Shown in pieces: positions 1 to 64,000 of a stretch of 64,000 nt of DNA. The notes beneath the pieces are model-generated. The model worked only from the letters and a program-made list of their open reading frames with translations. It was not told where the DNA came from and ran no database searches. The DNA is from Lachnospiraceae bacterium (GTDB lineage: Bacteria; Bacillota; Clostridia; Lachnospirales; Lachnospiraceae): NCBI GenBank assembly GCA_016281335.1, contig JAEEIK010000110.1, positions 1 to 64,000 of the forward strand. Direction: 5' to 3'. Within the stretch, counting starts at the first letter, position 1. Each line of letters opens with the position of its first letter. Made by a program: the position numbers and the translations under genes.

Positions 1-787
1 CATCACCGATGAGGAGTCTCTTGGGATCGGTAGAAAGTGTGGTCTTACCTGTTCCTGACAGACCGAAGAAGATAGCTGTGTGCTTACCTTCCATATCTGT
101 GTTAGCGGAGCAGTGCATTGAAGCCATACCGTCAAGAGGAAGGAAGTAGTTCATCATTGAGAACATACCCTTCTTCATCTCGCCGCCGTACCAGGTATTC
201 AGGATAACCTGCTCACGGCTTGTTACGTTGAACAGAACTGCGGTCTCAGAGTTAAGACCAAGCTCCTTGTAATTCTCAACCTTTGCCTTTGAAGCTGTGT
301 AAACAACAAAGTTAGGCTCGAAGTTCTCAAGTTCTTCAGCGCTGGGCTTGATGAACATGTTCTCTACGAAATGTGCCTGCCATGCAACTTCCATTATGAA
401 ACGGACTGCAAGACGGGTATCCTTGTTAGCGCCGCAGAAAGCATCTACTACATAAAGCTTCTTGTTGGAAAGCTCATCTATAGCAAGCTTCTTGCAGGCA
501 TCCCATGCTTCCTGGGTAGCCCTGTGGTTATCATTGGGATATTCTTCTGATGTCCACCATACGGTATCATGTGCCTTTGCATCATCAACGATGAATTTGT
601 CTTTGGGTGAACGTCCGGTGTAGATACCGGTCATAACGTTAACTGCATCAAGCTCGGTGTTAACGCCCTTGTCAAATCCCTCAAGTGAAGGATCCATCTC
701 GTCCTTGTACAGCTGCTCATAGGAAGGATTGTGGAAAATCTCCTGGACACCTGTAATGCCATACTTGCTCAAATCGATCTGTGCCAT
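1..787 (-). CDS. pckA: Phosphoenolpyruvate carboxykinase (ATP), N-terminal part, cut by window edge
   Basis: ATP-dependent PEP carboxykinase interconverts oxaloacetate + ATP and PEP + CO2 + ADP in the cytoplasm. My translation from the ATG at 787 gives [18 protein letters not shown], then [13 protein letters not shown] (the RSPKDK substrate-loop motif), [11 protein letters not shown], and near the edge [14 protein letters not shown], the kinase-1a P-loop typical of this enzyme. About 262 codons are present, half of the roughly 530 expected; the rest lies left of position 1. A GGAG ribosome-binding site sits 7 nt upstream of the ATG. The gene is a housekeeping neighbour, separated from flagellin by a terminator and its own promoter, and is not part of the polysaccharide locus. 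Confidence 0.96.
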
Positions 788-817
788 CTTTTTACTCCTT
801 TTTTTATTATTTTTGAC

Positions 818-833
818 CCCATGATTTCATGGG
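818..833. promoter_or_regulatory. Perfect inverted repeat in the pckA leader
   Basis: CCCATGA-TT-TCATGGG is a perfect 7-bp inverted repeat with a 2-nt centre, about 30 nt upstream of the pckA start and downstream of its predicted transcription start. It could be an operator for a regulator of carbon metabolism or a leader RNA hairpin. No known operator consensus was matched. Confidence 0.4.
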
Positions 834-873
834 AATTGACGTGCCTATGTCATATACTTTTTACGCCGTGAAT

Positions 874-901
874 ATTATACATGATTTTCAGATAAAATCA
901 A
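874..901 (-). promoter_or_regulatory. Probable sigma-A promoter of pckA
   Basis: On the minus strand TTGATT (896-901), a 16-nt spacer and a perfect TATAAT (874-879) form a vegetative-type promoter. The expected start near 867 leaves a leader of about 80 nt before the pckA ATG. It lies just downstream of the flagellin terminator, which fits an independent unit. No experimental support. Confidence 0.6.
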
Positions 902-934
902 GCATAAATATGAAATTCCATGGCCTGCAGGCAC

Positions 935-960
935 AAAAAAAGGAGCTCTGAAGCCCCTTT
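935..960 (-). terminator. Rho-independent terminator after flagellin
   Basis: Read on the minus strand, AAAGGGGCT-TCAG-AGCTCCTTT forms a 9-bp stem (one G-U pair) with a 4-nt loop, and the T run continues past the stem. It starts 16 nt after the flagellin stop codon and isolates flagellin from pckA. Confidence 0.85.
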
Positions 961-976
961 AAGATCTCACAGCTTA

Positions 977-2356
977 TCACTGCAATAACGAAAGGATATC
1001 CTGCCTGCTCTGATTTGCGTTCGATATCATGGACTCTCCGGATTGTGCCAGGACGTTCTGAAGCGTTAATGACATCATTTCCTTTGACATATCCGCGTCT
1101 CTCAGACGGCTTTCTGCTGCCTGTGTATTCTCAACGGTATTGTTATTGCTGTTTACGGTATGCTCAAGCCGGTTCTGCTGAGCGCCTATGTCTGATCTCC
1201 TGGAGGAGATATCCTGCATTGCGCGCTTTATCAATTTTATCGAAAGCCCGGCTGCCTCCTGCTCATCCACATGTATGCTGTTAATACCGAGCTGCTCACT
1301 GTCCATCTTGTCAATAGTTAAATACATCCCATGTCCCGCTTCCACTCCTGTCTGTATCCAAAGCGTCTTTTCATAAGGAGGATATGTCACATCAACGAGC
1401 TGATCAAAGTTTACGCTTGCTCTCGCTCCAACAGCATTGCGATATGCATTTGCCGCAGCTTCCTCCGAAGCATATTTATTCCCGTATGAATACACATAGA
1501 GCTTGCCGCCGGATTTGGCAAGGGCCGAAGCATGACTGACCTGATAACCGCCGGTCCCAAGCTCGCCTGAACTGTATACGGGATGAGCCTTTACCCCGTT
1601 AATGATCGCGTCTGCCAATGCGTCACCGCTGGAAACGCCATTAACACCTATAGAATAATAATGCTGATTTCCTGTATTCGATACCGAAGATGTTCCGGCC
1701 GGATCAGATGTCAGGGTTATATCAAAGACTTCATTACAGCCGTAGGGGCAGACAAAGGAAAAGGATTTTCCGTAAAGCATATCGATATTTTGTGCATTTA
1801 CTGCGCTAAGATCCATGGATGCCGCCGAATAATAGCCCCCACCTTGTGCGGGATAGCCCTCGCTCAGATGCCCTGTCTCAGTAGATGGAGACGAGATCAG
1901 ATGGGGCAGATTCTCATAATATTCATCTCCGTAGCCGCGGATATCACGAAAGATCTTCTTTTCATTGAACGTAGTATCCCTTCCTATCCTGTCGATCTCC
2001 TCTTTCAGAGCTCCGATCTCCTGCTCGATGGCATTGCGATCCTCATCGTTCAGGGTGCCGTTAGCCGCCTGGACTGAAAGCTGAGTCATACGGTTAAGGA
2101 TATCATGTACTTCCGCAAGGGCGCCGTCGGCAACCTGACAGAGAGAGATACCGTCCTCGGTATTCTCGGTTGCTCTCGTAAGCCCCTTTACCTGCCTGCG
2201 CATCTTTTCCGAAATGGCAAGCCCCGCCGCATCATCTGCTGCACGGTTTATCTTATATCCGGATGAAAGCTTCTCCGTCGTCTTTGCTTTTTTACCGGTA
2301 TTTATTTTATACTGTCTCTGCGCATTCATCGCAGCGATGTTTGTCTGTATTACCAT
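977..2356 (-). CDS. fliC: Flagellin
   Basis: Structural subunit of the flagellar filament, exported through the flagellar type III system. Residues 1-140 carry the conserved D0/D1 helices (KLSSGYKINRAADDAAGLAIS at 29-49 and SVQAANGTLNDEDRNAI). Residues about 355-459 carry the C-terminal D1/D0 part ending ISNANQSRQDILSLLQ. The variable surface domain spans about 141-345 and includes a two-cysteine motif CPYGC (203-207), rare in flagellins because cysteines are usually avoided. At 459 aa it is longer than the roughly 270-aa short flagellins. It has a sigma-28-like promoter, a GGAG site before the ATG and its own terminator, so it is monocistronic. It lies just downstream of the glycan operon, so flagellin glycosylation by nearby enzymes is possible but unproven. 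Confidence 0.96.
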   Translation of the reverse strand: MVIQTNIAAMNAQRQYKINTGKKAKTTEKLSSGYKINRAADDAAGLAISEKMRRQVKGLTRATENTEDGISLCQVADGALAEVHDILNRMTQLSVQAANGTLNDEDRNAIEQEIGALKEEIDRIGRDTTFNEKKIFRDIRGYGDEYYENLPHLISSPSTETGHLSEGYPAQGGGYYSAASMDLSAVNAQNIDMLYGKSFSFVCPYGCNEVFDITLTSDPAGTSSVSNTGNQHYYSIGVNGVSSGDALADAIINGVKAHPVYSSGELGTGGYQVSHASALAKSGGKLYVYSYGNKYASEEAAANAYRNAVGARASVNFDQLVDVTYPPYEKTLWIQTGVEAGHGMYLTIDKMDSEQLGINSIHVDEQEAAGLSIKLIKRAMQDISSRRSDIGAQQNRLEHTVNSNNNTVENTQAAESRLRDADMSKEMMSLTLQNVLAQSGESMISNANQSRQDILSLLQ

Positions 2357-2415
2357 TGCAAATCTCCGTATTTTACAATCCGGATTGCAGGTAGTTATTC
2401 CTTTGGGTCTTTATC

Positions 2416-2441
2416 ATACCGGAATCTTTCTGATCGATTTA
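2416..2441 (-). promoter_or_regulatory. Sigma-28 (SigD/FliA)-like promoter of flagellin
   Basis: On the minus strand TAAA (2438-2441), a 14-nt spacer and TCCGGTAT (2416-2423) resemble the motility sigma consensus TAAA-N15-GCCGATAA. The predicted start near 2410 gives a leader of about 50 nt. The position directly upstream of a flagellin gene supports the call; spacing and two bases deviate from consensus. Confidence 0.55.
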
Positions 2442-2453
2442 CTATTTATAGTA
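2440..2453. promoter_or_regulatory. AT-rich inverted repeat at the -35 element of the flagellin promoter
   Basis: TACTAT-TT-ATAGTA is a perfect 6-bp inverted repeat that overlaps the outer edge of the TAAA -35 element. TCGAT (2434-2438) and ATCGA (2453-2457) add an outer, slightly off-centre pair. It could be an operator. It is not followed by a T run, so it is not a terminator for the upstream operon. Confidence 0.3.
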
Positions 2454-2480
2454 TCGACCATTTCCCAGATCAGTTTAGCA

Positions 2481-3158
2481 TTATCCGTAAGAAGATAGTT
2501 TTTTTACATCCTCCGCCGTGGTTATCTTGACGTTTTTCTCATCCCCGGGTATCACCGCCACATCCATTCCGTCAAGCACGGCGATCTCCGCAGAACCGTT
2601 GATCTCAAGTATCTTATCCGGCAGAAGCTCTTCAAGAGCCTTTTTGAAACGTTCTAGTTTAAATGCCTCCGGCGCCTGTCCTGCTCTTAAGCTGCTACGG
2701 TCAAGCAGGGCTTTGATCCTGCCGTCTTCGCAGACATAAGTCGTGTCCTTGACGGGTATTCCCGGCATCACTCCCTCGTGATCCTTTAGTCCGCTTAAGC
2801 AGCCGCTTATAAGCTCCGCGCTCACAAAGGGTCTCGCCGCATCATGTATCAGGACATTATCCTCATCCGACACATTTTTCATATCATTAAGAGCATTTAG
2901 TATGGACAGCGCCCTGTTTTTTCCCGGAGCGGAAAAGCCCTCTATCTTTGCTTTAGAGCTTTCCCCTGCTGCATCCAGTATCCTGTCTCTCCACTCCTCC
3001 TCGGCCACTATCCTGACACTGTCGATCTGCGGATGGGAGGTAAGAGCATGAAGAGCGCGGATCACCATCATCTCCCCGCCCATATCGATATACTGTTTCG
3101 GGATATCTCCCCCGGCCCTTAAGCCCTTTCCGCCTGACAGAAGTATCGCCCTGTTCAT
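2481..3158 (-). CDS. IspD/TarI-family cytidylyltransferase
   Basis: CTP-dependent sugar/polyol-phosphate cytidylyltransferase of the IspD/TarI family (225 aa, the usual length). The N-terminus ILLSGGKGLRAGGDIPKQY is the nucleotide-binding loop, and VLIHDAARPFVS is the conserved catalytic region. The C-terminus VKITTAEDVKKL matches the family end. IspD makes CDP-methylerythritol for isoprenoids; TarI makes CDP-ribitol. Its place as the last gene of a polysaccharide operon, immediately after an epimerase resembling ribulose-5-phosphate epimerase, favours a glycan role. A TarJ-type reductase, needed for CDP-ribitol, is not in the window. The start codon abuts the stop of the epimerase gene. Substrate is unresolved. 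Confidence 0.8.
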   Translation of the reverse strand: MNRAILLSGGKGLRAGGDIPKQYIDMGGEMMVIRALHALTSHPQIDSVRIVAEEEWRDRILDAAGESSKAKIEGFSAPGKNRALSILNALNDMKNVSDEDNVLIHDAARPFVSAELISGCLSGLKDHEGVMPGIPVKDTTYVCEDGRIKALLDRSSLRAGQAPEAFKLERFKKALEELLPDKILEINGSAEIAVLDGMDVAVIPGDEKNVKITTAEDVKKLSSYG

Positions 3159-3821
3159 TTAAAACTCCATATTCCTGATATTCCTGATGGTCTCGGCATA
3201 GTCCTTTCCTTTTCCGAAGAGAAGCGTGGTACCGAGTACAAAACCCTTTACGCCCAGGGGCGCATACTCTTTGATCTTGTCCGCGCCGCAAGCCCCGTCC
3301 CAGTATATATCAAAATGCATATCCTCTTTGATGGCCAGAAGCTCATCATATTTCTGCCTGACATAAGGAAGGAACATCTGGGAAGCATTTCCGGGATTCA
3401 CGCTCATGACCAGCACCTTATCCACTATGGTCAGCATCATCCTGACAGTCTCCACGCTGGTTCCGGGATTGATCGCTATGCCCGGTATCAGTCCCGCGTC
3501 TATAATCTTCTGAAGCGTGGTCGAAGGGTGATACTCCGCTTCCGGATGGATATAGATAGTATCCCCTTTATTCAGATTATTAATGAACAGATCTATGGTA
3601 TTGTTCGGATGCTCTACCATAAGGTGCACATCCAGTGGCAGCTTCGTAGCCTTCCTGATATAGATCATATCATTTAAGGACATAGCATAATTATGGACAT
3701 AACGACCGTCCATTATATCTATGTGAAAAGAATCTATCCCCGCCTTTTCGAGCTCCTCTGCTTCTCTTTTGAGATTCCCGAAATCAGCGCACATCATTGA
3801 CGCCATCAGTTCAAATTTCAT
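3159..3821 (-). CDS. Ribulose-phosphate 3-epimerase family protein
   Basis: TIM-barrel epimerase of the RPE family, 220 aa. Metal and acid/base motifs are visible: SMMCADFGNL near the N-terminus, HIDIMDGRYVH, LDVHLMVEHP, and DIYWDGACG in place of the usual VDGG. The last differs from housekeeping RPE and suggests a divergent subfamily. The first plausible start is the ATG at 3821, preceded by a G-rich Shine-Dalgarno, and overlaps the upstream glycosyltransferase by 11 nt; a longer frame upstream only covers that gene. It abuts the cytidylyltransferase gene, so the pair probably makes and activates a ketopentose-derived or similar sugar phosphate for the polysaccharide. Ordinary pentose-phosphate function is the alternative. 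Confidence 0.82.
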   Translation of the reverse strand: MKFELMASMMCADFGNLKREAEELEKAGIDSFHIDIMDGRYVHNYAMSLNDMIYIRKATKLPLDVHLMVEHPNNTIDLFINNLNKGDTIYIHPEAEYHPSTTLQKIIDAGLIPGIAINPGTSVETVRMMLTIVDKVLVMSVNPGNASQMFLPYVRQKYDELLAIKEDMHFDIYWDGACGADKIKEYAPLGVKGFVLGTTLLFGKGKDYAETIRNIRNMEF

Positions 3822-5805
3822 CTTTTCTTTCCCCCTTTCTGGTATCGGTACGAAGCCTGAAGTCACTGTGATCCAGGGAAAAGTTGGGATTATAATACGG
3901 ATCCCCTTTATCCAGCGCTTCCTTCCACTTTTCCCTGAAGTGTTTCGATTCTTCCTCATATCTTTCCGCATTTGCGCCCTTATCATCCGCTCCTCTTGAT
4001 ATGGATTCGTAATGATAAAGCTCCGCAAAGGGAGTAAACACGTTCAGATATCCGAGCTGTCTTAACTTAAGACAGAAGTCCACGTCATTCAGTGATACGG
4101 CAAAGCCCTCATCCAGTCCGCCCACTTCTTCATAAAGCGTTCTTTTTACCAGCAGACAGGCCCCTGTAACTGCCGATACATCCTGGGCATAACAGAGTCT
4201 TCCCATATAACCCAGTATGTCCCTGCCATCTCTGTAATGTGTATGTCCCGCTGTCCTGTGAGCTCCGAGCCCTAATACTATGCCCGCATGCTGTATCGTA
4301 TCATCCGGATAGTAAAGCTTAGCCCCGACAGCTCCCACATCTTCTCTCTGTGCATACATCAGCAGTTCTTCGATCCAGTTGATGCTTATCACTTCGGTAT
4401 CATTATTGAGCAGCAGTATATAATCACCCCTGGATTTTTTTACACCTGCATTGCACACCTTCGAATAATTAAAGGGCCCGTGGCACTCGGTCACGCGGAT
4501 CCGCTTATCTGCTTTCAGTTCCTCATAATAATCGCGTATCTCGCGGCCTTTGGAATTGTTCTCCACTATGATGATCTCGTAATTCTCATAGGTAGACTTA
4601 TTCCGTATGGAGTCCACGCAGCGCTTAAGATCATCCTTGTGTTCCTTATTCGGTATGATGATCGAGATAAGCGGCGTTTCCTTTATCTCATAGCTCAATC
4701 TGAAGATAGTCTCAAAGGCCCTGGTGGAAGTGATGCTGAAATTCTCAAAGCCCGCCCTCTTCAGGTGATCCGCAACCGCCCCCTTCGCCGCATCTATCGC
4801 ATAGGACTTGGCAGTGATATCGGCAGCCACACTGGCCGGATGGGATCTCCAGTAATAGAGTATGCGCGGAACATGCACTATCTTACGCGCTCTTGATGTC
4901 AGCCTGAGTATCATGTCATGATCCTGGCTTCCGTCAAACTCCGTCCTGAACAGTTCATCCCCGCCCAGCAGCTCTCTTTTGAACACACTGAAATGGCAGA
5001 TATAATTATTGGCCCTTAAGTTATCTATGGCAAAGTCCGGCTTGAAATGCAGGACTATCATATGGTCTATGTCTTTCTCACCCTTAAAGGTAGCCTCGTC
5101 ACAGTAGAGATAATCGGCATCCTCATCGCAGATCCTCTTCATATATTCATAGAGCACCGAAGGATGAAGTATATCGTCATGGTCAAAGAGTCCGATGTAC
5201 TCTCCGCCCGCCATCCTTACGCATTCGTTGGTGTTGCCGGATATACCGAGATTCTCCGTGAGTTTCTTATAAACGATACGGCTGTCCTCTTTAGCATATT
5301 CCCGGCAGATATCCCCCACATATCCATGGGCATCGTCCGAACCATCCGCAAGACAGAGCTGCCATTTCTTATAAGTCTGGGCCTTTACCGAATCCATCAT
5401 CTCCCGCAGATATTTCTCGGGAGTATTATAAAGAGGCGTCAGTATCGAGATCGTGATATCCTTATCGAAGACACAGGCTTCCTCAAGACTTCTTTCCTTT
5501 GCATCTGGAAAACCCGCGGTTCCGAGTCTTTTCTTTACCTTAAGCTCCACAGCCTTATTTTTCAGCTTGCCGTAAAAGCCCCGCAATGAGCCGTAGCGCT
5601 TCACCCTCTTCAGATTCTTATCAAGCGAAGTCTTAAGCTTTCTTGCCGGAGCGCTTAACTTATAAAAACGGCTGCTCTCGATAAGGCTTATCTTTGAGGA
5701 AAGCACACGGTTTTCCTCAGCCGTAAGCCGCATTTTTTCTTCGATCTCTATAACTTTTATGCGCTCTTTCTCATAAAGAGTCTTAACGTCGTTTTCCATT
5801 TTCAC
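3811..5805 (-). CDS. Two-domain GT2 glycosyltransferase
   Basis: Large cytoplasmic glycosyltransferase (664 aa) with a coiled-coil N-terminus (about 1-60) and two GT-A domains. The first begins ISILTPLYNTPEKYL and carries LFDHDD as the metal-binding DxD-type motif. The second begins ISIIIPNKEHKDDL and carries LLLNNDTE. Such tandem GT2 proteins often add alternating sugars in rhamnan-type and O-antigen chains exported by Wzm/Wzt. The probable start is a GTG at 5805 overlapping the upstream stop (GTGA); an ATG at 5799 is equally possible, and neither has a strong ribosome site, suggesting translational coupling. Donor and acceptor cannot be read from sequence; GDP-D-rhamnose or dTDP-linked sugars are the likely supply. 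Confidence 0.88.
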   Translation of the reverse strand: MKMENDVKTLYEKERIKVIEIEEKMRLTAEENRVLSSKISLIESSRFYKLSAPARKLKTSLDKNLKRVKRYGSLRGFYGKLKNKAVELKVKKRLGTAGFPDAKERSLEEACVFDKDITISILTPLYNTPEKYLREMMDSVKAQTYKKWQLCLADGSDDAHGYVGDICREYAKEDSRIVYKKLTENLGISGNTNECVRMAGGEYIGLFDHDDILHPSVLYEYMKRICDEDADYLYCDEATFKGEKDIDHMIVLHFKPDFAIDNLRANNYICHFSVFKRELLGGDELFRTEFDGSQDHDMILRLTSRARKIVHVPRILYYWRSHPASVAADITAKSYAIDAAKGAVADHLKRAGFENFSITSTRAFETIFRLSYEIKETPLISIIIPNKEHKDDLKRCVDSIRNKSTYENYEIIIVENNSKGREIRDYYEELKADKRIRVTECHGPFNYSKVCNAGVKKSRGDYILLLNNDTEVISINWIEELLMYAQREDVGAVGAKLYYPDDTIQHAGIVLGLGAHRTAGHTHYRDGRDILGYMGRLCYAQDVSAVTGACLLVKRTLYEEVGGLDEGFAVSLNDVDFCLKLRQLGYLNVFTPFAELYHYESISRGADDKGANAERYEEESKHFREKWKEALDKGDPYYNPNFSLDHSDFRLRTDTRKGERKDEI

Positions 5806-7904
5806 TGACCGATGCTGAGCGTCTTTTCGCTCTCAGCATAATACACGCTTCCTGTTTCCTTATCCTTAAATTCCACGGCTATATACCAGGCGCCTTCTGA
5901 AAGGCTGTCCTTATCCGGTCTCAACGAAAAGCCGGAAAGCAGAATATTCTTTTCATCCGGAAAGACATACTTAAGCTCCGGCAGATACTGCCCCTCTAAA
6001 TCATAGGCCCTCATATCTTTGTCTTTACTGAGGATCAGTCTTTTAGCGTATCTTGCATTATCCGCGCCTTCCATATAAGCCCAGCCCTTTATCAGCAGGC
6101 TCTCCTCTTCGTCCCTGCGGAACTTTTTTTGTATCCCGCATTCGTCGATATTCAGCTTCAGGGAATGACACTTTCTTAAAGCGATGTTTCCCTTAAACTC
6201 TTCATATTCCCTGTCTCTATAGTCGCGGCTCTCCTGTCTGTTATAAGCCTGCGCTGCAAATCGCGGATCGTCCTTTCTTAAGTGCTGCGGGTAATAAGGA
6301 TCCCTTCCCGCGTACTGTCTGTGTTTATCGTACAGCCTCTCCCTTTCTTCCGCAAGCCTGTTCCATTTTTCCGTATCCAGCAGGTCATTGCCCCGGGATA
6401 CCGATTCATCATGTATCAGACTTACATCATTTCTCTGAACATTCCTGTATCCCGCTTCGATAAGACGCATGCACAGATCCACATCATTGTAGGCCACCCT
6501 GAAGCTCTCGTCAAAACCGCCCACTCCCGTAAATCTGCTGTTCTTTATCATCAGACAGGCAGCCGTCACTCCTATCATGTTCATCTTCGTCATCGCGAAA
6601 TTAAAATAAGGATGCTCATCTCCGCCGATACCGCAGAGTTTATGAGCCGGCCCTGTCTCAAGATTGCTTATGCCGGCATGCTGCAGTCTCCCGTCAGGAT
6701 ATAGCAGCTTTGCTCCCACAGCTCCTATGCCCTCTATAGCAGCCTGCTCCATCAGTATCTTCAATACCGAAGCATCGGTAAAATAAGTATCATCATTAAG
6801 AAACAGTATATACTCTCCCCTCGCCCTCTTCGCTCCTCTGTTGCACATCCTGGCAAAGTTGAATTCAGCTTCTTTATGGAGATATTCTATGTTTCCGATA
6901 TGCTTGTTTTTCCGGAGTCTTTCAAACAGCTCCTCATAAGCCTTCCTGTTCTTTTCATCGGAACCGTTATCCACGATGATCAGTTCAATATCGGAAAGCT
7001 TTACCGTATCCGTAAGGCTTTTAAGACACCTAGCCAGCATGGCAGGATGGTCTTTGCTGGGTATCACTATACTTAAGTTTCCGCTCTTGCCGGCCTTTTC
7101 ATATGCTGCCTTTATACCGTCGTATTCAGGCTCATAGCCGAACACACAGGGCGCTATACCTGTATCGAGGGCATACAGCTTCTTCTGTTCATTGCTGATC
7201 TTCCCGTGATAGAGCACCAGCGGAGTATGTCCGGTCTTCCTGAAGCCGTCTTCGGTAAAAGACTTCTTAAGGACCAGCTCATAGAGTTTCTTTTTGTTTT
7301 TATATATATCCTTTATCTCTTCTTCGGCAAAGGCTTCCCTTCTGAACGCTGTCATGCTGCCGTAGTAATAGCAGCCAAGCAATGACTCCGGGTAAGGTTC
7401 CTGCTTAAACCAGGGAAAGCAGCGTTCCCCTTCTTCCGTTACCATATCCTCATCCGCATACCAGATGTCAGCTTCGGGATGTGTCTCAAAATACTTTGCG
7501 GCTATCTTATAAGCCCGCTCATCCACGCAGTCCTTATCTTCGGCCTCAAGCCACATTATATCCGTATCCGCTTCTTCAGCTTCGTCAAGCCCCGAATACT
7601 TTTCGAAGGCTTCCCTTTCCTTATCCCGTATCCACAGCGGATAAGGCTCTTTAAAAAGCTCTATGTTTTCATTATATGCTTTCAGACTTTCATCACCGGC
7701 CGGATCCGTAAGCGGTCTTACAAATCCCTTTCTTGAAAATGACCTCAGAAAATTAAACAGCCTGCTGCCCTCCAAGCGTCCAAGCCTCCACTTCATCAGT
7801 GAATTCTTCTCCTCAAGAGCCGCAAGCTCCCCTGCAAGCCTTATATACTTTTCCTTTTCCTCCCTGTACAGAGCTTCGTATCTTTTTTCTTCGTAAGACG
7901 TCAT
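5802..7904 (-). CDS. Large GT2 glycosyltransferase with degenerate first domain and C-terminal beta domain
   Basis: 700-aa relative of the next gene. Residues 1-55 are coiled-coil. Residues about 95-250 keep the back half of a first GT2 domain, including IWYADEDMV, but lack the N-terminal nucleotide-binding strand (no ISIxxPxYN). The second domain is complete: LSIVIPSKDHPAML, LFLNDDTYF and GGFDESFRVAYNDVDLC. After about residue 530 comes a probable beta-sandwich tail (LLIKGWAYMEGAD) that may bind the growing chain or partners. The chosen start ATG at 7904 overlaps the upstream stop as ATGA with GAGG 8 nt before it; a longer reading to 7952 lies inside the preceding gene. Likely assembles the Wzm/Wzt-exported glycan. 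Confidence 0.87.
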   Translation of the reverse strand: MTSYEEKRYEALYREEKEKYIRLAGELAALEEKNSLMKWRLGRLEGSRLFNFLRSFSRKGFVRPLTDPAGDESLKAYNENIELFKEPYPLWIRDKEREAFEKYSGLDEAEEADTDIMWLEAEDKDCVDERAYKIAAKYFETHPEADIWYADEDMVTEEGERCFPWFKQEPYPESLLGCYYYGSMTAFRREAFAEEEIKDIYKNKKKLYELVLKKSFTEDGFRKTGHTPLVLYHGKISNEQKKLYALDTGIAPCVFGYEPEYDGIKAAYEKAGKSGNLSIVIPSKDHPAMLARCLKSLTDTVKLSDIELIIVDNGSDEKNRKAYEELFERLRKNKHIGNIEYLHKEAEFNFARMCNRGAKRARGEYILFLNDDTYFTDASVLKILMEQAAIEGIGAVGAKLLYPDGRLQHAGISNLETGPAHKLCGIGGDEHPYFNFAMTKMNMIGVTAACLMIKNSRFTGVGGFDESFRVAYNDVDLCMRLIEAGYRNVQRNDVSLIHDESVSRGNDLLDTEKWNRLAEERERLYDKHRQYAGRDPYYPQHLRKDDPRFAAQAYNRQESRDYRDREYEEFKGNIALRKCHSLKLNIDECGIQKKFRRDEEESLLIKGWAYMEGADNARYAKRLILSKDKDMRAYDLEGQYLPELKYVFPDEKNILLSGFSLRPDKDSLSEGAWYIAVEFKDKETGSVYYAESEKTLSIGQ

Positions 7905-9922
7905 ACTATCGTCCTCGCGCTGGCGCCCGGAATGGCCGTAACGCACATGCATACTTCAAGCACATCTCCCTCTTTAGCTGCCGGTATCTTCAGCATGATC
8001 TGCGGATCGTTGTCCGCGAACACATAACAGTCCCTGGCTACACGCTTTCCGTTTACCTTTATCTTATTTTTCAGCTCTTTCTTATCGCCGCCACTCACAT
8101 AAGTAAGTCGGTCTATACGGACAAGGCAGGGGTTCATACCCGGATCCAGCCTTAAGCCCTTAACGTTCCTGCCGGGAGAAAGTACGGTCTTAAATCCGTC
8201 CTCACAGTAAAGGTCCGTTGTCTTATCCATATACGAGCGTTCTTCCGAAAAGCCCGCCCCTATATCCTCATATACCTGCAGATAAGATGCGGGGCCTGTG
8301 CTTTTGCTGACCATGAGTTCCTTTACCGGATATCCCAGTTTCTGTCTTATCTCGGAAAGGGCAAGCCTTCCTCCCGTCACTTTCTTCTGGAAGGCTGCTT
8401 CCTCTTCATTTATCTTTCTGAAAAGGGCGCTCATCCCGTCCTTATTAAGTCTCTTCTTTATCCTGGCAAGACCGCTTATGTTTCTTCCCGGATGTTCAAG
8501 AGAATAACAGTACAGCGTTCTCATAGCCGAAAGCTCCGCGCTCCCGCCTTCCTCATTCATCCATTCATAATCTATCAGAGTCCAGCTGTCCTTATCCTTT
8601 ATGATATTTGAAAAGATCATATCCCTGCATACCGGCGCAGATTCATCCGCGGGTACTATCCTTTTCAGATATTCATCAAAGAGATCACAGAATGCGTCTT
8701 CATTCCCTTCCGAAAGCAGCTTCTCAACCCTGGCTTCCAGCGTTTTCCCGGAAAGATATTCAAAGACCGCCACCGGACGCTCTCCTTCGTATTTAAGCTT
8801 CACTTCATTTACCGCAAGCTTGCTGCCGTCATACTGCTTCTTCAGGGTTTCCATATTGGAGAGCAGCTTCTTTATATGCTCGTCTCCCTCTTTATATAAA
8901 GCCCTTTTCTCTACCCGCTTATCTGCCTCATATCCGCATATCCTGGTGGATATTGCATACTTCGGATCCCTGTCGGAAGAGTATCTGACATAGGCTGTGT
9001 CACTTTCCCCGTTTAATAAAAGCAGATACGAATTTGAAAAAGTCCTGAAGCTTCCGTCCTCGCAGATGCCGTCATATGCTTTGGCTTCATCAAAGATAAG
9101 CATCCTCTCCCTATCGTAATTGCAGATATTGGTCTTGAGTTCTCCCTTTTCCGGCAGACGTTCGGGACTGAATATCATGCTCGTGAATTTATAATCGGGG
9201 TAAGGGTAGTACTCGCTTATCTTATCAAAACCCGCTTTCTTAGCGGTCTTTCTGAGCCCCTCTATACCGAAGGTCCTGACGCCCTTTCGCTCCGGGTAGT
9301 TCTCTATTCCGTCAAAATATCTTCCCGTATGATCCTCGGAAGCCCCGGCAAAGTACTTAAGCCCGTATCTGTTCTCTATGGCCACTGCGATGCAGCCGTC
9401 TTCCTTCAGATGTCCCTTTAAGCATTTTAAAAACTGCTCCTGAGGCGCCGAACCGCCTATGTAGGAATCGGCATACTCAAGCACCCCTATCAGCATGATA
9501 TAGTCATAGTCCCGGTCCAGGGTATCTTCTATATCCTGGAAATTTCCCACATGTATTACTATGTTATCCCTGTCCTTATGTCTGTATGCATTTATCATAG
9601 AACGTTTTTTGGACAGTTCCACACAGGTGACTTCCTTCGCCTTCCGCGCAAGCATTCCCGTAATGGCGCCGCAGCCGCTGCCTACTTCCAGCACTTTCTT
9701 GCCTTCAAGGGAAAGCCACTCCACTATATTTGTCCGCTGAGCCGACAGATGATAAAACACGGGCCAGCTTAAGTGCTTCTCTATCAGTTCCGGAAAAGCG
9801 CTCTCCTCATTGTTCTTCACCAGTTCCAGCAGTTCATCCTCAACGGCTCCGTCGCTGTACAGATCCCTTCCGGAATACATGGACAGATCAAGACATACTT
9901 TTCCGATATATTCGTTATCCAT
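7901..9922 (-). CDS. Methyltransferase/kinase-like bifunctional protein, WbdD-like chain terminator candidate
   Basis: 673 aa. Residues about 45-250 form a class I SAM methyltransferase with motif I VLEVGSGCGAIT (77-88), VELSK as the acidic loop, and DYIMLIGVLEY. Residues about 300-470 resemble a small-molecule (APH-type) kinase: CRDMIFSN (432-439) matches the HxDxxxxN catalytic loop with Cys replacing His, and LIDYEW (D451) supplies the metal-binding Asp. A C-terminal beta-like segment follows. This methyltransferase-kinase order is that of WbdD, which caps the non-reducing end of E. coli O9a-type chains with phosphate and methyl groups. Here it sits immediately after wzm and wzt (8-nt overlap with wzt), the expected context. 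Activities are inferred from motifs; a catalytically altered kinase is possible. Confidence 0.75.
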   Translation of the reverse strand: MDNEYIGKVCLDLSMYSGRDLYSDGAVEDELLELVKNNEESAFPELIEKHLSWPVFYHLSAQRTNIVEWLSLEGKKVLEVGSGCGAITGMLARKAKEVTCVELSKKRSMINAYRHKDRDNIVIHVGNFQDIEDTLDRDYDYIMLIGVLEYADSYIGGSAPQEQFLKCLKGHLKEDGCIAVAIENRYGLKYFAGASEDHTGRYFDGIENYPERKGVRTFGIEGLRKTAKKAGFDKISEYYPYPDYKFTSMIFSPERLPEKGELKTNICNYDRERMLIFDEAKAYDGICEDGSFRTFSNSYLLLLNGESDTAYVRYSSDRDPKYAISTRICGYEADKRVEKRALYKEGDEHIKKLLSNMETLKKQYDGSKLAVNEVKLKYEGERPVAVFEYLSGKTLEARVEKLLSEGNEDAFCDLFDEYLKRIVPADESAPVCRDMIFSNIIKDKDSWTLIDYEWMNEEGGSAELSAMRTLYCYSLEHPGRNISGLARIKKRLNKDGMSALFRKINEEEAAFQKKVTGGRLALSEIRQKLGYPVKELMVSKSTGPASYLQVYEDIGAGFSEERSYMDKTTDLYCEDGFKTVLSPGRNVKGLRLDPGMNPCLVRIDRLTYVSGGDKKELKNKIKVNGKRVARDCYVFADNDPQIMLKIPAAKEGDVLEVCMCVTAIPGASARTIV

Positions 9923-11162
9923 CTATTTCCACCTTTGACCCCATATCAAAATAACCCACCGTATCCTTATCGGACACACAGCTGATATTTATCGCATCAT
10001 ACAGTCTATGATATACTTCAAAACAGCCGTTTTTAAAACCCGTAACCCCGAAGCTCAGCAGATACTCTCCGCCCTGCAGCTGCATGGTCTGGGTAAAGCA
10101 GATCTTCTTCTCTTCGCCTGCTTTGACCGCTTCCATCCAGGCTTTCTCTATCATGGTATTGGTACCGCAGATCTCGGTACCCTTAACATCCTTTACAGAC
10201 CAGGCAAATATCGGCGCTTCTATATCTTCTTTAAATGAAACCCTCATATGCACCGCGAATTCGGTACCTTTAAGTATGGCGCTGATCCGTCTGCCCTTAT
10301 CATCCGTAACATATATCTCTTCTATATGCGCCTGTCCGTTTCCGTAATCAAGTCCGGCATCACCCTCGGTATTCCTGCGTCCTCCGTTATTGCTCTGATC
10401 TCCGTAGAGTCCCACCAGCACCTGCTTGTAGGCATCGATCATCTCCTTTGTGCCGCCGTCTCCCAGGAGTTTTCCCTTGTTAAGCAGCACTACCCTGTCA
10501 CAGTACTTGGCTATGCTGGACAGATCATGGCTTACGAAGACTATGGTCTTTCCGGCTTTCTTGAACTCCTCGAACTTATGAAAACACTTGGCCTGGAAGA
10601 AAACATCTCCTACCGAAAGGGCCTCATCGACTATCAGTATCTCAGGATCGATATTGATGGCCAGGGCAAAAGCAAGCCTTACAAACATACCGCTGGAATA
10701 GGTCTTGACCGGCTGGTATACATATTCGCCTATATCCGCAAATTCAAGTATGGCCGGCAGCTTTTCTTCTATCTCCTTATCCGAATAGCCCATCATGGTA
10801 CCGTTCAGATAAACATTCTCTATGCCGTTATATTCCAGATTGAAACCGGCCCCCAGCTCCAAAAGTGCAGAGATGCGCCCGTTTACCTTAACAGTGCCGG
10901 AAGTCGGGGTTATGACTCCGGTGATGATCTTTAAGATCGTGGACTTTCCGGAACCGTTGGTACCTATTATACCCACGGTCTCACCCTTGCCCACCTTAAA
11001 GCTGACACCGTCAAGCGCATGGTTTTCGGTATACAGCTTATCCTTGCGCCAGAGTCCCAGAGCATCCTTAAGCCTGTCTGACCTGCGGTTATACAGCTTA
11101 TATATCTTATGGACATCACTGACTTCGATGGAATATTCGCTTTTCGTCTCTTCTTTATTCAT
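9915..11162 (-). CDS. wzt: Wzt: ATPase of polysaccharide ABC exporter with C-terminal carbohydrate-binding-type domain
   Basis: Cytoplasmic ATPase that powers export of a completed undecaprenyl-linked polysaccharide. Walker A GTNGSGKST (67-75), signature YSSGM (155-159), Walker B ILIVDEAL (175-182) and SHDL are all present. After about residue 255 a Gly/Asn-rich linker leads to a roughly 145-aa C-terminal beta domain (about 270-415), so the 415-aa protein matches Wzt proteins that recognise a terminal chain modification, not short (about 250-aa) forms. The ATG follows the wzm stop directly. Together with the adjacent methyltransferase/kinase-like protein it implies cap-dependent export, as known for O8/O9a systems. 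Confidence 0.93.
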   Translation of the reverse strand: MNKEETKSEYSIEVSDVHKIYKLYNRRSDRLKDALGLWRKDKLYTENHALDGVSFKVGKGETVGIIGTNGSGKSTILKIITGVITPTSGTVKVNGRISALLELGAGFNLEYNGIENVYLNGTMMGYSDKEIEEKLPAILEFADIGEYVYQPVKTYSSGMFVRLAFALAINIDPEILIVDEALSVGDVFFQAKCFHKFEEFKKAGKTIVFVSHDLSSIAKYCDRVVLLNKGKLLGDGGTKEMIDAYKQVLVGLYGDQSNNGGRRNTEGDAGLDYGNGQAHIEEIYVTDDKGRRISAILKGTEFAVHMRVSFKEDIEAPIFAWSVKDVKGTEICGTNTMIEKAWMEAVKAGEEKKICFTQTMQLQGGEYLLSFGVTGFKNGCFEVYHRLYDAINISCVSDKDTVGYFDMGSKVEIDG

Positions 11163-11945
11163 TTACAACACATCCGCAAAATGAGGCTTAAGCCTCCTGA
11201 ACAATACCCTTCCGGCAAGGAATATCAGAGCCGTTACCACCCAAAAATACAGGGTATAAACAAGTGAGCCGTTAAAACATTCTTTCCCGTATATCGCATC
11301 CCTGTATCCCCGAACGACGTAGACCAGGGGATTGATCTTTATAAGCGTCTTTACCGTCTCATTGGTAAGCGCATCCATATCCCACATGATGGGAGTTGCC
11401 CACATTCCCAGCTGCAGCAGTATATTGATGATCTGGCTTAAGTCCCTGAAAAATACCACCACCGAGGATGTCAGGTAACATATCCCCAGCACCAGCATGA
11501 ACAGACAGAAACTGTAATAGGGTATCTGCAGCGTATAAACAGAGGGCATAATATCATAAACCATGCCCAGAACTATAAGTATGATCGCAAAGAAAGCGTG
11601 GATAAAGACGGCTGCTATCACTTTGATAAGAGGCAGCACATTGACATCAAAGACCACTTTTTTTACCAGATAATTATAATCGAGAAGCGCATTGGTGCCA
11701 TAGGTCAGCGCTTCCGTAAAGAAAAACCAGGGGACGAGTCCCGCCGTCAGAAACAGAACAAAAGGCACATCTCCCGACTGCCTCTGGTTCGGAAAGATCC
11801 TTCCGAAAACTATATAATACATCCCCACTGTGATAAGAGGCTGTGCCAGCGCCCAGAGCGCGCCCAGATATGAGCCCGCATAACGTTTCTTAAAATCGTT
11901 CTTTGCCAGTCTCCATATCAGCTTTTGTTTACGTGATGTCTCCAA
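11163..11945 (-). CDS. wzm: Wzm: permease of polysaccharide ABC exporter
   Basis: ABC-2 type membrane permease (260 aa) with about six hydrophobic segments and the family N-terminus LIWRLAKNDFKKRYAGSYLG before the first membrane segment. It pairs with Wzt to move a lipid-linked polysaccharide across the cytoplasmic membrane. The likely start is a TTG at 11945 inside the end of rmlC (17-nt overlap), preceded by a GGGGG Shine-Dalgarno-like run; no ATG fits the conserved N-terminus. Teichoic-acid TagG and rhamnan RgpC exporters are in the same family, so the cargo is inferred from context. Confidence 0.93.
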   Translation of the reverse strand: METSRKQKLIWRLAKNDFKKRYAGSYLGALWALAQPLITVGMYYIVFGRIFPNQRQSGDVPFVLFLTAGLVPWFFFTEALTYGTNALLDYNYLVKKVVFDVNVLPLIKVIAAVFIHAFFAIILIVLGMVYDIMPSVYTLQIPYYSFCLFMLVLGICYLTSSVVVFFRDLSQIINILLQLGMWATPIMWDMDALTNETVKTLIKINPLVYVVRGYRDAIYGKECFNGSLVYTLYFWVVTALIFLAGRVLFRRLKPHFADVL

Positions 11946-12477
11946 GATACCCCCATTTTTTATCCCGGTCGGACATTATCAGTTCCATGCCTTCGGTGAT
12001 CGGCCACTCTACGCCGATGGCGGGATCATTATACATTATGCCGCCTTCATCTCCGGGACGGTAAAAATCACTGCACTTGTAGCAGAATTCCGCATAATCA
12101 CTGAGCACAAGAAAGCCATGGGCAAAATTCTTCGGTACGAACAGCTGCTTCTTGTTCTCTTCCGACAGCACCGCCCCGAACCATTTTCCGTAGGTCTTCG
12201 AGCCCTTCCTCAGATCAACGGCCACATCAAATACTTCGCCCTTAATCACCCTTACCAGCTTGTCCTGGGGATGCTCTATCTGAAAATGCAGCCCCCTCAG
12301 CACTCCCTTGGTCGATGCCGACTGGTTGTCCTGCACAAATTCAACATCTATGCCTGCTTCCTTAAACTGATCGTAGCGGTAGGTCTCCATGAAATAACCA
12401 CGCTTATCACCGAATACCTGCGGCGATATCAGCTTTATTCCTTCTATCTCACATTCCTGAACTTCAATCTGCCCCAT
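11929..12477 (-). CDS. rmlC: dTDP-4-dehydrorhamnose 3,5-epimerase
   Basis: Cupin epimerase converting dTDP-4-keto-6-deoxy-D-glucose to dTDP-4-keto-L-rhamnose. The active-site motif GVLRGLHFQ (catalytic His), DLRKGSKTYGKW, and FVPKNFAHGFLVLSD are conserved, and 182 aa is the family length. GGAG lies 9 nt before the ATG; the start overlaps the preceding GH25 gene by 14 nt. RmlA and RmlB are in the same operon, but RmlD, the final reductase, is not in the window, so L-rhamnose synthesis must be completed elsewhere or a different sugar is made. Confidence 0.95.
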   Translation of the reverse strand: MGQIEVQECEIEGIKLISPQVFGDKRGYFMETYRYDQFKEAGIDVEFVQDNQSASTKGVLRGLHFQIEHPQDKLVRVIKGEVFDVAVDLRKGSKTYGKWFGAVLSEENKKQLFVPKNFAHGFLVLSDYAEFCYKCSDFYRPGDEGGIMYNDPAIGVEWPITEGMELIMSDRDKKWGYLGDIT

Positions 12478-13705
12478 CTTCTTTAGCTCCCTTCCATACC
12501 AGATCCAGGTCGACCCTGTTATTTATACCGTCTATGTGCCCGCTGGACGTGTACTGCCAGAGGCTGAAATTCCCCTTGTACTTGGGAGTGGCTCTCCACT
12601 CTGCCAGCCAGCGTATATAGGGTTCTATCTCTTCGTCATGCATCTTCTTCTCAAACCAGGACCTTGATGCATATATTCCTCCGTGATATCCTGCGCTCTG
12701 TACCGTCTCACAGAAAGCCTTTATCACTGCAGTCCTGGTATCGACATCCAGATTATCTGCACGCCCGCCGGCGCTCTCCACATCTATGAAGATGGGATAA
12801 TCCAGCTTATAATCCTTGCAGAGCATGGCTGCCATTGAGGCCTCTTCCACGGCTTCGGTCTCGTTCACCGCCTGGGTGAAGAAGTACACGCCAAGCTGTA
12901 CCCCGGCTGCCGCTGCGCCTTCCATATTCTTCTTAAAGTAGGGATCCTCTACCAGTGAACCGCTGGTGGACCCCCGGTATCCGCAGCGCACTATCGCAAA
13001 CTGCACTCCCGCTGCGGCCGCTTTCTTCCAGTCTATATCTTTCTGATACTTTGAAACGTCAACACCGAAGGCTGCATCGCTGCCTTCCCACTTATCCGTA
13101 TGCTCGGTCTCATCGGCATCATCGGCCGCCTCATGTACCTCGGTATCATCCGCCTCGGCATCTATCTCGTCTTCGCTCTTAACGTAGAGAGCTATGTCTT
13201 CGATCACCGTATATTCAAGTTTTTCCTTAACGGTGACCCTCATGGGATCTTCGGGCACTTCGTATCCGTCTACGTCCTGCAGGGACACATAGTAGTCTCC
13301 CGCTTTCAGTTCCGGCACATAGATCAGGCCGTCCTTATCCAGATCCTTGTACTCACCTTCCGGCTCTATGTTCACATAGAAGCTGATGCCGTGCACCACC
13401 TTGCCGTCTTCATCCGTAACCGAAAGCCTCATGTCATGGGCGATGCTGGAAGCCGTCAGATACAGTCTGGGTAAGCGCTGTTCCTCTCTTACGACCACAG
13501 GCCTGTATTCGTCATTATCAAAGAAACTGTCATCTTTAAGGAAATCCCTGTATCCTGTTGCGGCCGCCTCTTCTTCGCTTATTTCAGGCGCTTGTGTCAC
13601 AGGCTTTGTTTTTTTATCCCGGTTAAGATACAGTATCAGCGCAAAAGTAAGCGCCAGAAAACTGAATACCAGGACTATGGTGAGATTTCTGATACGTCTG
13701 TCCAT
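12464..13705 (-). CDS. Membrane-anchored GH25 muramidase (small)
   Basis: 413 aa. A single N-terminal membrane segment (about 7-27) acts as an uncleaved anchor. Residues about 86-165 form a prealbumin-like beta domain (DKDGLIYVPELKAGDYYVSL). An acidic linker (about 175-210) is followed by a GH25 lysozyme domain from residue 213: GVDVSKYQ (D216), GVYFFTQAVNETEAVEEA, and FIDVES (D308, E310) as catalytic acids. GH25 enzymes cleave the MurNAc-GlcNAc bond of peptidoglycan. It lies between rmlA and rmlC with direct abutment, so it is co-transcribed with sugar synthesis. Trimming wall at sites of polymer export or attachment is a reasonable inference. Confidence 0.9.
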   Translation of the reverse strand: MDRRIRNLTIVLVFSFLALTFALILYLNRDKKTKPVTQAPEISEEEAAATGYRDFLKDDSFFDNDEYRPVVVREEQRLPRLYLTASSIAHDMRLSVTDEDGKVVHGISFYVNIEPEGEYKDLDKDGLIYVPELKAGDYYVSLQDVDGYEVPEDPMRVTVKEKLEYTVIEDIALYVKSEDEIDAEADDTEVHEAADDADETEHTDKWEGSDAAFGVDVSKYQKDIDWKKAAAAGVQFAIVRCGYRGSTSGSLVEDPYFKKNMEGAAAAGVQLGVYFFTQAVNETEAVEEASMAAMLCKDYKLDYPIFIDVESAGGRADNLDVDTRTAVIKAFCETVQSAGYHGGIYASRSWFEKKMHDEEIEPYIRWLAEWRATPKYKGNFSLWQYTSSGHIDGINNRVDLDLVWKGAKEDGAD

Positions 13706-14575
13706 TTATAATCCGTTTGATACATCGATAAGATACTGCCCGTAGGGTGTTTTCTTAAGGGGCTCCGCCAGTTTCAGCAGCTGCTCTCTGTCAATGAAGC
13801 CTCTCTTATAGGCTATCTCCTCGATACAGGAGATATACAGTCCCTGTCTCTTCTGGAATGCAGCCACGAAATCCGCCGCATCAAGCAAAGCATCGGGATT
13901 ACCGGTATCCAGCCATGCGAAACCGCGGCCTAAGGGTTCTACCGAAAGCTCCCCCCTTGACAGGTACTCATTGTTGATGCTGGTTATCTCTATCTCTCCT
14001 CTGGCAGAGGGTTTCACATTCTTTGCTATCTCCACCACATCATTGTCATAGAAATACAATCCGGGCACCGCATAATTGCTCTTCGGGTGTTCGGGCTTTT
14101 CTTCTATCGATACGGCCTTTCCGTTTTCATCAAATTCCACGACACCGTATTCACGCGGATCTTTTACATAGTAACCGAAGATAGTAGCGCCCTTTTCTTT
14201 TGCCGCCACCTTCCTGAGTACCGTTGAAAAACTCTGTCCGTAGAATATATTGTCGCCGAGCACCAGGCATACGCTGTCGCTTCCGATAAAGTCCGCTCCT
14301 ATTATAAAGGCATCTGCCAGTCCTCTGGGTGTCTCCTGTACCGCATACTCAAAGCGCATACCCAGCTGACTGCCGTCGGAAAGCAGTTCTTCAAAAACAG
14401 GCAGATCCCTTGGCGTTGAGATCACCAGCACTTCCCTGATGCCTGCAAGCATAAGGATAGACAAAGGATAATAGATCATCGGCTTGTCATATACCGGCAT
14501 TATCTGTTTTGATACGGCTTTGGTCAGCGGATATAGTCTTGTTCCGCTGCCTCCTGCAAGAATGATACCTTTCAT
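13706..14575 (-). CDS. rmlA: Glucose-1-phosphate thymidylyltransferase
   Basis: Makes dTDP-glucose from glucose-1-phosphate and dTTP, the first step of dTDP-6-deoxyhexose synthesis. N-terminal [11 protein letters not shown] signature, [26 protein letters not shown] and [19 protein letters not shown] are all conserved. At 289 aa it is the standard RmlA type. The stop codon abuts the GH25 start; a G-rich Shine-Dalgarno precedes the ATG. Confidence 0.97.
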
Positions 14576-14591
14576 ATACGGATACCCCCTG

Positions 14592-15671
14592 TTATTTTCC
14601 TTTATACATTTCTTCGTAATACTTCTGATAATCGCCGCTGGTCACATTCTTCATCCAGTCCTCGTTCTCAAGATACCATTTGATCGTAAGCTTTATGCCG
14701 TCCTTGAACATGGTATCCGGCTCCCAGCCTATCTCTTTCTTTATCTTGTCCGGCGCGATGGCATAGCGCCTGTCATGCCCCTTCCTGTCTTCAACGTAGG
14801 TGATCAGATCCCTTGATACATTTGCCTTCCTGGGATCTGAATCCGGCAGTATCTCAAGCAGCGTATCTATTATGATGGTAACGATCTCGATATTCTGCTT
14901 TTCGTTATGACCGCCCACATTATAGGTCTCAAAGAGTTTTCCCTTCTCCTGGACCATATCTATGGCCTTTGCGTGATCCGCCACATAGAGCCAGTCTCTG
15001 ACGTTCTTGCCGTCACCGTATACGGGCAGCTTCTTACCGCTTAAAGCGTTGTTTATCATAAGCGGTATCAGCTTCTCCGGGAACTGGTAAGGTCCGTAGT
15101 TATTTGAACAGTTGGTTATATTCGCAGGGAAATGGTAGGTATCCATATATGCCCTTACCAGCATATCGGAACCTGCTTTGCTTGCGGAATAAGGTGAATG
15201 AGGCGCATAGGGCGTCGTCTCATAGAAATATCCGTTACCCTCGGGCAGTGAGCCGTATACCTCATCCGTAGATACATGAAGGAACTTCTTTCCCTCCGGA
15301 TATACTCCGTCCTTTTCCCAGGCTGCCCTTGCACAGTCCAGCATCACCGCTGTACCCAGCACATTGGTCTTTACAAAGACACCGGGATCCTTGATGCTCC
15401 TGTCCACATGGCTTTCAGCCGCAAAGTGAACCACCCTGTCTATGTCATTCTCTTCAAAAATCTTACTTATCGCTTCTCTGTCGGTGATATCCGCCTTGAT
15501 AAAAGTGTAATTATCTCTTTTCTCAACGGACTTAAGGTTTTCAGGGTTGCCCGCATAGGTCAGGGCATCCACGTTTATTATCCTTATCTCATCACCGTAC
15601 TTATCAAACATATAGTGAATGTAGTTTGATCCGATAAAGCCTGCTCCTCCTGTAACAAGGTATGTTCTCAT
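14592..15671 (-). CDS. rmlB: dTDP-glucose 4,6-dehydratase
   Basis: Short-chain dehydrogenase/reductase enzyme giving dTDP-4-keto-6-deoxy-D-glucose. GGAGFIGSN is the NAD-binding loop, VSTDEVYG holds the catalytic Thr-Asp-Glu, and YSASKAGSD holds the Tyr/Lys pair. [18 protein letters not shown] is typical of RmlB. 359 aa. A strong AGGAGG site lies 8 nt before the ATG. The product can feed RmlC and possibly the FdtA-like ketoisomerase encoded at 39.2-39.6 kb. Confidence 0.97.
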
Positions 15672-15693
15672 TATGATTCCTCCTAAAATTTTA

Positions 15694-18282
15694 TCAGTAT
15701 CCGAGATAACTGTAATTCATATCCACATGACCGCTGATGCCGTTTACGCTGCCCTTTGAACTGTACTGCCACAGATCGTAACGTTTAGCGAAATCGGTCT
15801 TGTTGGTGTAATGCGCCATCCATATCTTATATCCGCTTAACGCAGAATAATCCAGCTTGTCATCAAACCAGGTCTTTGATGAGTATACTCCCGGAGTCAT
15901 GCCGCCGTTCCTTATGGTCTCACAGAAGGCCTTGGTCACTGCGGTCCTTGCAGCCTTATCGAGCCCGTCTGCTCTGCCTTTCTTGCCGGTAGTATATTCT
16001 ACATCCATGAATACCGGGTAGCTCAGGCCGTATTTACCTGCCAGCTCCAGGCACATCGAAGCTTCTTCCACAGCCTCCACTTCATTTACCGCCTGGGTGA
16101 AGAAGTATACGCCGACCTTGAGGCCTGCTGCCTTAGCTCCCTGCACATTGCTCCTGAAGAGGGAATCCTCAACCAGCACACCTGTGCTCGATCCCCTGTA
16201 ACCGCATCTTATTATAACATAATTGACGCCGGACTGCTTGACTTCCGACCAGTTGATGGAACCGTTCCACTTGGACACGTCTATACCCAGTATGCCGTTC
16301 TTATCCTGGATCAGTATGCCTTCTTCATTGAACTCATACTCCATGCCCTGTATGCGCTGCTTTCCGGTCACCTTTTTCCCGTTTTTATCGTAAAAATAGG
16401 TGTTTCCGTTTATGGTCTGCCAGCCTGTATACACATATTCAGGCTCTTTATAGACGTAGAGCTCCACATCCCTGTAATAATCGGCATAGACGGCTTCGAC
16501 ATATTTATCGCCGTCCTTTACATACAGCTGCCTTCCATCTTTATCTTTAAGCTTGGTCTTCTTATCCTTGCTGGGATCCTTCTTGTCTCCGTCCTCCGAA
16601 GGCGTAGGTGTAGCGGTCACTCCGTCTGCCAGAGTGGGAGTAGGCGTAGGTGTTGCTCCCTCTTCCGGCGCAGGCGTCGGTGTAGGTTCTGCTGTCGGTG
16701 TCGGAGTGGGTGTGTCCGTAGGCGAGGGATCCGAGTCCAGCGGCACCTCAACTATTGGGTCTCCGCTGTCCGGTTCCGGCTCTTGAGTCGGTTCCGGAGT
16801 AGGCGTATCCACAGGTTCGGTCACCACCTCATCACGTAAGCTTGCAGCCCTGTAGGGATTGTCAACTTCTTTTCTCAGCACATAGGCAGGTTCGCCTATC
16901 TTGTCCCTGTCGGTCTTTTCGTAGCCTCCGCTGCCTTCCACCTCGGTTTTGCTTGATTCTACCCATTCCACGGTATCGGGCTCGGAATTCTCCGGCTCCG
17001 GCGCAGGTCCCGCTTCGGCTTCTTCGTTTTCACCGCCGGTATCCTCGACTGCCACATTGACTTCCTTCTCAGTCTTCACTTCTTCTATGACATCGATCTT
17101 CTTATATTCAATATGCTCTTTTATCGTCACTGTGCCGGATGTGCTTCCGATGATTATGCCTGCCTTATCCGCAATCTCAACCTTATAATCACCGGCTGTC
17201 AGTCCGGTCTTGTAGATGATCCCGTCCATGTCATCATCGACAAATTCCAGATCTCCCTTTCCGGAAGTCGACAACAGCTTTACTTCAAAATCCGTTCCGC
17301 CCACAAGCCTGCGGCTTTCACTGTCTACGAACTTGATCTTCAGATCCTGCTCAACGGAAGTGAATATCACATCTACCCTTCTGCCTTCTTCCGAAACAAC
17401 CGGTTCCGGTTGTCCCTCATTATCTGCGATCTGCGCCGCCAGCTGCGAATCCGCAAGAGCCACCAGCACTCCCTCTCCGGCAATGCCTATACCTCTTAAG
17501 CTTTCACCCGTTGCGTACATATCGGGGAGTTCTCCGGGCTGCTTTTTCTTTACTGCTGAAACAACGACCATGACAACAGACAGGATAATGACCACTGCGG
17601 CAGTTATCGCCGCGATCGTCAGTATCTTTTTCTTATCGGGTAGCTTTTTTTTATGTTCCTTATGAACCGCAGTCTTTTTACCTGCAGCTGCAGGCTTCGC
17701 CTTGCTGTTCTTATTTCCGGCTTTCTTCCGCTTATTGATGATCTTTTCGATATCTATAAGCTCTTCTCCGGAAATATCGGAGGTATCGCTGTTTATCAAC
17801 TCTTCGGATATGTCAGCTTCTTCCGGCGCTGCTGTTTCTTCCTCTGCTTCGAAGTCTTCGGACATATCGGCTTCTTCCGGCATGTCGCTTTCTTCCTCTA
17901 TGCTCTCAGCTTCCGTTACAGGCAGACTTTCCGTAATACTCTCAAAACTGAGATCCGGATCAACACTGACCTCAGGTATGTCAAGAGTGGAGGTATCCAG
18001 GTTTATCATTTCCAGAGTAGCGGTATCAGCGGAGCTTTCCTCAGCTGCATCCCCCTGTACTTCTTCCGCGCCGGCATTGATATCCCCGCTTTCCTCTTCC
18101 GGCATCGGCAGGGGATCCTCATACATATCGATCTCAGCCACGCTTTCGGATATATCCGTAAGCAATATGGTATCTACGGATACCTCTCCCTTAAAGACGG
18201 GATCTTCCACCGGAAGCGCTCCGGTCTCATCCAGATTTATAAGATTTAACGTATCATTAAGATCGTTTTCTTTCTTCTTCAT
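15694..18282 (-). CDS. Large membrane-spanning GH25 muramidase with long acidic N-terminal region
   Basis: 862 aa with an unusual layout. Residues 1-180 are very acidic and lack a signal peptide; a basic stretch (about 183-219) precedes one membrane helix (220-244), so the acidic part should be cytoplasmic. Outside follow a prealbumin-like beta domain (about 312-390, GLTAGDYKVEIADKAG), a Pro/Thr/Glu-rich spacer (about 490-562), one cell-wall-binding repeat (GWQTINGNTYFYDKNGKKVTG, 620-640) and a GH25 domain from 664 (GIDVSKWNG; MDVE at 759-762). It is paralogous to the GH25 protein at 12.5-13.7 kb. Its position between manC and rmlB ties it to polymer export or wall attachment. The cytoplasmic tail may sense or bind biosynthetic partners, which is speculation. 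Confidence 0.9.
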   Translation of the reverse strand: MKKKENDLNDTLNLINLDETGALPVEDPVFKGEVSVDTILLTDISESVAEIDMYEDPLPMPEEESGDINAGAEEVQGDAAEESSADTATLEMINLDTSTLDIPEVSVDPDLSFESITESLPVTEAESIEEESDMPEEADMSEDFEAEEETAAPEEADISEELINSDTSDISGEELIDIEKIINKRKKAGNKNSKAKPAAAGKKTAVHKEHKKKLPDKKKILTIAAITAAVVIILSVVMVVVSAVKKKQPGELPDMYATGESLRGIGIAGEGVLVALADSQLAAQIADNEGQPEPVVSEEGRRVDVIFTSVEQDLKIKFVDSESRRLVGGTDFEVKLLSTSGKGDLEFVDDDMDGIIYKTGLTAGDYKVEIADKAGIIIGSTSGTVTIKEHIEYKKIDVIEEVKTEKEVNVAVEDTGGENEEAEAGPAPEPENSEPDTVEWVESSKTEVEGSGGYEKTDRDKIGEPAYVLRKEVDNPYRAASLRDEVVTEPVDTPTPEPTQEPEPDSGDPIVEVPLDSDPSPTDTPTPTPTAEPTPTPAPEEGATPTPTPTLADGVTATPTPSEDGDKKDPSKDKKTKLKDKDGRQLYVKDGDKYVEAVYADYYRDVELYVYKEPEYVYTGWQTINGNTYFYDKNGKKVTGKQRIQGMEYEFNEEGILIQDKNGILGIDVSKWNGSINWSEVKQSGVNYVIIRCGYRGSSTGVLVEDSLFRSNVQGAKAAGLKVGVYFFTQAVNEVEAVEEASMCLELAGKYGLSYPVFMDVEYTTGKKGRADGLDKAARTAVTKAFCETIRNGGMTPGVYSSKTWFDDKLDYSALSGYKIWMAHYTNKTDFAKRYDLWQYSSKGSVNGISGHVDMNYSYLGY

Positions 18283-18285
18283 GAT

Positions 18286-19356
18286 TTAGAGATATTCCTC
18301 TCTGTTACAGATCTTGAGGTTCTCAACGATCTTCTTTATGTCAGCGGCGCTGGACTTGTCACAGATAAGTGTGGCGTCCTTTGTATCCACTATGATAAGG
18401 TCTTCCACACCCACTGCCGCTATCAGCTTATCGGCGCCTTCAATGATGGTATTCTTAACATTGACCGTCATAACGTTTCCGCTTACCACATTTCCCGAAT
18501 CGTTAAGCTGCCTCATGCGCGCCACGGACAGCCAGCTTCCCACATCATCCCAGCCGAAAGTTCCGGGGATGACATATATGCTGTCTTCTTTTTCCAGCAC
18601 GCCGTAATCTATGGATTCCGAAGGCATGGTATCAAATGCCCCGTTCAGTATGCTTTCCTCATCCTCGGTTCCTATCGAAGTTTCTATCTTGCAGAGTCTT
18701 TCGTATATCTCCGGGAGGTGTTCCTCTATGGATGTAAGTATCGTGGATGCTTTCCAGACAAACATACCCGAATTCCACAGGTACTCCTCGGTCTCCAGAT
18801 ATTTCTTGGCCGTAGCCACATCGGGTTTTTCAACAAAGCTGTCCACCCTGAAAGCTCCGTCCATCATGCTCTGGGGATTGAAGCGTATATATCCGTATCC
18901 TGTCTCGGGAGCCGTCGGCGTAATGCCTATGGTCACCAGATTATCTCCCTCGTCCGCAACCTTCATCGCAGACTGAAGGACTCCGAGATACATGCCCTTG
19001 TACTTGATCAGATGATCGGAAGGCAGCACTAGCATCATCGCGTCGCCGTATTTCTTCCTGATATGTACTGCTCCGAAGCCTATACCGGGTGCGGTATTTC
19101 TTCCCACAGGCTCACAGAGTATGTTTTCTTCCGGGATATCCGGCAGCTGCTTTTTCACCAGAGCCTTATAGCTTTTGTTGGTAGCAATGAAAATATCCTC
19201 ATAGTCCACGATGGAACTGATACGGTCCACCGTATGCTGTATCATGGTCTTGCCGTCACCGGTCAGGCATAAAAACTGCTTGGGACAGCTCTTACGGCTC
19301 CTCGGCCAGAATCTTTCCCCTTTTCCACCTGCAAGTATCAAAGCTGTTGTTTTCAT
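18286..19356 (-). CDS. manC: Mannose-1-phosphate guanylyltransferase
   Basis: Makes GDP-mannose from mannose-1-phosphate and GTP. ILAGGKGERFWPRSR is the nucleotide-binding signature, CPKQFL follows, EPVGRNTAPGIGF and LPSDHLIK are conserved, and VEKPDVATAKKYL and WNSGMFVWK complete the family pattern. 356 aa, without the C-terminal phosphomannose isomerase domain of bifunctional ManC. The chosen ATG at 19356 has AGGTGG about 8 nt upstream; an in-frame GTG at 19368 is an alternative. It supplies the substrate of the Gmd encoded upstream in the operon. Confidence 0.95.
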   Translation of the reverse strand: MKTTALILAGGKGERFWPRSRKSCPKQFLCLTGDGKTMIQHTVDRISSIVDYEDIFIATNKSYKALVKKQLPDIPEENILCEPVGRNTAPGIGFGAVHIRKKYGDAMMLVLPSDHLIKYKGMYLGVLQSAMKVADEGDNLVTIGITPTAPETGYGYIRFNPQSMMDGAFRVDSFVEKPDVATAKKYLETEEYLWNSGMFVWKASTILTSIEEHLPEIYERLCKIETSIGTEDEESILNGAFDTMPSESIDYGVLEKEDSIYVIPGTFGWDDVGSWLSVARMRQLNDSGNVVSGNVMTVNVKNTIIEGADKLIAAVGVEDLIIVDTKDATLICDKSSAADIKKIVENLKICNREEYL

Positions 19357-19379
19357 CTCTTTGTCCACCTTATCCTTAT

Positions 19380-20276
19380 TTATCCTTTAACCCACTGGGC
19401 CCATTTCTTTCTGTATTCTTCGGGAAGCATATCTTCCTTTGCTGCAAAGCAGCTCTTAAAGTTTTCCTCATCACGCATGCCGAGTTCCTCCGCTATCTCG
19501 GGAATAGGCTTGATCGTAAAACGAAGATATTCCTTGGCCTTGTTCAGCTTTCTGTTTTCAAGATATGCCGCCACATCTATCCCGTACTTGTCCGTAAAGG
19601 CTGTGTCTATCTCTTCATAAGCTTTGCCGAAACGGGTCTTCATCATCTCTTTCAGCTCGCCCTCACGTGAGAACACAGCCTCATCACCGTTTAAATACTC
19701 CCTTATCTGATCTGCGGATATACTCTCGCTCTTCACGATCTTTTCGGTCTTTTTTAGACACAGGAGAAGTATCCGGCCTAAAATATTGTCGGCTTTGAGT
19801 TCTTCAGTAAGTCCCCTGTTTTCTTTCAGTCTGAGAAGCTCATCCATTATCAGCAGAGCATCGGAAACATTATCTCCGAATTCAAAGACGGGAGAAGAAG
19901 CGTTTTCCTTATATATGACCGGTATCACGGCCTCAGCCTTTGCCCCGTCGAAATGCGCCCACAGAAGCTCCCACTGCTCAGCCTCCGAAGCCCTGTGGGA
20001 ATAGTGGTTTCTGCAGTCTATCAGCGCCGCATCACCTGCTTTAAGCGCATACTCCTTACCCTCATAGGTAAGCGTCCCGCTGCCTCTCTCAACCACAAGG
20101 AAAAGGAAGGATTCCAGACCTTCTCTTTCACTGGTGTGGCTCTTTAAGCTCTGAAGCCTTCCGGTTTCCTGCAAATACAGAAGATGCTTCCTGGCAAAGG
20201 CAGAGGGTGTATGTATCGTTCTTCTTGAACGTGTTACGCCTTCGTTATCAAACATTTCTTTGTTATTCTCTAACAT
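19380..20276 (-). CDS. AraC-family transcription regulator
   Basis: 298 aa. The N-terminal half is an AraC-type cupin sensor (GSGTLTYEGKEYALKAGDAALID; HYSHRASEAEQWELLWAHFDG). The C-terminal half keeps the second helix-turn-helix of the family (NKAKEYLRFTIKPIPEIAEE, then MLPEEYRKKW). The first helix-turn-helix region is poorly conserved. The ATG at 20276 has GGAG 7 nt upstream and overlaps rmd by 7 nt; an ATG at 20288 has no ribosome site. A one-component sugar-responsive regulator inside a biosynthetic operon suggests feedback control of the operon, but no operator was identified. Confidence 0.85.
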   Translation of the reverse strand: MLENNKEMFDNEGVTRSRRTIHTPSAFARKHLLYLQETGRLQSLKSHTSEREGLESFLFLVVERGSGTLTYEGKEYALKAGDAALIDCRNHYSHRASEAEQWELLWAHFDGAKAEAVIPVIYKENASSPVFEFGDNVSDALLIMDELLRLKENRGLTEELKADNILGRILLLCLKKTEKIVKSESISADQIREYLNGDEAVFSREGELKEMMKTRFGKAYEEIDTAFTDKYGIDVAAYLENRKLNKAKEYLRFTIKPIPEIAEELGMRDEENFKSCFAAKEDMLPEEYRKKWAQWVKG

Positions 20277-21210
20277 TTGCTTCTCCATTCGGCTAATATC
20301 TCATCTATGGTCTGTTCGAGCGGTATTGCGGGTTTCCAGCCGCAGACGCTTCCTATCTTCGATATATCCGCCTCTATGACCGGTACATCCACAGGTCTTA
20401 ATTTTGCGGGATCGGTCTCCACCTTAATGTTGACCGTAGACCTTGAGATTATCAGATCCAGCATCTTCCTTATCTCTATGGCATGGCCGCTTCCCACGTT
20501 ATAGGTCTCTCCGCTCTTTCCTTTTTCAGCCAGCAGGGCATAGGCCCTTACCACATCCCTTACATCCGTAAAGTCTCTCCTGGCGGACAGGTTTCCCACA
20601 TACATTACGGGTTCTCTTAAGCCCTTCTCTATCTCTGCCACCTGCTTGCAGAAATCCGCAGCAACAAAGACCGGCAGCTGTCCCGGTCCTATATGGTTGA
20701 AGGCCCTTACCATGACCAGTTCCAGATCATAGGCTTCCGCGTATATTGCGGCTATCATGTTCTGGCAGGCCTTGGTGGCCGCATAGATATTCCCGGGTAA
20801 AAGCAGGGTGTCTTCGCTTATGGGAACATTTCCCGTTTTGATATGGCCGTATTCTTCTCCGGAGCCTACTATCACTACCCTGGGCTTATAGAAAAGCTCC
20901 CTCAGGGCATCCATCACGTTTACCGCGCCTTTAATATTTACATCAATGGTAAGCTGGGGATTCTTCCATGCCACGCTCACGGAACTCTGGGCTGCCAGAT
21001 GATAGATCTCATCAGGTCTTATGCTGAACAAAAGCTCAGTGATGCTGTCCTTTGAGAGTATGTCCAGATCGTACACCGTAGCCGGCACGTCCGCTATCTC
21101 CTCATGAGGCAGCTTGGTAGCATATACTTCTTTACCCAGATCGTCATGCAGATGCCTTATCAGGTATTTGCCGACAAAGCCTGCAGCGCCTATTACCAGT
21201 GCTTTTTTCA

Positions 21211-21211
<1 letters not shown>
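20270..21211 (-). CDS. rmd: GDP-4-dehydro-6-deoxy-D-mannose reductase-like (GDP-D-rhamnose synthesis)
   Basis: NAD(P)-dependent sugar nucleotide reductase (313 aa). GAAGFVGKYL is the dinucleotide loop, GSGEEYGHI and YAATKACQN hold the catalytic Ser/Tyr/Lys, and RAFNHIGPGQLPVFVAADFC is characteristic of the Rmd group that gives GDP-D-rhamnose. The start overlaps the gmd stop by one base (TGATG), consistent with sequential action on the Gmd product. GDP-L-fucose synthase (Fcl) has a different epimerase/reductase signature and fits less well; GDP-6-deoxy-D-talose is another possible product. Confidence 0.88.
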
Positions 21212-22277
<1,066 letters not shown>

Positions 22278-22287
22278 TATTCAAGAG

Positions 22288-22316
22288 ATTATATCATAAT
22301 TCACGGATTATTTCCA
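22288..22316 (-). promoter_or_regulatory. Extended -10 promoter for the gmd-to-ispD-like operon
   Basis: On the minus strand TGGAAA (22311-22316), 17 nt, then TATAAT (22288-22293) preceded by TGA, forming an extended TGnTATAAT element. Predicted start near 22281, about 36 nt before gmd. Part of it lies in the last codons of the upstream glycosyltransferase gene. This gap is one of the larger ones between minus-strand genes here. Confidence 0.65.
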
Positions 22317-23422
22317 GTTTTCCCTGTTATAAGCGCATATATCCTTTCAGCGCTGTCCCTCCAGTCAAACCTTGCGATATTCTCCGCTATCCGTTCCCTG
22401 TCCGCAGCTTCTTTAGTTCCTGCTTCAAGTAGAGCCTTTTTAAGTGAAGCCGCATCGTCATTCTTAAAATACTGTGCCGTTTCTCCCATGACTTCCTTCA
22501 TCACGGCTATATCGGAAACCAGCGCCCTTTGGCAGCCCGAAGCCAGAGCTTCCAGCGGCGGCATGCCGAAGCCCTCATAAAGAGTCGGGAACACAAAAGT
22601 CTCCGCTCCCCTGTACACGTAAGGAAGATCCTCATTATCCACAAAACCGGTTATCCTCAGATCATTACCGAGTATCTCCCCGGCCTCATCAAACCAGCCT
22701 TCATACTTCCAGCCTGCCCGGCCGCTTAAGACAAGAGGCAGAAGCTCATGCCCTTCCTTCTTGAGCTGCACGTATGCATCCAGCAGAAGTTTTAGGTTTT
22801 TCCTGGGTTCTATGGTACAGAGGCTTAGGTTATATCTTTCCGGAAGGCCGTACTTTGCCCGGACTTCGCTCATCTTTTCTTCCGAATCCGCAATAAAGCG
22901 TTCCCCGTTGACTCCGCAATATGCGAGCACGGCTTTTTTCTCGCAGCCCGGGAAATGCTCTTTCACTTTCGACATCGTAAAATCCGAGATCACGAAAATG
23001 CCCTTGCTTGACTTTGCGCTGTGCTTAAGTCCTGCTGCCCAGTAATACCTCGCCTTTTTTTTCATCGTCTGCGGCAGGTCAAAGCATACCGTGTCCGCTA
23101 TCAGCACATATGAATTCTTCTTTGAAAAAAGAAGCGGTATCGGAAAAGCAGGGAAAACATAAGCATCTGCGGCGATCCTTTTCATTTCCGCCGGAAGTAT
23201 CAGCTGATTCGTAACCAGCTTTCCCTTACGTCTTATCAGCTTTATCTCAACATTAGCTGCGGCCTCAAGCTCTTTGCATATTCCCGGAACTTCTCCTTTG
23301 AATACAAGGATAAATTCACTGTCGGGATGGGCCGATACCATCTGCGCGCTTATCTCGTATGCATATCTCTCAAGCCCTGTAAAATTGTCATTCAGGCTCG
23401 TTAAGTCTATCGCTATCCTCAT
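22301..23422 (-). CDS. GT4 glycosyltransferase
   Basis: GT-B retaining glycosyltransferase (373 aa). N-terminal RIAIDLTSLNDNFTGLERYA is typical of GT4 mannosyl/rhamnosyltransferases; SLCTIEPRKNLKLLL opens the donor-binding half and FPTLYEGFGMPPLEALASG carries the EX7E catalytic motif. Probably uses GDP-mannose or a related nucleotide sugar. The ATG at 23422 has GGGG 8 nt upstream; another ATG at 23428 is possible. It overlaps the VanZ-TagA gene by about 35 nt and ends the 10-gene unit B. Confidence 0.9.
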   Translation of the reverse strand: MRIAIDLTSLNDNFTGLERYAYEISAQMVSAHPDSEFILVFKGEVPGICKELEAAANVEIKLIRRKGKLVTNQLILPAEMKRIAADAYVFPAFPIPLLFSKKNSYVLIADTVCFDLPQTMKKKARYYWAAGLKHSAKSSKGIFVISDFTMSKVKEHFPGCEKKAVLAYCGVNGERFIADSEEKMSEVRAKYGLPERYNLSLCTIEPRKNLKLLLDAYVQLKKEGHELLPLVLSGRAGWKYEGWFDEAGEILGNDLRITGFVDNEDLPYVYRGAETFVFPTLYEGFGMPPLEALASGCQRALVSDIAVMKEVMGETAQYFKNDDAASLKKALLEAGTKEAADRERIAENIARFDWRDSAERIYALITGKTGNNP

Positions 23423-24665
23423 ACGCATATCCCCTGATCATATCCTGCTTATACTTAAGCGCCAGGAAAAAGATCTTCATATCCTCGATAAAATATCTCT
23501 TGAACAGACGTCCGGGCTCCTGCAGAAAACGGAAGAACCATTCAAGTCCGGTCTTACGCATCCATTCAGGCGCTCTTTTTACCTCTTCTGCAGCAAAATC
23601 GATGGCCGCCCCGAAAGGCAGGGCTATATGCACATCCATTTTGTTCAGGTATTTGTATATCAGCTTCTCCGATTTCGGAGAACCCACACAGACCATCATT
23701 ATATCCGGCTTCACGGAATTAACGGTCTTTATCACTTTCTTCATTTCCTTGGGATCCTTTTCGAAATGAAAAGGAGGCGAGTAAGTGCCGACCACCTTAA
23801 GTCCCTTATATTTTTCCTGCATTTTGGCAGCCGCCTTGACTGCAACACCTTCACGTCCTCCGAGAAGGAATACGCTTCTGCCTTCTTTTGCAGCCCGTTC
23901 GCATACCGCAGGGAACAGATCCGCCCCGGTCACCCTCTCCTTTATGGGGCAGCCGAAGGACGCGCCTATCCACCTTAATGGTGTCCCGTCACATACGGCA
24001 AGGTCCGCATGATCGTACACTTCCTTGAACTCATCGTCTTTCTCCAGTTTGATCATATGGTCGACATTGGCGGTGACTATATAATGTCTGCCCTCTGCAG
24101 CCATTTTCATTATCCGGTCCAGAGCCTGCGCAAAACTCACATCATCCAGCATGACTCTCATGAAACTTCTTCTTCCGCTGCTCTTTACCTTTTCGGAAGG
24201 TTCATAGAATTTCCTGCTCCTGAACATAAAAATGAACGCCGCTGCGATCACGGTACCCGCAACGTCGCACATTATATCCTTGATATCACCGTCTCTGGAT
24301 GGCGACAGCGCCTGTATCACCTCGTCCACCACCGCGAAACCGCCGCCTATCATGACTCCGTATATGAACCTGAGCTGTCTTCTTATGCCGAAGGCCGAGA
24401 ACACCAGGCCCACAGCGATTCCGAGAAGCATGTACTCGCCCATATGCATGCATACGCGAAGTCCCACATCCAGAACATCGGTCTTCTCGGGATCGAGTCC
24501 CCTGGTCTCTCCGTGAACGGCTCCCGAGATAAACTCAAGTATCCTGCCTCCCCTTTCATATGCGAAATGTCTCTGATGAGCCGCAAAATAAAGGATAAAG
24601 GCAACCACTACCATAAGCAGCAGGATAGCAAAGGTCTTTATAAATTTTCTTCCCTGCTTCTGCAT
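23388..24665 (-). CDS. VanZ domain fused to TagA/WecG/CpsF (GT26) glycosyltransferase
   Basis: 425 aa. Residues 1-150 are a VanZ-family membrane domain with about four hydrophobic segments and the conserved motif DEVIQALSPSRDGDIKD (114-130). Residues about 168-415 are a complete TagA/WecG/CpsF domain: IVTANVDHMI, VCDGTPLRW (225-232), GGREGVAVKAA, VGSPKSEKLI, and a C-terminal basic amphipathic stretch (FLQEPGRLFKRYF). GT26 enzymes add ManNAc or similar to undecaprenyl-PP-GlcNAc and depend on membrane contact through their C-terminus; the VanZ part may supply a membrane platform. VanZ itself is linked to teicoplanin tolerance with unclear function. The frame is open across the junction with no sign of a sequencing break. 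Confidence 0.88.
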   Translation of the reverse strand: MQKQGRKFIKTFAILLLMVVVAFILYFAAHQRHFAYERGGRILEFISGAVHGETRGLDPEKTDVLDVGLRVCMHMGEYMLLGIAVGLVFSAFGIRRQLRFIYGVMIGGGFAVVDEVIQALSPSRDGDIKDIMCDVAGTVIAAAFIFMFRSRKFYEPSEKVKSSGRRSFMRVMLDDVSFAQALDRIMKMAAEGRHYIVTANVDHMIKLEKDDEFKEVYDHADLAVCDGTPLRWIGASFGCPIKERVTGADLFPAVCERAAKEGRSVFLLGGREGVAVKAAAKMQEKYKGLKVVGTYSPPFHFEKDPKEMKKVIKTVNSVKPDIMMVCVGSPKSEKLIYKYLNKMDVHIALPFGAAIDFAAEEVKRAPEWMRKTGLEWFFRFLQEPGRLFKRYFIEDMKIFFLALKYKQDMIRGYAYEDSDRLNEPE

Positions 24666-24672
24666 ATCTTCC

Positions 24673-25608
24673 TTACACTATCTGCTTAAAATACTCTATA
24701 GTCTTTAAAAGTCCTTCTCTCAAAGGCACCGTAGGTTCCCAGTCCAGCTCTTTCTTAGCCAGATCTATAACGGGTTTTCTCTGAAGCGGATCGTCCGAAG
24801 GCAGTTCCTTGTAGATTATCTTTGAATCCGCTCCGGTAAGCTCTATGACCATCTCAGCCAGCTGCTTGATCGTGAATTCACCGGGATTGCCTATATTGAC
24901 AGGTCCCGTAAAGCCCTCTCTGGAATTCATCAGCCTTACCATGCCTTCTATAAGGTCATCCACATAGCAGAAGCTCCTGGTCTGGCTTCCGTCGCCGTAA
25001 ACCGTGATATCCTCACCCTTAAGGGCCTGCACTATAAAGTTGCTGACCACCCTGCCGTCAGCCGGATGCATATTGGGTCCGTAGGTATTGAATATCCTCA
25101 TCACCTTGATGTCTACGTTGTGCATTCTGTGATAATCGAAGAACAGAGTCTCCGCAACGCGCTTTCCCTCATCATAGCAGGAACGTATGCCTATGGTATT
25201 CACGCAGCCCCTGTAGCTCTCAGGCTGGGGATGTACCTCGGGATCCCCGTATACTTCCGAAGTGGAAGCCTGCAGTATCCTGGCATTCACTCTCTTAGCC
25301 AGTCCCAGCATATTGATGGCTCCCAGCACACTGGTCTTCGTGGTCTTTATCGGATTATACTGATAATGCACCGGTGATGCCGGACAGGCCAGGTTATAGA
25401 TCTGATCCACTTCAAGTCTTATGGGCTCAGTCACGTCATGACGCACGAATTCGAAATACGGATGTCCCAAAAGATGACGTATGTTGTTCTTGCTCCCCGT
25501 GAAAAGATTATCGAGGCAGATCACGTCATTGCCTTCCTTTATCAGCCTGTCGCAGAGATGTGAACCTAAGAAACCGGCTCCTCCCGTGACCAAAACCCTT
25601 TTACCCAT
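24673..25608 (-). CDS. uxs: UDP-glucuronate decarboxylase (UDP-xylose synthase)
   Basis: NAD-dependent enzyme making UDP-xylose from UDP-glucuronate. [14 protein letters not shown] loop, [18 protein letters not shown] (signature of UXS), [11 protein letters not shown] and [12 protein letters not shown] (catalytic Tyr/Lys), and [20 protein letters not shown] are all conserved. 311 aa from the ATG at 25608, which has GGAGG 8-9 nt upstream; an upstream in-frame TTG is less likely. No UDP-glucose dehydrogenase dedicated to UDP-GlcA is recognised in the window, so its substrate must come from elsewhere. Confidence 0.94.
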
Positions 25609-25626
25609 TAACTTATCCTCCAATCT

Positions 25627-26463
25627 TTATTTTCCTATCAGTATCCTTAAGTAAGGTGTCGCACTGTGATACAGCGCAGGAATCAGACCGTAATTCTTGA
25701 CCAGGAAATGATACCAGTCAGAAGCCGGCAGTCCCTTCTCACTCTCTTTAAGTTTAAGCCTTTTTATCCTGGGAAGCTTATTGTCCCTCCAGCTGCCCTC
25801 TGTGGGATTGTCATCGCACTGTCCGCAGTATTCCGCAGAATTAACAACCTTCATCCCGTACCTGTTAAGCCTCATTCCGTAGTCATAATCACCCAGGCTG
25901 TGCACATAGGCCGCGTCCAGATTGCCGCAGGAAGTAAAGCAATCATACTTTACCAGCACGCAGTTGCAGTTAAAGGTATCGCAGACTGTCTCTTCCTCTC
26001 CGGGAGGTATCAGTTCGAATCTCGCAAAATGCTTCGATCTCATCCGCACTCCGCCGTAACTCTGAGAGCCTTCGGAATTTACGCAGGCCCCGGCTACTGC
26101 ATCCGCCTCTGTTTTCTCCATCCTGTCAAGAAGTTTATCGACAGCTCCCGGGAAAAACACCACATCATCGTTGACCATCAGGATGGCATAGGCATCCTTT
26201 AATTTCTGGTAGGCATAGGACAGGGATACCCTCATCCCTCCGTTCCAGTACAGCTCGCTGCCTCTTTTTATCACCCTTATATCCGCATACATTTCCGCCC
26301 CCAGTTCCTTAAGGGCTTCGGGAGTGCCGTCACTGCTTCCGGCATCGGTTACCGCAAAGATAAGCTTGCTCTCGTTTCCCGTGATCAGCGATCTTATGCA
26401 GGCTATGGTCTTTTCTTTTCTGTCATGGCAGGTGAGCAGCACCGCCACTTTTTTTCTTTCCAT
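25627..26463 (-). CDS. GT2 glycosyltransferase, rhamnosyltransferase-like
   Basis: 278-aa GT-A enzyme. KVAVLLTCHDRKEKTIACI starts the nucleotide-binding fold; GSELYWNGGMR and ILMVNDDVVFF (DD metal motif) are characteristic of WbbL-like rhamnosyltransferase groups; LGDYDYGMRLNRYG is the late acidic motif. No membrane segments. It lies between uxs and another GT2. The exact donor is not determinable. Confidence 0.88.
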   Translation of the reverse strand: MERKKVAVLLTCHDRKEKTIACIRSLITGNESKLIFAVTDAGSSDGTPEALKELGAEMYADIRVIKRGSELYWNGGMRVSLSYAYQKLKDAYAILMVNDDVVFFPGAVDKLLDRMEKTEADAVAGACVNSEGSQSYGGVRMRSKHFARFELIPPGEEETVCDTFNCNCVLVKYDCFTSCGNLDAAYVHSLGDYDYGMRLNRYGMKVVNSAEYCGQCDDNPTEGSWRDNKLPRIKRLKLKESEKGLPASDWYHFLVKNYGLIPALYHSATPYLRILIGK

Positions 26464-26472
26464 ATATCTCTC

Positions 26473-27291
26473 CTAAAAACAGGCTATCCTTCTGCCGCTT
26501 AAATGAAACAGTATCCTGCTCATGCGGTCGATTCTTTTTTTCGCCTTAGGCCTGTTCTTCTCTTCGGCTTTTTCATAAGCTTCATATACATGTTTGCACC
26601 AGGCCACATTTGCTTTGGAATCTCCGAGCTCCTCCTGCAGCCTCCATATCTCTTTTTTACGCTTTGCATTATCCTGCCCGGTCTTGTTATCCTCATACAT
26701 ACGGTATACCGCATAAGGCTCATGGGCCCAGAGGACCTTTTCTTTCTCGAACAGTTCGATGAAGAACTTCCAGTCGAAAGCATAATGATAGCTTTCATCC
26801 AGCAGTATCCCGTGGTTTCTCCAGAACATTGCCGGCTGGACTATGTAATACCATCTCCTGAGCGCTTTCTTGCCTATGCCCCTGTCCGACTCATTGTATT
26901 CGGTCAGGTTCTTATCCTTATCACAATACCAGGCATCTCCTGCCACTACTCCGGCTTTGGGATAACGCTTAAAATAGGCTTCCACATTTTCCAGCACATA
27001 TTCGTCAAAGTAGAAATCATCCGAGTTGAGCCAGCAGACCACTTCGCCGGTGGCTGCCTTAAGCCCCTTATTTATGGCTTCAGCCTGGCCGTGATCAGGC
27101 TCACGGATATAGCGGATACGCTGATCTTCTTCAGCATAACGTCTTACTATCTCCTCGGTTCCGTCATCCGAGCAATTGTCGATTATGATATACTCCAGAT
27201 CCGTAAAGCGCTGTGTCAGCACTGACTTGATCGTATCCTCAATATATTCGGCCTGGTTCCAGGTCGGTGTTATTATACTGAAAAAAGCCAT
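26473..27291 (-). CDS. GT2 glycosyltransferase
   Basis: 272-aa GT-A enzyme. FFSIITPTWNQAEYIEDTI and DNCSDDGTEEIV open the domain; WLNSDDFYF is the DxD-like motif; YAFDWKFFIELFEKE follows. Close to the WcaA/colanic-acid GT2 group in pattern. The start ATG at 27291 is one base after the upstream stop and has GGGGAG before it; a frame extending to 27393 overlaps the phosphatase gene and is rejected. Confidence 0.88.
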   Translation of the reverse strand: MAFFSIITPTWNQAEYIEDTIKSVLTQRFTDLEYIIIDNCSDDGTEEIVRRYAEEDQRIRYIREPDHGQAEAINKGLKAATGEVVCWLNSDDFYFDEYVLENVEAYFKRYPKAGVVAGDAWYCDKDKNLTEYNESDRGIGKKALRRWYYIVQPAMFWRNHGILLDESYHYAFDWKFFIELFEKEKVLWAHEPYAVYRMYEDNKTGQDNAKRKKEIWRLQEELGDSKANVAWCKHVYEAYEKAEEKNRPKAKKRIDRMSRILFHLSGRRIACF

Positions 27292-27292
27292 A

Positions 27293-27769
27293 TTACTCCC
27301 CGCATATGTATGAGGCCAGCTCGCGTACGACTCCGTAGCCGCCCTTCCTCTCAAATACCACTTCAGCAACTTCAAGCACAGAGGCCTCCGCATCCGCCGG
27401 CGCGCATTTGATGCCGCACATCAGCATCGCCTCTCTGTCATTTAAGTCATTTCCTATATACAGGACTCTTCCTGCATTAATATTATTTTCTTCCAGATAA
27501 TGTTTCAGTATCTCAGCCTTATCCGCCACATCATGTATGACAGGCAGCGAAAGCTTCTCGGCCCTTCTTTCTACCACCGGATTCTTTTCCGTGGAGATGA
27601 TGATCTGGGGTATGCCCTTCTTCCTGATCATACCGACTCCGTATCCGTCCGAGCGATTGACCGTCACACTTTCCTTACCGTCCTGATCCACGGTCACTCT
27701 GTTATCCGTCATCACGCCGTCAAAATCATACACTATCAGATCTATATCTTCCGCATTAAGCCTCTTCAT
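27293..27769 (-). CDS. KdsC-like HAD phosphatase
   Basis: 158-aa HAD hydrolase of the KdsC/NeuA-C-terminal type without cap domain. LIVYDFDGVMTDNRV contains the DxD nucleophile; IIISTEKNPVVERRA is motif II; VLYIGNDLNDREAM is motif IV. Relatives dephosphorylate Kdo-8-phosphate or acylneuraminate-9-phosphate. No NeuB, KdsA or CMP-sugar synthetase is present nearby, so its substrate is unknown; a nonulosonic or other sugar phosphate is possible. It sits between GT26 and GT2 genes in unit B. Confidence 0.85.
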   Translation of the reverse strand: MKRLNAEDIDLIVYDFDGVMTDNRVTVDQDGKESVTVNRSDGYGVGMIRKKGIPQIIISTEKNPVVERRAEKLSLPVIHDVADKAEILKHYLEENNINAGRVLYIGNDLNDREAMLMCGIKCAPADAEASVLEVAEVVFERKGGYGVVRELASYICGE

Positions 27770-27778
27770 AAAAACTCC

Positions 27779-28546
27779 TTATTCGGATTCCTTTTTTGCC
27801 CAGAAGAAATACGGCAGCATCAGGCAGATAAACTGCGTATTCGTGACCACATACCTCTTCCACAAACGTCCCGGATCCTGCAGCAGTCTGTACAGCCATT
27901 CCAGTCCCATCCAGCGCATCCACACCGGCGCTCTCTTGGCCGTGCCTGCAAGGAAATCAAAGCCGGCTCCTACACCCAGCATCAGACCTTTCACCTCGCC
28001 CTTATGCCTCTGCATGAAGAGTTCCTGCTTCGGAGCGCCGAGACCTATCCAGATATAATCGGCTCCCGAATCGTTCATCCTCTTTATGGCAGCCTTTTCC
28101 TCTTCTTCCGAGAGTTCATGGAAAGGCGGTGACTCAAAGCCTACTACTTTTGCCCCCGGATAGCGCTTCTCTATCTTTTTCTTTAAAGCTTCCAGGGTTT
28201 CGGGGCTGCTGCCGTAAAGATAATGAGTCTTTCCTGTAAGGGAGGACATAGCCAGACTTCTTTGGAAGAAATCCGGTCCCGCTACCCTCTCTGCCTCATC
28301 ATAGCCTCTCTTATTAAGACACCAGGCAAGAGGCTTTCCGTCAGGCATTACCAGGAGAGCATCTTCCTGTGCTTTTTTATATTCTTCGTCTCCCCTGGAC
28401 ATCATAAGCGCATGTACATTCGCAAAGGTGATGTACTCACCGCGAAGCTTATCTATATCGGCAAGCACCTTTATGGCTGCCTCTTCGGGATCCGTCACCG
28501 CCACCTTTAAGCCCAGAAGTTTTTTTGTCTTTATATCAGGGATCAT
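27779..28546 (-). CDS. tagA: TagA/WecG/CpsF (GT26) glycosyltransferase
   Basis: 255-aa family member. YITFANVHALMMSR, VMPDGKPLAWCL, VAGPDFFQRSL, LYGSSPETLEAL, IGLGAPKQELFMQRH and LLQDPGRLWKRYV are conserved. TagA adds ManNAc to undecaprenyl-PP-GlcNAc in teichoic acid synthesis and CpsF-type proteins act in capsule. It is the second GT26 in this unit and has no VanZ domain. The ATG at 28546 overlaps the upstream stop (ATGA). Together with WbaP it suggests early steps on the lipid carrier. Confidence 0.92.
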   Translation of the reverse strand: MIPDIKTKKLLGLKVAVTDPEEAAIKVLADIDKLRGEYITFANVHALMMSRGDEEYKKAQEDALLVMPDGKPLAWCLNKRGYDEAERVAGPDFFQRSLAMSSLTGKTHYLYGSSPETLEALKKKIEKRYPGAKVVGFESPPFHELSEEEEKAAIKRMNDSGADYIWIGLGAPKQELFMQRHKGEVKGLMLGVGAGFDFLAGTAKRAPVWMRWMGLEWLYRLLQDPGRLWKRYVVTNTQFICLMLPYFFWAKKESE

Positions 28547-29451
28547 TTAAGAACCTTCCTTATCCTTTTCATTACAAAGTCAATGAGTTTTCGCCAGCCG
28601 AAGTATTTACGTATATACGCCCTGTCATATTTCTCGTCCCTTGATACCGGAACAAAGTCCAGAGGGAACTTAAGTTTTCCGTAGGAAAAATCTTCCGTTG
28701 CATCCCAGGTCGTATGGGTGGCATCTTCCCTGCCGAATCCTATGTTATTAACCATATTGGCCGCCGGTACGATGCCGAGTCCGTGATTCTTATGTCTGCA
28801 GTAATCCCACTGTATGTCCCAGGTATCCTTCTTCTTGGTATATACCTGTTCTATATTGTTCTTTAAGAAGATATAGGCAAAGCCGCCTCCCTGCACGCCT
28901 TTCATAAATCCGTTCTGCTTTAGCTCCAGCCAGTCTTTCACATCGGGATCGTACTTTTCCCAGGCTCTTGCCCAGGTAGCCCAGCCCCAGATACTTGAAA
29001 AACAGGAGAAACAGTATGGACCTTTAATCTTATACTTTACCAGATTGGTGCCTGATACCATCATCACCCGCTTATCATCCTTATATCTGATCAGCATCTC
29101 CCTGCAGTATCTGAAGAAATCATCACTGGGAACCACATCATCCTCAAGTATTATCGTCCATTCTTCCTTCTTAAGCACTTCGGTGATTCCGCTGTATACA
29201 CGCATTTTGCAGCCCATGTTCTGCTCCGCATATACTTTTATGACTTCACAGTGCCAGTCTACGCCTTCTTCCACCAGCTTCCTGCACTCTGCGACTTTCT
29301 TTTCGTCATCGGCATTGTCCTTTCTCGGAGCATCGGAAACAAGGTAGAGCTTAGCCGGCGCCGCCTTCTTTATCTTTTCAAAGACCACGGCCGTAGTGTC
29401 GGGCCTGTTAAAAAATATGAGGGTAACGGGTATATCAAAGGCTGCTTTCAT
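28543..29451 (-). CDS. GT-A fold glycosyltransferase (GNT-I/HlpA-like)
   Basis: 302 aa. FDIPVTLIFFNRPDTTAVVF opens the fold; KLYLVSDAPRKDNADD and YAEQNMGCKMRVYSGI follow; TIILEDDVVPSDDFF holds the EDD metal motif; SSIWGWATWARAWEKYD is a conserved block of this poorly characterised group. Likely adds a sugar to the repeating unit. The ATG at 29451 overlaps the wbaP stop by one base; an upstream GTG is less likely. Donor unknown. Confidence 0.8.
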   Translation of the reverse strand: MKAAFDIPVTLIFFNRPDTTAVVFEKIKKAAPAKLYLVSDAPRKDNADDEKKVAECRKLVEEGVDWHCEVIKVYAEQNMGCKMRVYSGITEVLKKEEWTIILEDDVVPSDDFFRYCREMLIRYKDDKRVMMVSGTNLVKYKIKGPYCFSCFSSIWGWATWARAWEKYDPDVKDWLELKQNGFMKGVQGGGFAYIFLKNNIEQVYTKKKDTWDIQWDYCRHKNHGLGIVPAANMVNNIGFGREDATHTTWDATEDFSYGKLKFPLDFVPVSRDEKYDRAYIRKYFGWRKLIDFVMKRIRKVLK

Positions 29452-30872
29452 CACTTAGACCCCTTTCTGAACAATACCACACCTACTGTCTGTATCAGAA
29501 GCTTGGCATCCAGAGACAGCGACCAGTGATCGATATACTCCAGATCCAGCTTCACCACTTCATCAAAATCCGTAATATCACTCCTGCCGCTTACCTGCCA
29601 CAGGCCTGTCAGCCCGGGTGTGATCGACAGTCTTCTCCTGTAATGCACATTATACTGTTCGAATTCGCTGACTGTAGGCGGTCTGGTCCCCACCAGGCTC
29701 ATGTCGCCCTTAAATACATTGAAGAACTGCGGGAATTCATCTATGCTGGTCTTTCTTAAGAACCTTCCGACTTTGGTGATCCTCGGATCATCTTCCATCT
29801 TGAACATAAGGCCCTGCATCTCATTCTTTTCCTTAAGCTCGTTAAGCCGCTGCTCCGCATCCGAATACATGGAACGGAATTTGTAGATCATGAAACGCCT
29901 TCCGTTCTTGCCTATCCTCTCCTGCTTGAAGATCACCGGTCCCTTTGATTCAAGCTTGATGGCCGGCGCAACAAAGATATACAGTATCACTGTGATCAGC
30001 ATGCCGAAGATGCTGCCTATGATATCGATAAATCTTTTTATCAGGAGTCTCCTGTAATCCATATTCTGAAGCGAGAAGGACAATACCGAAAAGCCCGCAA
30101 AGCTGCCCGCTTCCTTTCCTTCAAGGCCAAGCTCTTCCATTTCTATATCATAATGGCAGAGCATGCCCATGGCTTCGAATTCCAGTATCATATCTCTTAC
30201 TTCGCTTATGCGCTCGATGGGCAGGGAAATGAACACGCGGTCCAGCATGCTCTGTGTCGCATAATCTATCAGATCATTGGAACCGGCCACTATCTCAATG
30301 CCGTCTATCATGCTGCCCTTCATATCCTTATCAAGTATGGCTGCGCAGGTCAGTTCGTAATTCCAGTCCTTATGGGCGTTGATCTGTTCAATGACTTTTC
30401 TTGCCCTGTCCGAAGTGGTCACCACCATCAGCTTGTCGCTGTTTATGCTCTTCTTGTATATGGCCAGCATGAAATTTTTGAAACCCAGATGCACCGCATA
30501 CATCATCAGCAGTTCGATGACCATGAACACACCCACTACCAGACGGTTCATGACGGAAATCTGTTTTCCGAGATACAGTATGACCACACCGCTTAAGGAT
30601 ATTACCATCACATGCTTAAGATCTGCGATGAATTCCCGGTAATATCCTCTGATGAAGAAGTCCCTGTTCCAGTCGGTCCCTATGGAATAAAGCAGTGACA
30701 GAGCCACCAGCAGTATGCCGAAGACCAGGTGGGTAGATACATTATCAACAGTTGAAAAAGAATGGAACTTAAAAAGCAGTGCAAGGCAATAGGAAGCCAC
30801 CACTACCAAAAGGTCGATAAGTATCAGCGAATATGTCGTTACCACGCGGCTTTTTCTGTATATCGAATTCAT
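29451..30872 (-). CDS. wbaP: Undecaprenyl-phosphate sugar phosphotransferase, initiating enzyme
   Basis: Polyprenyl-phosphate hexose-1-phosphate transferase (473 aa). Four N-terminal membrane helices, a CoA-binding-like central domain (KLMVVTTSDRARKVIEQI), a further membrane helix near residue 285, and the catalytic C-terminal domain: QERIGKNGRRFMIYKFRSM, VGRFLRKTSIDEFPQFFNV, KGDMSLVGTRPP and GLTGLWQVSGRS. It transfers a sugar-1-phosphate (often Gal or Glc) to undecaprenyl phosphate and so starts the repeat unit of a Wzy-type polymer. GGGAG precedes the ATG; the start overlaps the preceding stop by one base. Confidence 0.96.
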   Translation of the reverse strand: MNSIYRKSRVVTTYSLILIDLLVVVASYCLALLFKFHSFSTVDNVSTHLVFGILLVALSLLYSIGTDWNRDFFIRGYYREFIADLKHVMVISLSGVVILYLGKQISVMNRLVVGVFMVIELLMMYAVHLGFKNFMLAIYKKSINSDKLMVVTTSDRARKVIEQINAHKDWNYELTCAAILDKDMKGSMIDGIEIVAGSNDLIDYATQSMLDRVFISLPIERISEVRDMILEFEAMGMLCHYDIEMEELGLEGKEAGSFAGFSVLSFSLQNMDYRRLLIKRFIDIIGSIFGMLITVILYIFVAPAIKLESKGPVIFKQERIGKNGRRFMIYKFRSMYSDAEQRLNELKEKNEMQGLMFKMEDDPRITKVGRFLRKTSIDEFPQFFNVFKGDMSLVGTRPPTVSEFEQYNVHYRRRLSITPGLTGLWQVSGRSDITDFDEVVKLDLEYIDHWSLSLDAKLLIQTVGVVLFRKGSK

Positions 30873-31873
30873 TAATATCTCCCGGCCAGTTTGCTGACCG
30901 CCCTTGCGGCCTTGGCCATATAATATCCCGCTCCTGAAGTAAGGAGCAGCGATAAATATTCCCCGTCCTTTATGCTGCCTCCGATAAGTCCGGCGGCTTC
31001 TTCAAGTCCCAGCTCCTTAGCCCGTTTAACATTATCATGCTTTGCCATGGACTCTGTTTTTCTGACTCTGTACGCAGCCCTGATATCCGGATAGTGTCTT
31101 ATATTGATAAGTTTTTTGTACTGCGGTGCCAGGGTCTTTTCCATGCCCATGCTGATCAGATTGACGTAGGCGTGGGCCGCCTCATCCATGCTGTTCCAGG
31201 AAGAAGCCTCTATCTGCCTGTAGGAAGCCATGCATTCGGGCAGATAATACATCTTTCCCTTAAGGAACTGCCTGAAGGTTATCAGATTGTCATCATAATC
31301 ATACTTAAGCTTCCCGGCGCTTATATCGGATATATCGCCCTTTCGGAACATCAGGGCCCCGCTCTGTAAGAACATAAGCTTCCAGTATCCGTCAATGCCG
31401 ATCTTCCTTTCCTTCTTTGCCCTGCAAAGAGGAAATTCATGTCCGTCTTCATAATAGAGCTTCAGATTGTGGGCCGCCATGGAGCAGTCCGCATTTGCCG
31501 GATCATCCAGTATATCTGAAAGCCTCTTAAGCCTGTGATCGTCGGTATAGAAATCATCTCCGTCAAGGAAACTGATGTACTCTCCCTTAGCTTCTTCCAA
31601 AAGCATTATCCTGTTTAATGACGCCCTCTCTATCTTCGAATAGCTGACGCCTTCTTCACGTTCTCTTACAAAAACCCGTATCAGTCCCGGATACTTTTCG
31701 GAGTACTCATTGACGATCCTTACGGTCGCGTCCGAAGAACCGTCGTCACCCACCAGTATCTCGTACCCGCCGTCATATTCCTGCCTCACGACGCTCTCCA
31801 GAGTCTGTCTTATATACGCCTCCAGATTATATGTCGTGATCAGCACGCTTAGTTTTATGCTTTCATTTGTCAT
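30872..31873 (-). CDS. GT2 glycosyltransferase, apparently leaderless
   Basis: 333-aa GT-A enzyme: LSVLITTYNLEAYIRQTLES, VGDDGSSDATVRIV, FLDGDDFYTD, and a C-terminal helical tail. First gene of unit B. The ATG has no Shine-Dalgarno and lies 8 nt after a TATAAT box, so the transcript would begin at or within a few bases of the start codon. Its stop overlaps the wbaP start (TAATG). Donor unknown. Confidence 0.88.
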   Translation of the reverse strand: MTNESIKLSVLITTYNLEAYIRQTLESVVRQEYDGGYEILVGDDGSSDATVRIVNEYSEKYPGLIRVFVREREEGVSYSKIERASLNRIMLLEEAKGEYISFLDGDDFYTDDHRLKRLSDILDDPANADCSMAAHNLKLYYEDGHEFPLCRAKKERKIGIDGYWKLMFLQSGALMFRKGDISDISAGKLKYDYDDNLITFRQFLKGKMYYLPECMASYRQIEASSWNSMDEAAHAYVNLISMGMEKTLAPQYKKLINIRHYPDIRAAYRVRKTESMAKHDNVKRAKELGLEEAAGLIGGSIKDGEYLSLLLTSGAGYYMAKAARAVSKLAGRY

Positions 31874-31881
31874 AAAATATT

Positions 31882-31910
31882 ATTATACCATTATCCGCGC
31901 TTTCCCGCAA
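31882..31910 (-). promoter_or_regulatory. Promoter of unit B, extended -10
   Basis: On the minus strand TTGCGG (31905-31910), 17 nt, TATAAT (31882-31887) preceded by TGG, an extended -10. The predicted start falls about 31873-31876, directly at the ATG of the GT2 gene. The 44-nt gap is free of coding sequence. Confidence 0.6.
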
Positions 31911-31917
31911 ACCCGGC

Positions 31918-32901
31918 TTACATCTGTTTCATCCACTTCTTTATCTGGTGCACCGGCTTATATATCACATCCTGAGCCCTTCTCATATGGATGGCATTTT
32001 TCATCTTCTTCTGATACTCCCTGCCGTAGTATTCCTGATTGCGCCTGAAAGCCGCCTGAGGCTCAGCATCAAAAATATTTCTCAGAAAAACATCCGCGTA
32101 ATCTTCTTTAAGTATTGCAGCTGCCGCCGAATCCTCCTTAAGCATCGGTGCTTTCATCATAGCCAGATACTTTTGATCATCCTCATTTACTTCTTTTATC
32201 TTTCCGATGATATCTTCCACGTTATCGTAATCCATACAGTTGATAAAAGCATCGGGATTAAACTCTTTAGCTATTTCGGGATCTCCCCAGTATACGGGTA
32301 TGGTATCTCCCGCAAAAGCTTCGAGCATCTTCTCGGTCACATAGCCCGGAGTCGAAGTGTTTTCAAATGCCAGGGTAAAGCGGTAATCTCTCTCAAAGGC
32401 CAGCTTATCCTTAACGGCTCCGCCTACGTTGTTTTTATACTTTCCGCCGGAATCCACTTTTTTATATTCACAGAGCTTTTCATACAGCTTCTCCCTCATG
32501 GGATCGCTGTCGGGATTGGATACCACGCGGTTACAGAATTTCTTTTTTGAAAGATAATACTCATCACTTTTCGTATGTTTTTCAAGAGCCGCTCCTATCC
32601 TTTCGGTATACAGAGCATACAGGGGAAGCCTTAAATACCTGTCCCCGAATTCCATATGATGGAAGCCCATTACATAATCATAGATATTCAGATCGGGAAT
32701 ATAGTTCTCCCCTGTAAAACATATCTTCACTCTGTCAGTCAGGTCATAGGCCGAGTCTCCGAAACAGGAGGCAAATATGACCGGAGCCGACTTATCTATC
32801 TCAACATCGTAGTACAGCCTTAATCTGTTAATGAAATAATTGTCCTCTTTGTTGAGATCACTCCAGAAATCAACAAAATCAATCTTTATCTTTTTCTTCA
32901 T
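31918..32901 (-). CDS. GT10 alpha-1,3-fucosyltransferase-like enzyme
   Basis: 327-aa GT-B enzyme of family GT10. KFCNRVVSNPDSD and FTLAFENTSTPGYVTEKML, followed by GDTIPVYWGDPEI, are the family donor-site signatures, as in bacterial FutA/FucT. GT10 enzymes normally use GDP-L-fucose; gmd is in the window but a clear GDP-L-fucose synthase is not. The ATG at 32901 is preferred over an upstream GTG. It overlaps the membrane-protein gene upstream by 23 nt and ends unit C. Confidence 0.92.
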   Translation of the reverse strand: MKKKIKIDFVDFWSDLNKEDNYFINRLRLYYDVEIDKSAPVIFASCFGDSAYDLTDRVKICFTGENYIPDLNIYDYVMGFHHMEFGDRYLRLPLYALYTERIGAALEKHTKSDEYYLSKKKFCNRVVSNPDSDPMREKLYEKLCEYKKVDSGGKYKNNVGGAVKDKLAFERDYRFTLAFENTSTPGYVTEKMLEAFAGDTIPVYWGDPEIAKEFNPDAFINCMDYDNVEDIIGKIKEVNEDDQKYLAMMKAPMLKEDSAAAAILKEDYADVFLRNIFDAEPQAAFRRNQEYYGREYQKKMKNAIHMRRAQDVIYKPVHQIKKWMKQM

Positions 32902-34012
32902 TCTTCCCACTCTCTCCGAGCATGGCGATGAATACGCCGTTCTTGTTGAAATAAGGTATAAAGGCTTCCGCCACCGAATACAGCATGAAGCCCGTGATCA
33001 GCAGGGAAGCCGCATGCTTATTCTTCTTTACCGCCTTATCCCAGCTGATAAATACAGCAAGTATATAGATGATCATAAAGATCACACCTTCTCTGAGCAG
33101 GCTGTTGACATAGCCGACTTCCGTCGCCTCCGTAACAGCCCTGTTTCCGAGGAGCTTTATCTCATTCTCCTTAAGAGCATCCCTGGCAAACTCAAATCTC
33201 CCTGTAGTTATCTCATTTACCGCATCCCAGGCATTCTCCACCTTTCCCATATGATTCTCGGGATAAGGTATAAAGAGAAACGTGAAGATAAAGAGTATGA
33301 CCGCAGCCGCAATAAACTGCTGGAATCTGTGATAGAGCTTTCTGTGTGCTTCATTCTTATCAAGCCTAAGGAAGATAACACCTGCAAGTATATAAATGAA
33401 GATGGCGATGCCCATCTTTGAAGAAGCCAGAATAAAGGGTATCATGAACACCACGGCTCCGACAGCCAGGAAAGCCGCCTTTATCTTCTGACCGTAAAGA
33501 TATATCCACATGATGAAAAGCCTGAACCAGAAAAAGCTGAAGGCATTGGGATGAAGATAGCCGAACATAAAACGCCGTTCCTCCGAATGCCTGAAATAAT
33601 CGCTGATATAGATATCACCGCCCAGACCCAGCAGGGCTCTTATCAGTATATAAGCCGTAAGGGCCGCAGTTCCGTAAAAATACAGCTTTATGACCTTCTC
33701 TGCATCTTCTTTCTTTCCTGCAAGCAGTACAAGCCCCAGCCTCAGCATCAGGGCCGAATGCGTAAATATCAGGAATATCCCGGAAAAAGCAAATACCGCT
33801 GCATAAAGCGGTATATCCTTTTTTATATCCATATCAACTATAGCGGCGTAAAGGAAAAACACTATGCCCGCAAATATCAGTGTCTGGTTCATGAAACCGC
33901 CGGAAGCAAAACCGGAGGGTGAAACAAGGAGCTCACAAATAAGCCCCATATAGAACGCGGCACTCTTAAATCTCTGCGCAGTCTGTTTTAGCTTTAACAG
34001 TTTATCCTTCAT
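32879..34012 (-). CDS. Wzy/O-antigen polymerase-like membrane protein
   Basis: 377 aa with about ten hydrophobic segments and a central loop (RHSEERRFMFGYLHPNAF) followed by a further periplasm/exterior-type loop (ENAWDAVNEITTGRFEFARDA). This arrangement and the R-x-x-G-x-x-HPN motif resemble Wzy polymerases that join undecaprenyl-linked repeat units outside the membrane. The start at 34012 overlaps the GT4 gene by 11 nt; an ATG at 34027 is also possible, while a frame to 34186 is a shadow of that gene. Assignment is by topology and context, since Wzy sequences are highly variable. Confidence 0.72.
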   Translation of the reverse strand: MKDKLLKLKQTAQRFKSAAFYMGLICELLVSPSGFASGGFMNQTLIFAGIVFFLYAAIVDMDIKKDIPLYAAVFAFSGIFLIFTHSALMLRLGLVLLAGKKEDAEKVIKLYFYGTAALTAYILIRALLGLGGDIYISDYFRHSEERRFMFGYLHPNAFSFFWFRLFIMWIYLYGQKIKAAFLAVGAVVFMIPFILASSKMGIAIFIYILAGVIFLRLDKNEAHRKLYHRFQQFIAAAVILFIFTFLFIPYPENHMGKVENAWDAVNEITTGRFEFARDALKENEIKLLGNRAVTEATEVGYVNSLLREGVIFMIIYILAVFISWDKAVKKNKHAASLLITGFMLYSVAEAFIPYFNKNGVFIAMLGESGKNEEKDKD

Positions 34013-35135
34013 TTTCCAGTCCGTCATAAAGTTTCGTGATCTCAGCCGTATTGGCCGAGAGTGAGAAGCGTTCTGCCCTTTCCCTTCCGGCATCGCCAAA
34101 TTTAAGCGCCCTTTCCTCATCTTCGATAAGGCTGCGCATGGCTGATGCAAGGGTATCAATATCTTCATAAAGGATACCCGTCTCACCGTCCTTAACTATT
34201 TCGGGTGTTGCTCCGCTCCTTCTTCCTATCACCGGCAGTCCTGCTCTCATGTATTCCACAGTCACCAGACCGAAGCCTTCATATTCGGAAGCAATGATCC
34301 CGGCGCCGGCTTTTTTCAGCAGCCCGCTCATATCCTTCACAAACCCGGGAAAGCGGATCAAACGTTTAAGTCCGTATTCCTCTGTCTTTCGTTTTAATAA
34401 AGCCGTATAGTTCTTATCGCCTTCTCCTGCAAATACCACTTCGAAGGGAGCTGTCTTATCCTTAAGAAGCTTTGCGGCTTCTATCACATCCAGCTGTCTC
34501 TTTGCGGGAAAGAGATAACCTGCATATACGAAACTGAATGGCCCGCTTTTTTTCTCAGCCTTCTTAAACTGAAGTGAAGTATCTATACCGTCATATATCC
34601 TGACAGTCTTCGCAGCCGGGTACTTTTTATCAAGATAGTCCTTTACCGCATCTGAAATGGCTATCAGCCTGTCTGCGCTTTCATAATACTTACGCACCGT
34701 CTCATCCGGGTAAAAGAATCTCATACCGTAATGCAGATCGGCAAATTCCCGTATATGCCATACATGCCTGCAATTAAGCCTCTCGGAGAGCATGGCCCCC
34801 TGTCCTATCACCGAGGTATTGGAGTGTATCAGCTCTATGCCCTTATCCTTAAAAAGCTCTGCAAGGCTTTCAAGCTCAGCCTCTATGGCCTTTTTTCTTT
34901 TACTCTTCTTTAGCGCAAAGCTTATGGGTTCCCTGTATATAGCCTCCCACTGCGTTAACGCCTGTATATGATATTCTATCCCGTTCTCCTTAAGGATGCG
35001 GGTAAACTCTCCTTCGGCCGGAAGGACCACTACCGGAATATGTTTCCCCCCTGCCTTTAAGCCGAGCACGAGATTTAGCAGAGCCCTTCCGGCTCCGTAC
35101 AGATTGTCATAATGGCTTAAAAACAGGATCTTCAT
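34002..35135 (-). CDS. GT4 glycosyltransferase
   Basis: 377-aa GT-B retaining enzyme. MKILFLSHYDNLYGAGRALL begins the acceptor domain, FVYAGYLFPAKRQLDVIEAA the donor domain, and IASEYEGFGLVTVEYMRAG carries EX7E. The ATG overlaps the upstream flippase stop (ATGA), implying translational coupling. Adds an unknown sugar to the lipid-linked unit. Confidence 0.9.
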   Translation of the reverse strand: MKILFLSHYDNLYGAGRALLNLVLGLKAGGKHIPVVVLPAEGEFTRILKENGIEYHIQALTQWEAIYREPISFALKKSKRKKAIEAELESLAELFKDKGIELIHSNTSVIGQGAMLSERLNCRHVWHIREFADLHYGMRFFYPDETVRKYYESADRLIAISDAVKDYLDKKYPAAKTVRIYDGIDTSLQFKKAEKKSGPFSFVYAGYLFPAKRQLDVIEAAKLLKDKTAPFEVVFAGEGDKNYTALLKRKTEEYGLKRLIRFPGFVKDMSGLLKKAGAGIIASEYEGFGLVTVEYMRAGLPVIGRRSGATPEIVKDGETGILYEDIDTLASAMRSLIEDEERALKFGDAGRERAERFSLSANTAEITKLYDGLENEG

Positions 35136-36907
35136 ATATTCTTCAGGACCTCTGCCTTGTCTTTCTTAACGGCTATACCGCCTGATATCTCATAAATGCT
35201 GTCGCAGTTCCTTATGGTCGAAAGCCTGTGGGCCACGATGATCATGGTCTTGCTTCCGTGCAGCGAATCAATGGCTTCCATAACAGCGGTCTCTGTCTCG
35301 GTATCCAGGGCGCTGGTAGCTTCATCCAGCACCAGTATCTCGGGATTTTCATAAAGAGCTCTCGCTATGGCTATCCTCTGGCGCTGTCCGCCGGAGATCC
35401 TCACGCCCGATTCTCCCACCATGGAATCCAGTCCGTTTTCCAGACCTTTGACAAAGTCTTCCAGCTGGGCCTCTCTTACGGCATGCCATACCTTTTCCTC
35501 ATCTATCTCTTCTTTCCTTATGCCGAAAGCCACATTTGCCCTGATGGTATCATCGGTAAGATATACGCTCTGGGGAACATAGCCTACCAGCTTTGACCAG
35601 CCAAGCAGATTGGAATACACATCTTCCCCGTCTATCTCTATATTTCCCTTATCCGGCGGCAACAGTCCCAGTATCACATCCGCAAGGGTAGTCTTGCCGG
35701 CGCCGGAAGGACCTATAAGAGCCACTGACTCTCCCTTCTTTATCGTCAGTGACAGACCGTTCAGCACATTGTCATGACCGGTAGGATATTTAAAGCTTAT
35801 ATTGTTTATCTTAAGCGCATCATTAAAGCTTAAGCTCTTTCCGTTATCATCTTTCTCATCCCTTAAATGATTGTCCTTATCCGCTTCTATCTGACGGAGC
35901 ATATCATAGATGGCGTCAAGCCTCGGACGGTTATAGGTTATCGCGTTCACGTTGGTGGTCATCCTGCCTACCGAAGGGAAGAGCCTGAAAGCCGCCATGG
36001 CTACACCTGCAAGCTTGGTTATATAGTCGGCGGTATCCTCCACCATATGAAGACGCAGCACCACGATAGCTATGAGTCCGCCTATACAGACAACCTCATA
36101 TACATACATGGGTATGACATTTAAGAAGTTGCTCTTCTTTGCGGCTCTGGCATTTTCGCTGCAGGCGCCCTCGAAGCTTTCAAGGAAATACTTCTGACGG
36201 TTCATGACCATGATCTCTTTTATGCCGTTGAAGGCCTGGCTTAAATACTGCAGCATCTGGCCTTCGCATTCCTGGCTTATGACGCCGATCAGCTTGACGA
36301 TCTTTTTCATACCTTTGAAAAGGAAGAGCATGCAAAGCCCCAGTATGCCCACCAGAGATACCGCAAGTATCGGATCCAGCACTATGATATATATGCTTAT
36401 GGCAGCGCAGGTAAAGAGCTCGGCTATCATCCTGAAAAGGAAGAAGCACATGGCAAAGACACCCACCACATCCTGATTAACCGTACGGATAAGTATCGAC
36501 GAGTTTACGTTCACATGAAAAAGATAGGAACTGCGAAGATAGGTGTTTGCCATCTTTAAGGACAGGTCCCTCTGTACCGCAGTGGAATACCAGGCCTGTA
36601 TGTATGAAGAAAACATCAGGTAAAGGTTCTTGATAATATAAATGATTATAATGATTATGCCGAGGACTGTCATGACCTTACGGCTGTCCGAGATATCCAT
36701 GAAATACCCAAGGGCGCGGGTATACCACTTAGTCGCGCTCTCTTCGGGCTTCATCACGGTCTCCATCAGAGGCAGTATGGCCGAGACTCCGAGGAGTTCC
36801 CAGATGGAACCTATCAGCGCCACAAAGCAGACCAGCACATACTGTCTCTTCTGCTTCGGTGTCAGTATATAGTTTAATTCAGTCAGTATCTTTTTCAGAC
36901 TTTTCAT
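35132..36907 (-). CDS. pglK: PglK-like ABC flippase for lipid-linked oligosaccharide (copy 1)
   Basis: 591-aa half-transporter with an N-terminal six-helix domain and a C-terminal ATPase: Walker A GPSGAGKTT, signature ISGGQRQRIAIARAL, Walker B ILVLDEATSALD. The N-terminus LTPKQKRQYVLVCFVALIGSI followed by ELLGVSAILPLM is typical of PglK, which flips undecaprenyl-PP-heptasaccharide in Campylobacter glycosylation; family length about 560-590 aa. No Wzx flippase was recognised, so this and its paralogue at 45.7-47.5 kb probably do that job. A GAGG-containing site precedes the ATG. A generic lipid or drug exporter is less likely in this context. Confidence 0.85.
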   Translation of the reverse strand: MKSLKKILTELNYILTPKQKRQYVLVCFVALIGSIWELLGVSAILPLMETVMKPEESATKWYTRALGYFMDISDSRKVMTVLGIIIIIIYIIKNLYLMFSSYIQAWYSTAVQRDLSLKMANTYLRSSYLFHVNVNSSILIRTVNQDVVGVFAMCFFLFRMIAELFTCAAISIYIIVLDPILAVSLVGILGLCMLFLFKGMKKIVKLIGVISQECEGQMLQYLSQAFNGIKEIMVMNRQKYFLESFEGACSENARAAKKSNFLNVIPMYVYEVVCIGGLIAIVVLRLHMVEDTADYITKLAGVAMAAFRLFPSVGRMTTNVNAITYNRPRLDAIYDMLRQIEADKDNHLRDEKDDNGKSLSFNDALKINNISFKYPTGHDNVLNGLSLTIKKGESVALIGPSGAGKTTLADVILGLLPPDKGNIEIDGEDVYSNLLGWSKLVGYVPQSVYLTDDTIRANVAFGIRKEEIDEEKVWHAVREAQLEDFVKGLENGLDSMVGESGVRISGGQRQRIAIARALYENPEILVLDEATSALDTETETAVMEAIDSLHGSKTMIIVAHRLSTIRNCDSIYEISGGIAVKKDKAEVLKNI

Positions 36908-38279
36908 GTTTTCCTCTCTTTACCAGCTCCCACAGCATTATCAGCCCGGCCTGGTAGAACAGTGCCATGTTGTAGATCATATATCTGCTCTGGCAGAATA
37001 TCAGTGCAGCCGTAACTCCCACATTTACAAGTATCGCAGTCAGTACAGACATTCCGATGACAGCTGCGTCATAGCATTCCTTTTTCCTGTAACATATCAC
37101 CATTAGGGCGATAAAGCCTATATATGCCGCAAGTGCACAGAGATCAAGAAGTTTATGTCTGGCTGCTATCGTATTGACAAAACCGTTTATCAGTGAAGCC
37201 GCATATACCTTCAGATAGGTCCCGGCGTTGTCTGCAAGCAGGCTCTTAACTATCACGCCGCTCATGCGGTCAGCCTCAGCCTCAGCCTCCATGCCTTCCT
37301 TAAAGCCTCGCTGAATGGCATAGTCTATGAACAGAGGCCCGGTGGTATTAACGGTTATCACATCATAATTTTCTTCGTAGTGTTCTTCCAGTTCCCTTAA
37401 GCTCTTACCTGCATAGGAGTAATTGCTCTTAGTCTCATCCAGCAGATCCATGGTCTTTATGAAAAGATCTTTAACGCTCTCTTCTTTGATCAGTTTGGCA
37501 TCTTCCTTATCCGCCACGTAAAGCGTAGTGGTCAGCACCAGGTTCATGTCCCTGGTATTCTGCTTAAACTCGCCTCTCAGCGCATAATTATACATTCTGG
37601 TACCGAGCAGGGCAAGGATCAGCGTCAGCGCCATGCCGACCGCCAGCAGCACTATCTTCTTAAAGTGGTCTGCCGGTTTCTTCAGGCTCTTCCTGTCAAA
37701 GAAAGCAACGGTAAAGAGAGTTATATACCCCATGGCCATCTGCTTTCTGATATCAGTCATAAAAGCACAGAGCAGAAGTGTCACTAAAACCGTCTTTGCA
37801 TTCTTAAGCTCAAGCCCCTTCTCTCTTAGCTTAAAACATAACAGCATGAACAGCAGCCATACGGACAGGGTGATGCCCTCGGTCATGATGCTGTTGGTAT
37901 AAACTACAGCCCTCTTCGCCGCATACTGGGTAAGCAGCGCTTCTCCGAAATGCGGAAGGAACAGCAGCGCATAGATAAGCCTTGGCAGAGCAAAACGCTT
38001 TTTCAGATAAGTACAGAGCATTGTCACTGCCGCAGCCATCAGCAGATTCTGGAACAGGATCACAGCAAAAAGATAATGTTCCTCTCCGAATATCCCGCGG
38101 AATGCGGCAAGCAGCAGAGGATACACCGGTTCCCTTGCGGATATCATGTTTATATAGCCCGGCGAATCACTTCCGAGATACACTCCGTAACGGATCGCAA
38201 AAAAAAGATAAAAAGCAGCGCTGACGACAAACGCCGCTGCTGCTTCGGGTATCTTTTTTTTCACTTCTTTTTCATTCAT
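36879..38279 (-). CDS. Polytopic membrane protein, possible GT-C glycosyltransferase
   Basis: 466 aa with about ten to eleven membrane segments. The first external loop after helix 1 contains GVYLGSDSPGYINM, which resembles the acidic first-loop motif of GT-C enzymes using polyprenyl-linked donors. A large loop (about residues 235-330) lies between later helices. No strong family match can be read by eye. Overlaps the GT2 gene upstream by 8 nt and the flippase by 29 nt. The neighbouring GT2 with two membrane helices could make its polyprenyl-phosphate sugar donor. Confidence 0.65.
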   Translation of the reverse strand: MNEKEVKKKIPEAAAAFVVSAAFYLFFAIRYGVYLGSDSPGYINMISAREPVYPLLLAAFRGIFGEEHYLFAVILFQNLLMAAAVTMLCTYLKKRFALPRLIYALLFLPHFGEALLTQYAAKRAVVYTNSIMTEGITLSVWLLFMLLCFKLREKGLELKNAKTVLVTLLLCAFMTDIRKQMAMGYITLFTVAFFDRKSLKKPADHFKKIVLLAVGMALTLILALLGTRMYNYALRGEFKQNTRDMNLVLTTTLYVADKEDAKLIKEESVKDLFIKTMDLLDETKSNYSYAGKSLRELEEHYEENYDVITVNTTGPLFIDYAIQRGFKEGMEAEAEADRMSGVIVKSLLADNAGTYLKVYAASLINGFVNTIAARHKLLDLCALAAYIGFIALMVICYRKKECYDAAVIGMSVLTAILVNVGVTAALIFCQSRYMIYNMALFYQAGLIMLWELVKRGKHEKSEKDTD

Positions 38280-39213
38280 CTCTCTTCTTTATATGTTCGG
38301 CCCTTATCCTGTACAACAGGAGTTCGAAATCCCTCCGGCTCCTGGTCACCATATCCGAAAGTATGAGCCCGGAGAAGAAGGCCTGCATGGCCCCGAGGGC
38401 GATAAAGCCGCTGACCACCAGTGTCGGCATATTCTCCACCAGATGTGTATTGATGAATCTCGCAAACACCCACAGGAACATGACTGCTGCAACAAGGAGC
38501 ATCAGAAATGCCAGAGTCGAAAAGAATTTAAAGGGCTTATAATTCTTATACAGTTTGACTATGGTGGAAAGGACCCTGATACCGTCGGAGTAGGTATTAA
38601 GTTTGGACTGGCTGCCTTCGGGCCTGTCCCTGTATTCCACCACCACATTGGCTATGACCATTTCGTTAAACACAGCGTGTATGGACATTTCCGTCTCTAT
38701 CTCAAAGCCGCGGCTCAAGACCGGATAGCTCTTTACGAATTCGTATGACAGAGCCCTGAAGCCTGTCATTATATCCTTTATATCACTCTTGAACAGATGA
38801 TTTATCGCATAGCGGACCATGCTGTTCCCCATATTATGAAAGGGTCTCGTGTTTTCCTGAAAATAGGTAGAAGACAGCCTGTCTCCCACCACCATATCCA
38901 CGCCTTCTTCAAGTACCAGCCTGGCCATCTCTGTCGCTGTCTCCATCGGATAGGTATCATCACCGTCCACACAGATATAACAGTCCGCATCTATATCCCT
39001 GAACATGCTGCGCAGCACATAGCCCTTGCCCTGTCTCTTCTCATGCCTGACTACTGCTCCTGCGGCCTTTGCTATCTTAACCGTGTCATCGGTTGAATTA
39101 TTGTCATAAACATATACCACGGCTTCGGGAAGCGCGGCCTTCGAATCCTTGATGACTTTTTCTATTGTCTTTTCCTCGTTATAGCAGGGGATCAGCACCG
39201 CTATCCTGTCCAT
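38272..39213 (-). CDS. DPM1/GtrB-type GT2 with two C-terminal membrane helices
   Basis: 313 aa. RIAVLIPCYNEEKTIEKVI, YDNNSTDDTVKIAKAAGAVV, YICVDGDDTYPMET, then about residues 230-285 with two hydrophobic segments. Such enzymes transfer a sugar from UDP- or GDP-sugar to undecaprenyl phosphate, producing the donor for GT-C enzymes. The adjacent polytopic protein (36.9-38.3 kb) is the natural partner. GGAG precedes the ATG. Confidence 0.9.
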   Translation of the reverse strand: MDRIAVLIPCYNEEKTIEKVIKDSKAALPEAVVYVYDNNSTDDTVKIAKAAGAVVRHEKRQGKGYVLRSMFRDIDADCYICVDGDDTYPMETATEMARLVLEEGVDMVVGDRLSSTYFQENTRPFHNMGNSMVRYAINHLFKSDIKDIMTGFRALSYEFVKSYPVLSRGFEIETEMSIHAVFNEMVIANVVVEYRDRPEGSQSKLNTYSDGIRVLSTIVKLYKNYKPFKFFSTLAFLMLLVAAVMFLWVFARFINTHLVENMPTLVVSGFIALGAMQAFFSGLILSDMVTRSRRDFELLLYRIRAEHIKKRDE

Positions 39214-39228
39214 AGGGTTCTCTCCTTT

Positions 39229-39633
39229 TTATTTTTTCACTCCCACAAACTTAAGAAACTCATCGTAATCCCTGATGTAATCATCTTCGTCATAATACTT
39301 CGACGCAAACACCATCAGCACCGCGTGTTCCGAGAATTCAGACATTTCCCTCCACATATTGTTGGCAATATATAAGCCCTCATAGGGATTGTCAAGTATC
39401 ACGTTGGTCTTCTCCTTCCCGTCGTCCAGAAGGATATTCACCGAACCGTGAACGCATACCAGGAGCTGCTCCAGGGACTTGTGGGCATGCTTGCCGCGAA
39501 CGAAGCCCTCTCTGGTATCGAACATGAAATATACTCTCTTTATCTCAAAGGGCACGTCCTTCAGTTCTTCCAGACTTACCAGATGTCCCCTTTCATCCCC
39601 GTGCATCTGCAGGGGATATTTCTTTATCTCCAT
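39229..39633 (-). CDS. fdtA: FdtA/WxcM-like dTDP-4-keto-6-deoxyhexose 3,4-ketoisomerase
   Basis: 134-aa cupin. RVYFMFDTREGFVRGKHAHK followed by SLEQLLVCVHGSVNI and YEGLYIANNMWREM match FdtA/QdtA, which shift the keto group of dTDP-4-keto-6-deoxyglucose to C3 before amination. RmlA and RmlB elsewhere in the window could supply the substrate. No 3-aminotransferase (FdtB-type) was found, so the route is incomplete here or the product differs. AGAGG precedes the ATG by about 8 nt. Confidence 0.85.
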   Translation of the reverse strand: MEIKKYPLQMHGDERGHLVSLEELKDVPFEIKRVYFMFDTREGFVRGKHAHKSLEQLLVCVHGSVNILLDDGKEKTNVILDNPYEGLYIANNMWREMSEFSEHAVLMVFASKYYDEDDYIRDYDEFLKFVGVKK

Positions 39634-39635
39634 AG

Positions 39636-40661
39636 TTATGCCTCTTCCTTTTCCGGCTTTGATTCTTCCTCCGCCGCATTCTTCTTAATGGTTGCCGCTT
39701 CCTGCCACATCCTGGTACTGTGGCCGTCATATATGAGTTTTCTTACATGGTACTGGACATCTTCCATTATCTTTCTGTTGGCGCTGATCACATCGGCCAG
39801 CATGCCTATGACAACAGTGACAAAGCCAATGATCATCAATGTACATGCAAGTATCAGAGACTGCACGTGACCGTTGCTGGAACCCTTGAATATGAATACG
39901 ATAAAGCGTATGCCTATTCCCATGCCTATAAGGAAGGGGATCGCACCGAGCACAGTCAGCACCGCAAGAGACTTATACATCAGCAGCGCCCTGAATATGG
40001 TCAGCATCGATTTCTTTATATATGAACCCATGCTGCTGAAAAGCCTTGATTTACGCAATTCCGGATTGGTCCTAACCGGCACCGAAGTGATCGCTATCTT
40101 ATTTCTTCCGGCCTGCACTATCGTCTCCAGCGTGTAGGTATATTCATTTATAACATTCACATGCATGGCCGCTTCTCTTGAGAAGGCGCGGAAACCGCTG
40201 GGCGCATCGGGTATCCCGGTCTTTGAAGCCTTGCGCACCACCCAGCTGCCCAGATGCTGCAGCTTCTTCTTTATCCAGGAAAAATGCGGGGTATCGTCTA
40301 TGGGCCTCTCACCTATCACTATATCCGCTTCGCCGTTCAATATGGGACGCACCAGCTTTTCTATATCTTCACCGCAGTACTGGTTATCCGCATCGGTATT
40401 GACTATGATGTCGGCGCCGAGGGCCAGGCAGTTTTCAAGTCCTGCCATAAAGCCTCTTGCAAGGCCTTTATTCCTCGTAAAGCAGACTACATGATGGACT
40501 CCCCAGTTGACCGCAGTCTGCACAGTCTTGTCCGAGCTTCCGTCATCGATTATCAGATATTCTATCTCGTCTATCCCGTCTATGTGTTTGGGCAGATCGT
40601 TCAATGCGATCTCCAGTGTGTCTGCTTCGTTATAGCAGGGGATCTGTATTATCAGTTTCAT
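39636..40661 (-). CDS. DPM1-like GT2 with C-terminal membrane helices
   Basis: 341 aa. LIIQIPCYNEADTLEIALND, IIDDGSSDKTVQTAVNWG, IIVNTDADNQYCGEDIEKLV (DxD), DAPSGFRAFSREAAMHVN, and two membrane segments about 230-290, followed by a short charged tail. It probably forms a polyprenyl-phosphate-linked sugar for the large GT-C-like protein encoded one base downstream of the upstream gene's stop. The Lys/Glu-rich C-terminus is unremarkable. Confidence 0.88.
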   Translation of the reverse strand: MKLIIQIPCYNEADTLEIALNDLPKHIDGIDEIEYLIIDDGSSDKTVQTAVNWGVHHVVCFTRNKGLARGFMAGLENCLALGADIIVNTDADNQYCGEDIEKLVRPILNGEADIVIGERPIDDTPHFSWIKKKLQHLGSWVVRKASKTGIPDAPSGFRAFSREAAMHVNVINEYTYTLETIVQAGRNKIAITSVPVRTNPELRKSRLFSSMGSYIKKSMLTIFRALLMYKSLAVLTVLGAIPFLIGMGIGIRFIVFIFKGSSNGHVQSLILACTLMIIGFVTVVIGMLADVISANRKIMEDVQYHVRKLIYDGHSTRMWQEAATIKKNAAEEESKPEKEEA

Positions 40662-40662
40662 C

Positions 40663-42765
40663 TTATTTTCCCTCGTATATAAGTAATGCGGTGGCTGTAT
40701 CTATCAGAGTCACGTCGTTGGGATAAGGTATGCTCTTTTCCTCATCGCAGACATACTGCGAGGTTGATGCCATTCCTTTATATACATACCTCCATCCGTT
40801 TTCGGGCTTCGGAACCGTTCCGAGATCGTAACTGAGCACCCATACGTTTCTGTAATTGTTCTTAAGCTGTCTGGCCTGTCTCTCCGGATTTTCCTGATTC
40901 ATGAAGAACAGATCCGCGCCGGTAAGGCCTTTAAGCTGAAGCGCAAACACGCGCGGGCTGGAGTATCCCTGTTCATTTATGATCAGCGCATCCTTCTCGC
41001 CAAGACAGGATGCGAGTTCCTCAAGAGTCTCATAACTGCAGCAGGTCTTGTCCTGCTCTTTATATACAATATTTCCCTGCATGATCATTATGGAGATCGC
41101 GATCACGGAAATAAGGGCCAGCGCAGGCTTTGGCAGTTTATTAAACAGATAACCGGCCAGTATTACCGGCAGGAAAATGTAGGGAGCCAGATATCTTGCA
41201 AAGTAATAATACTCCCTTACCATCACCCACATGACGCCGCAGATAAGAGCGCTCATGTAATACATGCAGAGTATCATACTGAACAGCCTTCTGTCCTTCA
41301 GCAGTTCATTTCCTCTCATTATACATACTATCACGGCTGCAGGCAAAAAGATGAATCCGCTTAATGCCGCATAGCCTACGATAAAGAGATACTTAGGATC
41401 TACCCAGTCCAGGAAAGGCTTGATCTGCACAGAATAGAGAACTACGTTTCCTATCGTCAGAAGTATGAGCAGGACCCTGCATATGATGCCTGTAAGCTTT
41501 GCATTGGCCACATTTTTTAAGCCTTTTATCATGGGACTGTTCTTATGGGCAAACATAAGCAGCCCGGATACTATGATGACTGCTGCGGAAGCAAGTATCA
41601 CCACTCCCTGGAGATTATCCTCGTTTATCGCATCTTTTGTCATCGTAAATACATTTTCAAAGTTGAACCTGACATACTCCCTGCCCGTATGCCACATCAT
41701 TGAAAAGCCGGCAGCATATGAAACGCAGAGCATGATAGTGCTGATCAGGTATTGCTTCTCCCTGCTCCTTAAGAAATTAAATAGCAAAAGGATCACCAGC
41801 ATCGGCATCATCACCGAGATCATTATATGCAGGAAGCTTAAACCCGAAAGTAAGAAACCCGCAAAGAGCGGCGCCGCCGGAGCCCTTTCTTCCGTTATCA
41901 TCATAAAGAGTCCGGTGACAAATACCGCTATCACTATCTCATTCAGGGTATTCATACCGCACCAGATCATCAGGGGCGAAGTAAGCACCACTGCTCCTGC
42001 GATAAAGGAATAGAGCCTTCCGAGCCTTAAGTTCTCGCTCAGCATCCACACATAGGCAACCACAAGGCAGAAGGCTATGACAGGCACATAGGACAGGCCT
42101 TTCAGACCAAAGAGCACACCGAAGAGCGCAAGCAGTGCAGAGAAAGTGTTTACTCCGTGCAATGTACCGTGCAGCAGCCCTTCTTCCTCATTTTCATCCG
42201 CAAATATCTCTTCCTCTACTGTCCCTTCAAACTCCTCCTCATCTTCTTCATCAAAGTGATCGGGAAGGTAAAGTCCGTCCATGCCCTCCAGATGCCGCAT
42301 ATATTCCATCTGTTCCCATTTGCTGACTATCAGATCATATTCCGGAAAATTCACTTCGTTATCATAATAGCCGTTCATGTAAAACATGGCGCGTATCTGA
42401 TACAGTCCCTCATCCTGCCCCGTATCATAAGAGCCGGAGCGGTGGGAAGAAGCTATCAGAAAAGCCGCGATCATAAGTATCAGCAGCGGAAGATATCTTA
42501 CAAAATCCACGCCTATCTTCGGTCTTTCTCCGCCTGCCCCCGCATAGAAGACAACGCAGGCTATCACCGCCGCGATCACTGTCCCTGTCAATGCTGCAGG
42601 CATGCTGAAGGAATCCGTAAGGAACAGAAGGCCCGAACTGACAATATACAGCGCAGTGTAAAGGCCTGCCGAAACCGGTATCAGTTTAAAAATATCTATT
42701 CTTCTGTACGCGAAGGCCGTGGCAAGCACTGACAATGCAAGCCCCGCCAGAAACAGGAATATCAT
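40663..42765 (-). CDS. Large polytopic GT-C-like glycosyltransferase
   Basis: 700 aa with about 13 hydrophobic segments and a soluble C-terminal part (from about 590). The first large external loop has SYDTGQDEGLYQIRAMFYMN, resembling the acidic catalytic loop of ArnT/PMT-like GT-C enzymes, and an unusually acidic stretch (DHFDEEDEEEFEGTVEEE at roughly 169-186). Likely transfers a sugar from a polyprenyl-phosphate donor to the glycan on the outer membrane face. The start overlaps the GT4 gene (ATGA). Donor probably comes from the DPM1-like GT2 encoded next. Confidence 0.72.
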   Translation of the reverse strand: MIFLFLAGLALSVLATAFAYRRIDIFKLIPVSAGLYTALYIVSSGLLFLTDSFSMPAALTGTVIAAVIACVVFYAGAGGERPKIGVDFVRYLPLLILMIAAFLIASSHRSGSYDTGQDEGLYQIRAMFYMNGYYDNEVNFPEYDLIVSKWEQMEYMRHLEGMDGLYLPDHFDEEDEEEFEGTVEEEIFADENEEEGLLHGTLHGVNTFSALLALFGVLFGLKGLSYVPVIAFCLVVAYVWMLSENLRLGRLYSFIAGAVVLTSPLMIWCGMNTLNEIVIAVFVTGLFMMITEERAPAAPLFAGFLLSGLSFLHIMISVMMPMLVILLLFNFLRSREKQYLISTIMLCVSYAAGFSMMWHTGREYVRFNFENVFTMTKDAINEDNLQGVVILASAAVIIVSGLLMFAHKNSPMIKGLKNVANAKLTGIICRVLLILLTIGNVVLYSVQIKPFLDWVDPKYLFIVGYAALSGFIFLPAAVIVCIMRGNELLKDRRLFSMILCMYYMSALICGVMWVMVREYYYFARYLAPYIFLPVILAGYLFNKLPKPALALISVIAISIMIMQGNIVYKEQDKTCCSYETLEELASCLGEKDALIINEQGYSSPRVFALQLKGLTGADLFFMNQENPERQARQLKNNYRNVWVLSYDLGTVPKPENGWRYVYKGMASTSQYVCDEEKSIPYPNDVTLIDTATALLIYEGK

Positions 42766-43877
42766 CTCATCTCTCCATATATCTTAAGTATTCCGTCCGT
42801 CATCTCCGAAACGGAAAAACTCTTTTCTTCAATCTCATCAAAGGCAGCATCACCCTTTTCGATGACCTCCCTTATCCTCTCTGCAAGCTGAGCGGCATCA
42901 CGGTTCTTAAACTTAAGACACTTCCCGTATACCACTTCGGGAAGAGAACCCGCATCGCTGACGATAAGCGGAGTTCCTATCATGCAGGCTTCCAGGGCCG
43001 AGAAGCCGAAGCCCTCGGTAATCGAAGGCACCACTACACAGTCAGCCTGTTTTATACAGCTTAAGAGTTCACCGCGGGATACGGAAGCCCTTACCCTTAC
43101 CAGTCCTTTAAGACCGTCATCTATAACACTCCTCAAAAACTCTTTTCTCGGTTTTTCCGGTTCAGCTCCGAGAAGGAAACAGAATCTCACCTTTGAAAGA
43201 TCGGTGCCGCTGTTCTTGAGCAGGGCTATGGCCTTTTCATATACAGATACGCCCTTGGTCCGCCCGGGTCTTCCGTAATAAAGGAATACCTTTTTATTCC
43301 TTATGCCGAAATGATCCTTAAGGGAAAAATCCGTAAGGTCTTCATCTTTCAGATCACTGGCAAGATAGACTCTTGTGATGTCCTTCCTTCCGCAGTATTT
43401 GATAAAATCTCTTTTCGTGGCCTCAGAAATCGCATGATATCTGTCAAAGCGCTGTCTGGTGCATACCTGTTCCACAGCAAAGTAAACCAGCGCCCTGTAG
43501 AACACATCGGTCCAGAACCACTTGAAGCCCCTTACTTCGTAAACGGTCAGCAGCGAAGGCTTATTATATCTGCGTGCCAGTCTTGAAGTGACAGGAGCCG
43601 TGGTAAAGATCGAAGTATGGACCACATCACACCACTCAATGATGTCCTCTATGTCGCCTGACCTGGGGATAGGATGTCCGAAAGCAGACTTCCATTTACA
43701 GTATCTCACCTGTATCCCGTCAACGTTTTTTTCACCCAGATATTCATCGCCCACGTTGCGGGCTACTACACGCACTTCGTGACCAAGGCTTACGAGCCTT
43801 TTTGCCACTTCATAAAACATCAGTTCACCGCCGCCCACATAGGGATAAAAATGCGGCAGCACCATTGCTATCTTCAT
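42762..43877 (-). CDS. GT4 glycosyltransferase
   Basis: 371-aa GT-B enzyme: KIAMVLPHFYPYVGGGELMF, FLYYGRPGRTKGVSVYEKA, and VPSITEGFGFSALEACMIG with EX7E. The ATG overlaps the asnB stop (ATGA). Donor unknown. Part of unit C. Confidence 0.9.
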   Translation of the reverse strand: MKIAMVLPHFYPYVGGGELMFYEVAKRLVSLGHEVRVVARNVGDEYLGEKNVDGIQVRYCKWKSAFGHPIPRSGDIEDIIEWCDVVHTSIFTTAPVTSRLARRYNKPSLLTVYEVRGFKWFWTDVFYRALVYFAVEQVCTRQRFDRYHAISEATKRDFIKYCGRKDITRVYLASDLKDEDLTDFSLKDHFGIRNKKVFLYYGRPGRTKGVSVYEKAIALLKNSGTDLSKVRFCFLLGAEPEKPRKEFLRSVIDDGLKGLVRVRASVSRGELLSCIKQADCVVVPSITEGFGFSALEACMIGTPLIVSDAGSLPEVVYGKCLKFKNRDAAQLAERIREVIEKGDAAFDEIEEKSFSVSEMTDGILKIYGEMR

Positions 43878-45733
43878 ATATCTCCTCTGGCTCTATACCA
43901 CTGTTCAAGCATCAGCACGTTCCATACAAGTCTGGGCGATCTTCCGTTCTTTACAAATTCTGCCCAGAGTTTTGAAACGATCCTGCCATCCACTAACCTG
44001 TCTTTGGCGCACTGCGGTGAGTTCATCAGTTCTCCGGCCCATTCTGCCGTATCTCCCTCGGTAAGCCATTTATTAAGGGGCACCGAAAATCCCTTCTTCG
44101 GCCTGTCCATCAGCTCCTTCGGAACATATCTGTACAGTACTTCCTTAAGGACTTTCTTTCCGTTATTCATATCACATAGATATTCCTGTGGAAGACTTAA
44201 GGCAAATTCCGCAACATCCTTATCCAGCATAGGTATCCTGTTCTCAAGACTCACAGCCATTCCTGCCCTGTCCACCTTGACCAGTATATCTTCGGGATGG
44301 TACACCAGCATATCATCCAGCATCAGTTCTTTCAGATCTCCGCCTCCGAGCGGATCACGCCTGATGCTCATATCATGACCGCAAAGCGAAGCAATGAGCG
44401 GATCGTAATGATCCACGGCAGCCTTCAGCTCGCGTATGTTACGCGCAGCTATGCATTTGCCCGCACGGTAAGCAGTTTTGCCGGGCACACACTTTAGCAT
44501 CTTTCCTGCCGCTTTTCCGGCTGCTGAAGGCAAACACTTTGTCCTGTTCCAGAGCTTCAGCATCTTCGGATAGGTGGCATAGCCTCCGAAAAGTTCGTCC
44601 CCCGCATCACCGCTCAAGACCACAGTCACATGTTCCCTTGCCATGCGGCTTACAAGATATGTAGGTATCTGTGACGAATCGGCATAGGGCTCACCGTAAA
44701 TATACGGTATCTTCGGTATCACGGCCTTCATCTCGGCTTCACTGACATACTGCTCGTTATGCTTTGTTCCTATGTGTTCCGCAATAGCTTTTGCGAAAGG
44801 AGCTTCATCATATTTCGGATCATCAAAACCTATGGTAAAGCTTGAGGTATCCTCTCCCTTTACTGCCTTGGCAAGAGCCGTGATGCAGGCGCTGTCTATA
44901 CCGCCTGAAAGGTAGGTTCCTACCGGCACATCGGCAACCAGCATGGAACTTACCGCCGCTTTCAGCCGCCTGTCAAGTTCATCCACAGCCTCAGCAAAGC
45001 TTCCCTTAAAGGGTTGCTCATATATCTCCTCCGCTTTTTTCCTGAGATCATAATAACGCTGCTTTTTACATTTTTTTTCCCCGAAAGGCTCCGCCAGCTC
45101 CATGACACAGCCGGGGGGCAGCTTGTATACACCCTTCCAGATGGTCTTCGGCGCGGGTATATATCCGAGGAGCATATATTCCGGGATGACCTCCCTGTTG
45201 ATCTCATCCTCAAAGCCGGGAAAACAGCGGATCGCAGCTATCTCAGAGGCAAATACAAAATGCCCTTTTATAAACGCATAGTACAGCGGCTTCTCACCGA
45301 AACGGTCTCTGGCAAGGGTCAGCTTCTTTTCTTCTCTGTCATACAAGGCAAAGGCAAACATGCCTTTTATCGTATCGAGGCTTTTCTTAACACCAAGGCT
45401 CTCAAAGGCCTCCAGCAATACTTCCGTATCCGACGTGCCTCTGTATTCCCTTGCTCCCGAAGCTTTTTCCACCGCTTCCTTCAAGGCTCCCGTATTATAT
45501 ATCTCACCGTTATAAACGATCACAAACCTTTCGGATGCGCTCTTCATCGGCTGCGCCCCGGCGCTGCTTAAGTCCCTTATGGACAGCCTGCGATGCCCAA
45601 GAGTCACGCCCGAATTCTCATCTATCCAGCAGCCTCCGGCATCAGGTCCCCTGTGGTACAGTCTCTGATCCATTCTGTTGATGATATCTTCACGCCCGGG
45701 AACGTCAGCAATAAACCCGGCTATACCGCACAC
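43874..45733 (-). CDS. asnB: Asparagine synthase (glutamine-hydrolysing) family amidotransferase
   Basis: 619 aa. MCGIAGFIADV gives the N-terminal nucleophile Cys2; RGPDAGG, GHRRLSI and YNGEIYN complete the glutaminase domain. The synthetase domain has the PP-loop YLSGGIDSACI and LSGDAGDELFGGYATY. In polysaccharide clusters such proteins amidate uronic acids (for example GalNAcA to GalNAcAN). The TviB/TviC pair at 58.8-61.1 kb supplies UDP-GalNAcA, which supports that role; free asparagine synthesis is the alternative. The start is a GTG with GGAGG about 9 nt upstream; two bases separate it from the flippase stop. Confidence 0.93.
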   Translation of the reverse strand: MCGIAGFIADVPGREDIINRMDQRLYHRGPDAGGCWIDENSGVTLGHRRLSIRDLSSAGAQPMKSASERFVIVYNGEIYNTGALKEAVEKASGAREYRGTSDTEVLLEAFESLGVKKSLDTIKGMFAFALYDREEKKLTLARDRFGEKPLYYAFIKGHFVFASEIAAIRCFPGFEDEINREVIPEYMLLGYIPAPKTIWKGVYKLPPGCVMELAEPFGEKKCKKQRYYDLRKKAEEIYEQPFKGSFAEAVDELDRRLKAAVSSMLVADVPVGTYLSGGIDSACITALAKAVKGEDTSSFTIGFDDPKYDEAPFAKAIAEHIGTKHNEQYVSEAEMKAVIPKIPYIYGEPYADSSQIPTYLVSRMAREHVTVVLSGDAGDELFGGYATYPKMLKLWNRTKCLPSAAGKAAGKMLKCVPGKTAYRAGKCIAARNIRELKAAVDHYDPLIASLCGHDMSIRRDPLGGGDLKELMLDDMLVYHPEDILVKVDRAGMAVSLENRIPMLDKDVAEFALSLPQEYLCDMNNGKKVLKEVLYRYVPKELMDRPKKGFSVPLNKWLTEGDTAEWAGELMNSPQCAKDRLVDGRIVSKLWAEFVKNGRSPRLVWNVLMLEQWYRARGDI

Positions 45734-45734
45734 C

Positions 45735-47480
45735 TTATCTTCCCTCCAGGGTGGTCCTGCTTATCCTGCCATTCTCTACCTTATAGAGTATATCGCAGTT
45801 CTCAACGGTCTTCAGGCGGTGGGCTATGATGACCATGGTCTTCCTGCCTTTCAGAGCATTTATCGCTCCCATTATGGCTGCCTCGGTATCATTGTCAAGG
45901 GCGCTGGTAGCCTCGTCAAATACCAGCAGTTCAGGATCATTGTAAAGAGCCCTTGCTATGCCTATCCTCTGTCTCTGGCCGCCGCTTACCCTTACGCCGC
46001 GCTCGCCTATGGAGGTATCAAGTCCCTCAGGCAACTCACGCACAAACTCGTCTATCTGGGCTTCCTTCAATACTTCCCATATACGCGCCTCGTCCTGCTT
46101 TTCCTTCTCTATGCCGAACGCCACATTCTCCCTTATGCTGCCGTCCAGCATAAAGATATTCTGGGCGATATAACCCACATTTGCCAGCCATTCCGCATCC
46201 GAAACATTAACAGTCTTGCCGTCAGCCGTAATAGTGCCGCCATTCAGCTTAAGCAGGCCCAGCAGTATATCAACCACCGTGGTCTTGCCGGCTCCCGATG
46301 CGCCTATCACTCCTACCGTACTGCCTATGGGTATCTCCATATCCGCCTCATTAAGTATCAGGCGCTCGGTATTCGGATAACTGTAACTTATCTTTTCAAG
46401 CAGTATCTTATCATTATATTTTCCCTTGACCACTTCTCTGTCCGTGATCTCTCTCTGCTTTATGGAAGCAACGTCCAGATTATCGCAGACCAGATTCAGC
46501 GAAGGCTCAAAATATGCGATAGCTCCCATATGGGCCGATATCCTGTTTACGCTGGGCATCAGCCTTACCGCCGCCATGGCAAAAGCCGAAAGCAGAGGAA
46601 TACGATCCAGCAGATCGGTGCCCGTCATTACCAGCACAAACATATAGATCAGCATGCCGACTATGCATACGGTCTCGATTATCAGCCTCGGCATGTTTTT
46701 AAGCACGGTATACTTGCAGCCCACCCAGGCAAGCTTCTCGTAATCCGTAGAATACTCCCTTATAAAGAAATTCTCTTTGGCCGCCACCTTCACGTCCTTG
46801 ATACCCATAAGGCCATGCTGCATGGTCTTCATGGTCTTTCCCTGAAGATCCACTCTCTCGCTTCCGAGCTTACCGAGAGTAGGCTTCAACACCTTCACTA
46901 TCACCAGTACCATTACCAGCATAAGAGCCGCTATTCCCAGAGTCATCAGAGGATCCAGGATGAACAGGAAGATGCACATGCAGGCAGATACAGCCACCTC
47001 GCTGATCAGCAGCAGGCTTTCCTGCAAAAGTTCGAATACATGGGGAATATCCGTATGAAGCGTCCTTAACATGTCCGCAGTCTCTGCATTAAGATAGAAT
47101 TCATAAGGTCTGTTCATGAATTCCCCGAAAAGCTTTATAGCTGTTTCGTTCTGGGTCTTTGCCACAAACTTTGTCTGGATATAAGACTGAAAAAGAAGAT
47201 AAGCATTCTTGAATACAAAGACGGCGATGGCCACGATCAGCATCAGCAGGACAAAATCCGTATTTGAAAGGCCATCAAGTCCGAAAGCAGTGATAAGTCC
47301 CTTAACCTTCTCGTTTCCGAGCACATCTTCGGGACTCACGACTACAGAAATAAGGGGGATTATTACCCCCACTCCCAGAAGCTCCAATAAAGAACCTATA
47401 AATATGGTCAAAGTAAGAAGCAGCACTTTCCTTTTCTGCTTCTTATCCAGCATATACTTCAATCTGCGGTATACATTCAT
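45735..47480 (-). CDS. pglK: PglK-like ABC flippase for lipid-linked oligosaccharide (copy 2)
   Basis: 581-aa half-transporter paralogous to the one at 35.1-36.9 kb. N-terminus YMLDKKQKRKVLLLTLTIFI, then ELLGVGVIIPLISV; ATPase with Walker A GASGAGKTT, signature VSGGQRQRIGIARAL and Walker B LLVFDEATSALD. First gene of unit C behind a near-consensus promoter. Predicted to flip undecaprenyl-PP-linked oligosaccharide to the outer face for polymerisation by Wzy-like proteins. Why two copies exist is unknown; they may serve different repeat units or form a heterodimer. Confidence 0.85.
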   Translation of the reverse strand: MNVYRRLKYMLDKKQKRKVLLLTLTIFIGSLLELLGVGVIIPLISVVVSPEDVLGNEKVKGLITAFGLDGLSNTDFVLLMLIVAIAVFVFKNAYLLFQSYIQTKFVAKTQNETAIKLFGEFMNRPYEFYLNAETADMLRTLHTDIPHVFELLQESLLLISEVAVSACMCIFLFILDPLMTLGIAALMLVMVLVIVKVLKPTLGKLGSERVDLQGKTMKTMQHGLMGIKDVKVAAKENFFIREYSTDYEKLAWVGCKYTVLKNMPRLIIETVCIVGMLIYMFVLVMTGTDLLDRIPLLSAFAMAAVRLMPSVNRISAHMGAIAYFEPSLNLVCDNLDVASIKQREITDREVVKGKYNDKILLEKISYSYPNTERLILNEADMEIPIGSTVGVIGASGAGKTTVVDILLGLLKLNGGTITADGKTVNVSDAEWLANVGYIAQNIFMLDGSIRENVAFGIEKEKQDEARIWEVLKEAQIDEFVRELPEGLDTSIGERGVRVSGGQRQRIGIARALYNDPELLVFDEATSALDNDTEAAIMGAINALKGRKTMVIIAHRLKTVENCDILYKVENGRISRTTLEGR

Positions 47481-47541
47481 ACAGCAAGTAATCCTCGTCT
47501 CGATCCGGGCCGGCCATCCGCTCCCGAACTACAATATATAC

Positions 47542-47555
47542 CGATAATTTTATCG
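47542..47555. promoter_or_regulatory. Inverted repeat over the -10 of the unit C promoter
   Basis: CGATAA-TT-TTATCG is a perfect 6-bp inverted repeat with a 2-nt centre, exactly covering the -10 box. A repressor bound here would block transcription of the flippase operon. No known operator was matched. Confidence 0.4.
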
Positions 47556-47576
47556 TAAAATACAAGGTATTGTCAA
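47547..47576 (-). promoter_or_regulatory. Sigma-A promoter of unit C
   Basis: On the minus strand a perfect TTGACA (47571-47576), 18 nt, then TAAAAT (47547-47552). Predicted start near 47540, about 60 nt before the flippase ATG. The 134-nt gap 47481-47614 otherwise holds only a short imperfect hairpin (about 47582-47602) without a T run and no gene. Confidence 0.7.
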
Positions 47577-47614
47577 GCTACACCACTGTCTTAAGCGGTG
47601 GCGTCAACTATTTC

Positions 47615-50224
47615 TTATCTTACCGTAATGAGAGTTTCATAATCAATCTGTTTTACCGTCATTATCAGCTTCGTAGATCCCGGGCTTACTCCGGTCACCC
47701 TTCCCTTGGCATCCACGCTTGCAACCGCCTCATTCTCGATCCTGTAAGTTATCTCTGAGGGGTTCGCGTTCATGACGGCTGTATTAACGCTTTTGCCGAC
47801 CTTTACGCTATACTTCGATCTGCTGAACTGCGGCATTTTGATCTTCAGCTTGATCGTCAGTTTCTTCGCCTTCATTCCCTTTCCTGCCGGGAAGGTCACC
47901 GTAAGCCTGACTGTACCGGATTTTTTGATCTTAAGCAGGCCGTCTTTATCAACTTCGGCGATCTTCCTGCTCGAGGACTTCCAGCTTTCCGGCTTCACGC
48001 TTGCCTTTATATATGTGTTGAGATCAAGGTTACCCCTGCGTCCTATCTCCGTTATCTGAGCCTTATCAACTTCAGGAACTTCCACCGTGACAGTTTTAAG
48101 CGCTAAAGTTTCCCCCTTTGCATCCAGCGCAGCTATTGTGATCTTTCCGCTCTTTTGCACTTTAAGGCTGCTGCCCTTGATCTTTATTGCAGCCTTATCA
48201 CCGTCAATAACGTTAAAGCTTTTTATTCCTTTTACTCCGGCAAAAACTGTTTTCTTAAGCTTCAGTGATTTAACGGCTAAAACATCCGCTCCTGCCTTGT
48301 ATTTTGTCAGATCAGCCTTGTCAGGTCCCAGCGGGGACGGGGTATCCGTCGGTTCCGTAGGCTCTTCGGGTGTCACGGGATCCACAGGATTGACAGGATC
48401 GTCAGGATTTACCGGATCCACAGGATTGACAGGATCGTCAGGATTTACCGGCTTCTCTGGATCCTCAGGATTTACCGGTTCTACGGGATCTTCCGGATTT
48501 ACCGGATTTACCGGATCCACCGGGTTGACCGGATTCACGGGGTCCTCCGGATCTGTCGGATTGACAGGCTGTGTATACTCATACTGAATATAGATATCCG
48601 TGACTTCCGTTGTCAGTTCTTTATCTGCAAACATCAGGCCGCAGAAATTGCATTTCCAGTATTCTATATTTCCTTTTCTTGTCGGCGTCGCTGCTTTTGC
48701 CTCATAATGATATACGCTGTGTCCATGGGCTGGCTTGATAATGTCTTCCGCAGACATTTCCTGCTTCCTGTTTCTTGTCGAAAACATTTTACCGCAGTCA
48801 CGGCATTTCCAATATTCATAATTACCGTCTGTGGTACAAGCGGCCGGAATACTGTCAATGAGTTCCAGATCATGCTCTTTTTCGCTGATATAATCTACCC
48901 TGACTTTATCACAGTCCTTACAATGATATACTTTATTACCGCTCACCGTGCATGTAGCCTCTTTGGTCACAACTCCCCTATCCCAGTGATGGATTATCTT
49001 TTTAATGCTTTCATCCCAAGCCTGTGAGAAATGAACTGTCACCGTTCCGGCTTTTGATCCGATAGGCTCTCCGCTGATGCCTTCGATGGCATTCCACTGT
49101 TCTTCCGTTCCTTCGTAGTAAACGTCTGTTATGTATGAGTTCAGAAAGACTTTCTCACCGATAGAAATAACGGAATCCGGAATATATACATTATTAATAT
49201 CCTTGCCACCTATAAGCGCTCCGCCTCTTATTGCTTTCAAGCCTTTGGAAAGCGCCACGCCTGTGATATTACGGCTGTTGGAATAAAACATGCTGCCGTC
49301 ATCATAACCCACTCCATAAATAATATTGAATCCATAGCTATACGGTATTATCACATCTTCATCTATGCCGCAATATGAAAAGATATATTTATTATAGGTA
49401 TCATTTCCGTAGAGTCCCAGGCGGAAGGGCTGTGTTTCTGAAATATCATAAGACCTGGGCAGAGTTGTCTCATAATAAGAAGCCTCCGCCAGATAATACT
49501 TTCCGTCTATCTTTACCATGGGACAGCGGTGGCTGTCGGAACAATCCACCATGTAATCTATCCCTGCCATATTGCAGAGTTTGCATATGGTATCCGTACT
49601 CGCCCAGCAATCACCGCAATTATACAGCATCATATCCTGCCATTTCTGGTACTTCACATTATAGATCGTATTCTCGGCTACCCACCTGGTAAAAGCAGAA
49701 AGCTTCTCCATGTCTGTCTCTGCGCCTTCCACGCATTGATCATAAACAGCCTGTATTCTGTCCTCTGCGTACTGCCGTCCCAGTTCCACAAGCGTTATCT
49801 TTATGTCCTGATGCATATCTCCGTAATAGACGCGGAGCACAGCCGTGCCGGGATAATATTCTATCTCGTCATAATGTTCGGGAGGATAATAGTAGATCAT
49901 GCTTCCTCCCTGCCCATTGACTATATATGAGGGAGACGGTTCGATCACACCGTCGCGGGTGATGTCCACATCACCGTTCATTTCTATAAATTTCCAGCTG
50001 AGCTTATAGCCTGTATCTCCTGCGCTCAGGGCATAAGATGTGGGCTGGTCTTCGCCGGGACTTCCCACCACTTCTTCCACTACGCTGTTAACGCAGTATA
50101 TGCGTATCTCATCCGGAAACAGCTTTTCCCCGTCAGCCGGATCAGCCTGTGAAACTATACCTGTCAGCATCACGATCGCTGCCACTGATAAAAGCATTAT
50201 CATCCTTTTCATCAAGTTCTTCAT
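47615..50224 (-). CDS. Secreted transglutaminase-like surface protein with zinc-ribbon-like repeats, Pro-rich spacer and Ig-like tail
   Basis: 869 aa, extracellular. Signal peptide 1-27 (IMLLSVAAIVMLTGIVSQA). Residues about 150-255 form a transglutaminase/protease-like core: NCGDCWAST (Cys206), HRCPMVKIDGKYYLAEASYY (His232, Asp240). A short BspA-like leucine-rich stretch follows (about 325-400). Three Cys-x2-Cys modules appear at about 434-440, 473-480 and 524-529 (YWKCRDCGKMF, YWKCNFCGLMF). A PVNPxDP repeat spacer covers 552-625, then Lys-rich BIG2/Ig-like beta domains to the end. No LPXTG or membrane anchor is visible. Lies among glycosyltransferase genes, so it may act on or bind the cell surface; function unproven. 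Weak ribosome site before the ATG. Confidence 0.85.
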   Translation of the reverse strand: MKNLMKRMIMLLSVAAIVMLTGIVSQADPADGEKLFPDEIRIYCVNSVVEEVVGSPGEDQPTSYALSAGDTGYKLSWKFIEMNGDVDITRDGVIEPSPSYIVNGQGGSMIYYYPPEHYDEIEYYPGTAVLRVYYGDMHQDIKITLVELGRQYAEDRIQAVYDQCVEGAETDMEKLSAFTRWVAENTIYNVKYQKWQDMMLYNCGDCWASTDTICKLCNMAGIDYMVDCSDSHRCPMVKIDGKYYLAEASYYETTLPRSYDISETQPFRLGLYGNDTYNKYIFSYCGIDEDVIIPYSYGFNIIYGVGYDDGSMFYSNSRNITGVALSKGLKAIRGGALIGGKDINNVYIPDSVISIGEKVFLNSYITDVYYEGTEEQWNAIEGISGEPIGSKAGTVTVHFSQAWDESIKKIIHHWDRGVVTKEATCTVSGNKVYHCKDCDKVRVDYISEKEHDLELIDSIPAACTTDGNYEYWKCRDCGKMFSTRNRKQEMSAEDIIKPAHGHSVYHYEAKAATPTRKGNIEYWKCNFCGLMFADKELTTEVTDIYIQYEYTQPVNPTDPEDPVNPVNPVDPVNPVNPEDPVEPVNPEDPEKPVNPDDPVNPVDPVNPDDPVNPVDPVTPEEPTEPTDTPSPLGPDKADLTKYKAGADVLAVKSLKLKKTVFAGVKGIKSFNVIDGDKAAIKIKGSSLKVQKSGKITIAALDAKGETLALKTVTVEVPEVDKAQITEIGRRGNLDLNTYIKASVKPESWKSSSRKIAEVDKDGLLKIKKSGTVRLTVTFPAGKGMKAKKLTIKLKIKMPQFSRSKYSVKVGKSVNTAVMNANPSEITYRIENEAVASVDAKGRVTGVSPGSTKLIMTVKQIDYETLITVR
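48349..48571. repeat. PVNPxDP-encoding repeat tract
   Basis: Degenerate 9-18 nt repeats encode about 74 residues of the Pro/Asn/Asp-rich spacer of the surface protein. Such tracts change length by slippage and usually project a domain away from the wall. Confidence 0.85.
48378..48449. repeat. Exact 36-bp tandem duplication
   Basis: Positions 48378-48413 and 48414-48449 are identical 36-bp units starting GGATCCACAGG, encoding two copies of NPDDPVNPVDPV. Exact identity, including silent sites, implies a recent duplication within the older degenerate tract. Confidence 0.85.
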
Positions 50225-50272
50225 TATCGCACTTACCTCTTTTAAACTTTTTCGTATTATGATTTCTTTAGT

Positions 50273-51238
50273 TTACATGACTCTGCCTGTCAGTTTGATA
50301 TACAGTCTTAAAAGCGTCTCGGGAAAATACAGATATACTTCAGCAGCAAGCTGCTCTTTTTTACCTTTCTCGAGAATTTTATATTCGGCAAGTCCTGCCT
50401 TTCCCAGCTTCCGTATCTCTGCAAAGAATTCCTTATCATCGCTGTCGCGGCTTATGTATGCCCCGACAAAAAGAACGATCAGTTCCATGCGGTAGCGTTT
50501 GTATTCTTTCTGCAGATCGCCGTCGGACTCAGCTATCATACGGTCCAGAGCTTTTATCGAATCCAGCCAGCGCATTGACAGCTTTGATCTGGAAAGACTG
50601 CCGCTTCGTATAAACACTTCCCATAAAGGGCGGTTCATATAGTAAACACCTGCGCTTGATGAAATTGCTCTGTGCATATAGATGCGGTCTTCGCCCTGCT
50701 TAATGTCTTCATCAAACTTAAGGGTCTTAACAATACTTGCAGGAAACAGTTTATGACATACGCTCTGCAGATAGTAACTGCCCTTTGCAATGTCCATCAG
50801 GGCTTCCGTGGAAGTAAGTTCTTTGCAGCTTTTAAGCATGCCGGCTCTGGGAACGGCTGCTTCCCCTTCCTTTTTCAGAGAGCGATCCGCAGCGATTATC
50901 ATGTCAGGATACACGACAGCGGCATTCATCAGTTCCTCTATAGCTGAGGAAATGAGGCGGTCATCTCCGTCGAGGAAAGCCACATAGTCCCCGTTTATTT
51001 CGTCAATGCCGCTGTTCCTTGCTGCCGAGAGTCCGCCGTTTTCCCTGTTTATCAGCCTTATCCTTGCATCTTTCTCTGCCTGCTCCTCTATGAGCTTCAA
51101 TGTCCCATCCGTTGAGCCGTCATTTACGACCAGGATCTCAAGCTCTTTATATGTCTGGGATATAACAGACTCTATACAGCCCGTTATAAAGGCTTCCACA
51201 TTATATGCAGGTATTATGACCGTTACCGTTTTTGCCAT
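50273..51238 (-). CDS. GT2 glycosyltransferase
   Basis: 321-aa GT-A enzyme: VTVIIPAYNVEAFITGCIES, VNDGSTDGTLKLIEEQA, ENGGLSAARNSGIDE, AFLDGDDRLI and a C-terminal helical region. AAGGA lies before the ATG. It starts 40 nt from the divergent plus-strand acetyltransferase gene, so its own promoter must lie in or beyond that short gap, or it depends on antisense read-through; I could not identify a convincing one. Donor unknown. Confidence 0.9.
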   Translation of the reverse strand: MAKTVTVIIPAYNVEAFITGCIESVISQTYKELEILVVNDGSTDGTLKLIEEQAEKDARIRLINRENGGLSAARNSGIDEINGDYVAFLDGDDRLISSAIEELMNAAVVYPDMIIAADRSLKKEGEAAVPRAGMLKSCKELTSTEALMDIAKGSYYLQSVCHKLFPASIVKTLKFDEDIKQGEDRIYMHRAISSSAGVYYMNRPLWEVFIRSGSLSRSKLSMRWLDSIKALDRMIAESDGDLQKEYKRYRMELIVLFVGAYISRDSDDKEFFAEIRKLGKAGLAEYKILEKGKKEQLAAEVYLYFPETLLRLYIKLTGRVM

Positions 51239-51242
51239 GATA

Positions 51243-51271
51243 TTGACATCCTTATCCGCGTTTAATAAAAT
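51243..51271 (+). promoter_or_regulatory. Near-consensus sigma-A promoter of the plus-strand acetyltransferase gene
   Basis: TTGACA (51243-51248), 17 nt, TAAAAT (51266-51271). The expected transcription start, 7-8 nt past the -10, is 51278-51279, that is the first base of the ATG. It lies wholly in the 40-nt divergent gap. Confidence 0.75.
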
Positions 51272-51278
51272 ACTTTCT

Positions 51279-51848
51279 ATGAAAAAAGACCAACTGAAAT
51301 CCTTAATATCCGCAGATCTTTCCAGGGTGTACGAGCTGCCGCTTTCCTTTAAGGAACGCTTCTTCCTGCCCCCTGAGTTAAAATATCTGATCCTGTGGAG
51401 AAAGACCGCATATTACCGCAGCGCCGGCTCCTTATACGGTAAGTTTCTCTATCTGAAGCTTGAGGGCCTTATGCATAAGACTCATATACAGATACCGCCT
51501 GAAGTCTCAGCAGGTCCCGGCCTCTACATAGGCCACTTCGGCCGCATCATCATCCATCCTGAGGTAAAGCTTGGCAGGAACGTGAACCTTGCCACCGGCA
51601 TCACCATCGGCAAGCAGAACCGCGGCAAACATGAGGGCGTGCCCGTTATCGGCGATGATGTATGGATAGGCACCAATGCCGTGATCGTGGGTGGCATACA
51701 TATAGGCAATGACGTGCTCATAGCTCCGGGGGCCTATGTTAATACGGATATTCCCGATCACTCTGTCGTTATCGGAAATCCCGCAGTTATACATCCCTCC
51801 GAAAATGCCACGGCTTCCTACATCAACCGCCGTGTAGACGATAAGTAA
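51279..51848 (+). CDS. Hexapeptide-repeat acetyltransferase (serine acetyltransferase-like)
   Basis: Only plus-strand gene in the window; 189 aa. Left-handed beta-helix repeats run from about residue 85: GPGLYIGHFGRIIIHPEVKL, LATGITIGKQNRGKHEGV (the His and loop typical of CysE/WbbJ proteins), PVIGDDVWIGTNAVIVGGI, HIGNDVLIAPGAYVNTDI, then HSVVIGNPAVI. Such enzymes use acetyl-CoA to O-acetylate serine or sugars; here O-acetylation of the polysaccharide is more likely. The ATG at 51279 has no Shine-Dalgarno and coincides with the predicted transcript start. A longer frame back to 51006 is antisense to the GT2 gene. Its 3' end overlaps the converging GT2 gene by 31 nt. Confidence 0.9.
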   Translation: MKKDQLKSLISADLSRVYELPLSFKERFFLPPELKYLILWRKTAYYRSAGSLYGKFLYLKLEGLMHKTHIQIPPEVSAGPGLYIGHFGRIIIHPEVKLGRNVNLATGITIGKQNRGKHEGVPVIGDDVWIGTNAVIVGGIHIGNDVLIAPGAYVNTDIPDHSVVIGNPAVIHPSENATASYINRRVDDK

Positions 51849-52825
51849 ATACCCCTGAGCATCAGATGTAACGCTCTTACACTTATACCGGATACTGCCG
51901 CGGCAGCCCGGTTTTTTAATCGTCCTTCCCTGTCTTTGCTGACGGCCTTTCCCATCAGCTTTATATCCCTGTATACCCTGTTTCTGAGAGCGCTGTTCTC
52001 TTCAAAAGGCATTTCGGAAAGTATCTGAGAGCAGGCCGAAAAATGTCTTCCCAAAGCAGCCTTATGGCAGGCAGGCCTCGCTTTATTCACGCGCTTGACC
52101 ATTTCCCTGCTGTGCAGGTAATATGCCCTGTTGCGGCTAGCCTGGGTAGTATAGATCGTGCTCTGTTTATCCTGCACATAATGATAGCAGACCTTATACC
52201 CTACCGCGAGCCTCCCGGCTCCCATAAACAGTCTGTATATGGTGCCCATATCCTCGGCTTCGGTCCCTTCCGGGAAGGTCACCTTATCCCAGAGGCTTTT
52301 TTTACTCAGATAGCCCCAGGGCACGCTCATGATATCTTTCTGATAAAGCAGGGCTTTAAGCACTTCATCGCCCTCATATACATTTACGAGATGAGAACAG
52401 CTGCAGGAACCGCAGTCCGTACAGCAGCCTGCCCCTGCTTTGGTGTTGATCTCCTGACGCAACGGCTTGTCATGACCGCAGGCAGAAATATCGGCATCGT
52501 TTTCTTCCAGCAGTTTTCTTAAATAAGTAAGATAACAGCTCTCCACATAGTCATCGCTGTCAACGAAACAGATCAGCTTACCCGAGGCATTTACGATACC
52601 TGCGTTCCGCGCCCCCGCAGCGCCCGAATGTATGGGATGAAGCGCCCGTATCCTCTTATCCGCTGCGGCCAGTTCATCGCATACGGCAGCGGATCCGTCC
52701 GTAGAAGCATCATCCACCAGAATGATCTCATAGTTTTCATCATCCTGTTTAAGCAGACTCTCCACACAGCCGCCGAGATGTCTGATGGAATTATAAACCG
52801 GCACTATCACGCTTATCTTGTCCAT
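51818..52825 (-). CDS. GT2 glycosyltransferase
   Basis: 335-aa GT-A enzyme: KISVIVPVYNSIRHLGGCVE, VDDASTDGSAAVCDELA, FVDSDDYVESCYLTYL, then EGTEAEDMGTIYRLF. A cysteine-rich patch (AGAGCCTDCGSCSC, about residues 130-143) interrupts the middle and is unusual for GT2. The ATG at 52825 has GGAG 7 nt upstream, better than the ATG at 52831. Last gene of unit E, with its 3' end converging on the plus-strand gene. Confidence 0.88.
   Translation of the reverse strand: MDKISVIVPVYNSIRHLGGCVESLLKQDDENYEIILVDDASTDGSAAVCDELAAADKRIRALHPIHSGAAGARNAGIVNASGKLICFVDSDDYVESCYLTYLRKLLEENDADISACGHDKPLRQEINTKAGAGCCTDCGSCSCSHLVNVYEGDEVLKALLYQKDIMSVPWGYLSKKSLWDKVTFPEGTEAEDMGTIYRLFMGAGRLAVGYKVCYHYVQDKQSTIYTTQASRNRAYYLHSREMVKRVNKARPACHKAALGRHFSACSQILSEMPFEENSALRNRVYRDIKLMGKAVSKDREGRLKNRAAAAVSGISVRALHLMLRGIYLSSTRRLM
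51887..51917 (+). terminator. Candidate terminator of the plus-strand gene, inside the converging GT2 coding sequence
   Basis: ACCGG-ATA-CTGC-CGCG-GCAG-C-CCGGT followed by TTTTT: outer 5-bp and inner 4-bp stems, T run at 51912-51917, 39 nt after the acetyltransferase stop. It falls within codons of the minus-strand GT2 gene, so a chance structure is possible. Confidence 0.5.
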
Positions 52826-52827
52826 AT

Positions 52828-53898
52828 TCATTCTCCGAAAAAACTCTTTAGCTTTTTTGCAAAAACTTCCCTGTCGTAATCATTTTCCCTGAGCAGCGCA
52901 TACTGTCGCTTAAGCTCGTCATCGTCTATATCCTTAATGATATCTCCTGTCTCATCAAAGCTCTTAAAGCCGCCGCCGGGTATCTTATTGCCTTTAAGTA
53001 TGCCGCTGTAGGTCAACGGTATGGTGTCTAAGAATATCGCCTCCTGCAGCACTCCCGAAGTCTGTATGGAATATTTCTCCTCCGGATAGGGCAGTACCAC
53101 GAACCTGGCTTTTCCCAGCATCTTAAGATATTCATCTCTTTCGGGATACTCATCCCTTATCTCTATATTATCTTTTGCAGACTTCTTTAAGTTTTCAAAT
53201 CTTTCCCTGTCATAAAATCTTCCGACTATCAGTAAGGGATAGCCGTTTTGGTTGAAAGCTTCCACAGCTTCCTCCAGCTTCTTATCGGGATTCATCGTCC
53301 CTAAGATCACCGCATGATCTTCTTTTTTATCTGCCCTGAAACGCTCATATATCCGGGGTTCATAGCTGTAGTCAGGTATAAAGATGCTTTCGGTATTCTT
53401 AAATGAAAAGCCCGGTCCCGTGGAGATCATGCCTTTTATCTTTTTCTGCGCTCTCTCAAATATCTTCTGTTTGATACGTGAAAGCAGTCCGCCCTCAAAG
53501 CCGCCTATAAAGCTGTTTGCATAGACTGTCCTTCCCTTATTCCCGAAAAGCGCCATGTACAGGAAGAAGTAAAACTCCGTATTGAAAAACCAGACGATAT
53601 CTGCATCCGTTTTAAGACACTCGCTTATGTTCACGAACATCTTGAGCTTATTGAATATCTTCTCGGCCAGGCTGTTCCTGCCCTTCATCAGTATGTGGTG
53701 CTTCAGTTTTCTGTATGACTCTTCCTTTTTTATCCCGGCAGCTTTAAGTATCACTGCAGGCGCAGCCACAGACAGCTCATAAGAAAGGTCTCTCAGCATT
53801 TCCCTGTATTCACTTAATACCTTAGGCGCATGTCCGACGGCAGTGCCTTCCACATCGCATCTGCCCTGGTATTCCGCCATCACTATACGCTTACTCAT
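52828..53898 (-). CDS. GT-B glycosyltransferase (GT4-like)
   Basis: 356 aa. The N-terminal half is weakly conserved; the donor half is recognisable: HAVILGTMNPDKKLEEAVEA, LLIVGRFYDRERFENLKKSA, then YEKMLG-type region (DEYLKMLGKARFVVLPYPEE) and QTSGVLQEAIFLDTIPLTY. The usual EX7E is not clear, so the subfamily is uncertain. The ATG overlaps the upstream stop (ATGA). Confidence 0.75.
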   Translation of the reverse strand: MSKRIVMAEYQGRCDVEGTAVGHAPKVLSEYREMLRDLSYELSVAAPAVILKAAGIKKEESYRKLKHHILMKGRNSLAEKIFNKLKMFVNISECLKTDADIVWFFNTEFYFFLYMALFGNKGRTVYANSFIGGFEGGLLSRIKQKIFERAQKKIKGMISTGPGFSFKNTESIFIPDYSYEPRIYERFRADKKEDHAVILGTMNPDKKLEEAVEAFNQNGYPLLIVGRFYDRERFENLKKSAKDNIEIRDEYPERDEYLKMLGKARFVVLPYPEEKYSIQTSGVLQEAIFLDTIPLTYSGILKGNKIPGGGFKSFDETGDIIKDIDDDELKRQYALLRENDYDREVFAKKLKSFFGE

Positions 53899-54686
53899 AT
53901 CTCAATACCGTTTTCTTTAAGAAAGGCTTTCATCTCTTCGTAATCCGTAAATTCCTTTTTCCAGCCGTGTACGGCGTAAGGCGGCTTCCCGCATTTAACA
54001 CTGTCCCTTAAACCGTACTCCAGGGCAAAGGCCCTGCCTGTCTCCACATCTGCGGGTTTAAAATCATTTCTGTTATCGCTTCCGCATACTCCGAAAAAGA
54101 TATCCTCGTTCCTTTTTATGAACCAGTATATCTTTCTCCAGCCATACTGCTCTATCAGCCTGATGCAGCTCTCATTCCTTCTTAATGAAAAACCGCCGTT
54201 ACCCATGGTGATGCCACAGCCCTTTTTCTTAAGACATCTGATCGTAAAGCCCGGAAAGCCTTCTTTCTTCGGGAACAGCCACTCCCATATCCTCCGTTCC
54301 GGTATCCAGGGCGCGCCGTAATAATCAAAAGCTTTATCGATAAATTCACTTATACGGTCCCTATCCTGCCATAAGGTTGCATCCGGCTGGGCTATCAGCA
54401 TATACTCCCATTTATCAAAACGTTTATAAAAAGCCGTTGAAAGCAGCAGTCTGTTATATGCCCTTATGCCCTTAAAGAAACGGTCATCAAAGCGTTCAAA
54501 CAAAGCTCCCGCATATCTGTTCTCATACCAGGAAACGTCAAGGCTTTCGGGAACAACAAAAATCTTTGCGCTCTCAAGCACATCAAAATATCTGCCGACG
54601 CATTTTTCTTCATCGGCATCAAAGCTCTTTTTATATGCCGGAATGACCGTTATGTATCTGTCCTGCATCTCCTGGCATGACCTCAC
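53895..54686 (-). CDS. DUF5672-type putative glycosyltransferase
   Basis: 263 aa. ITVIPAYKKSFDADEEKC, YNRLLLSTAFYKRFDKWEYM, LIAQPDATLW, YYGAPWIPERRIWEWL and GNGGFSLRRNESCIRLIEQY, NEDIFFG match the DUF5672 pattern, thought to be GT-A-like. Start is a GTG overlapping the upstream stop (GTGA); an ATG 18 nt downstream is possible. Biochemical role not established. Confidence 0.75.
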   Translation of the reverse strand: MRSCQEMQDRYITVIPAYKKSFDADEEKCVGRYFDVLESAKIFVVPESLDVSWYENRYAGALFERFDDRFFKGIRAYNRLLLSTAFYKRFDKWEYMLIAQPDATLWQDRDRISEFIDKAFDYYGAPWIPERRIWEWLFPKKEGFPGFTIRCLKKKGCGITMGNGGFSLRRNESCIRLIEQYGWRKIYWFIKRNEDIFFGVCGSDNRNDFKPADVETGRAFALEYGLRDSVKCGKPPYAVHGWKKEFTDYEEMKAFLKENGIEI

Positions 54687-55810
54687 TTTATACTCTCTTC
54701 ATAAGCTTTTTCCACAGTCTCCGTCATCCTGTCCCATGAAAAACGCTCGCTTTCCGCAATGACATTATTCCTGAACTCTTCCTGCCTGCCTTCGGTAAAA
54801 TACAGGTCTATGGCAGACTTAAGCCCCTCTGTATCTTCGGGTTCCACCACATAACCGGTCCTGTTGTCATCCACCACTTCGGGCAGCCCTCCCACTCTTG
54901 TGACTATCACCGGAAGGCCGAAACCGTAAGCTATCTGCACTATGCCCGACTGTGTCGCGGAACGGTAAGGACAGACACAGAGATCGGCTGCTGCAAAATA
55001 CTGCTCCACTTCCGTGTCAGGTACATAACCGTCCTTTATGCAGACGATATCCTTTATACCGTTCTCCTCTATAAGCTTTGTATACTCTTCCTTATCGCTT
55101 CCGAAATCTCCGACTATATAAAGCTTCGGTCTGACTGTGCTGCCTTTCATAGCCTTGATCAGAAGATCCAGGCCTTTGTATTTTCTGACATAGCCGAAGA
55201 AAAGTATCATAGGCTCCTTCTCATCAAGAGAAAGCAGCCCTCTTGCCTCCTCGCGCCCCATATCCTTCATCTTAAATGCGTTGTATGTGGGATGCACCTG
55301 TTTATATACCGGTATCTTCGGAAGCAGCTTTATGAAATCTTCCTTATCTCCTTCCGAATGAACTATCGCAAAAGAAGCTCTCTTAAGCGTTGCCTTAGTG
55401 AGAGCAGAATCGAAAACGAACCTCTCATGCGGAAGGACATTGTGGCAGAGAAAAGCTATCGGCGTGCCCTTCAAGTGTGAAGTAAGTCCCTGATAACAGG
55501 GTGCAAAATAAGGATGCCACCAGGATACTATCACCAGATCCGCCTTTTCTTCCCTTATCTTTTTTGCTGCGCTTATCCAGTTAAAAGGATTGGCGGTATT
55601 GATCACATATTTTGTATCTTCCACCATGAAGCTTTTATTGCTGTAGTCCCTCTGTTCCCTTTTGAACAGTATCTTCGGATATTGCATGGAATAAGAATAA
55701 CAGACCGTCTCGAATTTCTTTCGAAGCGCTCTGACCAATAAGCCCGTATAATGTGATATTCCGCCCTTGTATGGATATACAGGCCCGATCACCACTATCT
55801 TTTTTAACAT
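54683..55810 (-). CDS. GT4 glycosyltransferase
   Basis: 375-aa GT-B enzyme: KIVVIGPVYPYKGGISHYTG, ILFFGYVRKYKGLDLLIKAM, and the donor-site region AADLCVCPYRSATQSGIVQI, in which the first Glu of EX7E is replaced (GIVQIAYGFGLPVI), a variant common in some capsule GT4 enzymes. The ATG at 55810 has GGAG 8 nt upstream and overlaps the previous gene by 7 nt; a frame start at 55837 is less likely. Confidence 0.86.
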   Translation of the reverse strand: MLKKIVVIGPVYPYKGGISHYTGLLVRALRKKFETVCYSYSMQYPKILFKREQRDYSNKSFMVEDTKYVINTANPFNWISAAKKIREEKADLVIVSWWHPYFAPCYQGLTSHLKGTPIAFLCHNVLPHERFVFDSALTKATLKRASFAIVHSEGDKEDFIKLLPKIPVYKQVHPTYNAFKMKDMGREEARGLLSLDEKEPMILFFGYVRKYKGLDLLIKAMKGSTVRPKLYIVGDFGSDKEEYTKLIEENGIKDIVCIKDGYVPDTEVEQYFAAADLCVCPYRSATQSGIVQIAYGFGLPVIVTRVGGLPEVVDDNRTGYVVEPEDTEGLKSAIDLYFTEGRQEEFRNNVIAESERFSWDRMTETVEKAYEESIK

Positions 55811-56904
55811 ATCACACTCTCCGCATATTTCAGCCATTCATCCGTGATCTTCTTTATTCCGGCTTTTTCACGGATCTCTGCAGCTGCAAGTCCGAGTTCA
55901 TTTGCTTTATCCGGATATTCAAGGTACTTGACTATACCTGCTGCCATCTCCCTGTGATTCCCGACTTCACACAAAAGTCCGTTCATCCCGTCTTCTATCA
56001 GGGCTGCAGGTCCTCCTGCCGGACAGTCGGTAGCAAGCACCGGCAGTCCCAGCGCCATTGCTTCCATAAGGGCATTGGGCATGCCTTCAAAAGATGAAGA
56101 CAGCACATAGCAGGCTGCGTCCTTTATGCATTCCGCAACCTTATCGGTATCTCCCATTATCAGTATCTTTGCTTCCAGTTTATGACTCTTTATCCACTCC
56201 TTTAACTGAAGGAGAGAATTATCCCCGGAATCATGACCGTATATCTCCAGCACGTAGTCCGGATAGTCCTTAAGTACCAGTTCAAAGGCCTTGGCCAGTG
56301 TCATATAATCCTTTGCATAATTATGACGTCCCACAGCTACTACGGCTTTTCTGCGCTCTGATATCTGTCCCTGAGCGGCAAAGCTCTTTCCTATGGGATT
56401 AAGTATCACCCTGCTTTTCTTTCTTATCTTTTCGTTAAAGAAGTCCCTTGCTCCGGTAGTCTGGAAAACTGCCCCCGCGGTCTTTGAATAAAGATATCCC
56501 GAAAGCAGCCTGTGGACCTTCGACGAATAATCGACCTTCGGATCGCTGCGTACCGAAATGATGACCGGTACCCCTGTTCCCCCCGAAGCCAGCACTGCCC
56601 TGTAGTTTGCGCCTCTGCAGAAGGAATACACCACATCGGGTTTCTCTTTAAGCAGCAGCTCATGAAGTCTTTTCTGTCTGAGTTTTCTTTTCTTTGAAGA
56701 ACTTAAGTCCTCTTCTTCGGGACGTATGCCTATATCAAAACGCGTAACTCCCTCAGGCAGCGCAAACTCGTTTTTCTCTTCCTCTGCCGTGGCGATCCCG
56801 ACTCTGATATTCCTTGAGATCATCTCAGAGGCAAGATTGATCACGACTCTTTCCGCGCCGCCCTGTCCGAGACTGTGTATATGAAACATAACATAGTTGA
56901 TCAT
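55804..56904 (-). CDS. GT4 glycosyltransferase, GalNAc-transferase-like
   Basis: 366-aa GT-B enzyme: HSLGQGGAERVVINLASEMI, AVVAVGRHNYAKDYMTLAKA, VLSSSFEGMPNALMEAMALG with EX7E, and ATDCPAGGPAALIEDG. This pattern is close to PglH/PglJ-type GalNAc transferases, and UDP-GalNAc could be formed by the TviC-like epimerase in the same unit. The ATG overlaps the preceding gene by 4 nt. Substrate inferred only. Confidence 0.88.
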   Translation of the reverse strand: MINYVMFHIHSLGQGGAERVVINLASEMISRNIRVGIATAEEEKNEFALPEGVTRFDIGIRPEEEDLSSSKKRKLRQKRLHELLLKEKPDVVYSFCRGANYRAVLASGGTGVPVIISVRSDPKVDYSSKVHRLLSGYLYSKTAGAVFQTTGARDFFNEKIRKKSRVILNPIGKSFAAQGQISERRKAVVAVGRHNYAKDYMTLAKAFELVLKDYPDYVLEIYGHDSGDNSLLQLKEWIKSHKLEAKILIMGDTDKVAECIKDAACYVLSSSFEGMPNALMEAMALGLPVLATDCPAGGPAALIEDGMNGLLCEVGNHREMAAGIVKYLEYPDKANELGLAAAEIREKAGIKKITDEWLKYAESVIC

Positions 56905-58037
56905 TTTTTATTTACCATTTTCTCATACATATCCATCAGCATTTCGGTCTGGGCTCCCACATCAAAGCCCTTCTCTTTCAGTATGCGGATATTGTCCGAA
57001 TTATCGCCCACAGTATCCCGTGTCATTTCAACCGCCTTATCTGCCCAGAGCTTTGCGCCCTCCGACAGACTTAAAACTTTTACAAGTCCTGTCACTGCCA
57101 CTTCTTTTGTTATCGTATCCGAGATCACACAGGGCACTCCGGCTGCCTGGGCTTCCACCACGGTCCCCGGCAGACCCTCATACCTTGAAGGAAATACCAG
57201 CACATCCATTAGCTGATAGTAAGGCGCAGTATCACTCTGCATTCCCGTAAATATCACAGCTTCGTTAAGACCAAGCTCCGAGACTGTCTGACGGATGAAA
57301 GCTTCCCTTTCTCCGCCCCCCACCAGCAGGAGTTTTGCATTCTTCTTTTCTTTCTTTATCTCTTTAAATACTTCCAGAAGAAACTCGTGGTTCTTTGCAT
57401 AATGGAAGCGCCCCACATGGCCTACCACATATGCATCCTTAAGTCCGCAGTTTTCACGCAGTTCTTCTACCTTAGCCGTCGATACATTCTCCCCGGCAAA
57501 CTTATCAAGTTCCAGCGCATTGGGTATTATCTTCACCCTTCCTGCTTTATATGCGGCATTACCGAATACAGAGACTGCTGCTTCAGCCGAACAGGCAAAG
57601 AGTTCATCGGCGCAGTCTGCAAGCCCAAGCCGCATAAACCTTGTGATCAGGCCTTTAAGCCCCGGATCCGTGCCTGCGCTCCTGGCATGAGCTATCGTGC
57701 ATTTTATCCCCTTCTTTCTTGCAGCCTTAAGATATATGACAGCAGAACTGGTCATATGTCCCTGCACGATATCTATCTCAGGATGTTCTTCAAAAAAAAG
57801 CTCCAGCGCTTTCCTGTAGGCTGTCCAGTTATACAGCTTAAAACGGGGCTGTATTCTGAATATCCTGCAGCCTAAGGCTTCGGCTTCATCATCATAATGC
57901 TGCCTCTTCGGATTAAAGACCATAAAATCATAATGACATCTTTCGGGATCGAGTCTCCTTGTGATATCCATTATACGGCTCTCGGCTCCGCCGAGCTCAA
58001 GCTCTCCTATAACCTGTAATACATTGACTCTGCTCAT
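56901..58037 (-). CDS. GT4 glycosyltransferase (EpsF-like)
   Basis: 378-aa GT-B enzyme: NVLQVIGELELGGAESRIMD, VVGHVGRFHYAKNHEFLLEV, VFPSRYEGLPGTVVEAQAAG with EX7E, and ITKEVAVTGLV. This is the EpsF-type group of exopolysaccharide glycosyltransferases. Coupled to the deacetylase gene by a 4-nt overlap. Confidence 0.89.
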   Translation of the reverse strand: MSRVNVLQVIGELELGGAESRIMDITRRLDPERCHYDFMVFNPKRQHYDDEAEALGCRIFRIQPRFKLYNWTAYRKALELFFEEHPEIDIVQGHMTSSAVIYLKAARKKGIKCTIAHARSAGTDPGLKGLITRFMRLGLADCADELFACSAEAAVSVFGNAAYKAGRVKIIPNALELDKFAGENVSTAKVEELRENCGLKDAYVVGHVGRFHYAKNHEFLLEVFKEIKKEKKNAKLLLVGGGEREAFIRQTVSELGLNEAVIFTGMQSDTAPYYQLMDVLVFPSRYEGLPGTVVEAQAAGVPCVISDTITKEVAVTGLVKVLSLSEGAKLWADKAVEMTRDTVGDNSDNIRILKEKGFDVGAQTEMLMDMYEKMVNKK

Positions 58038-58798
58038 TTCACAAACTTCCCGATAAGCCGTTTGAACACAGCCGCTCCGTATTCCAGCGTTTTCATAAAG
58101 CTGTCCTTCTTGTGGGCGTTGGCGCTGATCATCCGCTCATAGTCGACAAAGCGGTCCCTGTTTTCCTCGAAGAGTTTCTCATACTCATCAAAGTCGCTGT
58201 CCTTCATCTCCCAGGTATGCACCACGAAGGTCGTGATGCCTATGGGCGCTTTCATTTCAAAACTCCTTAACATGGCTATGGGAAGGAATTTCAGCCCCTT
58301 GTACATATAGGGTCCTTCACCGTATCCGTCTGTCACATATTTAAAACCGCAGGACCTTAAAGCCTTCAGCGTATCTTCATCATAAGCATGACCGGGAGCC
58401 ATAAAGATATCACTGTGAACCCCCAGTTCCTTCAGCTTTTCCTTTCCCCTGCTTATCATCTTCTTCTGTCTCTTGTAATTGACTCCGGCAAATTCCGAAA
58501 AACCGTTCAGCGGGAATATGCCTCCGATCTTTGAGGTATATACATGATAGCAGCCGTGGAGCGCGATGCTCCAGCCCTCTGCCTTTTTCTTTTGAAGCCA
58601 CTCCGCATACAACTTTTCATCCTTAAAATCAGGATTTCTGAGTTCCTCCCTTGCCATGAGCTGTTTGTCGTGATTAAAGGGAATAACTCCTATAAGAGGC
58701 TTTATGGAATACACATCCAGAAGCCTCTCGAATCTTTCAAACGCTGCCCAGTTCATTTCGGGGCAGATATCATCTATGCGTATGACTATCTTCCTCAT
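58034..58798 (-). CDS. DUF2334-type polysaccharide deacetylase-like protein
   Basis: 254 aa. KIVIRIDDICPEMNW contains the RIDD metal/catalytic motif, IALHGCYHVY the His pair, and FMAPGHAYDEDTLKAL a third conserved block, as in NodB-like carbohydrate esterases of the DUF2334 group. No signal peptide, so it should act in the cytoplasm, perhaps on a sugar nucleotide or lipid-linked intermediate bearing N-acetyl groups. Overlaps the tviC-like gene by 4 nt. Confidence 0.85.
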   Translation of the reverse strand: MRKIVIRIDDICPEMNWAAFERFERLLDVYSIKPLIGVIPFNHDKQLMAREELRNPDFKDEKLYAEWLQKKKAEGWSIALHGCYHVYTSKIGGIFPLNGFSEFAGVNYKRQKKMISRGKEKLKELGVHSDIFMAPGHAYDEDTLKALRSCGFKYVTDGYGEGPYMYKGLKFLPIAMLRSFEMKAPIGITTFVVHTWEMKDSDFDEYEKLFEENRDRFVDYERMISANAHKKDSFMKTLEYGAAVFKRLIGKFVK

Positions 58799-59769
58799 AA
58801 GTTTTCCTTATACCAGTCTATTGCAAGTTTAATGCCTTTTGCAAAATCGAACTCCGGATCGTATCCGAGTTTTTCTCTTGCCTTTGATATATCCGCATTT
58901 GAATGCTTGATATCACCTGCCCTGTCAGGTCCGAATATGGGCTCGCGCTCTATCCCAAGCGCCCTGCAGAGTTCGTAATAGATATCTATCAATACTTCCC
59001 TGCCGCCGTAAGCCACATTGTAGGCTTCACCGGCCGCCTCACTTCCCGCAAGGGAAGCTTTAAGATTGGCCTCTATGACATTGTCTATATAGGTGAAATC
59101 CCTGGACTGCTTACCGTCACCGTTGATCGTGGGCGTTTCACCGTTTAGGAGCTGTCTTATGAATTTCGGGATCACTGCCGCATATGCGCCGTCGGGATCC
59201 TGTCTTCTTCCGAACACATTGAAATATCTGAGCGCATAGGTATCAAGTCCGTACAGCTTATGATAAAGTTTTCCGTATTCCTCTGTCACTCTTTTTGTAA
59301 GCGCGTAAGGTGAAAGCAGATTTCCTTCCTGTCCCTCTTTCTTGGGAAGCACCGGATGATCACCGTATACCGAGGAAGACGAAGCATAGATAAACTTCTT
59401 TACTCCGTTCTCCTTAGCTGCTTCCATCATCTGAAGAGTACCATGAATGTTATTAAGGTCATAGAAAAGCGGCATCTGTATGCTGCGCGGCACGCTTCCC
59501 CAGGCAGCCTCATGAAAAACATAATCCACTCCCTTGCATGCATTCATGCAGGTATCCATATCTTTGATATCACCCTTTATGAATTCATAACCTTCCCTGT
59601 TTATCAGAAGATCAACGTTTTCCTGCTTTCCGGTTGAGAGATCGTCAAGGCACCTGACCCTTCCTCCAAGGTCCAGTATGGCTTCGCATAAATTGCTTCC
59701 GATAAAGCCTGCCCCTCCCGTAACCAGATATAATGCGCCTTCCGGCAGTTTGATATCCCTGTATCCCAT
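58795..59769 (-). CDS. tviC: UDP-GlcNAc/GlcNAcA C4-epimerase (WbpP/TviC-like)
   Basis: 324 aa. [17 protein letters not shown] loop, VFHEAAWGSVPRSIQMPLFY (signature of the WbpP/TviC group acting on N-acetylated UDP-sugars), ASSSSVYGDHP and YALTKRVTEEY (Tyr/Lys), RYFNVFGRRQDPDGAYAAVI. Interconverts UDP-GlcNAc and UDP-GalNAc or their uronic acids. GGAGG lies 5 nt before the ATG at 59769, which overlaps the tviB stop by one base (TGATG). Confidence 0.93.
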   Translation of the reverse strand: MGYRDIKLPEGALYLVTGGAGFIGSNLCEAILDLGGRVRCLDDLSTGKQENVDLLINREGYEFIKGDIKDMDTCMNACKGVDYVFHEAAWGSVPRSIQMPLFYDLNNIHGTLQMMEAAKENGVKKFIYASSSSVYGDHPVLPKKEGQEGNLLSPYALTKRVTEEYGKLYHKLYGLDTYALRYFNVFGRRQDPDGAYAAVIPKFIRQLLNGETPTINGDGKQSRDFTYIDNVIEANLKASLAGSEAAGEAYNVAYGGREVLIDIYYELCRALGIEREPIFGPDRAGDIKHSNADISKAREKLGYDPEFDFAKGIKLAIDWYKENL

Positions 59770-61088
59770 CACAGCCTCCAATAAATATAATCTTCTCTGT
59801 TCTCATATTCCTTAAGATCGAACATGCCTTTCAGATCAAGGAACACTTTCTTCTTTGCATCTTTTTTAAACCATTTATCCGTCTGCTCCGTATCAAACTT
59901 TTCAAATTCTTTATGGTTTACGGCTATCACCACGGCATCCATATCCTTTATCTCACTCATGTCTGCAAATTCTATGCCGTACAGCCTCTTTGCTTCCGCA
60001 GCATCAGCCTCCGGATCGCTTATAAGCGCTTCTATGCCGTACTCCTTCAGCTCCCTGTAGATATCTATGACTTTGGTATTTCTTGTATCCGGGCAGTTTT
60101 CCTTGAAGGTAAAACCGAGTATCGCAACCTTTGCGCCCTTTACTGTCCTGTCTGCCTTGATCAGCAGCTTTACAAGACTCTCCGCAACATACTTTCCCAT
60201 ATCATCATTTATACGCCGCCCGGAAAGTATTATCTGGGAATGATAGCCCAGTTCTTCGGCTTTGTAGGTCAGATAATAGGGATCCACGCCTATGCAGTGT
60301 CCTCCCACCAGGCCGGGGAAGAATTTAAGGAAGTTCCACTTGGTCCCTGCCGCTTCCAGCACCGATCTGGTATCTATGCCCATGCGGTGGAATATCATGG
60401 AAAGCTCATTCATAAAAGCAATGTTTATGTCTCTCTGGCTGTTCTCTATGACCTTTGCCGCCTCGGCAACCTTTATTGACTGGGCTCTGTACACCCCTGC
60501 CTCTACTACCAGCGAATAAACCTTTGCCACGGTATCAAGAGTCTCTTCATCCATGCCTGATACTATCTTGGTTATGGTCTCAAGCCTGTGCACCTTATCA
60601 CCGGGATTGATACGTTCGGGAGAATAGCCTATCTTAAAGTCCGTTCCGCATTTTAAACCTGATTCCTTTTCAAGAATAGGCACACAGATATCCTCCGTCA
60701 CTCCGGGATACACCGTTGATTCAAACACCACTATGCTTCCCTTTGTAAGATTGCGTCCGAGTATCCTGCTTGCGCCTTCCACGGGAGTCAGGTCCGGCGT
60801 ATGATCATCATTGACCGGAGTGGGCACCGCCACTATATGAAAACGCGCTTCCTTAAGCTTACTCTCATCTGCGGTAAACTCCACTGCAGACTTAGCTATG
60901 ACCTCGTCCCCCACTTCCTTTGTGGGATCGATCCCCGACTTGTACAGCTCTATCTTTTCGGAATTGAGATCAAAGCCGACAACCTTGATCTTTCTCGCAA
61001 AGGCTACTGCTATGGGCATACCCACATAACCGAGCCCCACCAGCGAAAGTTTCTCTTTTCCTTCAGTCAGATCTTCATAAAGTCCCAT
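59769..61088 (-). CDS. tviB: UDP-N-acetyl-hexosamine 6-dehydrogenase (WbpO/TviB-like)
   Basis: 439 aa, UDP-sugar dehydrogenase superfamily. LSLVGLGYVGMPIAVAFARK is the NAD loop; VPTPVNDDHTPDLTPVEGA and SPERINPGDKVHRLETITKI are diagnostic of the TviB/WbpO group; GLVGGHCIGVDPYYLTYKAE holds the catalytic Cys; ILGFTFKENCPDTRNTKVID follows. Oxidises UDP-GalNAc or UDP-GlcNAc to the uronic acid. The motifs separate it from UDP-glucose dehydrogenase, so it would not supply the UDP-xylose synthase. ATG at 61088 with AGGA upstream; overlaps the polymerase gene by 14 nt. Confidence 0.94.
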   Translation of the reverse strand: MGLYEDLTEGKEKLSLVGLGYVGMPIAVAFARKIKVVGFDLNSEKIELYKSGIDPTKEVGDEVIAKSAVEFTADESKLKEARFHIVAVPTPVNDDHTPDLTPVEGASRILGRNLTKGSIVVFESTVYPGVTEDICVPILEKESGLKCGTDFKIGYSPERINPGDKVHRLETITKIVSGMDEETLDTVAKVYSLVVEAGVYRAQSIKVAEAAKVIENSQRDINIAFMNELSMIFHRMGIDTRSVLEAAGTKWNFLKFFPGLVGGHCIGVDPYYLTYKAEELGYHSQIILSGRRINDDMGKYVAESLVKLLIKADRTVKGAKVAILGFTFKENCPDTRNTKVIDIYRELKEYGIEALISDPEADAAEAKRLYGIEFADMSEIKDMDAVVIAVNHKEFEKFDTEQTDKWFKKDAKKKVFLDLKGMFDLKEYENREDYIYWRL

Positions 61089-62658
61089 CACTTATTCCTT
61101 CTTTCTCATTAATAAGATATCCATATATTATCATAAATGCAAAGCATAATGAATATGCGGGATGCCATATCCATTCGGTCATCATAGCCATCCCGGTAAG
61201 GACGCTTATGATAAGCGGAAGCACATAGCGGTTCTTATTCTTTGCGCTCTTAAGATAGCCTTTGGCGCTTCTGAAAAACGCAGACGCCATTACGGCAAGG
61301 AAACTTAAGAAAGTCAGAAAACCGTACTGGTAAAAAATCTGCAGATAAGAATTATGCGCATGATAGACCAGCGTTTCCTCTCCGTCTCCGTTTTCAAGAT
61401 ATATATGTCCCGGATAATGTCCGAAGAAAGACAGCCTGCCGGCAAATGCAGCCCAGATCTCCTTTCTTCCGTTAGTCACATCCCTGTCGGTATCAACGAC
61501 TACCGCTTCCTGCTGTTCCTCTCTTTCGGGAACGTCAAACTTTACATATATCCCCCACTTACCGAGAGCAAGTGTCAGGAACTCCCTGAGCTCCGTATAT
61601 TTTTCCGAGTCCACAGGATCTCCGCGCACCACCTTGTTTTCTATCAGATTTTCGGCATAAAGCAATTTCGGTCTGTTAATATATGCCGGGATATATCTGA
61701 GAGCAAGGAAGCCGGGATAAAGCAGGATAAGCTGCAGCAGGAGATAGATCAGGCCGTATCTTAACAGCTTTTTTCCTCCCTTTCTTATTACGCAGAAGAC
61801 AATGAACAGCGTAAGGGCTATCAGCAGTCCGAGTATGACCGTCCTTGTATAATTATAGAATACCAGTATGCCGTTCCAGCATAAAAGCACTGTCATCAGC
61901 CCGAGTTTTATCTTCTTTTCCTTATTCTTCTTTCCTGCAGCGAGTCTCCAGGCTGCTGCCAGTATCACAACATAGCAGGCAGCAAAATACTCTCCTGCTG
62001 AATTCGAATTATTAAAGTATCCCATATAGCGTTCATCCGTATCGTAAGGCCTGAACAGGAGCGAGAATGCGGAAAACAGAAGCAGCACCGCGATCTCGGC
62101 CCTTACGAAACTGCGCATCATAAGCTTTCTGTCATCATCATTCTGCATTATGAAGAAAGCGCAGCTGAAACATATGGGAAAGAGAAGCGCATTGGTATAG
62201 CCGGGATTGAAGAGAGTGATGAACAGCGCAAAGAAAAGCCATTCGAAGGGCAGCCTCTTAAACACTTCCGTTCCTTCCTCCTTGATCAGCTTCATCAGCC
62301 TCAGTATCAGGGCGATGATCACTACTCCCCAGACAAGGGCTGCTGCCTTGCCGAGCCTTATCACCGAAGCAAATTTATAATCACAGGTATCGGCTATCCA
62401 GTGATGAAGATATGCAAAGTGTAAAAAGATGAAACAAACGATACAATAGATCAGATTATGCAGCCTGAATATCTCAGAGGATTTAAGCTGTAAGAGCATA
62501 AGGATGCCGAAAGAAAGCACCAGCGTACGGAACACCACTGCCTGAAGAAAACTGTTGCCCGCATTGGAAAAATGCACGCAGGAAGCGATGCATATCCCGA
62601 AAAAGACCACGGTCAGTATCTCACGTATTCTGTATATCACATCATCCCTGTTTATCAT
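61075..62658 (-). CDS. O-antigen polymerase/ligase-like membrane protein (Wzy/WaaL superfamily)
   Basis: 527 aa with about 12 hydrophobic segments. RYMGYFNNSNSAGEYFAACY and, after a large external loop (about 340-450), YHAHNSYLQIFYQYGFLTFL are the two blocks typical of the Wzy_C/O-antigen ligase superfamily. Either polymerises repeat units or attaches finished glycan to an acceptor. A second Wzy-like protein is at 32.9-34.0 kb. Overlaps the GT2 gene upstream by 17 nt. Confidence 0.88.
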   Translation of the reverse strand: MINRDDVIYRIREILTVVFFGICIASCVHFSNAGNSFLQAVVFRTLVLSFGILMLLQLKSSEIFRLHNLIYCIVCFIFLHFAYLHHWIADTCDYKFASVIRLGKAAALVWGVVIIALILRLMKLIKEEGTEVFKRLPFEWLFFALFITLFNPGYTNALLFPICFSCAFFIMQNDDDRKLMMRSFVRAEIAVLLLFSAFSLLFRPYDTDERYMGYFNNSNSAGEYFAACYVVILAAAWRLAAGKKNKEKKIKLGLMTVLLCWNGILVFYNYTRTVILGLLIALTLFIVFCVIRKGGKKLLRYGLIYLLLQLILLYPGFLALRYIPAYINRPKLLYAENLIENKVVRGDPVDSEKYTELREFLTLALGKWGIYVKFDVPEREEQQEAVVVDTDRDVTNGRKEIWAAFAGRLSFFGHYPGHIYLENGDGEETLVYHAHNSYLQIFYQYGFLTFLSFLAVMASAFFRSAKGYLKSAKNKNRYVLPLIISVLTGMAMMTEWIWHPAYSLCFAFMIIYGYLINEKEGISDGTL

Positions 62659-63580
62659 TTTTGATCCGTTCTCTTATAACATACTGGGGCGAAGCATTCA
62701 TGCAGATATATATCCGGCCTATATACTCTCCGATAAGCCCCAGCATTATCATCACCATACCTCCGAAGAAGACCACAAAGGATATGATGGAAGCAAAACC
62801 TGTTACACGGTCGGGAAGTATAAAGTGCTGTACGATGATCACGAGCCCGTATATAAAGCCCGCCAGTGCAAAAAATACACCCATTACCGTGGCTATGCGC
62901 AGGGGCTTGACCGAAAACGAAGTAAAACCGTTCATCCACAGGCCCAGCAACTTCTTCAGATTGTATCCCGATTCACCTACGGTCCTCGAACGATGCTCTA
63001 CCTGTACATTCACTATGTTCCTCGTGGTCCTGAGCACCAGGCCCATCACATAAGGATAGGAATTTTCATATCTGAGCATCTCATCCACAACAAATCTTTT
63101 AGCCGCGAAGTAGCTGGACAGATGCAGTTCCTTTGGTTTATCCAGCATGAATTCCGCCATTTTCTCATTTGTCCAGCTTCCGAAATTCCTGAAGGGCGAA
63201 TGCTTTTTATTTCCGTATCTTGCGTAAGCCACATCAGCTCCGTCTTCCAGCGCCTTTAAAAGCTTTTTTGCTTCGGAAGGCGGCGTCTGCCCGTCATCAT
63301 CGAGACAGATGATCACATCTCCCGTTGTCTCCCTCATGCCTGCCATCAGCGCAGAGTGCTGTCCGAAATTCCTTGCAAAATCTATGCCGGTGATAAAGTC
63401 GTTTTCTTTGCAGAGCTTTCTTATCACATCCATGGTACCGTCGGGAGAAGCATCATTGACCAGCACCACTTCATAGCTGTAACCTTCCATGGCAGCCATG
63501 GCCTGTTTTATCTCTTCCACTACCGACTCTATGGTTTTTTCGCTCCTGTAACAGGGAATGACAAAACTGATCTTCTTCAT
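62642..63580 (-). CDS. GtrB/ArnC-like polyprenyl-phosphate glycosyltransferase
   Basis: 312 aa. ISFVIPCYRSEKTIESVVEE, VNDASPDGTMDVI, FARNFGQHSALMAGMRETTG, CLDDDGQTPPSEAKKL, and two C-terminal membrane segments (about 230-290). Family members transfer Glc, Ara4FN or similar to undecaprenyl phosphate for side-branch decoration. The ATG at 63580 has GGAGGG 7 nt upstream and overlaps the GNAT stop by one base. Confidence 0.93.
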   Translation of the reverse strand: MKKISFVIPCYRSEKTIESVVEEIKQAMAAMEGYSYEVVLVNDASPDGTMDVIRKLCKENDFITGIDFARNFGQHSALMAGMRETTGDVIICLDDDGQTPPSEAKKLLKALEDGADVAYARYGNKKHSPFRNFGSWTNEKMAEFMLDKPKELHLSSYFAAKRFVVDEMLRYENSYPYVMGLVLRTTRNIVNVQVEHRSRTVGESGYNLKKLLGLWMNGFTSFSVKPLRIATVMGVFFALAGFIYGLVIIVQHFILPDRVTGFASIISFVVFFGGMVMIMLGLIGEYIGRIYICMNASPQYVIRERIKNDKQG

Positions 63581-64000
63581 CACAATACCCTCCTCATGAA
63601 TATGACAGGATGAGCTCCCTCCTCTTTTCCGTATTCGGTAAATCCCATGTTTTCATATACTCTTCTGGCCCTTGTATTACTTTCGATCACCCTGAGAGTT
63701 ATCTCCTTCATTCCCATATCCTCTTTCGCATAGGAAAGAGCCAGTTCCATCACTTCACTGCCGTAGCCCTTGCCAAGCATGTCTTCCCTGCCGATATATA
63801 CTCCGTATTCGGCCGTATGCTTCTCTTTATCAATATCCTTAAAATACTGGCTGCCTATCTCTTCGCCGCTTTCCTTCACAACTATCACAAACTGTTCCAC
63901 CAGGCCTTTCATCACCTTATTTACAAACCAGTCCCGGTGCATCTCTTCAGTCACGATATCCTTAAAAATAAACTGCTCTCTCACACAGTCCGCATTTCTC
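63580..64000 (-). CDS. GNAT acetyltransferase, N-terminus beyond window
   Basis: GNAT-fold N-acetyltransferase, at least 139 residues. The frame is open to the window edge: upstream of the GTG at 63984 the codons read RNADC in frame and continue the family pattern (RNxxxVRExF...HxxWF), so the true start is outside. Acetyl-CoA site: REDMLGKGYGSEVMELAL; end block VIESNTRARRVYENMGF. Closest in pattern to PseH/WecD-like amino-sugar N-acetyltransferases, which would fit an amino-sugar pathway continuing to the right. Family clear, substrate not. Confidence 0.85.
   Translation of the reverse strand, partial: RNADCVREQFIFKDIVTEEMHRDWFVNKVMKGLVEQFVIVVKESGEEIGSQYFKDIDKEKHTAEYGVYIGREDMLGKGYGSEVMELALSYAKEDMGMKEITLRVIESNTRARRVYENMGFTEYGKEEGAHPVIFMRRVL

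Follow-up and report, generated by a model that had tools for sequence, protein, structure and literature searches.

A candidate O7-type methyltransferase-kinase chain terminator encoded with Wzm and Wzt in a Lachnospiraceae bacterium

The window, a stretch of 64,000 nucleotides analysed as a whole (Lachnospiraceae bacterium, assembly GCA_016281335.1, contig JAEEIK010000110.1), carries an overlapping wzm-wzt-X-GT-GT operon, in which X is a 673-aa protein and the GTs are family 2 glycosyltransferases (Table 1). The wzt and 673-aa genes overlap by 8 bases, and the stop codon of the latter shares an ATGA overlap with the likely start of the first GT gene. The rmlC-like, rmlA and rmlB genes have homologues matched among the Citrobacter rml genes, and an rmlD-like gene lies on another contig, C18 (RmlD_sub_bind, 268 bits). 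The layout given in the initial annotation, with wzm, a 415-aa wzt bearing an extra tail and then the 673-aa gene, is confirmed, as are the positions of the methyltransferase and kinase motifs that it had noted in this one protein (VLEVGSGCG at residues 77-85, CRDMIFSN at 432-439 and LIDYEW at 449-454).

Table 1. Features of the locus, in window coordinates.
Feature	Position	Strand	Evidence
Second GT2 protein, two GT2 domains	3811..5805	-	Pfam
Weaker heptad module copy, second GT	5641..5784	-	iE 0.0047, above the 1e-3 counting threshold
GT2 glycosyltransferase (first GT)	5802..7904	-	Pfam Glycos_transf_2; ORF listed from 7952, ATG at 7904 the likely start
Heptad (coiled-coil-like) module, first GT N-terminus	7758..7880	-	Module profile, iE 3.8e-8
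Candidate methyltransferase-kinase terminator, 673 aa	7901..9922	-	ORF, Pfam, alignment, model, Foldseek
Beta-sandwich at the C-terminus, residues 548-663; may be a carbohydrate-binding module	7934..8281	-	AlphaFold model; homologous stretch in P. asturiensis
Kinase-like domain, residues 298-515	8378..9031	-	Model, Foldseek, profile search, hhalign
Catalytic loop CRDMIFSN, residues 432-439 (D434 catalytic, N439)	8606..8629	-	Alignment
Methyltransferase domain, about residues 53-245	9188..9766	-	Methyltransf_12/23/11/25 over cut-off
wzt, ABC ATPase with C-terminal carbohydrate-binding domain, 415 aa	9915..11162	-	Pfam ABC_tran and Wzt_C
Wzt_C cap-binding domain, residues 272-407	9942..10349	-	Wzt_C, 127 bits (cut-off 30.4)
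Arg386 codon	10005..10007	-	Aligned (2r5o, 8dku) with an O9a Arg and with Aquifex Trp362, the methyl lid
wzm, ABC transporter membrane subunit, 260 aa	11163..11945	-	Pfam ABC2_membrane, 54.6 bits
rmlC-like dTDP-rhamnose gene	11929..12477	-	Inspection of translation
rmlA	13706..14575		Inspection of translation
rmlB	14592..15671		Inspection of translation

We counted gene neighbourhoods at 80 related loci out of 410 confirmed relatives. A Wzt with a cap-binding tail is encoded upstream of the homologue in 78 of these 80, with the two genes spaced within 400 bases in 73; a same-strand wzm homologue lies within the DNA examined for 77, and a GT homologue follows within 400 bases downstream, likewise in 77. 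An apparent Wzt-terminator fusion at one locus (L038) was rejected, its stop codon being hidden by ambiguous bases.

Three parts make up the 673-aa protein: a class I methyltransferase, then an APH/protein-kinase-like domain and, C-terminally, a beta-sandwich. Four methyltransferase Pfam families score above cut-off inside residues 71-236, and no Pfam kinase family was detected at E<=1. A kinase-like fold, as expected for residues 290-480, is nevertheless supported in several ways. In the AlphaFold model (mean pLDDT 89.9), residues 298-515 show kinase-like secondary structure; Foldseek searches with the model of residues 285-673 recover OSR1, APH(3')-Ia, FGFR2, PknB and JAK2 (E about 1e-4, probability 1.00, TM 0.24-0.43); and a profile of the same residues finds 57 matches in the PDB at E<=1, every one a protein kinase, with 51 at E 0.0019-0.012. 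The Foldseek TM-scores of the models of this protein are low. D434 and N439 align with the catalytic Asp and its Asn of PDB kinases in the four alignments shown, and K339 sits next to, not on, the column of the usual lysine in those with JAK. In an alignment of 63 sequences (62 of the 80 relatives plus the window; a second alignment held 59 plus the window), D434, N439, D451, E453, W454, K339 and R318 are invariant in 63/63, and so are Y22, Y57, G81, G83 and Y150 of the methyltransferase, with position 102 occupied by Asp in 46 and Glu in 17, the window (E102) among the latter. A C-terminal extension is present in a few of the relatives.

The closest characterised counterpart is the Klebsiella O7 enzyme (ORF6-O7), described in 2024, which is reported to place a methyl-phosphate at O3 of the terminal rhamnose and of which orthologues were named by its authors in alpha- and gammaproteobacteria and cyanobacteria (PMC11231755). 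Judged via collinear gammaproteobacterial proxies and not the ORF6-O7 sequence itself, the 673-aa protein is by sequence kin of this methyltransferase-kinase terminator. One step of the analysis used 13 regions selected manually. Residues 22-654 match a 1457-aa P. asturiensis protein at 26% identity (E 8e-41), in which Y28, Y66, G91, G93, E112 and Y158 are, by hand count, exactly the numbers given for ORF6-O7, and the catalytic Asp is residue 443 as against the reported 441 (PMC11231755). Aligned via this relative, the SAM residues of the window are Y22, Y57, G81, G83, E102 and Y150. A 1279-aa E. coli protein, encoded in an rml-GT-wzm-wzt cluster, matches at 26% over 573 aa (E 1e-44). The kinase parts align with those of three gammaproteobacterial relatives by hhalign (98.7%, E 3.8e-16 in a single comparison; GT control 0.1%), whereas the Lachnospiraceae kinase profile by itself gave weak, piecemeal matches to the gammaproteobacterial kinases (whole-protein E 6e-7 to 2e-4) and, with default filters at E 0.01, no match in two of these relatives. 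The second GT (GT664) and the GT-GT half of the P. asturiensis protein share 35% identity (384 bits). A stretch homologous to the beta-sandwich occurs in the P. asturiensis relative and went undetected in the other two, from E. coli and Citrobacter; the gene for the Citrobacter enzyme had no DNA match in the E. coli genomes searched.

ORF6-O7 and the window protein thus share a methyltransferase, a kinase (in O7 an unannotated AmiN-like domain) and an Ig-like domain in the same order and, by proxy, collinear SAM-site and catalytic residues and homologous GT2 polymerase modules; the proxies likewise adjoin wzm and a wzt with a cap-binding tail, and the polymer contains rhamnose in O7 and probably here. 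They differ in that ORF6-O7, whose activity has been measured, is a single 1414-aa polypeptide with a coiled coil and two GTs, as reported (PMC11231755), whereas the window protein stops after its Ig-like domain and the heptad modules are carried by separate GTs. The 673-aa polypeptide has no coiled coil, and its model ends with a 7-residue helix after the beta-sandwich; as it lacks the coiled-coil ruler present in WbdD and in O7, the proposal in the initial annotation that this enzyme sets chain length is unproven. The heptad module was found on a GT-like ORF at 71 of the 80 loci, a count that is not independent because the module profile was built from 12 of the relatives counted with it. 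By a home-made heptad score the GT N-termini could not be told apart from background windows, and just 20 of 77 first GTs carry a motif for the segment that follows the heptads. We speculate that the GT heptad module and the terminator act together as a length ruler; the split arrangement lets one ask whether ruler and terminator need covalent joining.

The transporter offers a further line of evidence. Wzt residues 12-393 align with the Aquifex aeolicus Wzt 8dku (E 4.1e-80), and 2r5o, the E. coli O9a Wzt-C, is the PDB entry that its tail matches best (E 2.5e-6); the carbohydrate-binding domain expected there is present. The Aquifex protein has the same C-terminal cap-binding domain and a sugar-site Asn kept in the window as N335; whereas its Trp362 serves as a lid over a 3-O-methyl cap (PMC9445017), the window has Arg386 at this position, as does O9a Wzt. 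Arg occupies it in 79/79 Wzts (78 loci plus the window) and in 9/9 others set beside them. In a comparison whose members were chosen by hand to be varied (3 out of 225 E. coli records, 9 out of 435 plasmid records and two more), Arg is found in 4/4 Wzts associated with a methyltransferase-kinase (three proteobacterial, and O9a from the literature) as against 1/12 others (one-sided Fisher 0.003, the sequences not being independent). Within the phylum we took all 33 Wzt_C places over cut-off minus the window's own, giving 32 regions, and left out six places under cut-off; L168, which is without a long Wzt, was dropped, and 3 of the 31 Wzts are more than 70% identical to another. Here the counts are 5/6 versus 4/25 (0.004) and, minus the window's own family, 3/4 versus 3/24 (0.02), again one-sided and for non-independent sequences. 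Arg386 occurs without a neighbouring methyltransferase-kinase at L135, L158, L159 and L175, and also at L184, where one is encoded elsewhere in the genome; conversely, the methyltransferase-kinase locus L176 has His. On these sequences Arg386 mostly seems to track methyltransferase-kinase neighbours.

The kinase-like fold, the genuine Wzt cap-binding domain and the conserved linkage therefore make a cap-dependent exporter the best reading of the locus, and the earlier proposal of such export in Lachnospiraceae is, as far as fold, Wzt_C and linkage predict it, well supported. Specifically, we give a probability of roughly three in four to the reading of the 673-aa protein as an O7-type methyltransferase-kinase terminator whose cap licenses export by Wzt/Wzm. 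We infer that the GT2 enzymes of the operon would extend an undecaprenyl-linked, probably rhamnose-containing chain; the kinase domain would phosphorylate the non-reducing terminal sugar, and the methyltransferase domain would then methylate the terminal phosphate, upon which chain growth would stop. The Wzt C-terminal domain would recognise this methyl-phosphate cap, its Arg386 making contact with the phosphate, and cap-bound Wzt would license export through Wzm. More tentatively, a split O7-type machine might make methyl-phosphate caps in Lachnospiraceae and scattered Bacillota, with chain length set by docking of the terminator on the coiled coils of the polymerase GTs and the Wzt residue at 386 (Arg, Trp/Tyr/His or Gln) reading cap chemistry across phyla.

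The initial annotation had instead placed the protein in the WbdD family proper, and WbdD is indeed the top Foldseek match of the whole model among 350,542 chains (4azt, E 3.1e-9, 13% identity over 500 columns), occupying ranks 1, 4 and 15, with most of the remaining matches listed being methyltransferases. Like the O9a enzyme, the window protein has a methyltransferase followed by a kinase fold (PMC3482155), a presumed methyl-phosphate cap and a partner Wzt with a cap-binding domain. The domain arrangement nevertheless differs, because superposition on 4azt gives TM 0.20/0.30 and an rmsd of 17 Å; WbdD is not among the best 50 Foldseek matches for the 285-673 model, and it is absent from the 23 phmmer matches (E<=1), the best 60 of 118 profile matches and the 57 kinase-part matches. 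The kinase is of another type, the O7 report describing its own as quite unlike that of WbdD (PMC11231755), and the C-terminal coiled-coil ruler is lacking. The resemblance to WbdD appears confined to fold and domain order, whereas the O7-type homology, by proxy, spans the whole catalytic part; we accordingly give the WbdD assignment hardly any credence.

A different cap, plain methyl or plain phosphate, made by one domain while the other is structural or degenerate, seems unlikely to us. E. coli O8 does manage with a simple methyltransferase (PMC3482155), Wzts adjoining methyltransferases of another family (Methyltransf_24) occur five times among the records examined, and in the Citrobacter relative Glu stands in place of the DFG-like Asp; yet D434, N439, D451 and K339 do not vary across the 63 sequences, and the Wzt tail is O9a-like with Arg, as against Trp (4) or His (1) in the Methyltransf_24-linked Wzts. 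It is very unlikely, in our estimate, that the enzyme is no terminator and decorates internal sugars or a lipid-linked primer while the Wzt domain reads something else. In a distant relative, L123, a CTP transferase is joined to a related methyltransferase-like part; the 12 kb covered there contain no wzt, the kinase part of L123 gave no profile match, and the modules may therefore serve other ends; against this stand the close spacing behind a wzt with a cap domain at most related loci and the report by the authors of the O7 study that their enzyme, kinase Asp included, is required for export (PMC11231755).

Cap-dependent export is known chiefly from Gram-negative O antigens. The Gram-positive setting stressed by the initial annotation is less surprising than was implied, given the methyl-cap precedent reported for Geobacillus stearothermophilus WsaE, with predicted Wzm/Wzt export (PMC2943079). 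WsaE likewise acts in a Gram-positive organism on a rhamnose polymer that is terminally modified by a methyltransferase; it differs in adding methyl only, with no kinase mentioned in the accessible part of that report, and in having its methyltransferase fused to two GTs (PMC2943079). LCP ligases were not found in the organism's own genome assembly; 58 of 60 family genomes (its own included in the 60) have one, among them the sole other congener there, and the lack is probably an assembly gap. Should the O7-type reading be correct, a common gut family would run export quality control with a phosphate-containing cap, an unusual charged end would be predicted on host-facing surface glycans, and cap type could be guessed from Wzt sequence by means of the Arg386 signature.

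Finally, the catalytic-loop cysteine, which had been taken as a His-to-Cys change marking a subfamily, does not do so: the family usually has Asp at this position (58 of 63 aligned sequences; Asn in 3, Ser in 1), with Cys only in the window and, outside this alignment, in L032, a 77% relative, and the residues found there in the three gammaproteobacterial relatives are Tyr, Tyr and Phe.

Rereading of the window confirmed the 673-aa ORF, its motifs and its gene order as initially annotated (see table). The ORF overlaps wzt by 8 bases and its stop shares ATGA with the likely start of the next glycosyltransferase (GT) gene, which argues for tight, probably translational, coupling of the three genes. 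The extended C-terminal domain previously ascribed to Wzt is a true Wzt_C domain (Pfam, 127 bits), the sole one detected in this genome, and residues 12-393 of the protein align with the Aquifex Wzt 8dku. The rmlA, B and C genes lie upstream, with an rmlD-like gene elsewhere in the genome, and GDP-mannose dehydratase-type genes are also present within the window; the glycan is likely a polymer of L- and/or D-rhamnose. The same glycan region encodes two ABC exporters whose membrane and ATPase parts are fused, and a Wzy_C protein, and GH25 lysozyme-type domains occur amid the sugar genes.

Features of the window, with the basis or type of assignment
Feature	Position (strand)	Remark
Flagellin	977-2356(-)	
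IspD-type cytidylyltransferase	2481-3158(-)	
Ribulose-phosphate 3-epimerase family	3159-3821(-)	
GT664, second GT	3811-5805(-)	GT2 protein
First GT	5802-7904(-)	
673-aa protein	7901-9922(-)	candidate methyltransferase-kinase terminator
wzt	9915-11162(-)	
wzm	11163-11945(-)	
GH25 domain	12464-13705(-)	Pfam
GH25 domain	15694-18282(-)	inspection
ABC exporter	35132-36907(-)	Pfam
ABC exporter	45735-47480(-)	inspection
Wzy_C protein	61075-62658(-)	O-antigen-ligase type

Pfam recognizes no kinase family in the 673-aa protein; the evidence for a kinase domain comes from residue conservation in an alignment of 63 sequences (62 relatives and the window), from profile matches to kinases of the JAK and GCN2 types (best E 0.0019), in which the catalytic Asp and Asn are in register and K339 is one column from the usual lysine, from a good predicted model (pLDDT 89.9) and from Foldseek. 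In Foldseek searches WbdD, the E. coli O9a terminator, ranks first for the whole protein, and residues 285-673 match protein kinases and APH(3')-Ia, with WbdD absent among the best 50 matches listed for that segment. Because the TM-scores are low, the likeness of the modeled protein to kinases and WbdD is one of fold only. The proposal that a His-to-Cys change marks a subfamily did not hold: the usual catalytic-loop His position is Asp in 58 of the 63 sequences; Cys is present in the window and, outside that set, in one relative (L032).

The nearest characterized relative, as judged through proxy proteins, is ORF6-O7 of Klebsiella pneumoniae, described in a study of the O4 and O7 antigens. There it is reported to comprise a methyltransferase, an unannotated AmiN-like kinase, an Ig-like domain, a coiled coil and two GTs, to place phosphate and methyl on O3 of the terminal rhamnose and, as the D441A mutant, to leave chains inside the cell (PMC11231755). 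A tblastn search against 72,556 plasmids returned two matches, one in Citrobacter braakii and one in Pseudomonas asturiensis, each directly downstream of ABC permease and ATPase genes. Counted by hand, the six SAM-site residues published for O7 all recur at identical numbers in the 1457-aa P. asturiensis protein, whose catalytic Asp is offset by two residues; this protein shares 26% identity with residues 22-654 of the 673-aa protein, and its GT-GT half 35% with GT664. A 1279-aa homolog lies inside an rml-GT-wzm-wzt cluster of an E. coli chromosome. With hhalign the Lachnospiraceae kinase parts join those of the proxies at 98.7% (control 0.1%); the Lachnospiraceae profile alone matched the proxy kinase parts weakly.

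Whereas the coiled coil and two GTs are reported within the ORF6-O7 polypeptide (PMC11231755), the window terminator stops after the beta-sandwich. A recurring heptad segment, a putative coiled coil judged by eye from its 4-3 spacing, is instead found in 71 of the 80 related loci, carried by GT-like ORFs and placed N-terminally in 100/101 matches; its profile matches the window's first GT at 3.8e-8 and the second weakly (0.0047). Among 13 regions chosen by hand, L114, L115 and L122 encode the methyltransferase in a gene of its own, with the kinase fused to RgpF-like or GT domains; the kinase-RgpF fusion of L117 is preceded only by a short methyltransferase-like ORF, and L119 joins methyltransferase, kinase and RgpF. 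These five form a module-shuffling series with the kinase mostly split from the methyltransferase. L123 encodes a related methyltransferase-like part with a C-terminal CTP_transf_like domain (4763-7006(+)), with no kinase profile match and no wzt in the 12 kb fetched.

An order-wide search gave some match at E<=0.001 in 55/196 genomes, including this one, many being ordinary methyltransferases; 24/196 contain a match scoring 230 bits or more (counted from the match table). Across the phylum 12/398 genomes, again including this one, match a 63-sequence profile at E<=1e-20. Scanning a genome collection yielded 410 confirmed relatives, 80 of which were used for locus counts; record titles name Lachnospiraceae for 66. 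A Wzt with a cap-binding tail lies <=400 bases upstream of the enzyme gene in 73 of these loci, a same-strand wzm is present in 77, and a GT follows within <=400 bases in 77. In five more, Wzt is on the same strand farther upstream or (L038) joined to the enzyme by ambiguous bases; two have no Wzt within the contig DNA examined. A LytR-CpsA-Psr protein, present in 58/60 family genomes, was not found in this genome, likely an assembly gap.

The window Wzt tail alone best matches 2r5o (E 2.5e-6), the E. coli O9a Wzt-C (PMC6286764), reported to recognize a methyl-phosphate cap (PMC3482155), with Aquifex behind (4.7e-4). In Aquifex, Trp362 is described as a lid over the 3-O-methyl group (PMC9445017); the window and E. 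coli O9a Wzts both have Arg at this position (window residue 386). Arg is found in 79/79 Wzts (78 loci and the window) and in 9/9 others linked to the terminator family. Among hand-picked controls, Methyltransf_24 enzymes adjoin five of the Wzts, four with Trp and one with His; one Wzt beside an annotated GT99 protein has Gln, as do L132 and L138; and L127 and L131, both with an unrelated neighbor, have Trp, as does Aquifex. The L138 record (NZ_AP026896.1; 4.9 Mb, Aeromonas, 18 annotated features, labeled plasmid) is probably a mislabeled chromosome. Arg also occurs beside a polysaccharide pyruvyl transferase (L135), perhaps reflecting another acidic cap. In the hand-picked set Arg386 is seen in 4/4 Wzts with a methyltransferase-kinase versus 1/12 without. 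For 31 Wzts out of 32 regions fetched across the phylum, the counts are 5/6 where the region also encodes the enzyme's methyltransferase versus 4/25 where it does not (Fisher 0.004), or 3/4 versus 3/24 (0.02) minus the window's own family, both tests being inflated by shared ancestry.

Searches of one literature library revealed, in the titles and abstract openings listed (at most 20 papers per search, out of as many as 146), no account of such an enzyme in Bacillota. WsaE is a described Gram-positive precedent for a methyl cap (PMC2943079).

After the two GTs, the IspD-type and epimerase-family genes could together supply the glycan with a CDP-activated pentulose or polyol. Just past them lies a flagellin gene, which, since it adjoins the glycan genes, could encode a glycan acceptor.
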